Of a stretch of DNA of 35,883 nt, positions 1-35,883 are shown one piece after another. How positions within the stretch are numbered: position 1 is the first letter of the stretch; each line of letters starts with the position of its first letter. Both the position numbers and the translations under genes were made by a program. The stretch lies in NCBI GenBank assembly GCA_009914615.1, contig WNDX01000030.1, forward strand, positions 1 to 35,883, given 5' to 3'. The notes beneath the pieces were generated by a model. The model was not told where the DNA came from. It searched no databases and worked only from the letters and a program-made list of their open reading frames with translations. Origin of the DNA: Herbaspirillum frisingense (lineage in GTDB: Bacteria > Pseudomonadota > Gammaproteobacteria > Burkholderiales > Burkholderiaceae_D).

Positions 1-50
1 TGAGAACCTCTATATTCTCACTTTGGGCACTCGATGCCGCCGGAACGTGA

Positions 51-206
51 GGATCCACCTCTTACCGCAACTCCCTCACTTCAACTTTAGCATCTCGCCC
101 TTACGGGGGAGGCGTCCATTCCATTTCCTATGATCGCAAGTCGGGCTGGCGGATCGAATCGCTCTACCACCCGTACTGGAATCTCTACGAGGCCCTCGTC
201 GAATAG
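51..206 (+). pseudogene. Unassigned open segment, possible gene 3' remnant
   Basis: A frame open for 51 codons ends at TAG 204-206 and is closed upstream by TGA at 48-50. It has no ATG, GTG or TTG start. Its tail reads SLYHPYWNLYEALVE, which looks protein-like, and base composition here is less GC-rich than in the genes that follow. Bases 1-20 hold a 6-bp inverted repeat (TGAGAA / TTCTCA). I do not recognise the family. It may be a decayed gene end or chance. Nothing convincing was seen in 207-337 apart from a small GGCAGCA/TGCTGCC hairpin at 262-278 without a T tail. Confidence 0.2.
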
Positions 207-337
207 CCGTCCGAAGCCTTCTCGCCAAGACGATTCGCCTCGCCCTGGCTGGCGTCCTGACGGCAGCACGCTGCTGCCCTTCCAGCGGCTGTTCCTGATG
301 GTGACGGTGTAACAAGCGCGTGGACGCACGCGCCGCG

Positions 338-949
338 CTACAGGCCGGGTACGAAGGAGCGATGCCTGATGACCCGATCGATCAATCCCCACTCCAGCGC
401 TTCCTCCGCGCTCATGTAGCGATCGCGATCCAGCGTGCGCTCGACTTCTTCATAACTCCGGCCGCAGTGCTCGGCATACAGGCCGGTGATGCGGCGCTTG
501 GTCTTCTGCATCTCTTCCGCATGGATGAAGACATCCGAAGCCTGCCCCTGAAAACCGCCCAGCGGTTGGTGCACATGCAGGCTGGCATTGGCCAGCGCGG
601 TGCGGTGCCCGGGCTCGCCGGCCATCAGCAGGAAGGATCCCATCGAACGCGCCGTGCCCATGCATAGCGTGTGCACCGGCGCGGTGATGAATTGCATGGT
701 GTCGTACATGGCCAAACCGCTGGTGACCACGCCGCCGGGGGAATTGATGTAGAGATGAATGGGCTTGTCGGGATCTTCCGATTCAAGGAACAGCAACTGC
801 TCGCAGACCAGGGCGGCGGCGTTATCGTTGACCTCGCCGTTGAGGAAGATGATGCGTTCGCGCAGCAGGCGCGAGTAGATATCGAAGGAACGTTCTCCCC
901 GGCTGGATTGCTCCACCACCATGGGGACGAGCTGCATCGTATCGCGCAT
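338..949 (-). CDS. clpP: ClpP-type ATP-dependent protease proteolytic subunit
   Basis: This is the 203-residue serine peptidase subunit of the Clp protease (family S14). It should form the barrel that degrades proteins fed by a ClpX or ClpA unfoldase in the cytoplasm. The triad is complete: Ser102 in [13 protein letters not shown], His127 in LHVHQPLGG and Asp176 in [13 protein letters not shown], each exactly five residues after the E. coli mature positions 97, 122 and 171. The usual A-A-S-M around the nucleophile is A-R-S-M here. The start is set by a strong AGGAAAGGAG site upstream of ATG 949. No tig, clpX or lon gene is adjacent, so it is probably a second, stand-alone paralogue and not the housekeeping clpP. 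Identity as a ClpP fold is secure; its partner is unknown. Confidence 0.93.
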
Positions 950-1009
950 GGGCGACTCCTTTCCTGATCCGGACGGGATGAGTGATTGCGAAAAGCGTTG
1001 CGAACAGCG

Positions 1010-1438
1010 TCAGGCGGCGCACAGGAAAACCGGGCCGCCGTCGTTGGCCGCCTCGGCGGGCGCGCCGACCGCGTGCACGATGGTGAGCACGGTGCCGCCG
1101 CCGGCCGCTGCTTCCAGGCGCAGCGCGACTTCGCTTTCGATAAAGGGTGGATGGCGTTCGCGCATCGCATAGCGGATTTCGCGACCGGGCACCGCATGCA
1201 GCGGTTCCGGCGACGCCAGGTCCCGATCCGGCAGCCAGTGCTCACGTAAGGCCGGGACGCTGATAGCGCGCCACACCTTGTCGAGCGATGCGTCGAGCCG
1301 GTATTGCTGTACCAGGGTCTCGCCGCGGCCGCGGCCGTGGTCGTGGCTGTCGTGGCTGTCGTGGCTGTCGTGGCTGTCGTGGCTGTCGTGGCTGTCGTGG
1401 CCGCTGTCGTCGCTACCGACGCTGTCGTCGTTCTTCAT
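1010..1438 (-). CDS. SRPBCC (AHSA1-like) protein with His-Asp-Ser repeat N-terminus
   Basis: A 142-residue protein. Residues ~1-37 are acidic and His-rich, with GHD followed by six SHD triplets encoded by a 9-bp tandem repeat. Residues ~40-140 resemble the START/Bet v1-like fold of the AHSA1 (Hsp90-ATPase activator homologue) family, seen as a V-W-R-A-I-S opening, a W-L-P-D segment and alternating beta strands. Such proteins bind hydrophobic ligands, but no substrate can be inferred. Its ATG lies inside the stop region of the upstream ArsR gene (ATGA overlap at 1435-1438), so the two are translationally coupled, an arrangement common for ArsR/SRPBCC pairs. The repeat could bind metal ions, but that is inference. 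No Cys ligand accompanies it. Confidence 0.75.
   Translation of the reverse strand: MKNDDSVGSDDSGHDSHDSHDSHDSHDSHDSHDHGRGRGETLVQQYRLDASLDKVWRAISVPALREHWLPDRDLASPEPLHAVPGREIRYAMRERHPPFIESEVALRLEAAAGGGTVLTIVHAVGAPAEAANDGGPVFLCAA
1340..1402. repeat. 9-bp tandem repeat (6 perfect + 1 variant copy)
   Basis: Six identical copies of GTCGTGGCT run from 1340 to 1393, followed by a variant GTCGTGGCC at 1394-1402. Read on the minus strand they encode Ser-His-Asp units of the SRPBCC protein. The unit length is a multiple of three, so gain or loss of copies would change protein length and leave the frame intact. Confidence 0.95.
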
Positions 1439-1749
1439 TGATCCATGTCCTTGAGCAAGGTCTTCAATGCGTCCACGCGCGCAGGCCAGTAGGCGCGGTA
1501 CTTGTCCAGCCAGCCAGCGATGGCGCCGATGCCGTCGGGGCTGACCTGGTAGTGAACGAAACGTCCTTGCCGCTCTTCGCGCACCAGGCCGGCCTGACGC
1601 AGCACCGCGAGATGCTGGGACATGGCCGACTGGCTGATCGTCATCCCTTCGCGCAGGGCGCTGGCATGCATGATGCCTTGCGCCAGCCGGTCGAAGATCA
1701 GCCGGCGGGTGGGATCGGCGAGAGCTTTGAAGACGTCGTTTTCATTCAT
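1435..1749 (-). CDS. ArsR-family winged-helix transcriptional regulator
   Basis: A 104-residue ArsR/SmtB-type repressor. The winged helix-turn-helix covers residues ~6-80: ALADPTRRLIFDRL, then a recognition helix around SQSAMSQHLAVLRQAGLV and the wing ERQGRFVHY. The C-terminal W-L-D-K-Y-R-A-Y-W segment is typical of the subgroup that precedes SRPBCC genes. No Cys pair is present, so classical metal sensing is unlikely. I take ATG 1749; a GTG three codons upstream (1758) is in frame, and neither has a good Shine-Dalgarno site. It overlaps the downstream SRPBCC gene by 4 bp and likely controls that operon. Confidence 0.85.
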   Translation of the reverse strand: MNENDVFKALADPTRRLIFDRLAQGIMHASALREGMTISQSAMSQHLAVLRQAGLVREERQGRFVHYQVSPDGIGAIAGWLDKYRAYWPARVDALKTLLKDMDQ

Positions 1750-1762
1750 GAACAACACATTA

Positions 1763-1783
1763 GCGTATACTTATATATCACGC
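1763..1783 (-). promoter_or_regulatory. AT-rich putative promoter/operator of arsR-SRPBCC
   Basis: Just upstream of the ArsR start lies an AT-rich block, GCGTGATATATAAGTATAC plus GC on the minus strand. It is bounded by GCGT/ACGC and contains TATAAG and TATACG, which could serve as -10 elements. The position and imperfect symmetry fit an autoregulated ArsR promoter. No clear -35 element is seen. Confidence 0.35.
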
Positions 1784-1925
1784 AAGCCACCATTGCAGGT
1801 TTCTTTCGCCATCGATGCCGGCGCAGCGACGTTGGCTGGCCTCGCCCCGATTCTCGCGAACACTTTGACAAACCCGCGACTAGGTTGAGAAGATCGGCAT
1901 TCGCCCACTCCCGCACAGGCTCACC

Positions 1926-2159
1926 ATGGCATCTTCGGACATCCCGCTCCTCCGCTTCGATGTTTTCGGCAAGCACCTGGGCGTGCGCCGGCTGCAGGAC
2001 GGGTGGAAGGTCTACACGCTGGGTAACGACGGCAAGCTCGGCGCCTCGGGCATCGTCATTCCCGATTTCGTGGAAGAGGCCGAGTTGTCGACCTTCCTGG
2101 GCGACCTGTTCCACGAGTCGGCGCGGCCCGGCGTGGATGAGGTGCGGCGGCTGGATTGA
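1926..2159 (+). CDS. Conserved small protein, DUF7661-like
   Basis: A 77-residue soluble protein with the layout I associate with DUF7661: an early F-D-V-F-G segment, then V-R-R-L-Q-D-G-W-K-V-Y, a G-N-D-G-K turn, IVIPDFV, and a final acidic helix containing LGDLFHE. No signal peptide, membrane helix or catalytic motif is visible. It starts at ATG 1926 behind a weak AGG at a short distance. It is transcribed away from the ArsR operon and stands alone before a 14-bp-stem terminator. Function is unknown, and the family name is from memory of the pattern. Confidence 0.7.
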   Translation: MASSDIPLLRFDVFGKHLGVRRLQDGWKVYTLGNDGKLGASGIVIPDFVEEAELSTFLGDLFHESARPGVDEVRRLD

Positions 2160-2514
2160 ATGTCCGGATAACGCCGCCGGCGCCATCCGCTGGGCATGCT
2201 GTCCAGGGTCGATAAGCGGCCACCGCACGCTCCCGGTGGGCTGCACGACCTCATTCCACCTCTCGCACGGGAAAGACCGCTCATCAACCGCTTGTTCATG
2301 GCCTGCATCGCCACGCTCGCGGTGCTGCCCCTCCCCTTCCCAGCCGCGCCCAATCGCGTCCGCCGGCGCCGACATGAGGATCGCCATGGCCATCCGGCCG
2401 GAAGAAGTGAAGCAGACCGGCCGGCTTTGCCTGGACGGCAAGGCCGAGCAGCGGTTCTCGCTGCAGGACCGCACTGGCATGGCGGCGACGCCGTGAAGCC
2501 GGCGGATGATGGAA
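2160..2514. other. Intergenic stretch without a supported gene
   Basis: No good coding signal was seen. The best candidate is a 40-codon plus-strand frame from ATG 2374 to 2496, containing RPEEVKQTGRLCLDGKAEQ. It has no Shine-Dalgarno site and no recognised family, so it is not called as a gene. Confidence 0.5.
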
Positions 2515-2546
2515 ACAAGAAAGCCCGCGCGGGCGGGCTTTCTTGT
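2515..2546. terminator. Perfect 14-bp-stem hairpin terminator, convergent
   Basis: ACAAGAAAGCCCGC (2515-2528) pairs perfectly with GCGGGCTTTCTTGT (2533-2546) around a 4-nt loop. Short T-rich and A-rich arms flank the GC core on both strands. It sits between the DUF7661-like gene and the oppositely oriented VOC gene, so it may serve both directions. Confidence 0.8.
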
Positions 2547-2572
2547 CCTGCAGGTGCGCCGGTGTTATGCGA

Positions 2573-2950
2573 TCAGCCGGCGGCAGCAGTCGCCCGATAG
2601 GCGCGACTGGAAATCGACACCGAATTGCCATCGGGATCCTTGGCATTGGCGAAGGCATAGCCGTTGGCCTGATGCGTGGCCCCGAACTCCAGGCCCTGTC
2701 GCGCGCATTGCGCCTTGAAGCCATCGACGTCCGGCACGCTGAACATCAGTTTCACGCCGGCCTGGCCCAGCTTCACCGACTTCGCCGCCTGGTGGATCAG
2801 GATATTCGCGCCGCCTTCGGGCGCCGACAGTTCGATCAGGCCTTCCACCATCTCGCCCGACGAGACGAAACCGAAATGGCGGTGATAGAACTCGGCGCTG
2901 GCGGCCGGGTCACGGGCGTAAATCAGGAGGGTGTTGAGCACTGCGGGCAT
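2573..2950 (-). CDS. VOC (glyoxalase/bleomycin resistance) family protein
   Basis: A 125-residue single-module vicinal-oxygen-chelate protein with the beta-alpha-beta-beta-beta pattern: NTLLIYARDPAASAEFYHRH at the start, FGFVSSGEMVEGLIEL in the first module, and the family hallmark DPDGNSVSI near the C-terminus. These proteins are metal-dependent lyases or dioxygenases, or drug-binding proteins; which one cannot be read here. The usual C-terminal Glu ligand position (N-x-hydrophobic-E) is replaced by Ser in N-S-V-S-I, so a metal enzyme role is doubtful. ATG 2950 with GGGAAT at good spacing is preferred to an upstream in-frame ATG. Its role is unlinked to its neighbours. Confidence 0.82.
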   Translation of the reverse strand: MPAVLNTLLIYARDPAASAEFYHRHFGFVSSGEMVEGLIELSAPEGGANILIHQAAKSVKLGQAGVKLMFSVPDVDGFKAQCARQGLEFGATHQANGYAFANAKDPDGNSVSISSRAYRATAAAG

Positions 2951-3031
2951 GGCGATTCCCGGTTCGTTGTCGTTGCGGCGCACTCTAGCAAGGAAGCCGG
3001 CGGCAGGCAACGAGGTCGCGCATGGCGCTGT

Positions 3032-3595
3032 TTATCTGCGCACCAGGGCGACGACATAGGTACAGGGCTGCGCCCCGGGATTGGAAAAGGTACAGGCCGC
3101 CGGCGGCCCCAGTTGCAGGCAGTCGCCGGCATCGAGGATGTGGCTTTGCGCGCCCTCTTCGAACACCAGCGTGCCGCTGCGCACCCAGATCTGCTGATGC
3201 AGGAAGCTGAAGGCCGACGAGGGATAGCTCACGCGCTGGCGCGCCGGCAGCGTGACTTCGATCAGTTCCAGCATGCCGCCGCCGCGCGGGGAGACCGCGC
3301 GACGGGTATAGCCGGTTTCCGGATCCTGCCAGACCGGCTGCTCGGCGGCCCGGCTCACGCGCTCGCCGGCCTGCTCGGACAAGGCCAGCAGCATCGACAA
3401 TTGCAGGCCGAAGGCGCCCGACAGGCGACCGAGGATGGTGGCAGTAGGACTGGCTTCGCCGCGCTCGACCTTGCTGATCATGGCCTTGGAGACGCCCGAG
3501 CGCTCCGCCAGCCCGGCCAGCGACCAACCGCGCGCTTCGCGCTCGATGCGCACGCGCGCCGAGATGGCCGAGGTCGGATCGACAGCGTCGTTCAT
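3032..3595 (-). CDS. XRE-family regulator with C-terminal cupin domain
   Basis: A 187-residue regulator. Residues ~10-65 form an XRE helix-turn-helix (WSLAGLAERSGVSKAMISKV, then ERGEASPTATILGRLSGAFG). Residues ~105-187 form a cupin barrel that probably binds a small effector (FSFLHQQIWVRSGTL, then DAGDCLQLGPPAACTF). The ATG at 3595 overlaps the TGA of the GNAT gene by 4 bp, so the two are co-translated. The XRE-cupin/GNAT pairing recurs in proteobacteria, where the regulator likely controls the operon; a candidate operator lies at 4141-4156. The ligand is unknown. Confidence 0.88.
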   Translation of the reverse strand: MNDAVDPTSAISARVRIEREARGWSLAGLAERSGVSKAMISKVERGEASPTATILGRLSGAFGLQLSMLLALSEQAGERVSRAAEQPVWQDPETGYTRRAVSPRGGGMLELIEVTLPARQRVSYPSSAFSFLHQQIWVRSGTLVFEEGAQSHILDAGDCLQLGPPAACTFSNPGAQPCTYVVALVRR

Positions 3596-4113
3596 GTGGA
3601 GCGGCCGTCCGGATCGCTGCGCTGGTCCAGCGTCAGTTGCAGGAAGGCCAGATCCAGCCACTTGCCGAACTTGGTGCCGACCTGCTTCAGATGTCCGACG
3701 TGGTCGAAGCCCAGCTTCTCGTGCAGGCGAATGGAGCCATTGTTGCTGGCGTCGATGCCGGCCACCATCACGTGCTTGCCGATGGCGCGCGCCTTGGCGA
3801 TCAGGGCTTGCATCAGCGCGTCGCCGATGCCCTTGCCGCGATGATCCTTGTGGACGTACACCGAATGCTCGACGGTATGGCGGTAACCGTCGAAGGCACG
3901 CCAGTCGCCGAAGCTGGCGTAGCCCAGCACGGTGTCGCCCTCGACCGCTACCAGCACCGGATAGCCGCTCTGGCGGCGGGCCGCCAGCCAGTCCTGACGA
4001 TTTTGCTCATCGACTTCGGTTTCGTTCCAGATGGCGGTGGTGTTGGCGACCGCGTCGTTGTAGATCACCGTGACGCCGGGAATATCGGCCTTGTCGGCTT
4101 CGCGTATCTGCAT
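3592..4113 (-). CDS. GNAT N-acetyltransferase, phosphinothricin/methionine-sulfone type
   Basis: A 173-residue acetyl-CoA-dependent N-acetyltransferase. The opening I-R-E-A-D-K-A-D-I-P, the IYNDAVANTTAIWNE segment and the acetyl-CoA loop DHRGKGIGDALMQALIAKA (residues ~94-112) match the PAT/MnaT (YncA) subgroup. That subgroup acetylates phosphinothricin, methionine sulfone or methionine sulfoximine; the actual substrate is not proven. GIDASNNGSIRLHEKLGF is the typical motif B helix. The start is supported by GGAG seven bases upstream. It is the first gene of a two-gene operon with the XRE-cupin regulator, behind a promoter with a perfect TATAAT. Confidence 0.88.
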   Translation of the reverse strand: MQIREADKADIPGVTVIYNDAVANTTAIWNETEVDEQNRQDWLAARRQSGYPVLVAVEGDTVLGYASFGDWRAFDGYRHTVEHSVYVHKDHRGKGIGDALMQALIAKARAIGKHVMVAGIDASNNGSIRLHEKLGFDHVGHLKQVGTKFGKWLDLAFLQLTLDQRSDPDGRST

Positions 4114-4140
4114 GGATGGCTCCGTGGATTGTTCATTTTG

Positions 4141-4160
4141 ATGGAATTTCGTCCATTATA
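4141..4160 (-). promoter_or_regulatory. GNAT-XRE promoter with candidate operator
   Basis: On the minus strand a perfect TATAAT (4155-4160) is followed at once by ATGGACGAAATTCCAT (4141-4156), an inverted repeat with 5-bp arms ATGGA/TCCAT. It lies between the -10 and the GNAT start, where a bound repressor would block initiation. The -35 is poor. The XRE protein of the same operon is the natural candidate to bind it (inference). Confidence 0.5.
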
Positions 4161-4202
4161 GTGCGCAATCGAAAGCCGACCCGAAACACGCCTGCTGTTG
4201 CC

Positions 4203-5102
4203 TTATCCGGGCAGCGCCATCTCGTTGGCGATCCACGCCACCGCCGACGCATGCCGCGGCTGCCAGCCCAATTCGCGCCGGGCCCGCAGCGCGCGCACGC
4301 GGCTGTTCGATCCCAACGAATAGCGCGCCTTGTTCAGGCCCCACAGGGCGATCGCCTCTTCTTCACTCAGGTGCTCGATGCGCTCGATGCGCATGCGGCG
4401 CGCGATGGCTTCCGCCATCTCGGCGTAGGAGGATTCGCCGTTCTCGGCGAAATAGAAACCCTGCGTATCCGGCCGCTCCAGCACCAGTTGATACAGCGCG
4501 CAGACGTCATCCAGGTGCACGGTGGACCAGCGATTGACGCCGCGGCCCACGATGCGCACCGCGCCGCTGTCGCGCGCCTGGGCAACCAGCGCGGGAATCT
4601 GCACGCTGTCGGGCTGCAGGCCCTTGCCGTGTCCGTAGATCAGCGTATTGCACACCACGACGCCGCGCATGCCGGGCGTGGCCAGGATGCGCTGGTCCAG
4701 TTCATAGCGCGCCCATTTTTCGGCGCCCACCACCAGCGGCGTGCTTTCATCGAAGATCTGTCCGGTCAGCACGTTGCCGGCCACGGCGTCGCCCACCTGG
4801 CTGGATCCGCTGGTGTGCAGCAGGATCTTGCCGCTGCCGGCCAGGCCGGCGATCAGGGCTTCGATGGCCGGGCGGTGGTCGCTGCTGGCGCAGTTGATCA
4901 CGGCGTCGGCGCGCGCGGCTTCGGCGGCCAACAGGGCGCTGTCGTCCAGGGTGCCGATGACGGGTTCGATGCCGATGGCGCGCAGCGCATCGGACTTGGC
5001 CGGGTCGCGCGCCAGGCCGCGGATGACGTGGCCGGCCGCAGCGAGGTGGCGACCGACGGTGCCGCCGATGTAGCCGGTGGCGCCGGTGATGAAGATATGC
5101 AT
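4203..5102 (-). CDS. NAD(P)-dependent epimerase/dehydratase-family (extended/atypical SDR) protein
   Basis: A 299-residue Rossmann-fold protein. The nucleotide-binding GATGYIG is at residues 7-13, followed by GLARDPAKSDAL and the acidic end of the second strand. ADAVINCASSDHRPAIEALI and HTSGSSQVGD are the expected cofactor-side elements. A clean Y-x-x-x-K pair is not evident (the region reads GAEKWARYELDQR and TLIYGHGKG), so it may be an atypical SDR. The C-terminal half, with SSYAEMAEAIARRM and RRELGWQP, is typical of sugar- or steroid-type extended SDRs. The substrate is unknown. It is monocistronic and divergent from the duplicated hypothetical gene at 5284. Confidence 0.82.
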   Translation of the reverse strand: MHIFITGATGYIGGTVGRHLAAAGHVIRGLARDPAKSDALRAIGIEPVIGTLDDSALLAAEAARADAVINCASSDHRPAIEALIAGLAGSGKILLHTSGSSQVGDAVAGNVLTGQIFDESTPLVVGAEKWARYELDQRILATPGMRGVVVCNTLIYGHGKGLQPDSVQIPALVAQARDSGAVRIVGRGVNRWSTVHLDDVCALYQLVLERPDTQGFYFAENGESSYAEMAEAIARRMRIERIEHLSEEEAIALWGLNKARYSLGSNSRVRALRARRELGWQPRHASAVAWIANEMALPG

Positions 5103-5283
5103 GGCGTCTCTGGTTATCTGTCTTGTGGGAAGACGTCATCGTACACAAATTCCGCCGGCCGGTCGGTGTGCGCGGCCGCTCGCTCGCCATTGCGTCTTTT
5201 ATAGTTGACCGGATGCAAGGGAAAGCGCCACTATCGGGGCTGAGGCCTATTTCCGCCGGGCAGCCGCCCGCAATGACAGCGAC

Positions 5284-5715
5284 ATGACACAACACTACGG
5301 CGCGACCTATCGCGGCAAGCACATCAGCGTGAACTGCACGCAACAGCGCGACGGCGACGTCATCTGCACGGTCAGCATCGACGGCGACGACTATCCCAGC
5401 CTGCGCGGCAATCCCTTCGGTTCATTGGCGTCGGCACAGGTCGCCGGCGCCGGCTTCGCGCGCGCGATGATCGATACCCAGCTGGACAACGACCTGACCG
5501 AACATCGCGGCTACTTCATCCGCGTCACCAGCAGCGAACAGCGCGACGGTAGCTGGATGGGCCACTACCAGTTGCATCGCAACGACAATCCGGTGGCCTT
5601 CCGCCGCGTCACCTGCGACGACTTTCGCGGCAATTCCCAGGTGGAAGCGGAAGCGTATGCCATCGCCATGGCCTGCCAGGCGGTGGATGCGGATATCGCG
5701 GCGGGGAAACTTTAG
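5284..5715 (+). CDS. Hypothetical protein with two internal repeats
   Basis: A 143-residue soluble protein that I cannot assign to a named family. It consists of two similar halves of ~60 residues. The first begins YRGKHISVNCTQQRDGD and the second HRGYFIRVTSSEQRDGSW; both continue to a D/N-D-x-P turn and end in an Ala-rich helix closing with A-M-I-D or Q-A-V-D. This looks like a duplicated small alpha/beta domain. No signal peptide or transmembrane segment is present. The Shine-Dalgarno site before ATG 5284 is weak. It ends just before a convergent hairpin terminator. Confidence 0.72.
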   Translation: MTQHYGATYRGKHISVNCTQQRDGDVICTVSIDGDDYPSLRGNPFGSLASAQVAGAGFARAMIDTQLDNDLTEHRGYFIRVTSSEQRDGSWMGHYQLHRNDNPVAFRRVTCDDFRGNSQVEAEAYAIAMACQAVDADIAAGKL

Positions 5716-5735
5716 CGTCGGGAGCTCAAGCCGTA

Positions 5736-5761
5736 AAAAAGGCCGCTCATGCGGCCTTTTT
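5736..5761. terminator. Convergent hairpin terminator
   Basis: AAAAAGGCCGC (5736-5746) pairs with GCGGCCTTTTT (5751-5761) around a 4-nt loop, giving U-tracts on both strands. It terminates the gene ending at 5715. On the minus strand it overlaps the last codons (Lys-Lys-Ala-Ala) and the stop of the ArsR gene. Confidence 0.85.
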
Positions 5762-6079
5762 GCTTGGCGGGGAGAAACTTTCAGCCTGCGACAGGATGGC
5801 CGTCAACAAACCGGGGAAACGGCTTTCGATGTCGGCGCGGCGCAGGGTATTCATGTGCGAGGTGCCGGTGCTCTCGGTCAGCACCAGGCCGGCCTCGCGC
5901 AGCACCTTGAAGTGGTGCGAGACGGTGGACTTGGGCCGGCCGCCGTCCAACTCGCCGCAGGTCGCGCATTCGACGCGCGCCAGGTGGCGCACGATCTCCA
6001 GGCGGATCGAATCGCTCAGCGCGTAGAGCACGCGCTCCAGCAGGAACTCATCGGCAGCGGGGTGTTTGTAGGGACGCAT
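5747..6079 (-). CDS. ArsR-family transcriptional regulator, divergent from xenA
   Basis: A 110-residue winged-helix repressor: VLYALSDSIRLEIVRHLA, ECATCGELDGGRPKSTVSHH, then FKVLREAGLV and the wing TESTGTSHMNTLRR. The CATCGEL segment keeps a Cys-x-x-Cys in helix 3, which could sense a metal or an electrophile/thiol-reactive ligand. ATG 6079 is chosen; a TTG two codons upstream (6085) lies at better distance from AAGGTG and is a real alternative. The gene is divergent from xenA, with a perfect 16-bp palindrome between them, so repression of the ene-reductase and itself is the likely job. Confidence 0.88.
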   Translation of the reverse strand: MRPYKHPAADEFLLERVLYALSDSIRLEIVRHLARVECATCGELDGGRPKSTVSHHFKVLREAGLVLTESTGTSHMNTLRRADIESRFPGLLTAILSQAESFSPPSKKAA

Positions 6080-6118
6080 GGGCAAGATGATACACCTTGG
6101 GTTATACTCCTTCCATAT

Positions 6119-6134
6119 TTCGAATATATTCGAA
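6119..6134. promoter_or_regulatory. Perfect 16-bp palindrome, probable ArsR operator
   Basis: TTCGAATATATTCGAA is fully self-complementary and sits in the arsR-xenA divergent intergenic region, about 40 bp from the regulator start and about 80 bp from xenA. AT-rich palindromes of this kind are typical ArsR/SmtB operators. Confidence 0.75.
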
Positions 6135-6215
6135 CTAACGAAGCATCACCAGATACATTCAGGGGACAAGTTTTCCCTTTCCCGACAACAACCCATTCGA
6201 TAGCAACAACCCAAC

Positions 6216-7304
6216 ATGTCAGCCCTGTTCCAACCCTACACGCTCAAAGACCTCACCCTGCGCAACCGCATCGCCGTGCCGCCGATGTGCCAATACATGG
6301 CCGTTGACGGCCTGGTCAACGACTGGCATTTGTCGCATTACGCCAGCATCGCCCGTGGCGGCGCCGGCCTGGTGATCGTGGAAGCCACCGCCGTCGCGCC
6401 GGAAGGCCGCATCACGCCGGGCTGCACCGGCATCTGGTCGGATCAGCTGGCGCAAGCCTTCGTGCCGGTGGTGCAAGCCATCAAGGCCGCCGGCGCGGTG
6501 CCCGGCATCCAGATCGCCCACGCCGGTCGCAAGGCCAGCGCCAATCGCCCCTGGGAAGGCGACGACCACATCGCCGCCGACGACGCGCGCGGCTGGGACA
6601 CCCTGGCGCCCTCCGCCATCGCCTTCGGCAAGGGCCTGCCCAAGGTGCCCAAGGCCATGAGCCTCGACGACATCGGCCGGGTGCGCCAGAACTTCGTGGA
6701 CGCCGCCATCCGCGCCCGCGACGCCGGCTTTGAATGGCTGGAGCTGCACTTCGCCCACGGCTACCTGGCGCAGAGCTTCTTCTCGGCGCATGCCAACCAG
6801 CGCGACGACATCTATGGCGGCAGCGTGGAAAACCGCGCCCGCTTCCTGCTGGAAACCCTGCGCGCGGTACGCGAAGTGTGGCCGGAGAACCTGCCGCTGA
6901 CGGTGCGTTTCGGCGTGATCGAATACGACGGCCGCGACGAGCAGACGCTGCTGGAATCGATCGACCTGGTGCGCCGGTTCAAGGCGTCGGGCATGGACAT
7001 GATCAGCGTGACCATGGGCTTCACCATTCCCGAAACCAATATCCCCTGGGGCCCGGCCTTCCTCGGCCCGATCGCCGAGCGCGTACGCCGCGAAGCGGAT
7101 GTGCCGGTGTCCTCGGCATGGGGCTTCGGCACGCCGGAAATCGCCGAACGCGTGGTCAAGGAAGGCCAGCTGGATCTGGTGATGGTGGGCCGCGCCCACC
7201 TGGCCAATCCGCACTGGGCTTATCAGGCCGCCAAGGAACTGGGCGTGGAACGCGCGTCGTGGACGCTACCGGCGCCGTACGCGCACTGGCTGGAACGCTA
7301 CTGA
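6216..7304 (+). CDS. xenA: Old yellow enzyme, xenobiotic (ene-)reductase XenA type
   Basis: A 362-residue FMN-dependent NAD(P)H:flavin oxidoreductase with a TIM barrel. It reduces activated C=C bonds and nitro compounds in the cytoplasm. All key residues of Pseudomonas putida XenA are present at the same numbers: Cys25 and Tyr27 (PPMCQYM), His178/His181/Tyr183 (LHFAHGY) and Trp302 (SSAWGFG). IAHAGRKAS and the C-terminal TLPAPYAHWLERY also match that class. No convincing Shine-Dalgarno site precedes ATG 6216, but the N-terminus MSALFQPYTLKDLTLRNR aligns with XenA from residue 1. It is controlled from the divergent arsR region, which suggests induction by reactive electrophiles. Confidence 0.95.
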   Translation: MSALFQPYTLKDLTLRNRIAVPPMCQYMAVDGLVNDWHLSHYASIARGGAGLVIVEATAVAPEGRITPGCTGIWSDQLAQAFVPVVQAIKAAGAVPGIQIAHAGRKASANRPWEGDDHIAADDARGWDTLAPSAIAFGKGLPKVPKAMSLDDIGRVRQNFVDAAIRARDAGFEWLELHFAHGYLAQSFFSAHANQRDDIYGGSVENRARFLLETLRAVREVWPENLPLTVRFGVIEYDGRDEQTLLESIDLVRRFKASGMDMISVTMGFTIPETNIPWGPAFLGPIAERVRREADVPVSSAWGFGTPEIAERVVKEGQLDLVMVGRAHLANPHWAYQAAKELGVERASWTLPAPYAHWLERY

Positions 7305-7427
7305 TGTGTTTCGCGCCGGCGCTCGCCGGCGCATCTTTCCCCCCGCGCGCGGGCGACTCGGGAATTGCCTGAGGGACTTGCGCGTCGTCTAGGGGAATTC
7401 ACTACAGCCACGGCGGGGGGCTTTCCC

Positions 7428-7445
7428 TAAGATGGAACCATCTTA
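7428..7445 (+). promoter_or_regulatory. Inverted repeat next to the ribosome-binding site
   Basis: TAAGATGG-AA-CCATCTTA is a perfect 8-bp inverted repeat ending at the first base of the AAGGAG Shine-Dalgarno site of the 52-codon gene. As RNA it folds to a 7-bp stem with a GAAC loop next to the ribosome-binding site; as DNA it could be an operator. Confidence 0.5.
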
Positions 7446-7456
7446 AGGAGATCACC

Positions 7457-7615
7457 ATGTTCACCCCCTTCCTGATGGCCGTCATCCTCTTGACCCTCAT
7501 CGCAATCGGTTTCTCGGCCGTGGGCATCTACTTCTTCGCCGAAGCGAAGTGGAACAAGCACCCGTTGGCACGTTGCACCCAGCGCCGCGCCGCCAGCTTC
7601 GCCGCCGCGTATTGA
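7457..7615 (+). CDS. Small single-span membrane protein (52 aa)
   Basis: A 52-codon gene starting at ATG 7457 behind a near-ideal AAGGAG at 7-nt spacing. Residues ~4-28 form one hydrophobic helix (FLMAVILLTLIAIGFSAVGI), followed by a basic cytoplasmic-type tail with KWNKHPLARC and QRRAAS. It is followed about 100 bp later by a strong intrinsic terminator and preceded by an 18-bp palindrome, so it has the layout of an independent transcription unit. The function is unknown; similar tiny membrane proteins often modulate larger membrane complexes, but nothing here shows a partner. Confidence 0.75.
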   Translation: MFTPFLMAVILLTLIAIGFSAVGIYFFAEAKWNKHPLARCTQRRAASFAAAY

Positions 7616-7717
7616 ATTCCGGCGCGCGGACGATCCGCGCGCGACCAACCTGGGATTTGCCGCCGCAACAGGCAACCCGCCAGATGTCTCCTCTGAATCC
7701 TGTGGGATTTGGTTTTC

Positions 7718-7749
7718 ACCCCCGGCCGAAAGTCCGGGGGTCTTTTTTT
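7718..7749 (+). terminator. Intrinsic terminator
   Basis: ACCCCCGG (7718-7725) pairs with CCGGGGGT (7734-7741) and is followed by CTTTTTTT. It is a strong plus-strand terminator for the 52-codon gene. Confidence 0.88.
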
Positions 7750-7798
7750 GCGCGTCCGCTTTGTGCAGCGATGCGCGAGGCCGGCAAGACGCCGGACC

Positions 7799-7894
7799 TC
7801 AATAGAACAGCAAGGAAATCAGCGGCACGCTGGACAGCAGCAGGCAGCCAAGGAAAGCGGCGAGGAACAACAGTTTCTTCTTTCGAGTAGCCAT
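7799..7894 (-). CDS. Possible 31-aa membrane peptide
   Basis: A 31-codon frame on the minus strand from ATG 7894 to TGA 7799. The peptide begins MATRKKKLL and continues as one hydrophobic helix with a Cys (AAFLGCLLLSSVPLISLLF). The positive-inside N-terminus plus a single span is the standard layout of small membrane peptides. The ribosome-binding site is poor (CGGA close to the start), and it lies 78 bp downstream of the glutathione transferase gene on the same strand. It could be real or a chance hydrophobic frame. Confidence 0.45.
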   Translation of the reverse strand: MATRKKKLLFLAAFLGCLLLSSVPLISLLFY

Positions 7895-7972
7895 GACGAT
7901 CCGGCAAGGGTGAATGGACGCACGAGACGCAAGGCCCGAGTATAACGCGCCGGCCCTCCCCGCAGCCACGCC

Positions 7973-8596
7973 TCAGGCCATGCCGTTGCTGCCGAACTTG
8001 CGGAAACCCTCGCGCTGTTCCAGGCGATCGCAATAAGCCTGCACCGCCGGCAACGCGGGGCGCTCAAACGGCGTGGCGAACCAGCGCACCAGCGACAATC
8101 CCACCGGAATATCGGCCAGCGTGAAGGCGCTCCCGGCCACATAGCCGCCGCTGCCTTGCAACTGTTGCTCCAGCACCCGCATGAAGCCGGTCCAGCTTTC
8201 CAGCGAAGTCGCCACCTGCCGCGCGTCGCCGTGCAGGGGCGACTTGCGCACCAGGGACATGAAGGCATAACTCCAGGCGCGATTGAGATCGCTGGCTTGC
8301 CAATCCATCCACTGATCGACGCGGGCGCGCTCGCGCGGCGCGGACGGATAGAGCGACGCGCCGCCGTGCTGGGCGGCCAGGTAGCGCAGGATGGAATTGG
8401 ATTCCCACAGCACGAAGCCGTCGTCATCGATCACCGGAATCATGGCATTGGGATTCATCGCCAGGAAGGACGGCTCGCGCGTCGAACGAAAGCCCACGCC
8501 CCAGTCCTCGCGCACATAGTCGAGGCCGAGCTCGGCGCAGGCCCACAGCACCTTGCGCACGTTGATGGAACTGTCCTTGCCGTAGATCGTCAGCAC
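7973..8596 (-). CDS. Glutathione S-transferase family protein
   Basis: A 207-residue two-domain protein. Residues ~1-75 form the thioredoxin-like glutathione domain (LTIYGKDSSINVRKVLWACA, then the cis-Pro segment NPNAMIPVIDDDGFVLWES with the E-S that binds gamma-glutamate). Residues ~85-205 form the all-helical domain, with ADIPVGLSLVRWF as the N-capping motif. A GTG start at 8596 is chosen because GGGAGAG lies directly upstream; the upstream in-frame ATG codons at 8626 and 8623 lack a ribosome site, and the ATG one base before the GTG is out of frame. The substrate is unknown. It is divergent from the EamA exporter. Confidence 0.9.
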   Translation of the reverse strand: MLTIYGKDSSINVRKVLWACAELGLDYVREDWGVGFRSTREPSFLAMNPNAMIPVIDDDGFVLWESNSILRYLAAQHGGASLYPSAPRERARVDQWMDWQASDLNRAWSYAFMSLVRKSPLHGDARQVATSLESWTGFMRVLEQQLQGSGGYVAGSAFTLADIPVGLSLVRWFATPFERPALPAVQAYCDRLEQREGFRKFGSNGMA

Positions 8597-8654
8597 ATGT
8601 CTCTCCCGATGATGGATGGCCATCACAATAACAGCCCATCTTCGCGGGCGCCAT

Positions 8655-8729
8655 GTACAGTTGTCCCTTGTCGCACGCCGCGCTGTTACGGCCGTACAAG
8701 TGGCCCGGTGGAAAAGCGCGTAACTGTAC
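8655..8729. promoter_or_regulatory. Cluster of GTACAGTT-type sites in the GST/EamA divergent region
   Basis: GTACAGTT at 8655-8662 is inverted exactly as AACTGTAC at 8722-8729, and a related GTACAAGT lies between them at 8694-8701. Regularly placed GTAC-core half-sites between divergent genes suggest a transcription factor. Sites of this style are used by MocR/GntR-type regulators near EamA exporters, but no regulator gene is adjacent. Confidence 0.45.
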
Positions 8730-8859
8730 CGGGCCGGCCGGCGCGGGCCGCATTAGACTCGCGATTCCGGGCCCCGGTCCGGTAGCCGATTCACGTTCGG
8801 AAGCACGTCCCGACCCACGTTACGACCCGCCGCTCCGCGTCGAGCGGCAACATGCCGCC

Positions 8860-9759
8860 ATGTCCACTTCGAATATCGCCAAACTGCTGCTGCTCGCCGC
8901 CATCTGGGGCACCAGCTTCATGCTCATGCGTATCGCCGCGCCGGTGTTCGGCCCCATGCTGACCACCTTCGGCCGCGCCTCGCTGGCCACGCTCGCGCTG
9001 CTGGCCTTTGCCCGTTCCCGCGGCGTGCGGATGCAATGGCGCCGCAACTGGCTGCCGTATCTGGTGATCGGTCTCTCCAACACGGCGCTGCCGTTCGCGC
9101 TGTTCGCCTGGTCGGCGCTGCATATTCCCTCGTCCTACATGGCCACCATGAATTCGCTGGCGCCGGTGTTCACCGCCGTGTTCGGCTTCCTGCTGCTGGG
9201 CGAACGCCTGACCGCGGTGCGCCTGGGCGCCTTCGTGCTGGGTCTGGCCGGCGTGGCGGTGCTGGTCGGGATCGGCCCGGTGCCGGCCGACGGCATGGTC
9301 ATCGCCGGCGTGCTGGCGGCCATGGGCGCGGCGGTCAGCTACGGCTTCGCGGCCACCTTCACGCGCATGCGCGGCGGCGGCATCTCGCCCATCGCGATCG
9401 CGGCCGGCAGTCAGTTCGCCGCGTCGGTATGCCTGCTGCCCTTCGCCCTGCCCGGCCTGCCGCATGCGTTCCAGGCCGGCACGCTCAATGCCGTGCTGGC
9501 GGTGCTGGTGCTGGGCGTGGTGTGCACCGGTATCGCCTATGCGCTGTTCTTCCAGCTGATCTCCGCCGAAGGCGCGACCAAGGCCATCACCGTCACCTTC
9601 CTGGTGCCGATGACCGCTTCGCTGTGGGCCTGGCTGCTGCTGGATGAACCGGTCACCGTGGGCACCGTGGCCGGTATCGCCATCGTGCTAGTGGCCACGG
9701 CCACCGCGCTGCGCGCCAAGCCCGCGCCGGCGCGCGTCTCCGGCAAGGCTTCGGCCTGA
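8860..9759 (+). CDS. EamA/DMT-superfamily transporter
   Basis: A 299-residue inner-membrane protein with ten predicted helices in two tandem EamA repeats. The first begins LLLLAAIWGTSFMLMR and the second around GVLAAMGAAVSYGFAATFTR. FGRASLATLAL and the loop LLLGERLTAVRLGAFVLGLA are standard repeat signatures, mirrored by LLLDEPVTVGTVAGI in the second half. Members export amino acids and related metabolites; the substrate is not predictable here. ATG 8860 (MSTSNIAK) is chosen over an upstream in-frame start because that extension is Pro/Arg-rich and would run into the control region. The ribosome site is weak. A 19-bp-stem terminator follows. Confidence 0.9.
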   Translation: MSTSNIAKLLLLAAIWGTSFMLMRIAAPVFGPMLTTFGRASLATLALLAFARSRGVRMQWRRNWLPYLVIGLSNTALPFALFAWSALHIPSSYMATMNSLAPVFTAVFGFLLLGERLTAVRLGAFVLGLAGVAVLVGIGPVPADGMVIAGVLAAMGAAVSYGFAATFTRMRGGGISPIAIAAGSQFAASVCLLPFALPGLPHAFQAGTLNAVLAVLVLGVVCTGIAYALFFQLISAEGATKAITVTFLVPMTASLWAWLLLDEPVTVGTVAGIAIVLVATATALRAKPAPARVSGKASA

Positions 9760-9774
9760 GACTGGTATCGCTCG

Positions 9775-9818
9775 CATGAAAAACGCCGCAGGGAGCAAAC
9801 CCTGCGGCGTTTTTCATG
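9775..9818. terminator. Perfect 19-bp-stem bidirectional terminator
   Basis: Bases 9775-9793 pair perfectly with 9800-9818 around a 6-nt loop. A core of ACGCCGCAGGG is flanked by A5 and T5, so it works on both strands between the convergent EamA and ornithine cyclodeaminase-family genes. Confidence 0.92.
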
Positions 9819-9833
9819 ACGGCGGACAGCGCT

Positions 9834-10754
9834 TTACCAGCCGTATTTGGCGCATGCCTTGCGATACGCCAGGCCCGCCAATGCCACGTCTTCCAGGCCG
9901 ATGCCGATGGCCTTGTAGATGACGATGTCTTCCGGCTTGCGCTGGTAGGGCATGCTGCCGTCCACCGCCTGCGCCAGTTCCATCACGTTGTTCCAGTCGA
10001 AGGTGCCAGGCGCGCATTGCACCAGGTCGCCGGCTTCCTGCTGGGCCTGTGGCTTCCATTCGACGAACAGCGCGCTCGCGCGCTTGATGGCGATGTCATC
10101 CAGCTCGCGTACATTGGCCTTGGAAGCGCCGACGGCCGCCACGAAGGTGCCGGGGCGCAGCAGACTGCCATCGAACAGCGGGGTGGTCGCGCGCGTCACG
10201 GTGACCAGCACATCGGCGCTGCGCGCCGCTTCATCGATCTCGACCACGCGCGCCGGCACGCCCAGCGTGCGGGTGATGTCATCGGCCAGCTCCTGCTGGC
10301 CCGACAGGCCGGCCACCAGCACTTCCTTGAACTTGCGCACCTGCAGCAACGCCGGCACATGCGAACGCGCCTGCACGCCGGCACCGATCACCGACAACAC
10401 CTCCACGTCGGGACGCGCCAGCGCGTCGCAGGCCACCGCGGTGGCGGCGGCGGTGCGCAGGCCGGTCATGGTGTCGCCTTCGATGGTGCACAGCGGCGCG
10501 CCGGTCTCGGTGGAGAACAACTGGATCACGAACTTGAACTGGCCCTTGATGGTGGTATAGACCTTGGCGCCCGCGATGCCGGCGGCGGGGATCACCGCGC
10601 CCATCATCGACAGCATCACGCCGTTGGAAGCGCTGGTGCGCACGCGCCCCTGGTGCGCGCCCTCGGCCGCGCCAGCGAAGGCTTCGCGCATGGAGGCGAT
10701 GGCGTCTTCGGTGGTGAGCAGTTCGCTGATCTGCTGGTTGCTGAGGAATTTCAT
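9834..10754 (-). CDS. Ornithine cyclodeaminase / mu-crystallin family protein
   Basis: A 306-residue NAD(P)-dependent enzyme of the OCD/mu-crystallin family. It has the substrate-side region GAKVYTTIKGQFKFVIQLFS, the family signature GDTMTGLRTAAATAVACDAL, the Rossmann motif SVIGAGVQARSHVPAL (residues ~122-137) and the C-terminal KAIGIGLEDVALAGLAY. Members include ornithine cyclodeaminase, alanine dehydrogenase, ketimine reductases and the dehydrogenases for imino acids; the substrate is undetermined. AAGGAG lies 7 nt before ATG 10754. It follows the LysR gene on the same strand after 34 bp, so the two likely form an operon. Confidence 0.9.
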   Translation of the reverse strand: MKFLSNQQISELLTTEDAIASMREAFAGAAEGAHQGRVRTSASNGVMLSMMGAVIPAAGIAGAKVYTTIKGQFKFVIQLFSTETGAPLCTIEGDTMTGLRTAAATAVACDALARPDVEVLSVIGAGVQARSHVPALLQVRKFKEVLVAGLSGQQELADDITRTLGVPARVVEIDEAARSADVLVTVTRATTPLFDGSLLRPGTFVAAVGASKANVRELDDIAIKRASALFVEWKPQAQQEAGDLVQCAPGTFDWNNVMELAQAVDGSMPYQRKPEDIVIYKAIGIGLEDVALAGLAYRKACAKYGW

Positions 10755-10788
10755 GTGCGGCTCCTTAAGTTGACGGGGCGCGGGCAGC

Positions 10789-11727
10789 TTACTGCGGCCC
10801 GTGCTCGGATTTCAGGTAATTCCAGATGCGGTCGATCTCGGGGCTGGCGCCGTCCAGGCGGCGATACACGCGGATATCCATCTCGTCGCACCACAGGCCC
10901 TGCTCCAAGGCCTCGCTATCGTTGGGCGCGATGGCCAGCGTCAGCTTGCCCTCCGCGATCTCGCGCGCCACCGCGCTGGCGGGCAGCCAGGCGATGCCGT
11001 GGCCTTCCACCGCCATGCTCTTGAGGCCCTCGGCGAGGTCGGTCTCGAAGCGGCGGAACAGATGCACGCGGCGCGGGCTGGAATGCAGCGCCTTCTCGAC
11101 GATGCGCGACAGCGACGAATACGGCGAATAACTGAGGAAGGGCTGGGGATCGTTGGGCGTGCCGGGCAACACATACTTGGGCAGGCCGCCGGGCAGCGTC
11201 TTCACGTAGGGCCGCAGCGGTTCCTTGCCCAGCGACAGCACGTCGTAGCGCTCGGTGTCGAGCGCGATGCCCTGCTGGCGATGGTCGTAGCAGATCAGCA
11301 GGTCGCAATTGCGCTCCACCAGCGCCATCACGGCGTCGTGCACGTTGCCGGCCATGACGGTGGTGGCGATGGCGCCGATCTTCTTTTCGATTTCCGACAA
11401 CAGCCGGGGGAACAGCGTCAGCAGCAGCGTATGCGGCATCGCGAAGCGCACCGCCGATTGGGCGCCGGCCAACTGGCCGCGCAGCACCAGCCGCGCCTGC
11501 ATGGACTGGTTGAGCATTTCCTTGGCGATGGGCACGAAGGATTCGCCGGCCGGGGTCAGGGTGCAGGGATAGGAAGAACGGTCGAACAATTCTGCGCCCA
11601 GCCAGGTTTCCAGCGAGCGGATGCGGCGCCCGAAGGCCGGCTGCGTGACATTGCGCAGCTTGGCCGAACGGCTGAAGTTCAGCGTATCGACCACCGAGAG
11701 GAAGTCCTCCACCCATTTGATTTCCAT
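10789..11727 (-). CDS. LysR-family transcriptional regulator (HypT-like)
   Basis: A 312-residue LysR-type regulator. The N-terminal winged helix covers residues ~1-62 (IKWVEDFLSVVDTLNFSRSA, then VTQPAFGRRIRSLETWLGA), and a two-lobed effector domain spans ~90-300. The opening W-V-E-D-F-L and the later GHGIAWLPASAV resemble the hypochlorite-responsive HypT/YjiE subgroup, although ligand and role are not shown. ATG 11727 with AGGGG upstream is chosen; an upstream in-frame ATG gives a non-homologous extension. It is unusually placed in the same direction as its likely target, the ornithine cyclodeaminase-family gene. A 17-bp palindrome lies 125 bp upstream. Confidence 0.9.
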   Translation of the reverse strand: MEIKWVEDFLSVVDTLNFSRSAKLRNVTQPAFGRRIRSLETWLGAELFDRSSYPCTLTPAGESFVPIAKEMLNQSMQARLVLRGQLAGAQSAVRFAMPHTLLLTLFPRLLSEIEKKIGAIATTVMAGNVHDAVMALVERNCDLLICYDHRQQGIALDTERYDVLSLGKEPLRPYVKTLPGGLPKYVLPGTPNDPQPFLSYSPYSSLSRIVEKALHSSPRRVHLFRRFETDLAEGLKSMAVEGHGIAWLPASAVAREIAEGKLTLAIAPNDSEALEQGLWCDEMDIRVYRRLDGASPEIDRIWNYLKSEHGPQ

Positions 11728-11851
11728 CGTCGCAGCCCCTTTGGCGGCCGCGCCCGCGGCACGGCATGTGGATTCCTCCCGGCGCGCTGCGCCGGCCCGG
11801 ACCATCTCTTGGCCCGGCAGCAACTATACCGAAACGGCACCGCCGGCGTCC

Positions 11852-11868
11852 CATGCCATTTTGGCATG
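11852..11868. promoter_or_regulatory. 17-bp palindrome upstream of the LysR gene
   Basis: CATGCCA-TTT-TGGCATG is a perfect inverted repeat with 7-bp arms. It lies in the 170-bp gap upstream of the LysR gene. Its size and TGCC/GGCA arms suit a LysR-type (T-N11-A-like) autoregulatory site. No T tail follows, so a terminator for the neighbouring operon is less likely. Confidence 0.5.
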
Positions 11869-11897
11869 AGTCGCGCCGGGAGTGGAATTGCGGGCCA

Positions 11898-13040
11898 TCA
11901 ATCGGGCAGCTGGCCGAGTAAGTCGGGGTTCAGCAGCCGCAGGCCGTCTACCCGCACGGCGCTCTCTAGCACCTGCGCATAGTCATGATGACTGTCGCGG
12001 AAGCACAGGTCGATACGGCAGGCAGCGCCGTCGCGCCCCAGCCTGACGGCGTGCAGGTAATGCCGCTGCGGCAGGATCGCCGCGGCGGCTTCGGTGGCCA
12101 CGGCGGAAAACGGGGCGCCCCAGCAGGTGATGGCGAAGCCGCGCGCTTCCAGCCAGGCGCAGATGCGCGCGATCAGCGCCGCGTCGCAGGGCAGCAGCAG
12201 ATCGGCATCGGCCGGCGCGCGCGCCGCCGGCCAGCGCAGCATCCAGCGCGCGAAGCTGCCATAGACCAGGAAGTCGGGAATCGCCGCCTGCAAGTCCCGC
12301 AGCGTCGCCAAGGTCTGCGCCAGGTCGATGCCGGCGGGAGCATTGCGCGCCACCAGGGCATATTCATGCGCGCGGTTGCCGTGCATGCGGCCGGGCTCCT
12401 GCGACGCGCACGGACGGTCATAGACCAGCACGCGCTCCTCGATCAGCTCGAAACGGTCCGCCATCAGCCGCGCCAGATCCCAGGCCAGCGGCACGAAACG
12501 GCCGCCGACGCGCAGGTTCTCCGCGCACAGCACCAGATGGGCGCCGGGCTTGAGGCAGGCGCGCAACTGCTTCAACGTGCGCTCCAGCATGCCGAGGAAT
12601 TGCGCGTAACTGCTGCTGGCGTACAACTGTCCGCGTTCGGCCTGCTGCGGCCAGGAGCAGCCGAAGTAAGGCACATTGCTCAGCACCAGGTCGACCGGTT
12701 CCAGGCCGGGCAGCAACTTCGCTGCGTCGCCTTGCAGCACGCGCTGGCCGATGGCACGCAGGCGATCCAGGCGCTCGGCCGCGATGGCGGCGCGCGGCGC
12801 ATCGAGTTCGATGCCGATGCCTGCGCGGCCAGCCAGATGGGCCGCCACCAGGGTGCTGCCGAAACCGCAGAAGGGATCGAGCACCGTGCCGCCCGGCGGG
12901 CACAGATGTCGGACGAACGGCGTCATCTGATCCACCCAGCCGCAATCGCGGGCGCCGAAGGCGTCCCGCTGCTCCAGGTCGGCGGGCAGCATCCAGTCGG
13001 GATCCTGGCGTTGCAGGTGGAGCCAACTGTTGTCGTTCAT
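11898..13040 (-). CDS. DNA methyltransferase-like domain fused to nucleotidyltransferase-like domain
   Basis: A 380-residue protein with two parts. Residues ~25-232 are a SAM-dependent N4/N6 amino-methyltransferase-type domain: motif I LDPFCGFGST (54-63), the acidic GIELD (76-80) and motif IV NVPYF (122-126), in place of the common N/S/D-P-P-Y. Residues ~240-380 look like a minimal nucleotidyltransferase fold with all three acidic positions: YGSFARWM (Gly261-Ser262), ADADLLL (Asp278, Asp280) and CRIDLCF (Asp344). No specificity domain or restriction gene is near. It overlaps the radical SAM gene by 4 bp (ATGA 13037-13040) and is the last gene of the NAD operon. A nucleic-acid target is inferred, and no known name fits the fusion. 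Confidence 0.78.
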   Translation of the reverse strand: MNDNSWLHLQRQDPDWMLPADLEQRDAFGARDCGWVDQMTPFVRHLCPPGGTVLDPFCGFGSTLVAAHLAGRAGIGIELDAPRAAIAAERLDRLRAIGQRVLQGDAAKLLPGLEPVDLVLSNVPYFGCSWPQQAERGQLYASSSYAQFLGMLERTLKQLRACLKPGAHLVLCAENLRVGGRFVPLAWDLARLMADRFELIEERVLVYDRPCASQEPGRMHGNRAHEYALVARNAPAGIDLAQTLATLRDLQAAIPDFLVYGSFARWMLRWPAARAPADADLLLPCDAALIARICAWLEARGFAITCWGAPFSAVATEAAAAILPQRHYLHAVRLGRDGAACRIDLCFRDSHHDYAQVLESAVRVDGLRLLNPDLLGQLPD

Positions 13041-14199
13041 GGCCGCGGACCTTCATTGGTGGAACGGGACGCGCGCATCAGCGTGACGTGCGCGGGCGCT
13101 GGTTCCGTCCCGAGCAGCACGTTGCGCCGCGGATCCCATCCGCTGCACAGATTACCGTTGGCGTGGAACACCAGCTTATAGACGCGGCCGCTGTCGTGGC
13201 GATGGTGCATGCGGGTGTAGTCCGAGGCTTCGAAGGTGATCTCCATGCCGCGAAAGTCGAGTACCACATTCCAGAAGTAGTAGCCCGAGGTCGCGTGGCG
13301 CAGCCGGCTGTGCGCCGTGAATTCCGGATCGGCCAGGCAGGCGGCCAGCAGGTCATCCATCGCCACCCGCGCCGAGGCGATGTAGCGCGCGGTCACGTTG
13401 TCCCGGTATGTCGGCCCCAGTTGCGAGAACTCGCGCAAGATGACCGCGCCCACGCCTTGTTGCGCCGCCCAGTCGAGATAAGCCTTGAGCGACGCCAGAT
13501 CCGCCACGCCACCCTGCTGGACGATGCAGACCAGCTTCACCACCAGTTGCCGCGACAGCTGCGCCAGCGTGTCCTCGAAACAGGCCTGCGCGGCGATGGT
13601 CTGGCCATCGCGAAAACGCATGATGGCCTGGTTGGCGCCGGCGGCGAAGTGGTGGCGCGACAGTTCTATCCAGTCCAGGCCGAAGCCGTGCAGACGTTCG
13701 ATCAGGCGGCCGCCGACGCTGCCGGCGAAGCCCGCGCCGTTGGAATACAGCACGCTGTTCTCCACCGGCGAACGACCCGCGTGTTCTTGCAGCGCATCCA
13801 GCATGGCCAGCATCCAGGCCGCGTCGTCGGTGGTCTCCAGACCCGACAGCGAATAGGACAACGGCAGGCCGCGCAACGCCGCCAGCGCGGCGCGCAGGCG
13901 GTCGAAATAATCGGCGCGGGGACGCAGACCGGCCGCATGGGCGCCGCCGTCGGCCAGGGTTTCCGAACAGAAGCGGCAACGCGCCGAACACGGCCGGGAC
14001 GAAGCATAGGGCGTGAAGGTGACCGGCTGCGCCACCAGTTGCGGCCGCCGAGCTGCCATTGCCGCCAGCGCGAGGCATCGCCGCGATCGGGCTCGCGCTG
14101 GATCACGCTCTCCAGGTGCGGCTCCAGCAGGCGCTTGAGCGGGGCCGGCATCAACGGCGGCAGCGCCGCACTGCCAGCGGATGGCGCGATGGCATCCAT
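13037..14199 (-). CDS. Radical SAM protein, apparent one-base frameshift near the N-terminus
   Basis: The core carries the radical SAM cluster motif CSARCRFC (Cys-x3-Cys-x2-Cys) after TFTPYASSRP, then a long barrel-like region and a C-terminal part with SGYYFWNVVLDFRGMEITFE. Two frames are needed: the first runs from ATG 14199 (GAGGA ahead, 3 nt after the Nudix-fusion stop) to about RWRQWQLGGRNW, the second from there to TGA 13037. The full span is 1163 nt, one short of a multiple of three, so one lost base near 14033-14038 would restore 387 residues with Cys71/75/78. Alternatively translation starts at ATG 14059, giving 340 residues and leaving a 140-bp coding-like gap. Substrate unknown; the neighbours suggest nucleotide or nucleic-acid chemistry. 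Confidence 0.78.
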
Positions 14200-14202
14200 G
14201 GT

Positions 14203-15258
14203 TCAGCGTTCCTCGGTCAGTTTGAGGAAGCTGTCGAGGATGTGGAAATGGTCGTCGAAGAAACTCTCCTCCATCGCCGCCAATCGGGCGATCGGCGTCC
14301 ACACCGCTTGCGCGGCATCGTCGGCGGCCTCGACTTCCGGCAGATGTTCCAGGCGCAGGTCGAAGTAATAAGCGTGGGTGATGGTGCGCCCGCGCGCGCT
14401 GCGGTCGGGGTGGTCGAAGATCTTGACGTCCACCAGCGCGTCTTCCAGCGTGACCGGCAGCACCGCCAGGTTGGTCTCCTCGGCCAGTTCGCGCAGGGCG
14501 GCCTGCATCAGCCGTTCGCGCTGATCGAGGAAGCCGCCCGGAACGGCCCACAGGCCGCGCCCTGGAAAGCCCTTGCGCTGCACCAGCAGCACGTGATCGG
14601 CGGCGCGGATGACGGCATCGACGGTGGTGAAGATCGGCGGATAGGGCGCGGCCGACCAGGCGGCCTTGTACTTTTGCAGCTGGCGATGCTCCTCGGCCAG
14701 CGGCGTGTAATGCGGCAGCAGCGACCAGGCGCGCAGGTATTGCCGCACGCTGGCCGGCAGCATCTGCGCCAGCACGTCCAGCGTGACATCCATGTCTTCG
14801 GCCTCGAACCACAGGCGGCGAATGTCAGTGGCGTCGATATCGACGGCGCGTTCCAGCGCCTCCAGTTCCCAGTGCGGAAAATGACGCAGGTAATAACTGG
14901 AGGCATCCTTGAAGTGCCCGACCAGGACGATGCGCGCCTGCTCTCCCGCCACGCCCGCGACCAGGCGCCTGACCTCGGCCGACCAGCGGCGGTCGTCGTA
15001 ATAGTCGCGCGTGGCGACGAAGCGCACGCGTTCCCGTTGCGTCTCCGGCAGCGCGCCGGCGATCATGGCGGCGCGCTCCTGCCAGGTCAGCGGGTTCTTG
15101 GTATTGCGTGCGTGGAAGGCCGAGCCGAGCACCACGATCACCGTGGGCGCGCGTTCCAGCGCACGCTGCAGCAGATGCAGGTGGCCGTTGTGGAAGGGCT
15201 GGAAGCGCCCGATCAATACCGCCGCATCCGCCGTTCTTGCCTTGTCTTGCCCTGACAT
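14203..15258 (-). CDS. nadM: Bifunctional NMN adenylyltransferase / Nudix hydrolase
   Basis: A 351-residue fusion of the slr0787/NadM-Nudix type. Residues ~12-185 form the nucleotidyltransferase domain with GRFQPFHNGH (17-26), which adenylylates NMN or NaMN. Residues ~205-340 form a Nudix domain, usually an ADP-ribose pyrophosphatase. The Nudix box at 243-265 is intact: G, then E249, then RELAEE, with Asn in place of the final Gly. Joining synthesis of dinucleotide to removal of ADP-ribose is known for this family. It lies 12 nt after nadE and 3 nt before the radical SAM gene, in one operon. Confidence 0.93.
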   Translation of the reverse strand: MSGQDKARTADAAVLIGRFQPFHNGHLHLLQRALERAPTVIVVLGSAFHARNTKNPLTWQERAAMIAGALPETQRERVRFVATRDYYDDRRWSAEVRRLVAGVAGEQARIVLVGHFKDASSYYLRHFPHWELEALERAVDIDATDIRRLWFEAEDMDVTLDVLAQMLPASVRQYLRAWSLLPHYTPLAEEHRQLQKYKAAWSAAPYPPIFTTVDAVIRAADHVLLVQRKGFPGRGLWAVPGGFLDQRERLMQAALRELAEETNLAVLPVTLEDALVDVKIFDHPDRSARGRTITHAYYFDLRLEHLPEVEAADDAAQAVWTPIARLAAMEESFFDDHFHILDSFLKLTEER

Positions 15259-15270
15259 GCCCGCTCCTTG

Positions 15271-16968
15271 TTAGTACGTCACTGCGATGGGAATCTGCCG
15301 TCCGCTGCCGAAGGCGCGCGCCCGCACCCGGATCACCGGCGGCGACTGGCGGCGCTTGTATTCGTTGCGCGCGGTCAGGCGGCAGATGCGCTCGACCAGC
15401 GCGGCCCCCTCTTCGGTGTCGCGCAGGCCCTCGACGAACTCGCCGGCCGCCCGCGCTTCCGCCGCCGGCAGGCGATCGCCTTCGATGTGCCATTTGAGGA
15501 TCTCGTCGAGCACCTCGTAGGGCGGCAGGCTATCGGTATCGCGCTGGTCCGGCGCCAGTTCGGCCGACGGCGGCTTGTCGAGCACGGCGGCGGGAATGAT
15601 CGCGCGGCCGGCGGCGGCGTTCAGGTGGCGCGCCAGCGCATACACCTCGGTCTTGTACAGATCGCCGATCAGGCCGAGACCGCCATTGGTGTCGCCATAC
15701 AGCGTGCAATAGCCGACCGATATCTCGCTCTTGTTGCCGGTGGTCAGGAGCAAGGCGCCGAAGCCGTTGGAGTATTCCATCAGCACCGCGCCGCGCACCC
15801 GCGCCTGCAGGTTTTCCAGCGGCAGCCCGCGCAGCGGCGCGCCGAAGGCCTTGGCGAAACCGTCTTCGAACTCGCGCACCAGGTCGGCGATGGGGTGGCG
15901 GAACAATTGCACGCCCAGCGCCCGGCACAGCGTTTCGGAATCATCCACCGAGCCCGTGCTGGAGAACCTCGACGGCATGGTCACCGCCACCACGTTCTGC
16001 GGCCCCAGCGCCTCGGCCGCCAGCGCGATGGTCAGCGCCGAATCGATGCCACCCGAGGATCCCACCACCACGCGCTCGAAACCGCAGCGGCGCGCATAGT
16101 CGCGCAGGCCGAGGATGATCTGGCGGCGATAGAACTCCGGCGTCGCCAGCGTCTCTTCCACCAGCCTGGGCGCGGCGGTGCCGTCGTCGCGCAGGAAGCG
16201 ACCGTCTTCGAAGGCCAGCAGCCGGAAATCCGGAGCGAAGCGCGCGGCTTCGAAGGCCAGGCCCTGCTGCGGCGACATGGCGAAGGAGGCACCGTCATAC
16301 ACCAGCTGATCCTGGCCGCCGACCTGGTTGACGTACAGCAGCGCCATGTCGCGCCGCAGGCAGGCGGCCTGGAACAGGGCGTGGCGCTGGGCCCGCTTGC
16401 CGACGTCCGACGGACTGGCGTTGATCGACAGCACCAGTTGCGCGCCGGCGTCGGCCAGCTTCTGGAAGGGATTGACGCGATAGCTGCGCAGATCGTCGTT
16501 CCAGCCATCCTCGCAGATCAGGAAACCCACGCGCACCCCCTTAAGCGGCAGCACGCAGGCCACTTCCGGGCCGGCCTCGAAATGGCGGCCGTCGTCGAAC
16601 ACGCCATATACCGGCAGCAGCTGCTTGTGATACTCGGCGACGATGGCGCCGTCGCGCACCGCCAGCAGCGCATTGAACAGCGGCTTGCCCGGACCGGTAT
16701 TGCGGCGCGGCGCGCCGATCACCGCGGTCAGGCCGGGCAGCGCGCGGGTGGCGGCGATGATGCGTTCCAGCGCCGCCACCATGTTGCGCAGGAAGCGCGG
16801 TTCTTCCAGCAGGTCGCCCGGGTAGTAGCCGCACACGGCCAGTTCCGGGAAGGCCACCAGATCGGCGCGGCCGGCGGCGGCGCGCTGCATGGCGTCGATG
16901 ATCTGCGCGGCGTTGCCGTCGAAATCGCCGACGGTGGGATTGAGCTGGGCAATGGCGATGCGAAGCAT
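15271..16968 (-). CDS. nadE: Glutamine-dependent NAD+ synthetase
   Basis: A 565-residue two-domain enzyme that converts nicotinic acid adenine dinucleotide to NAD with ATP, using ammonia from glutamine. The N-terminal nitrilase-type glutaminase (~1-260) has the triad Glu42 (FPELAVCGY), Lys115 (EYHKQLLP) and Cys152 (LICEDGW). The synthetase domain has the ATP P-loop GSSGGIDSA (residues ~303-311), and TTGNKSEISVGYCTLYGD later. The start at ATG 16968 is set by AAAGGA seven bases upstream; longer readings run into the pncB gene. It lies 20 nt after pncB and 12 nt before the NMN adenylyltransferase gene. Assignment is very secure. Confidence 0.97.
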   Translation of the reverse strand: MLRIAIAQLNPTVGDFDGNAAQIIDAMQRAAAGRADLVAFPELAVCGYYPGDLLEEPRFLRNMVAALERIIAATRALPGLTAVIGAPRRNTGPGKPLFNALLAVRDGAIVAEYHKQLLPVYGVFDDGRHFEAGPEVACVLPLKGVRVGFLICEDGWNDDLRSYRVNPFQKLADAGAQLVLSINASPSDVGKRAQRHALFQAACLRRDMALLYVNQVGGQDQLVYDGASFAMSPQQGLAFEAARFAPDFRLLAFEDGRFLRDDGTAAPRLVEETLATPEFYRRQIILGLRDYARRCGFERVVVGSSGGIDSALTIALAAEALGPQNVVAVTMPSRFSSTGSVDDSETLCRALGVQLFRHPIADLVREFEDGFAKAFGAPLRGLPLENLQARVRGAVLMEYSNGFGALLLTTGNKSEISVGYCTLYGDTNGGLGLIGDLYKTEVYALARHLNAAAGRAIIPAAVLDKPPSAELAPDQRDTDSLPPYEVLDEILKWHIEGDRLPAAEARAAGEFVEGLRDTEEGAALVERICRLTARNEYKRRQSPPVIRVRARAFGSGRQIPIAVTY

Positions 16969-16988
16969 GATGGATCCTTTCTGCCGCG

Positions 16989-18182
16989 TCAGGCCGCGGC
17001 GCTGATGCCGAACAACTGGCGCAGATAAGCCAGGAAGGTCTCGTCCTTGCAGATGGTCTTGCCCGGCGAATCGGACAGCTTGGCGACCGCCTGGCCGTTG
17101 CAGGAGGTGAGCTTCATGACGATGTTCAGCGGTTCGATGCCGGTGTCGTTGCTGAGATTGGTGCCGATCCCGAAGCCGGTCATGGCGCGGCCGGAGAAGT
17201 GCCGGTACAGCTTGAAGGCCCCCGGCAGATCCAGGCCGTCGGAAAACACCAGGCGCTTGGTGCCGGCATCCAGGCGTAGCTTGCGATAGTGCGCCAGCGC
17301 CTTCTCGCCCCATTCGAAGGGATCGCCGGAATCGTGGCGCAGGCCGTCGAACAGCTTGGCGAAGTACAGGTCGAAATCGGCCAGAAAGGCGTCCATGCCG
17401 ACCACGTCGGTAAGCGCGATGCCAAGGTCGCCGCGATACTCCTGCACCCAGTCTTCCAGCGCCGCCTTCTGGAAATCGCGCAGGCGCACCCCGAACGCCT
17501 GGTAAGACTGCAGATATTCGTGCGCCATGGTGCCGATGGGCACCAGGCCGTACTTCTTGGCCAGCCAGACGTTGGACGTGCCCTTGAAGTAATCCGGCAC
17601 CTCGCGCGCCAGCGTGGCCACCACCTCTTCCTGCCATAGCGCCGAGTAGCGGCGACGCACGCCGAAGTCGAAGAACTCGAACGGGTAACGTCCGCCGGGT
17701 TCACGGGCGAACTCGCGCAGCAGGGCGATCTTGTCCTGCAGGCGCCGGCGCGCCTCCTCCAACGCGGCGGCGTTGCCGAGACGGCGGAAGTAAAGCTCGT
17801 TGACGATGTAGAGCACGAAGATCTCGAAGCCCATCACATGCACCTGCGGGCCGCTGGCGACGATGGACAGGCCGTCGCCCTCGACCTGCACGCGGATGAA
17901 CTTGCGCTGGAAGCGGAACAGCGCGAGGAAGTCGATGAAGTCGCTCCTCATGTAGCGCAGGCCGGCGAGATAGGCCAGTTCGTCGTCGGTGAAGCGCAGC
18001 GAACACAGGTGATCCAGCTCGCGCTCCACGTCCTCCTTCAGTTCGGCCAGCGGAAACTGGGGCCGGTTGCGGCAGACGAAGACGTATTCGGCCTGCGCGC
18101 CGGGGTGGCTGTGCAATAGCGCCTGCCACATGGTGAACTTGTAGAGGTCGGTTTCCAGCAGGCTGCGGACGACGGGCGCCAT
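16989..18182 (-). CDS. pncB: Nicotinate phosphoribosyltransferase
   Basis: A 397-residue enzyme that joins nicotinate to PRPP, giving NaMN, the committed step of Preiss-Handler salvage. It matches E. coli PncB along its length: [20 protein letters not shown] at the N-terminus, the [11 protein letters not shown] loop, the [14 protein letters not shown] region with the phosphorylatable His, [44 protein letters not shown] and [15 protein letters not shown]. Agreement is with PncB and not with the nicotinamide-specific NadV. AAAGGAGT lies 8 nt before ATG 18182. The 74-bp gap to the nicotinamidase-like gene holds a GC-rich hairpin. Confidence 0.96.
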
Positions 18183-18216
18183 GATGCGCACTCCTTTCGT
18201 TGGGATGAGGGACCTG

Positions 18217-18243
18217 AAGCCCGGGGCTCCGGGCTCCGGGCTT
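18217..18243 (-). other. GC-rich hairpin between the nicotinamidase-like gene and pncB
   Basis: AAGCCCGG (18217-18224) pairs with CCGGGCTT (18236-18243). The sequence between repeats the GCCCGGA unit. It lies in the only sizeable gap of the operon and has no T tail, so it is more likely an mRNA-stability or processing element than a terminator. Confidence 0.35.
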
Positions 18244-18256
18244 AGGCGTTCAGTGT

Positions 18257-19120
18257 TCAGGCATTGGCTTGCAGTTCGGTCAACACCTCGGCCGAACTCG
18301 CCAGGCGTACGCCGGCGCCGGCCATGGCGTCGAGGAAGTCGCGGTACTGCGCGTCGAAACCAGCCACCGGGCTCATGCAATCGGTCACCAGCACCAGCCG
18401 GGCGCGGCCGGCGGCGTCGAGGTTCTCGACGATGTGCTCGGTGGTGGCGCGCACGCAGTGGCTGCCGGCTTCGCCGGTGATGTACACGCCGTCGGCGCGG
18501 GCCAGCCCATTGATGAAATCGCTGTTGAGCTGGGTGTCGGGGTCGGCGGCATCCGGCACTTCGGCCATCACGGCCGAGTAGTGCTCGGTCCAGGGATTGC
18601 TGCCCTTGGCCAACTTGGCGACGATGCCCAGGGTCGCTTCTTCCCAGCGGTTGTAGGCGGCGCGCACGTCGGCGTGCACGGCGCCGCCCCAACTGCCGAT
18701 CTCGCAGTGCACCGGCCACACCATCAGGCGGTAGCGGCCGGCGGCTTCCAATGCATCCAGGTAAGCCAGCGCGCGCGGCAGCGCCTGCGGGTCGCGCGGC
18801 AGGTAACGGCCGGCGCGCACCTCGGCGGCCTCGATCTGGGTGAAGGGAGCAACCGCGCCGCCGTCGCCGGCCCGCCAGAAGGTCGGGTGGGCGATGTCCA
18901 GCCTGTGGTGGGAATCGATGGTGATGCTGATGGCCGACAGGCCGCGACCGCCCTCATCGATCAGCCTTGCCACGCGCTGCATGTCGGCATGCGCGCCGGC
19001 CACCGGCAGCGCGGGTTGCTGGGGCGCGCCGCTGATCGGATCGGCCGGGAGATAGGCGGCGGGCAGGTCGCAGAAATCGTTTTGCGGATCAATCACGAGG
19101 AGATGCAGATTGCGCTTCAT
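18257..19120 (-). CDS. Nicotinamidase-like cysteine hydrolase (isochorismatase family)
   Basis: A 287-residue member of the isochorismatase fold, longer than classical PncA (~210). The triad is Asp11 (VIDPQNDF), Lys172 (LAKGSNPW) and Cys222 (TGEAGSHCV). Metal ligands Asp69, His71 and His78 ([16 protein letters not shown]) are those of nicotinamidases, and [16 protein letters not shown] resembles the PncA W-P-x-H-C motif. Extra length comes from an insert around residues 85-125. It is the first gene of the NAD operon, just ahead of pncB, so deamidation of nicotinamide to nicotinate is the natural role (inference, strongly supported by context). ATG 19120 has AAAGGTGGAAG upstream. Confidence 0.85.
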
Positions 19121-19150
19121 GGCTTCCACCTTTCGGGTTGCGGTGAAGCC

Positions 19151-19179
19151 AGTGTAGAACACTTAATTTAACTTTGCAA
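19151..19179 (-). promoter_or_regulatory. Promoter of the NAD operon with candidate NrtR sites
   Basis: On the minus strand TTGCAA (19174-19179) and TACACT (19151-19156) are 17 bp apart and make a usable -35/-10 pair reading into the nicotinamidase-like gene. The spacer is AT-rich with the near-palindrome ACTTAATTTAACT (19161-19173), and ACTAAGCTAATTGAG follows at 19179-19193. The block AGTGTAGAACACT (19151-19163) is also an inverted repeat over the -10. Confidence 0.5.
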
Positions 19180-19253
19180 CTAAGCTAATTGAGAGGATTT
19201 TTGCCAGTCTTCTATGCCAGAAAGGAAACATTTCATGAATGGCAATAAATAGA

Positions 19254-19282
19254 TTCACAATGACACTAAGTACCATTAGACT
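19254..19282 (+). promoter_or_regulatory. Promoter of nrtR with palindrome CTAAGTACCATTAG
   Basis: TTCACA (19254-19259) and TAGACT (19277-19282) are separated by 17 bp. The inverted repeat CTAA-GTACCA-TTAG (19266-19279) fills the spacer and enters the -10. The adjacent ACTAAG string also occurs at 19179-19184 near the operon promoter. This layout fits an autorepressor site. Confidence 0.5.
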
Positions 19283-19311
19283 GCTGGCGTGACCGAAAGC
19301 AAGGAGAGCAA

Positions 19312-19977
19312 TTGGATCAGGTGATCTGCACGGTGGATGTGGTGTTGCTGACGCTGTCGGCGGATGGGCTGGAGGTCGCGCTGCTCAGGCGCGAGCACGC
19401 GCCCTTCAAGGGCGTGGCCGCCCTGCCCGGCGGCTATATCCATGCCGATGCCGACGCCGATGCGCGCGATGCCGCGCGACGCGTGCTGCGCGACAAGACC
19501 GGCATCGAAGCGCCTTACCTGGAACAGTTGGCCACCTTTTCCGGCGCGGCGCGCGATCCGCGCGGCTGGTCGGTCTCCATCGCCTATTACGCGCTGGTGC
19601 CGGCCGCCATGATCACCCAGGCCGAACGCAGCGAACTGCGCCTGGCCAGCGTGGATCGCCTGCCGCCGCTGCCCTTCGACCATGCTGCCATCATCGAGAC
19701 CGCGGTGTCGCGCCTGCGCAGCAAGAGCCAGTATTCCTCGCTACCCTGCCATCTGCTGGGCGAGGCGTTCACGCTGCCGCAACTGCAGCGCGTCTATGAA
19801 ATGCTGCTGGGCGAGAGCATCAACAAGGTGAGCTTCCGCCGCAAGATGACCGAGATGGACATGCTGGAACCGGCCGATGGCCAGTTCGAGACGGCCGGCG
19901 CCCACCGCCCGGCCCAGCTCTACCGGCTCAAGCCGGCCTTCCGCGAACAACTGCGCCTGCTGGAACGCGGGCTCTGA
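19312..19977 (+). CDS. nrtR: NrtR-family Nudix-related transcriptional repressor of NAD metabolism
   Basis: A 221-residue regulator. Residues ~5-140 are a Nudix-like domain whose catalytic box has decayed: from G41 the box carries two extra residues, and the usual RELxEE reads RVLRDK. This is expected for NrtR, which senses ADP-ribose and does not hydrolyse it. Residues ~150-221 are the C-terminal winged helix (LGEAFTLPQLQRVYEMLLGE, then KVSFRRKM). A TTG start at 19312 with AAGGAG five bases upstream is the only sensible start. It is divergent from the NAD operon, which it should repress when NAD-derived signals are low in demand. The family assignment is firm; the operators are inferred. Confidence 0.92.
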   Translation: MDQVICTVDVVLLTLSADGLEVALLRREHAPFKGVAALPGGYIHADADADARDAARRVLRDKTGIEAPYLEQLATFSGAARDPRGWSVSIAYYALVPAAMITQAERSELRLASVDRLPPLPFDHAAIIETAVSRLRSKSQYSSLPCHLLGEAFTLPQLQRVYEMLLGESINKVSFRRKMTEMDMLEPADGQFETAGAHRPAQLYRLKPAFREQLRLLERGL

Positions 19978-20025
19978 GACGCCCGGGTTTCGCTGGGCGC
20001 CGCGATATCCCCTCCCCGACATAAA

Positions 20026-20051
20026 AACGGCACGCCCGATGGCGTGCCGTT
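20026..20051. terminator. Hairpin terminator between nrtR and a small minus-strand gene
   Basis: AACGGCACGCC (20026-20036) pairs with GGCGTGCCGTT (20041-20051). On the minus strand the stem runs into TTTTTAT, so it is best as terminator of the gene at 20073-20297, and may also end nrtR transcripts. Confidence 0.75.
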
Positions 20052-20072
20052 CATTGCGATCCCCTGGGATCT

Positions 20073-20297
20073 TCAAGCGCAACAATTTCCTCCGATATGC
20101 TCATCGCGCTTCACGCGCGATGCCTCACGGCGGCGGCGCACGCGCTGCGACACACGGTGCAGCGCGCGCTGGGTCAGCATCATGCTCAAGGTGCCCATGC
20201 TGAACTCGGCTGCGATCAGCAAGGCCACCAAGGCGGCAAATTGCATGTAGATCCGCGGATAGACGGACAAGCCGCGCGAGAACAGTTGGTGCAACAT
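20073..20297 (-). CDS. Small membrane protein (74 aa), unknown function
   Basis: A 74-residue protein with one clear hydrophobic helix (YMQFAALVALLIAAEFSMGT, residues ~17-36, extending to ~42) and a strongly basic C-terminal part with RVSQRVRRRREASRVKR, then a GGNCC end. The layout suggests a single-pass inner-membrane protein with an Arg-rich cytoplasmic tail. AGAGGAACC precedes ATG 20297 at good spacing. A terminator follows, so it is a stand-alone unit. I do not recognise the family. Confidence 0.7.
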   Translation of the reverse strand: MLHQLFSRGLSVYPRIYMQFAALVALLIAAEFSMGTLSMMLTQRALHRVSQRVRRRREASRVKRDEHIGGNCCA

Positions 20298-20391
20298 GAT
20301 GGGTTCCTCTTTATTGTTTTACTTGCGATGCGATAACGGAAGGACGAAGGCGCCGGCAAGACTCAACCGCCCGCCTCCATCCCGCCGGCGA

Positions 20392-20652
20392 TCAGGCGCC
20401 GGCGTAGGTCGATGCCTGGACGTTGCCGGCAGTTTGCAGGCCGCTGTTGGCGGGGGCCGAGGTCACGACCGGGTAGACCGAGTCCACCTGGTTGGCGACG
20501 CCTTGTTGCTGGGCCTTGGCCAGTTCAGCCTTGACCGCTGCGCGGCTGGTGTGCGAAACGAAAGGCTTCTCGACCGGATACGGTGCTTCGGCAAATGCCA
20601 CGGAAGAAGCGGACAGGGCCAGGACGGCTGCGATGATGGTTTTTGCGGACAT
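20392..20652 (-). CDS. DUF4148 domain-containing periplasmic protein
   Basis: An 86-residue secreted protein. Residues 1-21 are a classical signal peptide (MSAKTIIAAVLALSASSVAFA), followed by the DUF4148 signature APYPVEKPFVS, then SRAAVKAELAKAQQQG and the repeated YPVV. DUF4148 proteins are abundant in Burkholderiales and of unknown function. AGGAGA sits 5 nt before ATG 20652, which is preferred over an upstream in-frame ATG that would spoil the signal peptide. It is monocistronic. Confidence 0.9.
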   Translation of the reverse strand: MSAKTIIAAVLALSASSVAFAEAPYPVEKPFVSHTSRAAVKAELAKAQQQGVANQVDSVYPVVTSAPANSGLQTAGNVQASTYAGA

Positions 20653-21193
20653 GATGTTCTCCTTTGGGTGTTCAGTCATTGATCATTCGGGTACATGCGT
20701 CGGTTGCGTGAGATGACATGTGCCTCTCTCTCAGAACGGCGTCGTTTCTTGCGTTGCGATGTCGTTCATCGATGACTGCAGTGTAGGGATGTGCCCGCAG
20801 GAGAAAAATGCGTCAAAGAAGAATTGAGTGTTCTGGAAACTGGAACAATCGTCAGGGGCTATCGCGGCGATAGAAACAACACTATCGGTAAATGATATGA
20901 AACATTGCCGCAAACCCAGAGCGGGCAAGCCCTGCGCCAGAACGGCCGGCTTTTCGGGCGGACAGCATCCCGCAGGTGACCATTGTTGTGCTTATTTCTA
21001 GTTATCAGAAACGGAAATAACGCTGCAGCAGAGCAGGATGCGTCTTTTTCTCTTCCCGAAGGAAGCAGGCCCCGGCAATACCCCTGATGCGAAAAATGGC
21101 ATGAAAAATGCTTCGGCTTTCAGGCCGCGCCGGCCGGATGCTTTACCAGGAGCGCCGTCGCGCGGCCCTCATCCACTTCGAAGGGAGCGCCCC
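20653..21193. other. 541-bp divergent intergenic region with inverted repeats
   Basis: No supported gene. The region must hold the promoters of the DUF4148 gene and the MFS gene. It contains CTATCG-CGG-CGATAG (20859-20873) and TTATTTC (20992-20998) inverted as GAAATAA (21014-21020), both possible regulator sites. The stretch 20800-20920 is AT-richer than the surroundings. A 65-codon minus-strand frame at 20731-20928 lacks a ribosome site and any recognisable pattern. Confidence 0.5.
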
Positions 21194-22516
21194 ATGCCCG
21201 CCGCCGACACCGCACCATCGCTGCCCGCCTCCGCCGTCCCCGATGCGCACGACGCCACCTTCCGCCGGGTGGTCTGGCGCATCGTGCCCTGCGTCACCCT
21301 GATCTGGTTCCTGGCCTGGGTGGACCGGGTCAACGTCGGCTTCGCCAAGCTCACCATGATGAGCGACCTGCAGTGGTCGGACGCGGTCTATGGCGCCGGC
21401 GCCGGGATCTTCTTCATCGGCTACTTCCTGTTCGAGGTGCCGAGCAACCTGCTGCTGCAAAAGATCGGCGCGCGCGCCACCATCATGCGCATCACCATCG
21501 GCTGGGGCGTGATCTGCGTGGCCATGGCCTGGGTGCAGACGCCGGGGCAGTTTTACCTGCTGCGCTTCCTGATGGGCGCCTTCGAGGCCGGTTTGCAGCC
21601 CGGCGTGATCCTCTATCTCACCTACTGGCTGCCGGCGCACCGCCGCGGCAAGGCGCTGGGCGTGTTCGTCTCGGCCTCGGCGGTGTCGCTGGTGGTGGGC
21701 AGCCCGCTGGCCGCCTACATCATGGAAATGAGCCAGGGCGCCTTTGGCATGCAGGGCTGGCAGTGGCTGTTCATCGTGGAAGGGATTCCCTCGGTGCTGG
21801 CCGGCATTGCCGCCTTTTTCATCCTGACCGACCTGCCCTCCAAGGCGAAGTGGCTGTCCGAGCGCGAGAAGGAACACATCGCCGCCGAGATGGCCGACGA
21901 AGACCGCAAGCTCGGCCCGCGCGAACACAGCTTCTTCGCCTCGCTCAAGAGCGGCAAGATCTGGGTGCTGATCGCGGTATTCTTTTGCATCATCGCCGGC
22001 AATGCGACGCTGGTGTATTACGGGCCGAGCCTGGTGAAGGAAGTCGGTTTCACCGACATCAAGACGCTGGGCTGGATCATGGGCGGCATCTACGCCTGCG
22101 GCTGGGGCGGCATGGTGCTCAATGGCTGGCTCTCGGATCGCCGGCAGGAGGCGCGGCTGCACACGGCGGTGGCCGCCGCCATCGGCGCCGCCGGCTTGCT
22201 GCTGGCAGCCTGGTTTGTAGGGGAAAAGAACGCCGCCGGCCTGATCCTTGCGCTGGCGCTGTCGTCGGCCGGCACGATGGGGGCGATACCGATCTTCTGG
22301 CAGTTGCCGGGACAGTATTTGTCCGGCAGCGCCATTGCCATCGGCCTGGCGGTGATCAATGCGGTGGCCAACCTGGCCGGCTATTTCTCGCCGCAACTGC
22401 TGGGCTACCTGAAGACCACCACCGGCCGCTACACCCAGGGCCTGACCGGCATCGCGCTGGTAGAGCTGCTGGCGACGGTGCTCATCATCGCCTTCATCGC
22501 CCGGCGCCGGAGCTAG
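21194..22516 (+). CDS. MFS transporter, anion:cation symporter (ACS) type
   Basis: A 440-residue inner-membrane transporter with 12 predicted helices and a central hydrophilic loop (KWLSEREKEHIAAEMADEDR). WFLAWVDRVNVGFAKL in helix 1, FFIGYFLFEVPSNLLLQKIG and RFLMGAFEAGLQPGVILYLT are the signatures of the ACS family (tartrate, phthalate, glucarate and related organic-anion transporters). The substrate is unknown. ATG 21194 follows AAGGGAG at good spacing; longer in-frame starts add a low-complexity extension. No catabolic gene is next to it, so the substrate cannot be guessed from context. Confidence 0.9.
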   Translation: MPAADTAPSLPASAVPDAHDATFRRVVWRIVPCVTLIWFLAWVDRVNVGFAKLTMMSDLQWSDAVYGAGAGIFFIGYFLFEVPSNLLLQKIGARATIMRITIGWGVICVAMAWVQTPGQFYLLRFLMGAFEAGLQPGVILYLTYWLPAHRRGKALGVFVSASAVSLVVGSPLAAYIMEMSQGAFGMQGWQWLFIVEGIPSVLAGIAAFFILTDLPSKAKWLSEREKEHIAAEMADEDRKLGPREHSFFASLKSGKIWVLIAVFFCIIAGNATLVYYGPSLVKEVGFTDIKTLGWIMGGIYACGWGGMVLNGWLSDRRQEARLHTAVAAAIGAAGLLLAAWFVGEKNAAGLILALALSSAGTMGAIPIFWQLPGQYLSGSAIAIGLAVINAVANLAGYFSPQLLGYLKTTTGRYTQGLTGIALVELLATVLIIAFIARRRS

Positions 22517-22530
22517 GGTGCCGGCACGCC

Positions 22531-22728
22531 CTAATCGCGTGTGCGCTTGAGGCGCTGCTGATCCAGCATCTGTTCGGCGTCGGAGACACCGCCCGGCTTC
22601 AGGTCGGTGCGGCCCTTGCCGCGCGTCTCGCCGAGCTTGTCTTCCTTGGCGTCCGCTTCGGGTGCATGACGCGCATCCGGACGTTCATCCAGTGCGCTGT
22701 CGGAATGCGTTTGGGTCTGGTGTTTCAT
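22531..22728 (-). CDS. Small hydrophilic protein (65 aa), unknown function
   Basis: A 65-residue, highly charged and probably disordered protein (MKHQTQTHSDSALDERPDAR at the start, then EDKLGETRGKGRTDLKPGG and a short helix DAEQMLDQQRLKR). No hydrophobic core, signal peptide or Cys is present. GGAGG lies 5 nt before ATG 22728, a strong ribosome site that supports a real gene. It lies downstream of the iron-permease-like gene on the same strand, 42 bp away, so the two may be co-transcribed. Family unknown. Confidence 0.65.
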   Translation of the reverse strand: MKHQTQTHSDSALDERPDARHAPEADAKEDKLGETRGKGRTDLKPGGVSDAEQMLDQQRLKRTRD

Positions 22729-22770
22729 GATGGCCTCCTGGTCTCCTCGCATCGCGGCCGCCTGCCGCGT

Positions 22771-23346
22771 TCAGGTCCATTGCCGCTGGCTGGCGCGCGG
22801 CGGCTGCGTGTATTCCTCGAACTGCACCTGCTTGCGGCGCGGCGCCGCGGCAGCCGGTGATTCCGTCGGCGTCTTCTTGCCGCTGGCGGAGTCGCCGCCG
22901 TCGCGCCGGCCCCGGTGCTGGTCATCATGTCCCGCGTGGCGGCTGCGTCCGAGGTGGGTCTTCAGGCGCTTGCGCACCGGATCGTCGGGATGATCGCCCA
23001 TGCGCGCGAATTCCTGCTTCAGGTGCGACAGCTCCTCGTCGGACAGGTCCTCGACTTCCATCATGTTATTGCGGGCGCCCTTGATAGCGCGGATGAGCTC
23101 GTCCAGCTTCAACTGCGTGGCCTCGGCGTCGCGGTTCTGCGCGTTCTGGATCAGGAACACCATTAGAAAGGTAATGATCGTGGTTCCGGTATTGATGAGC
23201 AGTTGCCAGGTATCGGAATAGTCGAACAGCGGCCCGGTGACGGCCCATACGATGATGATCGCCAGCGCCAGCGCGAAGGTCCATGAGGCGCCGACAGCCT
23301 GGGCGCAGGCGACGGAAAAGCGGTGGAAAAAATTGGTGGTCTTCAT
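22771..23346 (-). CDS. Low-affinity iron permease family protein
   Basis: A 191-residue protein. Residues ~17-40 and ~48-66 are two membrane helices (SWTFALALAIIIVWAVTGPL and INTGTTIITFLMVFLIQNAQ), followed by NRDAEATQLKLDELIRAIKG. These are the hallmarks of PF04120, named low-affinity iron permease, although transport has not been shown for most bacterial members. The last ~70 residues are polar, His/Arg-rich and likely disordered. ATG 23346 has only a distant GGAGAG, so the exact start is less certain. It precedes the 65-aa gene on the same strand. Confidence 0.85.
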   Translation of the reverse strand: MKTTNFFHRFSVACAQAVGASWTFALALAIIIVWAVTGPLFDYSDTWQLLINTGTTIITFLMVFLIQNAQNRDAEATQLKLDELIRAIKGARNNMMEVEDLSDEELSHLKQEFARMGDHPDDPVRKRLKTHLGRSRHAGHDDQHRGRRDGGDSASGKKTPTESPAAAAPRRKQVQFEEYTQPPRASQRQWT

Positions 23347-23496
23347 GGCGGCGGCGAGCTCTCCAGCATGCGAGCGGCGCGACGGACAATGCGCCGATGA
23401 TGGAAGCAGTATCAGCCGCGAAGACGGCCGCGGGAAGCGGACAACACCTCTGCCGTGTGTAGGAATGCAAGCCGCGCGGCGGGCGCGCGGTCGGGC

Positions 23497-23784
23497 TCAG
23501 GCGACGTTCTTGTAGGGGGTGGGACGACCGCTTTCCTCGGCCATGATCTGCATCTCTTCGATGCGGTGGCGGATCGCTTCCCATTGCAGCGGCGACACGG
23601 TGTCTTCCCGCACCGGCTCCTTGTAGAGTGCACGCGCCAGGACGGCTTCGGCATCGCGCTCGACGCGGATCTGCCAGCGCCGCTCCAGCGTGAAGAACAA
23701 GGTCACCGAGCCCAGCAGACACGCCCCGCAAACGCCGAGCAGTACGTAGATCGAATACTGCATGGCTGCTTCGAACCACCCCAT
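23497..23784 (-). CDS. Small single-span membrane protein (95 aa)
   Basis: A 95-residue protein with one N-terminal transmembrane helix (YSIYVLLGVCGACLLGSVTL, residues ~10-31) and a soluble C-terminal part rich in charged helices (ERRWQIRVERDAEAVLARAL, HRIEEMQIMAEESG). GGATGGAAG precedes ATG 23784; a second in-frame ATG at 23763 is possible. It faces the MFS gene at 23969 across a shared control region. No family is recognised, and the role is unknown. Confidence 0.65.
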   Translation of the reverse strand: MGWFEAAMQYSIYVLLGVCGACLLGSVTLFFTLERRWQIRVERDAEAVLARALYKEPVREDTVSPLQWEAIRHRIEEMQIMAEESGRPTPYKNVA

Positions 23785-23968
23785 GTCGCTTCCATCCCTT
23801 TATCCAAGATTCAATCCGCGCATGGTAGCGCCGAGCTCGACACTGCGACATCAGGAAATGACTGAGTCAACAATTCCGCAACAGATGCCCGAGGGCAAGC
23901 ATGGCGTGCCGGGAACCGCATGCACGCGCCGCCTGTCTGGTGAAAAAAGCGCGACAAAGGAGACCCAT

Positions 23969-25384
23969 GTGAATGCCGCCGGCGATATCCCTTCCCGTCT
24001 CGACCGCCTGCCATGGTCGCGCTGGCACTGGCGCGTGGTGATCGCACTGGGCGTGGCCTGGGTGCTGGACGGTCTGGAGGTGACGCTGGTCGGTTCCATC
24101 GGCGACGTACTGGAACGGCCGGATACCCTGGGCCTGGATCCGGCCCAGGTCGGCTGGACCGGCTCGCTCTACATCGCCGGCGCCGTGCTGGGCGCGCTGC
24201 TGTTCGGCCGCCTCACGGATCAGCTCGGACGCAAGAAACTCTTCATGATCACGCTCGCGGTGTACATGGCGGTCACGCTGGCCACCGCGTTCGCCACCGA
24301 TTTCCTGTTCCTCGCGCTGTGCCGCTTCGTCACCGGCCTTGGCATCGGCGGCGAATATGCCGCCATCAATTCCGCCATCGATGAGCTGATCCCGGCGCGC
24401 GTGCGCGGCCGCGTGAACCTCATCATCAACGCCAGCTTCTGGATAGGCGCGGCGCTGGGCGCGGGCTTGTCGCTGGTGATCCTGGACGAGCGCGTGCTGG
24501 GCCCGGCGCACGGCTGGCGCGTGTGCTTCCTGCTGGGCGCGGTGCTGGCGGTGGCCATCATCCTGGTGCGCCGCCATGTGCCCGAAAGCCCGCGCTGGCT
24601 GCTGATGCACGGGCACCATGAACGCGCGGAACGGGTAGTGCAAGCGATCGAAGCCGAAGTGAGCGCCGAACACGGCGCGCTGCCGCCGCCGGAGCGCAGA
24701 CCCGAAGCGCGCCGCGCCGGCAGCGGCATGCTGGGCTTGCGTGAAATCGCGGCCGTGCTGCTGCATCACTACCGCGCGCGCAGCCTGATGGTGACGTTGA
24801 TGATGGTGGCCCAGGCCTTCGTCTATAACGCCATCTTCTTTACTTATTCGCTGGTGCTGACGCGCTTCTTCCAGGTGCCGGACAACCGCGTCGCGCTGTA
24901 TATTTTTCCTTTCGCGCTGGGCAATGTACTCGGGCCCATCCTGCTCGGCCACCTGTTCGACAGCATCGGCCGGCGCCGCATGATCGCCGCCACCTACCTG
25001 CTCTCCGGCATCGGCCTGGCCGCCACCGCCTGGGCCTTCAACGCCGGCGTGCTGGACGCGCTGACGCTGGCGCTGTGCTGGAGCGCGGTGTTCTTCGTGG
25101 CCTCGGCGGCGGCCAGCTCGGCCTATCTCACGGCCAGCGAAGTCTTCCCGCTGCAGATGCGGGCGATGGCGATCTCCATCTTTTATGCAGTGGGCACCGG
25201 CACCGGCGGCTTCATCGCCCCGCTACTGTTCGGCTGGCTGATCGCCAGCGGCGACCGGCATGCCGTGGCGGCGGGCTACGCACTGGGCGCGGCGCTGGCC
25301 TTGCTGGCGGGATTGTGTGCACTGCGGTTCGCGGTGGATGCGGAGCGACGCGGCCTGGAGGAGGTGGCGGAGCTGGAGCGATAG
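23969..25384 (+). CDS. MFS transporter, metabolite/sugar porter-like
   Basis: A 471-residue inner-membrane protein with 12 predicted helices. GRLTDQLGRKKLFMI is the helix 2-3 motif A, RFVTGLGIGGEYAAINSAID the helix 4-5 motif with GGEY, and VPESPRWLLMHG the conserved motif after helix 6. This pattern fits the NiaP/aromatic-acid or sugar porter side of the superfamily; the substrate is unknown. I choose GTG 23969 because AAAGGAG lies at ideal distance; a longer in-frame ATG at 23762 would overlap the neighbouring gene and adds a non-homologous extension. An out-of-frame ATG overlaps the GTG, as at the glutathione transferase gene. Confidence 0.88.
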   Translation: MNAAGDIPSRLDRLPWSRWHWRVVIALGVAWVLDGLEVTLVGSIGDVLERPDTLGLDPAQVGWTGSLYIAGAVLGALLFGRLTDQLGRKKLFMITLAVYMAVTLATAFATDFLFLALCRFVTGLGIGGEYAAINSAIDELIPARVRGRVNLIINASFWIGAALGAGLSLVILDERVLGPAHGWRVCFLLGAVLAVAIILVRRHVPESPRWLLMHGHHERAERVVQAIEAEVSAEHGALPPPERRPEARRAGSGMLGLREIAAVLLHHYRARSLMVTLMMVAQAFVYNAIFFTYSLVLTRFFQVPDNRVALYIFPFALGNVLGPILLGHLFDSIGRRRMIAATYLLSGIGLAATAWAFNAGVLDALTLALCWSAVFFVASAAASSAYLTASEVFPLQMRAMAISIFYAVGTGTGGFIAPLLFGWLIASGDRHAVAAGYALGAALALLAGLCALRFAVDAERRGLEEVAELER

Positions 25385-25534
25385 GTGCAGCGAGGGAATG
25401 GATGGCGATCGGATACGATACGCGCAGGTCGATCTACGCGGAATCCTGACCTTCGTCTGGACGACGGGACTAAAACGATACCGCCGCCAGATCCGCCTCC
25501 CCATGACGAAGCGAACAAGGCAGCCCGCACAGGA

Positions 25535-27964
25535 TCACTGCAATATCTTCTCGCCGATCCCTGCACCCAGCGGCGCCAGCAAGGCCTGCAATTCCTCTTC
25601 CCCGAACTTGACCGCCTGCGCATCATCCCGGCCCAGCATGCCTTCGGCCAAGGCCGACTTGCGCGCCTGCAGTTCCAGCAGCCGCTCTTCGATGCTGCCT
25701 TCGACCACCAGCTTGTAGACGAACACCTGGCGCGTCTGTCCCAACCGGTGCGCGCGGGCGATGGCCTGTTCTTCCACCGCAGGATTCCACCACGGATCGA
25801 CCAGCACCACCGTGTCGGCCGCGGTCAGGTTCAGGCCCACGCCGCCGGCCTTCAGGCTGACCAGGAACAGCGGCGCCTCCAGCGCCTGGAAGCGCGCGAT
25901 TACCGCGCCGCGGGCCGCGGGTTCGGTAGCGCCGGTCAACGTCAGATACGGGAGATCCAGCGCATGCAGCTCGGTCTCGATCAGCGCCAGCATCGCGGTG
26001 AATTGCGAGAACACCAGGATGCGTCGTCCTTCCGCCACCAGCGCCGGCAGCATGTCGCGCAGCAGTTCGATCTTGGCGCGCTCGATGCCCTTGGGCATGC
26101 GCCCGCCCTTGAGCAGATAGGGATCGCAGCAGACCTGGCGCAGCTTGAGCAAGGCATCCATCACCGTCACCTGCGATCCGGACAGGCCGCGCCGCAGCAG
26201 CGCGCGCTTGACCTGTTTGTCGGCGGCGATGCGCACGCTCTCGTACAGTTCGCGCTGCCGTCCCTGCAATTGCAGGCGCTCGACGATCTCCGTGCGCGGC
26301 GGCAGTTCCTGCAACACGTCTTGCTTGCGCCGGCGCAGGATGAAGGGGCGCACGCGCTGCGCCAGCAGACGCGCGCGCACGGTCTCGCCCTGCTCTTCGA
26401 TGGGCTTGCGCCACAGCCGCGAAAAGCTGCGCGCATCGCCGAGAAAGCCCGGCATCAGGAAATGGAATTGCGTCCACAGTTCGCCCAGGTGATTTTCCAG
26501 CGGCGTGCCGGTCATGCAAAGACGATGGCGCGCGTGCAGCTTGCGGGCTGCGGCGGCGCTGCGCGAGGTGGCGTTCTTCACGGTCTGGGCTTCGTCCAGC
26601 ACCAGCATGTGGAAGCGTTGCTGCGCAAGCTGGTCGAGATCGCGCCACAGCAGCGGATACGTCGTCAGCACCAGGTCGGCGCCACCGGCGGACAGCGCGG
26701 CGAAATGGTCGGCGCGCCCTTCGCCGTGCAGCACCACCACCCGTAGCGCAGGGGCGATGCGGCGCGCTTCCTGCTGCCAGTTGAACAGTAGCGAGGTCGG
26801 CACCACCACCAGCGCGGGCAGGTCCATGCGTCCCGCCTGTTGTTCGATCAAGAGATGGGCCAGCACCTGCGCGGTCTTGCCCAGCCCCATGTCGTCGGCG
26901 AGGATGCCGGCCAGGCCTTGTTCGCGCAGATACTGCATCCAGGCCACGCCTTGCAACTGGTACGCGCGCAGGCGTATGCCCAGGCCCTCCGGCGCCGCCA
27001 CCGGCTGCACGCCGGCTTCGCCGCTCATGTGCCAGGGCGCGCCGCCCTCCAGCGACAGCAATGCGCTGTGGATGGCGTCGAGGCGATGCGCATCCCAGGG
27101 CGTCAGGTGCAAGGGGCCGTCCTTGCGCTTGAGATCGCTCAGCAGATCGAGCAACGCCAGCACCACCGCCTTGAGCGGGCCGGCCATGGCATCGATGCGG
27201 CGGCCGCCCGGTGCGCGCAGCGAGATCACCGCGTGCGGGTCCATCCGTTCCACCTGCTGCGCATCGGCCCAGCGCGGATCGCGGCGCAGCAGGTCGGCGA
27301 TCATGGGGCCGACATCCATGGTCTCGCCTTCGACGTCGATGCCGATCGACAGCAACCAGCGCCCGGACGGATCCAGGCCGTCGAACACTTCGCTGGAAAA
27401 GGCGCGCGGCTGCATAGGCGCGGCGACTTCCTTGCCCAGCACTTCGCCGGTCTCGCTGCTGACGATGAAGCGCCAGGCGGTCACCGGCACGCTCTCGTGC
27501 GCAAACCCGGGCTTGACCACCAGCGACCATCCCTGCCGTTGCAGGCGCGGCGCCTGGTCGGCCCAGAAATCGCCGAAGGACTCTTCCAGCACCAGCGTCC
27601 ATAGCGGGCCGGCGGCATGCAGCGGATTTTGCGCGCGCCATTGCAGCGCATCTTCGCGCAAGGGCAGGAAGCCCAGTTCGCGTATGGTTTCCAGCGCGGC
27701 CGATTCGGCCACGGCATCGCGCACGATGTGCGCCGGCGTGTAGCCGGCATCGTCATCGCCGTAACCGGTCGGCGCCGGTACGCTCCAGCGCTGCGCGCCC
27801 TCGCCGTAGGTCCAGTCGATCTGGGCCACCGTCACCATGCCGCCGCGCGGGCCGAACAGGCCGTGCGCGCGCATGCCCAGCAGGCCGTCGCCGCGCGTGA
27901 GCGTTTGCAGCATCAGGCGTGGACGGAAGATGGGAGCGTCGTGGAGAACGGCGTTGGACGGCAT
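25535..27964 (-). CDS. SNF2-family DEAD/DEAH-like helicase
   Basis: An 809-residue ATP-dependent DNA translocase of the SWI2/SNF2 (RapA/HepA-like) group. Residues ~1-320 are an N-terminal region without clear motifs. The helicase core starts near 330 with LRAYQLQGVAWMQYLREQGL, then Walker A DDMGLGKTAQ (~357-366), VLDEAQTVKN (DEAQ in place of DEAH, ~456-465), LCMTGTPLEN, and the second domain with VFSQFTAML, LKAGGVGLNL, DPWWNPAVEEQAIARAHRLG and QTRQVFVYKLV. Roles in remodelling DNA-protein complexes are typical. ATG 27964 is chosen; the upstream extension crosses a terminator. The ribosome site is weak. The gene is monocistronic. Confidence 0.93.
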   Translation of the reverse strand: MPSNAVLHDAPIFRPRLMLQTLTRGDGLLGMRAHGLFGPRGGMVTVAQIDWTYGEGAQRWSVPAPTGYGDDDAGYTPAHIVRDAVAESAALETIRELGFLPLREDALQWRAQNPLHAAGPLWTLVLEESFGDFWADQAPRLQRQGWSLVVKPGFAHESVPVTAWRFIVSSETGEVLGKEVAAPMQPRAFSSEVFDGLDPSGRWLLSIGIDVEGETMDVGPMIADLLRRDPRWADAQQVERMDPHAVISLRAPGGRRIDAMAGPLKAVVLALLDLLSDLKRKDGPLHLTPWDAHRLDAIHSALLSLEGGAPWHMSGEAGVQPVAAPEGLGIRLRAYQLQGVAWMQYLREQGLAGILADDMGLGKTAQVLAHLLIEQQAGRMDLPALVVVPTSLLFNWQQEARRIAPALRVVVLHGEGRADHFAALSAGGADLVLTTYPLLWRDLDQLAQQRFHMLVLDEAQTVKNATSRSAAAARKLHARHRLCMTGTPLENHLGELWTQFHFLMPGFLGDARSFSRLWRKPIEEQGETVRARLLAQRVRPFILRRRKQDVLQELPPRTEIVERLQLQGRQRELYESVRIAADKQVKRALLRRGLSGSQVTVMDALLKLRQVCCDPYLLKGGRMPKGIERAKIELLRDMLPALVAEGRRILVFSQFTAMLALIETELHALDLPYLTLTGATEPAARGAVIARFQALEAPLFLVSLKAGGVGLNLTAADTVVLVDPWWNPAVEEQAIARAHRLGQTRQVFVYKLVVEGSIEERLLELQARKSALAEGMLGRDDAQAVKFGEEELQALLAPLGAGIGEKILQ

Positions 27965-27976
27965 GCGGGCACGGTC

Positions 27977-28006
27977 AAAAAAGAAGCGGCCATTGTAGGC
28001 CGCTTC
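27977..28006 (-). terminator. Minus-strand intrinsic terminator
   Basis: GAAGCGGCC (27983-27991) pairs with GGCCGCTTC (27998-28006). On the minus strand the stem is followed by TTTTTT. It ends transcripts from the small gene at 28093-28272 just upstream of the helicase start. Confidence 0.8.
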
Positions 28007-28092
28007 GCATGCTCCGTGCACACCGCCTGGGGCGGAAAGAAGAAAGGAAAATACGGCGTGCAACCGCTATGCGGCGCCCAGGATCACTTGAA

Positions 28093-28272
28093 TCACTTGG
28101 CCGAGGGCGTGATGCAGAAATCCAGCATGCCGAACGGCACGCGTCCTTCGCCGGTGGCCCAGACCCATACCGCCCAGCACAGCAGGCCGCACACCAGCAG
28201 CAGGGCCAGCACGATGTGCAGCCCGGATGCCTTGCGCAGGAAGCCTTCGACGCGGTCGAACAGTGCGGTCAT
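28093..28272 (-). CDS. Small single-span membrane protein (59 aa)
   Basis: A 59-residue protein: an N-terminal amphipathic stretch with DRVEGFLRKASG, a transmembrane helix (LHIVLALLLVCGLLCWAVWVWA, residues ~19-40), then GEGRVPFGMLDFC. ATG 28272 is chosen; a TTG five codons upstream is possible. The ribosome site is weak, but a minus-strand terminator follows the gene and the hydrophobic pattern is clean. Family unknown. Confidence 0.55.
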   Translation of the reverse strand: MTALFDRVEGFLRKASGLHIVLALLLVCGLLCWAVWVWATGEGRVPFGMLDFCITPSAK

Positions 28273-28376
28273 GGAAAAACGGCTCAAGAGATGGAGATGT
28301 GCCGCATTTTACCGAAGCCGGCCGGTCGCCGGAATGGGACAAATTGACGCAGTGTCGTCCAGGCAAGATTGCCGCG

Positions 28377-28467
28377 AATAATGGCACCGAACAATGGCCC
28401 CCAATCATGGCCCTGAATAATGGCCCCGAACAATGGCCGCAAATAAGTGCCACGAATAATGGCCGCG
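28377..28467. repeat. Seven tandem 13-bp repeats
   Basis: Seven contiguous 13-bp units (consensus AAYAATGGCCCCG) span 28377-28467 without spacers; units 1, 2, 4, 5 and 7 are closest to consensus, and unit 6 has AAGTGC in place of AATGGC. They lie in the 330-bp gap between the small membrane protein gene and the sulfonate-type binding protein gene. The rest of the gap (28273-28376 and 28468-28602) shows no gene. Confidence 0.9.
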
Positions 28468-28602
28468 ACGAGGCGTCATGCGGCTTTGCGGCCGGATGGC
28501 GAATCCCGCATTTGCTTTTTCGGAATTATTCGTTCCCGTCGCGCTTGCGTATCCCTAGGCTGTTGTCCTTTTGCATAGACCGCTGAGATCAAGGGAGCCG
28601 AT

Positions 28603-29574
28603 ATGGATGGGGAAGCACGCAATCAGAAACGCCGCCTGCTGCTGCAGGGCCTGGCCGCCGGTGCGCTGGCCGGCGGCGCGCCGCTGGTGATGGCGGCGCA
28701 GGAAAAGGTGCTGCGCATCGGTTATCAAAAATTCAACACGCTCAATATCCTGAAGGGTACCGGCAAGCTGGAACAGGCGCTGCAGCCCAAGGGCTGGTCG
28801 GTGAAGTGGTTCGAATTCGCGGCCGGCCCGCAACTGACCGAGGCGCTGAACGCCAACGCCATCGATGTCGGCCACGCCGCCGATACGCCGTCGGTGTTCG
28901 CCAACGCCTCGGGCGTGAACGCGGTCTATCTGGGCGCCGAGCAGCCTTATCCGAAAGGCATCGCCATCTTCGTGGCGCAGGATTCGCCGATCCGTACGGT
29001 GCAGGATCTCAAGGGCAAGAAGGTCGCCACCGGCCGTGGCTGGAACGTGCAATTCCTGCTGCTCAAGGCACTGGAAGAAGCCGGCCTCGGCTATCGTGAC
29101 ATCGAGCCGGTGTACGTCACCAACGCCGCCGACGTGCGCGCCGCCTTCCAGTCCGGCAACGTCGATGCCGCCACGCTGTGGGATCCCTTCCTGGCCGGCC
29201 AGGAGCTGGCGACCAGACCGCGCATCCTGCGCGACGGCACCGGCCTGTCGAACAACCGCACCTTCCACCTGGCCGTGCCTAAGTTCGTGGACCAGAACAA
29301 GGACGTCGTGCGCACGCTGTTCGCCGAACTGAAGAAGGCCAACCACTGGACCCAGTCCCACCCTCAGGAAACCGCCGACCTGCTGGCGCCGCAACTGAGC
29401 GTGGATCCCAAGGTGCTCAGGCTGGCTACCGAACGCCGCAACTACACCACGGTGGCGGTGGACGCCGGCATCGTCGCCGAACAGCAGCAGATCGCCGACG
29501 CCTTCCTCAAACTGGGCCTGATCAAGAATGCGGTGCGGGTGCAGGACAAGGTCTATCCCGAAGTACTGGTGTAA
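28603..29574 (+). CDS. Sulfonate/nitrate-type ABC transporter substrate-binding protein
   Basis: A 323-residue periplasmic binding protein of the SsuA/NrtA group. The N-terminus KRRLLLQGLAAGALAGGAPL looks like a Tat- or Sec-type signal with a twin Arg and cleavage near AAQ. The mature part shows LRIGYQKFNTLNILKG, ALNANAIDVGHAADTPSVFA and the hinge DLKGKKVATGRGWNVQFLL, the typical SsuA ligand pocket for sulfonates such as taurine or alkanesulfonates. AAGGGAG lies 5 nt before ATG 28603. It is followed after 6 nt by a flavin monooxygenase gene. No ATPase or permease gene is adjacent, which is unusual. The ligand is not proven. Confidence 0.9.
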   Translation: MDGEARNQKRRLLLQGLAAGALAGGAPLVMAAQEKVLRIGYQKFNTLNILKGTGKLEQALQPKGWSVKWFEFAAGPQLTEALNANAIDVGHAADTPSVFANASGVNAVYLGAEQPYPKGIAIFVAQDSPIRTVQDLKGKKVATGRGWNVQFLLLKALEEAGLGYRDIEPVYVTNAADVRAAFQSGNVDAATLWDPFLAGQELATRPRILRDGTGLSNNRTFHLAVPKFVDQNKDVVRTLFAELKKANHWTQSHPQETADLLAPQLSVDPKVLRLATERRNYTTVAVDAGIVAEQQQIADAFLKLGLIKNAVRVQDKVYPEVLV

Positions 29575-29580
29575 GCCGCG

Positions 29581-30879
29581 ATGCATCTCGCCGCCTTCCT
29601 GATCGCCGGCAACGCCGCCCACAGCCAGGCCTTGTGGCGCCATCCGGCCAGCCGTCCCGGCGGTTTCCTGGCGCTGGATTACTACCGCCACATCGCCCGC
29701 ACGCTGGAGCGCGGCAAGTTCGACCTGCTGTTCTTCGCCGACCGGCTGGCGGTCTCGACCCGCTACGGCGACAGCCACCGCCACGGCATCGCCGTCGGCG
29801 ACCAGGACGCGACGCGGCTGGATCCGCTGCCCATCCTCGGCGCACTGGCCGCGGTGACCGAGCGCATCGGCCTGGGCGCCACGCGCTCCACCACCTATTC
29901 CCAGCCCTACAGCCTGGCGCGCGAATTCGCCACGCTGGATCATCTCTCGGGCGGACGCGCGGCGTGGAACGTGGTGACCTCGGTCAACCAGGGCGAGGCC
30001 GACAACTTCGGCCTGAAGGAAACGCTGCCGCACGACGTGCGCTACGACCGCGCCGACGAATTCCTCGATGTGGCGCATCAACTGTGGCGCAGCTGGCAGC
30101 CGGACGCACTGAGGCTGGACGCGGCCGGTACGTATGCCGACGCCGACAAGGTCGCGGCCATCGATCACCAGGGCGCCCATTTCAGCGTGCGCGGCCCGCT
30201 CAATATTCCCGCCACGCCGCAAGGCAGCCCGGTGATCATCCAGGCCGGCTCGTCGGATCGCGGCCAGGATTTCGCCGCGCGCTGGGCCGAGGTGGTGTTC
30301 AATATCCAGCCCGACCTGGCGCGCCTGCAACGCTTCTATGGCGACCTCAAGGGGCGCGCCGGCAAGTTCGGCCGGCAGGCGGACGACATCAAGATCCTCT
30401 CCGCCGTCATGCCCTTCGTCGGCCAGTCCCGCCAGCATGCCGAGGAACTGCGCGCCCAGGCCAATGAACTGGCCGATCCGCTGGTCGGCCTGTCCACGCT
30501 GTCCAGCCACATGAACGTGGATTTCTCCGCCTTCCCGCTCGACGCGCCCATCGGCGACGTGCAGGTCAGCGGCATCCAGGGCCTGTTCAAGCTGCTCAAG
30601 GAAATCTCGGCCGAACGTCGGCTGACGCTGGCCGATGCCGGCCGGCTCTACGCGCAAGGCGTACTCACGCCGCAGATCGCCGGCACCGCGGTCGACATCG
30701 CCGACTGGCTGCAAGACATCGTCGCGCAGGGCGGCGCCGACGGCTTCGTGCTCTCGCCATCGCACCTGCCGCACGGCTTCGACGACTTCGTCGATCAGGT
30801 GGTACCGGAGCTGCAACGTCGCGGCGCTTTTCGCAAGGAATATCGCGGATTGCATCTGCGCGATCATCTTCGTCCCTGA
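29581..30879 (+). CDS. LLM-class flavin-dependent monooxygenase, NtaA/SnaA/DszA family
   Basis: A 432-residue two-component flavin monooxygenase that uses reduced FMN from a separate reductase. The family signatures are RGKFDLLFFADRLA near the start, ITERIGLGAT-like TERIGLGATRSTTYSQPY, FATLDHLSGGRAAWNVVTS, ADEFLDVAHQLWRSW, and IIQAGSSDRGQDFAARWAEV. Members attack nitrilotriacetate, dibenzothiophene sulfone or C-S compounds. Next to a sulfonate-type binding protein, use of an organosulfur compound as sulfur source is likely (inference). The start is 6 nt after the previous gene, with no own ribosome site, implying coupling. No flavin reductase gene is nearby. Confidence 0.9.
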   Translation: MHLAAFLIAGNAAHSQALWRHPASRPGGFLALDYYRHIARTLERGKFDLLFFADRLAVSTRYGDSHRHGIAVGDQDATRLDPLPILGALAAVTERIGLGATRSTTYSQPYSLAREFATLDHLSGGRAAWNVVTSVNQGEADNFGLKETLPHDVRYDRADEFLDVAHQLWRSWQPDALRLDAAGTYADADKVAAIDHQGAHFSVRGPLNIPATPQGSPVIIQAGSSDRGQDFAARWAEVVFNIQPDLARLQRFYGDLKGRAGKFGRQADDIKILSAVMPFVGQSRQHAEELRAQANELADPLVGLSTLSSHMNVDFSAFPLDAPIGDVQVSGIQGLFKLLKEISAERRLTLADAGRLYAQGVLTPQIAGTAVDIADWLQDIVAQGGADGFVLSPSHLPHGFDDFVDQVVPELQRRGAFRKEYRGLHLRDHLRP

Positions 30880-30956
30880 CGGCGCGCATCAAGATCAAAG
30901 CGCGGCGCGGCAGGATCCGTTACCCTTGACGGACCGGAACAACGCAAAGAACCGCC

Positions 30957-31487
30957 ATGCCCACCGCCCTGCTCATCATCGACGTCCAGCACGCCCTGTG
31001 CACCGGCGCCGAGGCCGTCGCCGATGCCTCCCGCACCATCGCCAACATCAACCTGCTGTCGCAACGGGCGCGCGCCGCACGGGTGCCGGTGATCTTCGTC
31101 CAGCACGAGGACGCCGGTTCGCTGCGGCATGACAGCGAGGGTTGGCAACTGGCGCAGGGGCTGGAGAACACGCCGCAGGACATACGCCTGCGCAAGCGCG
31201 GTTCGGATGCTTTCCATCAGACCGAGCTGCAATCGATGCTGAAGATGCGCCACATCTCGCAGTTGGTGATCTGCGGCATGCAGACCGAGTTCTGCGTGGA
31301 ATCGACGGTGCGCCGCGCGCTGGCATTGGGCTATCCGGTCACGCTGGCCGGCGATGGCCACACCACGACGCATAACGGCGTGCTGGAAGCGGCCAGCATC
31401 GTGGCGCACCACAATGCCACGCTGTCCAACCTGGGCGCCTATGGCGTGCGCACCACCATCCAGGCCGCGCACGACATCACGTTCTAA
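30957..31487 (+). CDS. Isochorismatase-family cysteine hydrolase
   Basis: A 176-residue hydrolase with the triad Asp9 (LLIIDVQ), Lys80 (LRKRGSDAF) and Cys113 (CGMQTEFCVESTVRRALALG). The conserved cis-peptide region CGMQTEFC and the late VTLAGDGHTT are as in the YcaC/isochorismatase group. Its substrate may be an amide or an isochorismate-like ether; the sequence does not decide. It follows the monooxygenase gene in the same direction after 77 bp and is convergent with the flavoprotein gene, with a 10-bp gap. The ribosome site is weak. Confidence 0.88.
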   Translation: MPTALLIIDVQHALCTGAEAVADASRTIANINLLSQRARAARVPVIFVQHEDAGSLRHDSEGWQLAQGLENTPQDIRLRKRGSDAFHQTELQSMLKMRHISQLVICGMQTEFCVESTVRRALALGYPVTLAGDGHTTTHNGVLEAASIVAHHNATLSNLGAYGVRTTIQAAHDITF

Positions 31488-31497
31488 GTACCAGGGT

Positions 31498-32793
31498 TCA
31501 GAAACGCTGCGGGCTGAACGGCGCCAAGTCGATCTCGGGCGCCTGGCCGGCCAACAGTTGCGCGGCGATGCGGCCGGTACGCGCCGAGCAGCCCAGGCCG
31601 ATGTGGCCATGGCCGTAGGCGTGGACGATGTCGCGGCTGGCGCTGGCATAACCGATGCAAGGCATGCCATCCGGCGTGCTGGGACGGCGGCCCAGCCAAA
31701 ATTTCACATCCGAGGCCGGCAGTTCGCGCGGCAATCCGGGGAAGAGTTTCAGGGCGATGTCGCGCATGATCTCGCCGCGCCGCCAGTCGGGGGCCGCCTC
31801 GAAGGAAGCGAACTCGACCTGGCCGGCGATGCGCAAGCCGTTTTCCATCTGGGTGACGATGACCTTGAATTCCGACACCATCATGGGCGTATGCGCGGTG
31901 GCCCGCAGGGCTTGCCCGGCGATCGTGGCGTGGTAGCCGCGTTCGCTTTCCAGTTGCACGCCGTCGCCCGCCTGCGCGGCCAGTTGCTTGGATCTGGCGC
32001 CGGCGCAGATCACCGCGGCGTCGCAGGCGATCTCGCCGTCTGCGGTCAGCACCGCCTTCAACCTGCCCTCCTCGATGCGGAAACCGGTGGCGCGTCCCTG
32101 CACCCGATGCGCGCCGCGCGCGCGGGCATAGGTATCCAGCGCTTGCATGTAGGCGCCGGGATTCTTGCAATGCCCGGCCTCGTCCACATGCACCGCGAAG
32201 CCGAAGGCGGGATCGAGATCGGGCTCGCGCCGGCGCAGCGCCTCGCCCTCCAGTTCGGTCCACTGCACGCCCAGCTCGCGGCGCACGCCCCAGCCGAAGG
32301 CATCGCCGTCGAAGTGCCGGCGCGAGCGATACACGTGCAGCACACCCGAGGTATCGATCAGATGGGCCACGCCGGCGCGCTGGGCCACGTCCCGATGCAG
32401 CAGACGCGCATCAATCACCAGCGTGCGCAGCGCGCGCGCCGTGGCGCGGATGCGTTCGCGCCGCGCGCTGGCCAGATTGCGCAGCAGCCAGGGCGTGAGC
32501 CGCGGCAGGTAGCGCCAGCGTATCGACAGCGGACCGATGGGATCCATCAGATAGCCCGGCACCTTCTTCCACATGCCCGGCTCCACCGGCGGAATCACCG
32601 AATGCGAAGACAGCCAGCCTGCATTGCCGTAGCTGGACGCTTCCTCGCTGCCGGCCTCGTTGAAGTCCAGCAGGGTCACCTGCAAGCCCTGGTCGAGCGC
32701 ATGGATGGCGCTCATCAGGCCGACGGCCCCGGCGCCGATGATGACGGCGTGACGGGGGAAGGAGAATTCAGGAGAAGCGGGCGAAGTGGACAT
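31498..32793 (-). CDS. FAD-dependent D-amino acid dehydrogenase-like oxidoreductase (DadA family)
   Basis: A 431-residue flavoprotein of the DAO superfamily. The dinucleotide-binding GAGAVGLMSA is at residues ~20-29, then VTLLDFNEAGSEEASSYGNA with the flavin-binding S-Y-G-N-A, and the C-terminal GRRPSTPDGMPCIGYASA plus AYGHGHIGLGCSARTG, both DadA-like. It likely oxidises a D-amino acid or a related imino compound and passes electrons to the respiratory chain; the substrate is open. I choose ATG 32793; no good ribosome site is visible before it. It is convergent with the isochorismatase-like gene and divergent from the VOC gene. Confidence 0.88.
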   Translation of the reverse strand: MSTSPASPEFSFPRHAVIIGAGAVGLMSAIHALDQGLQVTLLDFNEAGSEEASSYGNAGWLSSHSVIPPVEPGMWKKVPGYLMDPIGPLSIRWRYLPRLTPWLLRNLASARRERIRATARALRTLVIDARLLHRDVAQRAGVAHLIDTSGVLHVYRSRRHFDGDAFGWGVRRELGVQWTELEGEALRRREPDLDPAFGFAVHVDEAGHCKNPGAYMQALDTYARARGAHRVQGRATGFRIEEGRLKAVLTADGEIACDAAVICAGARSKQLAAQAGDGVQLESERGYHATIAGQALRATAHTPMMVSEFKVIVTQMENGLRIAGQVEFASFEAAPDWRRGEIMRDIALKLFPGLPRELPASDVKFWLGRRPSTPDGMPCIGYASASRDIVHAYGHGHIGLGCSARTGRIAAQLLAGQAPEIDLAPFSPQRF

Positions 32794-32945
32794 AAAGGAA
32801 ACGTTTGCGCGGGAGAAAGTGGAATGATAAGTGAAGTCGCTCGTCACCTCCGAAAGCCATCGTCGCTTCCGATTTGACGCCGGCATTGACCGGCTCACTG
32901 CGCGCCCCCTATGATCGCACTTCCAACATCAAAGGAGACCGAAGC

Positions 32946-33332
32946 ATGATCGACCACACCGGCGTCATCGTCAGCGACTTCGACAAGGGCAAGGCCTTCT
33001 ACGCGGCCGCCCTCGCGCCCATCGGCTATACGCTGATCATGGAACTCCCCGCCGCCGTCACCGGCCACACCGACGTCGCCGGGTTCGGCGAAAACGGCAA
33101 GCCCGATTTCTGGATCAGCCGCGGCACGCCCAACCAGCCGCCGATGCACGTGGCCTTCCGCGTCGATGCGCGCAAGCCGGTAGACGCCTTCCACGCGGCC
33201 GCGCTGGCCGGCGGCGGACGCGACAACGGCGGCCCCGGCATCCGCGCGCATTACCACCCGGACTACTACAGCGCCTTCGTGCTGGATCCGGATGGACACA
33301 ATATCGAAGTGGTCTGCCATCTGCCGGCCTGA
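32946..33332 (+). CDS. VOC family protein
   Basis: A 128-residue single-module vicinal-oxygen-chelate protein. IDHTGVIVSDFDKGKAFYAA at the start carries the first His, and PMHVAFRVDAR, AHYHPDYYSAFVLDPDGHN and IEVVCH the following elements, with Glu in I-E-V-V as the last ligand. Both metal-ligand positions are therefore kept, unlike in the VOC protein at 2573. Substrate unknown. AAAGGAG lies 8 nt before ATG 32946. The DUF2314 gene begins 7 nt after its stop, so the two are likely co-transcribed. Confidence 0.9.
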   Translation: MIDHTGVIVSDFDKGKAFYAAALAPIGYTLIMELPAAVTGHTDVAGFGENGKPDFWISRGTPNQPPMHVAFRVDARKPVDAFHAAALAGGGRDNGGPGIRAHYHPDYYSAFVLDPDGHNIEVVCHLPA

Positions 33333-33339
33333 GCAACGC

Positions 33340-33843
33340 ATGGCGATGCGCCGCTATCTCCTCCTGAGCCATCTGTTGTCGGCCGCGCTGCTGTCGGCGG
33401 CGGCGCCCATGGCGAGCAGCCAGGCCAAGGGCGACGATGACGTCGTCTTCGTCAGCGAGAAGGATCCGGAGATGGTCGCGGCCATCCGGCAGGCCCGCGC
33501 GAGTCTGCCGGAATTCCTGAAGCAGGCGGCTCATCCGCCGACCGGAACCGAGGGCTACAAGCTCAAGGTCATGATCACCGATGGCCCGCGCGTCGAGCAC
33601 TTCTGGGTCATTCCATTCAAGCAGGAAGCCGATGGCTTCAGCGGCACCCTGGCCAACGATCCGCAAGTGGTGCGCAACGTCAAGGGCGGGCAGTCCATCC
33701 GCTTCACCAGCGCGACCGTCACCGACTGGGGCTATACCCGCAACGGCAGGCAGGTCGGCAGCTATACGGTCTGCGTGCTGCTCAAGAAAATGCCCGCGCA
33801 GCAGGCGGAGCATTACCGCAAGAACTACGGCTTCGACTGCTGA
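33340..33843 (+). CDS. DUF2314 (YegJ-like) secreted protein
   Basis: A 167-residue protein with a signal peptide (residues ~1-28, hydrophobic core LLLSHLLSAALLSAAAPMAS) and a C-terminal DUF2314 domain of ~100 residues: EHFWVIPFKQEADGFSGTL, NDPQVVRNVKGGQSIRF and DWGYTRNGRQVGSYTVCVLL. The domain is of unknown function and related to YegJ. It starts 7 nt after the VOC gene with no strong ribosome site of its own, so translational coupling is likely. ATG 33340 is chosen because it begins the signal peptide. Confidence 0.85.
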   Translation: MAMRRYLLLSHLLSAALLSAAAPMASSQAKGDDDVVFVSEKDPEMVAAIRQARASLPEFLKQAAHPPTGTEGYKLKVMITDGPRVEHFWVIPFKQEADGFSGTLANDPQVVRNVKGGQSIRFTSATVTDWGYTRNGRQVGSYTVCVLLKKMPAQQAEHYRKNYGFDC

Positions 33844-33919
33844 GCTTGGCGGCCGCGAATAGTTGCGCCGCCTGCCGGCAGGCGCATAATCGGATTCCCT
33901 TTTCCCTGGAGGAGACACC

Positions 33920-34375
33920 ATGAACAGCCCCAACACCGTCCGCCTGCACCGCGTCCTGCGCGCCAAGCCCGAGCGCGTCTATCGCGCCTTCCTCGATCCC
34001 GATGCGATGGTGAAATGGCTGCCGCCGCACGGTTTCACTGGCAAGGTGCATCACATGGATGCGCGCGTGGGCGGTTCGCACAAAATGTCGTTCACCAATT
34101 TCAGCACCGGCAGTTCGCATTCCTTCGGCGGCACTTACGTCGAGCTGGTGCCCAATGAACGCATCGTCTATACCGACAAGTTCGACGATCCCAACCTGCC
34201 CGGCGAGATGAAGGTGACGGTAGCGATCCGCCAGGTGCTGGTGGGCAGCGAACTGAGCATCACGCAGGAAGGTATTCCTGCCGCCATCCCGCTGGAATTC
34301 TGCTACGCCGGCTGGCAGGAATCGCTGCAACTGCTGGCGCAACTGGTGGATCCGGAGATCCCGGACGGCGCATAA
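33920..34375 (+). CDS. SRPBCC (AHSA1-like) domain protein
   Basis: A 151-residue Bet v1-like protein of the activator of Hsp90 ATPase homologue group. RLHRVLRAKPERVYRAFLDP is followed by MVKWLPPHGFTG, then GGTYVELVPNERIVYTDKF and the closing GWQESLQLLAQLVDP. The fold forms a hydrophobic ligand pocket; the ligand is unknown. GGAGGAG precedes ATG 33920. No ArsR gene is adjacent, unlike the SRPBCC gene at 1010. It is convergent with the porin gene across a hairpin terminator. Confidence 0.88.
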   Translation: MNSPNTVRLHRVLRAKPERVYRAFLDPDAMVKWLPPHGFTGKVHHMDARVGGSHKMSFTNFSTGSSHSFGGTYVELVPNERIVYTDKFDDPNLPGEMKVTVAIRQVLVGSELSITQEGIPAAIPLEFCYAGWQESLQLLAQLVDPEIPDGA

Positions 34376-34391
34376 GACATCAATGCGGCGA

Positions 34392-34425
34392 TAAAAAAAG
34401 CAGGCGCCGTTTCCGGCGCCTGCTT
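34392..34425 (-). terminator. Porin gene terminator
   Basis: AAGCAGGCGCC (34398-34408) pairs with GGCGCCTGCTT (34415-34425). On the minus strand the stem is followed by TTTTT. It ends porin transcripts and could act weakly on the convergent SRPBCC gene. Confidence 0.85.
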
Positions 34426-34464
34426 CGAAGTACGGACGCTATTTCCCTCAAGACTGCATACGGC

Positions 34465-35586
34465 TTAGAACTTGTGGCGCACACCCACGCGCAGCACGTT
34501 CTGGGTGCTGTCGTCGCTCGGCGAGTTGGTGTAAGAGCCGTTGATCACGCCCGGGTTGATCGAGTCCTTGGCGCGCTGGTTGGCATACATGGCGTACACG
34601 TCGGTGCGCTTGGACAGGTAGTAATCGACGCCGAGGTTGATCTGCGTGGTCGAGGCGCGCCTGGCGCCGGTGGTGGCGCGCTTGATATCGACGCGGTCAT
34701 GGATCACGCCGGCCATCAGGTGCAGGTTCGGGGTCAGCGAGTAGTCCACGCCCAGGTCGAAGATGTTGGCCTTGTTGCCCAGGGTGTTGTTGACCAGGCC
34801 GGTGGAGGCCACCGCAGCCTGCGTCGGCAGCTTGACTTGCGACCAGGCGCCGTACAGCTTGGCCGGGCCGAACTGGTAGCTGGAGCCGATGGTGAAGGTC
34901 TTCAGGCCGGTATCGCCCGGCTGGCCGGTGGTGGTGGCGCTGGACAGCTTGCTTTGGTAGTAGCCGGCGCCGATGCCGAACGGGCCGTTGGCGTAGTTAC
35001 CGGCGATGCCGAAGGACTGGCCGGCCGAGGTCTTGCCCGCCACTTCGCCGAAGCCGTAGAACAGGCTGCCGGTGAAGCCACTGTAATTGGCCGAATCGAA
35101 GCGCACCGAATTGTCGGTACGCGCGCCGCCGGCAACGCGATCCTGGTTGCTGAAGTGCGCGGCCTTGATGGCGTTGGAGCCGAACACGCCCACCGAGGTG
35201 TACTTGGAGCCGATGTCTTCCAGGTAGTCGGTCTGGCGGCCGAGGGTCACGGTACCCAAGGAGCCGGACAGGCCGACCACCGACTTACGATCGAACAGGG
35301 TGCCCGCGGTGCTCATGCCGCCGGTGTCGTTGGCAAAACCGTTTTCGAGGTTGAAGATCGCGGACAGACCGCCGCCCAGATCTTCCACGCCCTTGAAACC
35401 GATGCGCGAAGCGGCCTGGTCGCCGGAATCGACGCTGAAGCGGCTGCCGTTGTTGGCGGAAACCTTGCTGTTATAGGTGATGCCGGTATCGATCAGGCCG
35501 TACACGGTGACGCTGCTCTGTGCGTACGCGCTGGCGCCTGCGCCGGTCAAGGCCAATGCGGCCAATGCAAATGCGGTTTTCTTCAT
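34465..35586 (-). CDS. Outer membrane general porin (Gram-negative porin family)
   Basis: A 373-residue precursor with a signal peptide cut after SAYA (residues 1-22, MKKTAFALAALALTGAGASA plus YA). The mature chain begins QSSVTVYGLIDTGITYNSK and ends in VLRVGVRHKF, the C-terminal Phe needed for outer-membrane insertion. SRIGFKGVEDLGGGLSAIFN and LFDRKSVVGLSG match the OmpC-like trimeric porin of Burkholderiales, a 16-stranded barrel for small hydrophilic solutes. AGGGGA lies just before ATG 35586. An IS3-family end lies 152 bp upstream. Confidence 0.95.
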   Translation of the reverse strand: MKKTAFALAALALTGAGASAYAQSSVTVYGLIDTGITYNSKVSANNGSRFSVDSGDQAASRIGFKGVEDLGGGLSAIFNLENGFANDTGGMSTAGTLFDRKSVVGLSGSLGTVTLGRQTDYLEDIGSKYTSVGVFGSNAIKAAHFSNQDRVAGGARTDNSVRFDSANYSGFTGSLFYGFGEVAGKTSAGQSFGIAGNYANGPFGIGAGYYQSKLSSATTTGQPGDTGLKTFTIGSSYQFGPAKLYGAWSQVKLPTQAAVASTGLVNNTLGNKANIFDLGVDYSLTPNLHLMAGVIHDRVDIKRATTGARRASTTQINLGVDYYLSKRTDVYAMYANQRAKDSINPGVINGSYTNSPSDDSTQNVLRVGVRHKF

Positions 35587-35738
35587 GAAGTCCCCTGACT
35601 GTGGAGTTGTGGTTTAGGGTGATGATTTGTCCGGTCTGGTTTCGCCCGCATGGCATTTTCCCGGGGCGAACATCCTGCGGTATCACCGTCTTGCTCGAGC
35701 GACCCGTCAATGGAAGGCAGTGCGCGCAAATTGTATTT

Positions 35739-35883
35739 TGATCTTGCCCCTGATTGACGGACACCTATCTAAGCGACATTGGCCAGCTCGTACTGCTCTG
35801 GGCTGAGGTAGCCCAGGGTCGAGTGCAGCCGGATCCGATTGTAGTCAACCTCAATGTAGTCAAACACATGAGCCTTGGCCTGC
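35739..35883. mobile_element. IS3-family insertion sequence end (truncated by window edge)
   Basis: TGATCTTGCCCCTGATTGACGG begins at 35739 and looks like an IS3-type terminal inverted repeat with the TGA start; only one end is in the window. The transposase stop lies 30 bp inside this end. The exact boundary, target duplication and group cannot be confirmed without the other end. Confidence 0.7.
35769..35883 (-). CDS. IS3-family transposase (OrfB), C-terminal part
   Basis: A partial frame of 37 codons read from the window edge to TAG 35769-35771. It encodes [20 protein letters not shown] followed by [11 protein letters not shown], the highly conserved end of IS3-family OrfB transposases (DDE integrase fold), including the Y-N-x-x-R-x-H-S-x-L-G-Y motif. 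The DDE residues lie outside the window. It is intact as far as seen and oriented away from the contig edge towards the porin gene. Confidence 0.92.

Follow-up and report, generated by a model that had tools for sequence, protein, structure and literature searches.

A radical SAM gene and a methyltransferase–nucleotidyltransferase fusion closing an NrtR-type NAD operon of Herbaspirillum frisingense: a possible accessory module of the ADP-ribose response

In most accounts NrtR regulates NAD biosynthesis; at the locus analyzed here, two enzymes of unassigned reaction close the operon that faces its gene. The window, i.e., the whole stretch of DNA analyzed (35,883 nucleotides), corresponds to positions 1 to 35,883 of the forward strand of contig WNDX01000030.1 in the 254-contig draft genome of Herbaspirillum frisingense (GCA_009914615.1). 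A re-read of the window bore out the arrangement described in an earlier sequence-only reading, that is, six minus-strand genes opposite nrtR with gaps of 74, 20, 12, 3, and −4 nt, in the order pncA-like–pncB–nadE–nadM/Nudix–radical SAM–methyltransferase/nucleotidyltransferase (MTNT):

10789..11727, minus strand: lysR-type regulator gene, boundary of the operon and not a member
11898..12329, minus strand: nucleotidyltransferase domain of MTNT, residues 238-380, GS...DxD...D
12336..13040, minus strand: methyltransferase domain of MTNT, residues 1-235
13037..14199, minus strand: radical SAM gene with a frameshift near codon 57 in this genome, main open part 13037-14026
14203..15258, minus strand: nadM-Nudix, NMN adenylyltransferase-Nudix
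15271..16968, minus strand: nadE, NAD synthetase with a CN-hydrolase (glutaminase-type) domain
16989..18182, minus strand: pncB, nicotinate phosphoribosyltransferase
18257..19120, minus strand: pncA-like, nicotinamidase-like hydrolase (weak NCBIfam and Pfam matches, position kept in relatives)
19312..19977, plus strand: nrtR, encoding a Nudix/winged-helix repressor and oriented divergently to the operon (NrtR_WHD 5.3e-23, and NUDIX)

The nrtR product also matched the NtrR model (2.7e-51), under the curated cut-off of that model. Chance or an assembly artefact was rejected as the source of the operon, since it recurs in five genomes of the genus; two genomes lack its last two genes (hereafter, the pair) and have lysR directly 3' of nadM-Nudix.

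The regulatory part of this layout recalls the NrtR regulon of NAD metabolism, reportedly described by Rodionov and colleagues in 2008. Indeed, a repressor with NUDIX and winged-helix domains adjoins the operon and is divergent from the NAD-salvage genes, and a palindromic operator, rare elsewhere in the genome, is kept in the target promoters. Unlike that regulon, the operon carries two additional enzymes, which in one genus are encoded by the sole genes at the only strict operator. The intergenic region holds two candidate signals:

19151..19179, minus strand: promoter-like TTGCAA-17 nt-TACACT, with the -35 within the operator (8/12 consensus bases, under the threshold of the consensus scan)
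19163..19183, minus strand: candidate NrtR-type operator, TTAGTTGCAAAGTTAAATTAA, assigned to NrtR from position and uniqueness rather than from a published consensus

The palindrome is the sole site in the window at up to one mismatch (0.01 expected). In all 12 pair-carrying family genomes scanned, the window genome included, the strict operator occurred exactly once, and its position was invariably the interval separating nrtR from the first gene; the scan of G561 and G903 gave no site, and a reversed-pattern control gave one match across the 14 genomes. The same promoter geometry was present in 12 intergenic regions, with hexamers varying in some. According to PMC5343134, NrtR motifs differ between taxa. 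A consensus scan of positions 11600-19500 gave a single promoter-like site against 0.8 expected, on the plus strand on the nrtR side (19254-19282). Terminator-like sites numbered three against 4.3 expected, and one of these, on the minus strand, falls within the radical SAM gene; these predicted sites are no evidence for or against a single transcript.

The pair was found at 16 loci, 13 of which adjoin nrtR or NAD genes: six lie with the NAD operon and nrtR, six with nrtR only, one with nadM–NAMPT and no nrtR, and three (G561, G903, whose contig spans only 6.3 kb, and Hymenobacter) with neither. The nadM–NAMPT locus is that of Xanthomonas bromi, where the pair comes after nadM-Nudix and NAMPT and extends the salvage route of NadV (NAMPT) and NadM. 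An identical Herbaspirillum chlorophenolicum contig present twice (G936 and L033) was counted once; outside the count are G495 and G1240, which have a different, SRHH-type radical SAM protein, and G1270/G1391, where a diverged radical SAM lies beside another one and MTNT is missing. Overall, 12 of the 392 family genomes carry the pair.

The sequence-only reading had placed the last two genes in the NrtR-controlled set and tied them to NAD status. The first part is supported at the level of sequence: the genes share the operon, and a second genus supplies six genomes in which nrtR and the only strict operator have just the pair opposite them, the radical SAM gene being the first after the operator and no NAD gene lying in the 20 kb examined. 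As for the second part, that reading let the functional link fall if the last two genes occurred mostly without NAD genes in other genomes: nine of the 16 loci show no NAD-synthesis gene, yet six of these nine have nrtR and the operator, and the remaining three have neither, so that the sequence evidence points to a tie with the NrtR (ADP-ribose) signal more than with NAD synthesis. Within the genus of the window (34 genomes), all five pair carriers fall among the seven genomes with nrtR (p 7.5e-5), and within genus g40 (74 genomes) all six fall among the ten with a close nrtR (p 1.1e-6), p values which ignore shared ancestry and physical linkage. NrtR does not depend on the pair, since six genomes with nrtR are devoid of it.

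One might suppose that the pair is simply a hitch-hiker, inserted behind nadM-Nudix or beside nrtR and functionally unrelated to them, as its presence or absence between nadM-Nudix and lysR across Herbaspirillum genomes, the three unlinked loci and the frameshift in the window would allow. However, we consider this very unlikely, in that the tie is kept in three arrangements (NAD operon, nrtR alone with operator, and nadM-NAMPT) and the remainder of the frameshifted gene, with a dN/dS of 0.18 versus H. chlorophenolicum, looks to be under constraint. The radical SAM genes of the relatives are intact, and the window copy is with equal likelihood a pseudogene or the product of an assembly slip in the draft. 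The frameshift, the fact that the pair is accessory, and the ADP-ribose-removing neighbors of a relative (see below) are all absent from the sequence-only reading.

What the two proteins might do was approached through their motifs and predicted folds. The CxxxCxxC motif of the radical SAM superfamily is invariant across 15 aligned relatives and also present in the window row, and a radical SAM barrel was predicted for the intact H. chlorophenolicum protein, with a low-confidence cluster loop. Against a Pfam Radical_SAM cut-off of 29.5, the window protein scored 12.7 bits (E 0.15), and its H. chlorophenolicum and Hymenobacter counterparts gave no match at E 1; moreover, PDB sequence searches with the radical SAM protein gave no useful match, and PHROGs held no family for it or for the Hymenobacter proteins. 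The predicted fold appears MoaA/viperin-like, at 10-14% identity to these enzymes. MoaA has a second cluster with its own motif; among the 15 relatives, invariant cysteines are limited to those of the CxxxCxxC triad plus a single other, which gives no sign of such a cluster. RiPP (peptide) enzymes and a lipid enzyme reach fold scores in the range of the MoaA/viperin-type matches, and therefore the fold is no pointer to a nucleotide substrate.

As for MTNT, its N-terminal half is predicted to be a Trm11/Trm14-like methyltransferase, with a class I fold and a motif of the (N/D)PPY type, here (N/S)xPY, although likeness of fold to Trm11, as to MoaA above, shows no function. It is 16-23% identical to the Trm11/TrmN/Trm14 tRNA m2G methyltransferases and, unlike them, is fused to a nucleotidyltransferase and has no THUMP RNA-binding domain recognized among Pfam matches up to E 10; for this last reason, it was not filed as a member of that family. 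The C-terminal part is assigned, with weaker confidence, to the Pol-β-type nucleotidyltransferases, on the basis of a GS-type motif (in two of 16 rows, G or T replaces the S) together with three catalytic aspartates on neighboring strands; the match lists of fold searches with MTNT were filled by the methyltransferase domain, and this part gave no significant sequence-profile or useful PDB sequence match. A search with MTNT at E 0.001 matched at least 163 of 195 family genomes, and full-length relatives numbered four among the matches listed, its own included. The remaining matches listed were set aside as generic methyltransferase, i.e., stretches of about 50-95 residues around the DPFxGxGT motif.

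Such a set of activities might also serve the synthesis of a small molecule resembling a nucleotide, be it a signal, a cofactor, or an inhibitor, the radical SAM enzyme rearranging a nucleotide, the methyltransferase decorating it, and the nucleotidyltransferase adding an NMP, with NrtR coupling the output to ADP-ribose. We regard this as unlikely, considering that RiPP enzymes and a lipid enzyme fall within the same range of fold scores and that the methyltransferase is closest to RNA enzymes.

A different comparison is offered by the islands centered on ADP-ribosylglycohydrolase (ARG) with Nudix or WYL repressors, which section 3.8 of PMC9503650 predicts to counter ADP-ribosylation; in that paper, the section on ARG-centered NrtR-type islands names neither a radical SAM protein nor a methyltransferase-nucleotidyltransferase. 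The window shares with them the Nudix repressor (NrtR) and, unlike them, its operon is without ARG or macrodomain; among the scanned window proteins no ARG was found. The relative G062 comes closer, having an NrtR-type repressor, ARG, macrodomain, and DSP phosphatase, in the row pncA-pncB-nadE-nadM-ARH-radical SAM-MTNT-macro-phosphatase fusion. The island around a distant radical SAM homologue comprises nrtR-like, ARH, KptA, PARG, and phosphatase genes.

These surroundings bring in the possibility that the pair is a defense or toxin-like effector: under attack, it would act on RNA/DNA of the host or the phage, and the operon's NAD genes would rescue the cell. The G062 neighbors (ARG, macro, TCAD9, and DSP) are as predicted for ADP-ribose conflict islands, the spread across the family is patchy (12/392), and evolution is fast: in all four comparisons, MTNT ranks first and the radical SAM gene second in dN/dS among the seven genes. 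Moreover, PMC7159879 notes a radical SAM domain among the effector-linked enzymes of a different class of conflict systems. Among PADLOC models, the methyltransferase half hits those of methyltransferases (mads_2 7.5e-17, type II MTases), but only over its generic stretch, and the radical SAM protein has no PADLOC match at E 0.1. No nuclease or membrane domain was recognized in the pair, alignments of both proteins gave no relative in viral contigs, and no phage held a full-length match, five phage records covering only 12-16% of MTNT. Since, in addition, the pair stands in six genomes on an nrtR promoter unaccompanied by any further partner at the locus, an effector role seems rather improbable.

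We therefore return to the reading that we prefer, to which we give slightly less than an even chance, namely that the two enzymes form an accessory module within the response governed by NrtR (ADP-ribose), modifying or repairing RNA, DNA, or a nucleotide. Consistent with it, NrtR is divergent from the operon, a single candidate palindrome overlaps the putative promoter -35, and under this operator the pair occurs in three settings: among NAD-salvage genes, among these plus genes for ADP-ribose removal, or by itself. The co-occurrence with nrtR in two genera, the G062 row, the island around the distant homologue, the X. bromi locus, the folds, and the dN/dS ranks also speak in its favor. Against it count the three unlinked loci of 16, the six nrtR genomes without the pair, the frameshifted window copy, and the fact that PMC9503650, in predicting its ARG-centered islands, does not name these enzymes. 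For the NrtR of Mycobacterium smegmatis, PMC6800001 reports that ADP-ribose frees the repressor from DNA. Consumption of NAD by an ADP-ribosyltransferase or NADase of a phage, toxin, or defense system might raise ADP-ribose, switching the operon on so that NAD would be rebuilt, while the radical SAM enzyme and MTNT would jointly act on nucleic acid (RNA slightly likelier than DNA) or a nucleotide, either repairing an ADP-ribosylated or damaged site or protecting it. The guanine amino group would be the foremost candidate target, given that the methyltransferase half is closest to m2G tRNA methyltransferases. The core of the system may consist of the radical SAM and nucleotidyltransferase parts, because the Hymenobacter plasmid has just these two. 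In its full form, i.e., that ADP-ribose from an NAD-consuming attack, read by NrtR, induces a radical-SAM-dependent modification or repair in which the pair installs or restores a modified (perhaps guanine) residue, the base being protected from or cleared of ADP-ribosylation, the proposal is doubtful. A literature search found no paper on such a pair.

The operator over the pair alone in six genomes, together with the position of the pair beside ADP-ribose-removing enzymes in a relative, suggests a broader ADP-ribose stress response, of which NAD repair would be just one arm. A system of two genes is small enough for expression and assay, and might yield a new modification of a nucleic acid or nucleotide. 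As minor observations, Dulem virus 40 gave a weak partial match to the radical SAM protein, and a plasmid of Streptomyces NBC_01450 carries a stretch 40% identical to the methyltransferase part of MTNT, in a region where the record is unannotated.

The pair formed by the radical SAM gene and the methyltransferase–nucleotidyltransferase fusion gene (MTNT) closes a six-gene operon whose successive intergenic gaps are 74, 20, 12, 3 and −4 nt; coordinates and gaps were correctly placed by the sequence-only reading.

11898–19120, minus strand: six-gene operon (pncA-like, pncB, nadE, nadM–Nudix, radical SAM, MTNT)
19312–19977, divergent from the operon: nrtR

Elsewhere the window carries an SNF2-type helicase gene (25535–28063, minus strand), and among the other proteins scanned are MFS transporters, one EamA transporter and two oxidoreductases (FMN and DAO-type); neither an ADP-ribosylglycohydrolase (ARG) nor a macrodomain was found among the window proteins scanned. 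The genome is a draft of 254 contigs (99.3% complete), and its closest named relative found is H. chlorophenolicum (identity 82–97% across the seven proteins of nrtR and the operon), whose contig was itself included in the draw from the window's genus. Compared with intact relatives, the radical SAM gene of the window shifts frame near codon 57, within 13990–14060, while the copies of H. chlorophenolicum and of genome G101 are open over their full length. The part downstream of the shift has no visible decay, since its dN/dS against H. chlorophenolicum (0.18) is close to that of the intact copies compared among themselves (0.12–0.18). The frameshift may be either a draft error or a recent inactivation.

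The sequence-only reading had made the pair part of an NAD response, a link expected to fall if the pair occurred mostly without NAD genes. Regarding the genes themselves this connection does not hold generally, none being found at 9 of the 16 loci counted, but the regulator nrtR is present at six of those nine. The NAD operon and nrtR accompany the pair at six loci (G062 and five of the window's genus, namely G000, G101, G936, which is H. chlorophenolicum, G938 and G941). At six further loci, from g40, a second genus of the family (G155, G992, G1032, G1057, G1065, G1115), nrtR stands with the pair, and within the 20 kb fetched the NAD-gene queries match only nrtR itself, through its Nudix domain. 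In Xanthomonas bromi the pair is accompanied by nadM–Nudix and NAMPT, and nrtR was not found within 19 kb. Neither nrtR nor NAD genes were found in G561 (about 52 of the 62 kb of the contig), in G903 (a contig of only 6.3 kb) or in Hymenobacter (40 kb). Overall, nrtR or NAD genes adjoin the pair at 13 of the 16 loci and were not found beside it at three, and the link that survives, as judged from sequence, is that to NrtR.

The downstream side of the pair differs in H. chlorophenolicum (L033, 9153–14356), which, unlike the window, G101, G938 and G941, has no lysR there. G561 and G903 have an SDR-like neighbour gene in common, and G561 has, a few kb away from the pair (L044, 3713–6200), genes whose translations look by eye like Ogt and AlkA.

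Co-occurrence points in the same direction. Of the 34 genomes of the window's genus, seven have nrtR; five of these seven carry the pair, which the remaining 27 lack. In g40 an NrtR match at E 1e-10 was obtained in 16 of 74 genomes, and in ten of these the match was a close one (E at most 2e-94); six of the ten carry the pair, as do none of the remaining 64. The hypergeometric p values, uncorrected for ancestry or linkage, are 7.5e-5 and 1.1e-6, respectively. The pair is an add-on, and its empty site is the nadM–Nudix/lysR junction of G129 and G059, where lysR directly follows nadM–Nudix; in the window the same lysR follows MTNT. Three genomes (G1142, G1099, G1135) possess nrtR and the NAD operon without the pair, and around the nrtR of G166 the 20 kb fetched contain neither the operon nor the pair. 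A zinc-ribbon kinase-like gene and a vWA-like gene, the vWA-like one recognized by eye, adjoin nrtR at L111 (7902–10533) and L037 (16593–19252); in G166, nrtR with such neighbours is free of NAD genes over 20 kb. G089 has a further paralogue of NrtR type (53%), the second, close to a NAMPT-like gene (L112, 4907–8167).

At 12 loci the region separating nrtR from the operon's first gene contains a common 21-bp palindrome-like site, TTAGTT-N9-WMYTAA. Its left half overlaps the −35 hexamer (TTGCAA or similar), which is followed after 17 nt by TACACT or a variant in the 12 intergenic regions. Each of the 12 pair-carrying genomes of the family scanned matches the strict pattern at a single place (in the window, one found against 0.01 expected), and the G561 and G903 genomes scanned have no match; the reversed-pattern control gave a single match across 14 genomes, in G062. 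In the six g40 genomes the single strict site faces the pair only. NrtR motifs are described as varying between taxa (PMC5343134), and no published consensus was found for this one; the palindrome is therefore assigned as a putative NrtR operator by position, symmetry and uniqueness. In G155 (L036, 10783–10901) the −10 element lies so near the radical SAM start codon that a transcript from it would be almost leaderless.

The pair is rare and patchy within the sampled genomes. In draws that are overlapping samples, the radical SAM profile matched 12/392 genomes of the family, 5/34 of the window's genus, 6/74 of g40, 2/97 of the family of G561, 3/369 of the class, 2/299 of the phylum and 4/399 of the order. 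One class match (G495), a different enzyme, and three order matches, other diverged radical SAMs, were set aside. Among 72,556 plasmid records only one, from Hymenobacter swuensis, was retrieved, in which the radical SAM gene overlaps by 4 nt a downstream nucleotidyltransferase gene lacking the methyltransferase. Scanning genome contigs with MTNT led to H. chlorophenolicum and X. bromi, and the viral contigs searched yielded no relatives of the pair.

None of the literature matches listed concerns this pair, although it is possible that the 2008 NrtR paper or the 2012 survey by de Souza and Aravind mentions it. The latter reportedly deals with NAD-using gene sets. For Herbaspirillum and NrtR together, the literature searched offered only a paper on NadE and PII; PMC7159879 notes a radical SAM enzyme in a different class of conflict systems.

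The neighbours of the relatives, not those of the window, bring in ADP-ribose. In G062, nadM–Nudix is followed, with gaps of at most 37 nt, by ARG, radical SAM, MTNT, a macrodomain gene and an isochorismatase-like/TCAD9/DSP-phosphatase fusion; the last two (L037, 5494–7809 and 7830–8312) comprise the macrodomain and a fusion of 771 residues. At L118 about 7 kb separate a homologue of this fusion (59–69%) from a diverged radical SAM pair. The G062 row is similar to ARG-centred islands that carry Nudix or WYL repressors, for which a role in countering ADP-ribosylation is predicted; the section of PMC9503650 devoted to them names neither a radical SAM enzyme nor a methyltransferase–nucleotidyltransferase fusion. 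G1240 has a distant homologue of the radical SAM protein (32% over 205 residues), set off by a 233-nt gap, in a gene row that also holds PARG, KptA and DSP genes; the row is divergent from an nrtR-like gene, behind which lies ARG. The L119 island (6941–14231) includes nrtR-like, ARG, PARG, KptA, DSP phosphatase, SRHH-type radical SAM, aminotransferase-like and methyltransferase genes. A 2025 study reports that ADP-ribosylation of RNA is reversed by NADAR at guanosine and by PARG at the 2'-OH (PMC11833690).

By sequence, one strict operator-like site next to nrtR covers the promoter, and three different gene arrangements place the pair under this site. When M. smegmatis NrtR binds ADP-ribose, it dissociates from DNA (PMC6800001). 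The likeliest reading is that an NAD-consuming attack would raise ADP-ribose, which would induce the operon and allow NAD to be rebuilt, and that the pair would modify or repair a nucleic acid or nucleotide. We slightly favour RNA over DNA or a free nucleotide as the target, on the basis of the Trm11-like fold and of the KptA and PARG genes near the distant homologue.
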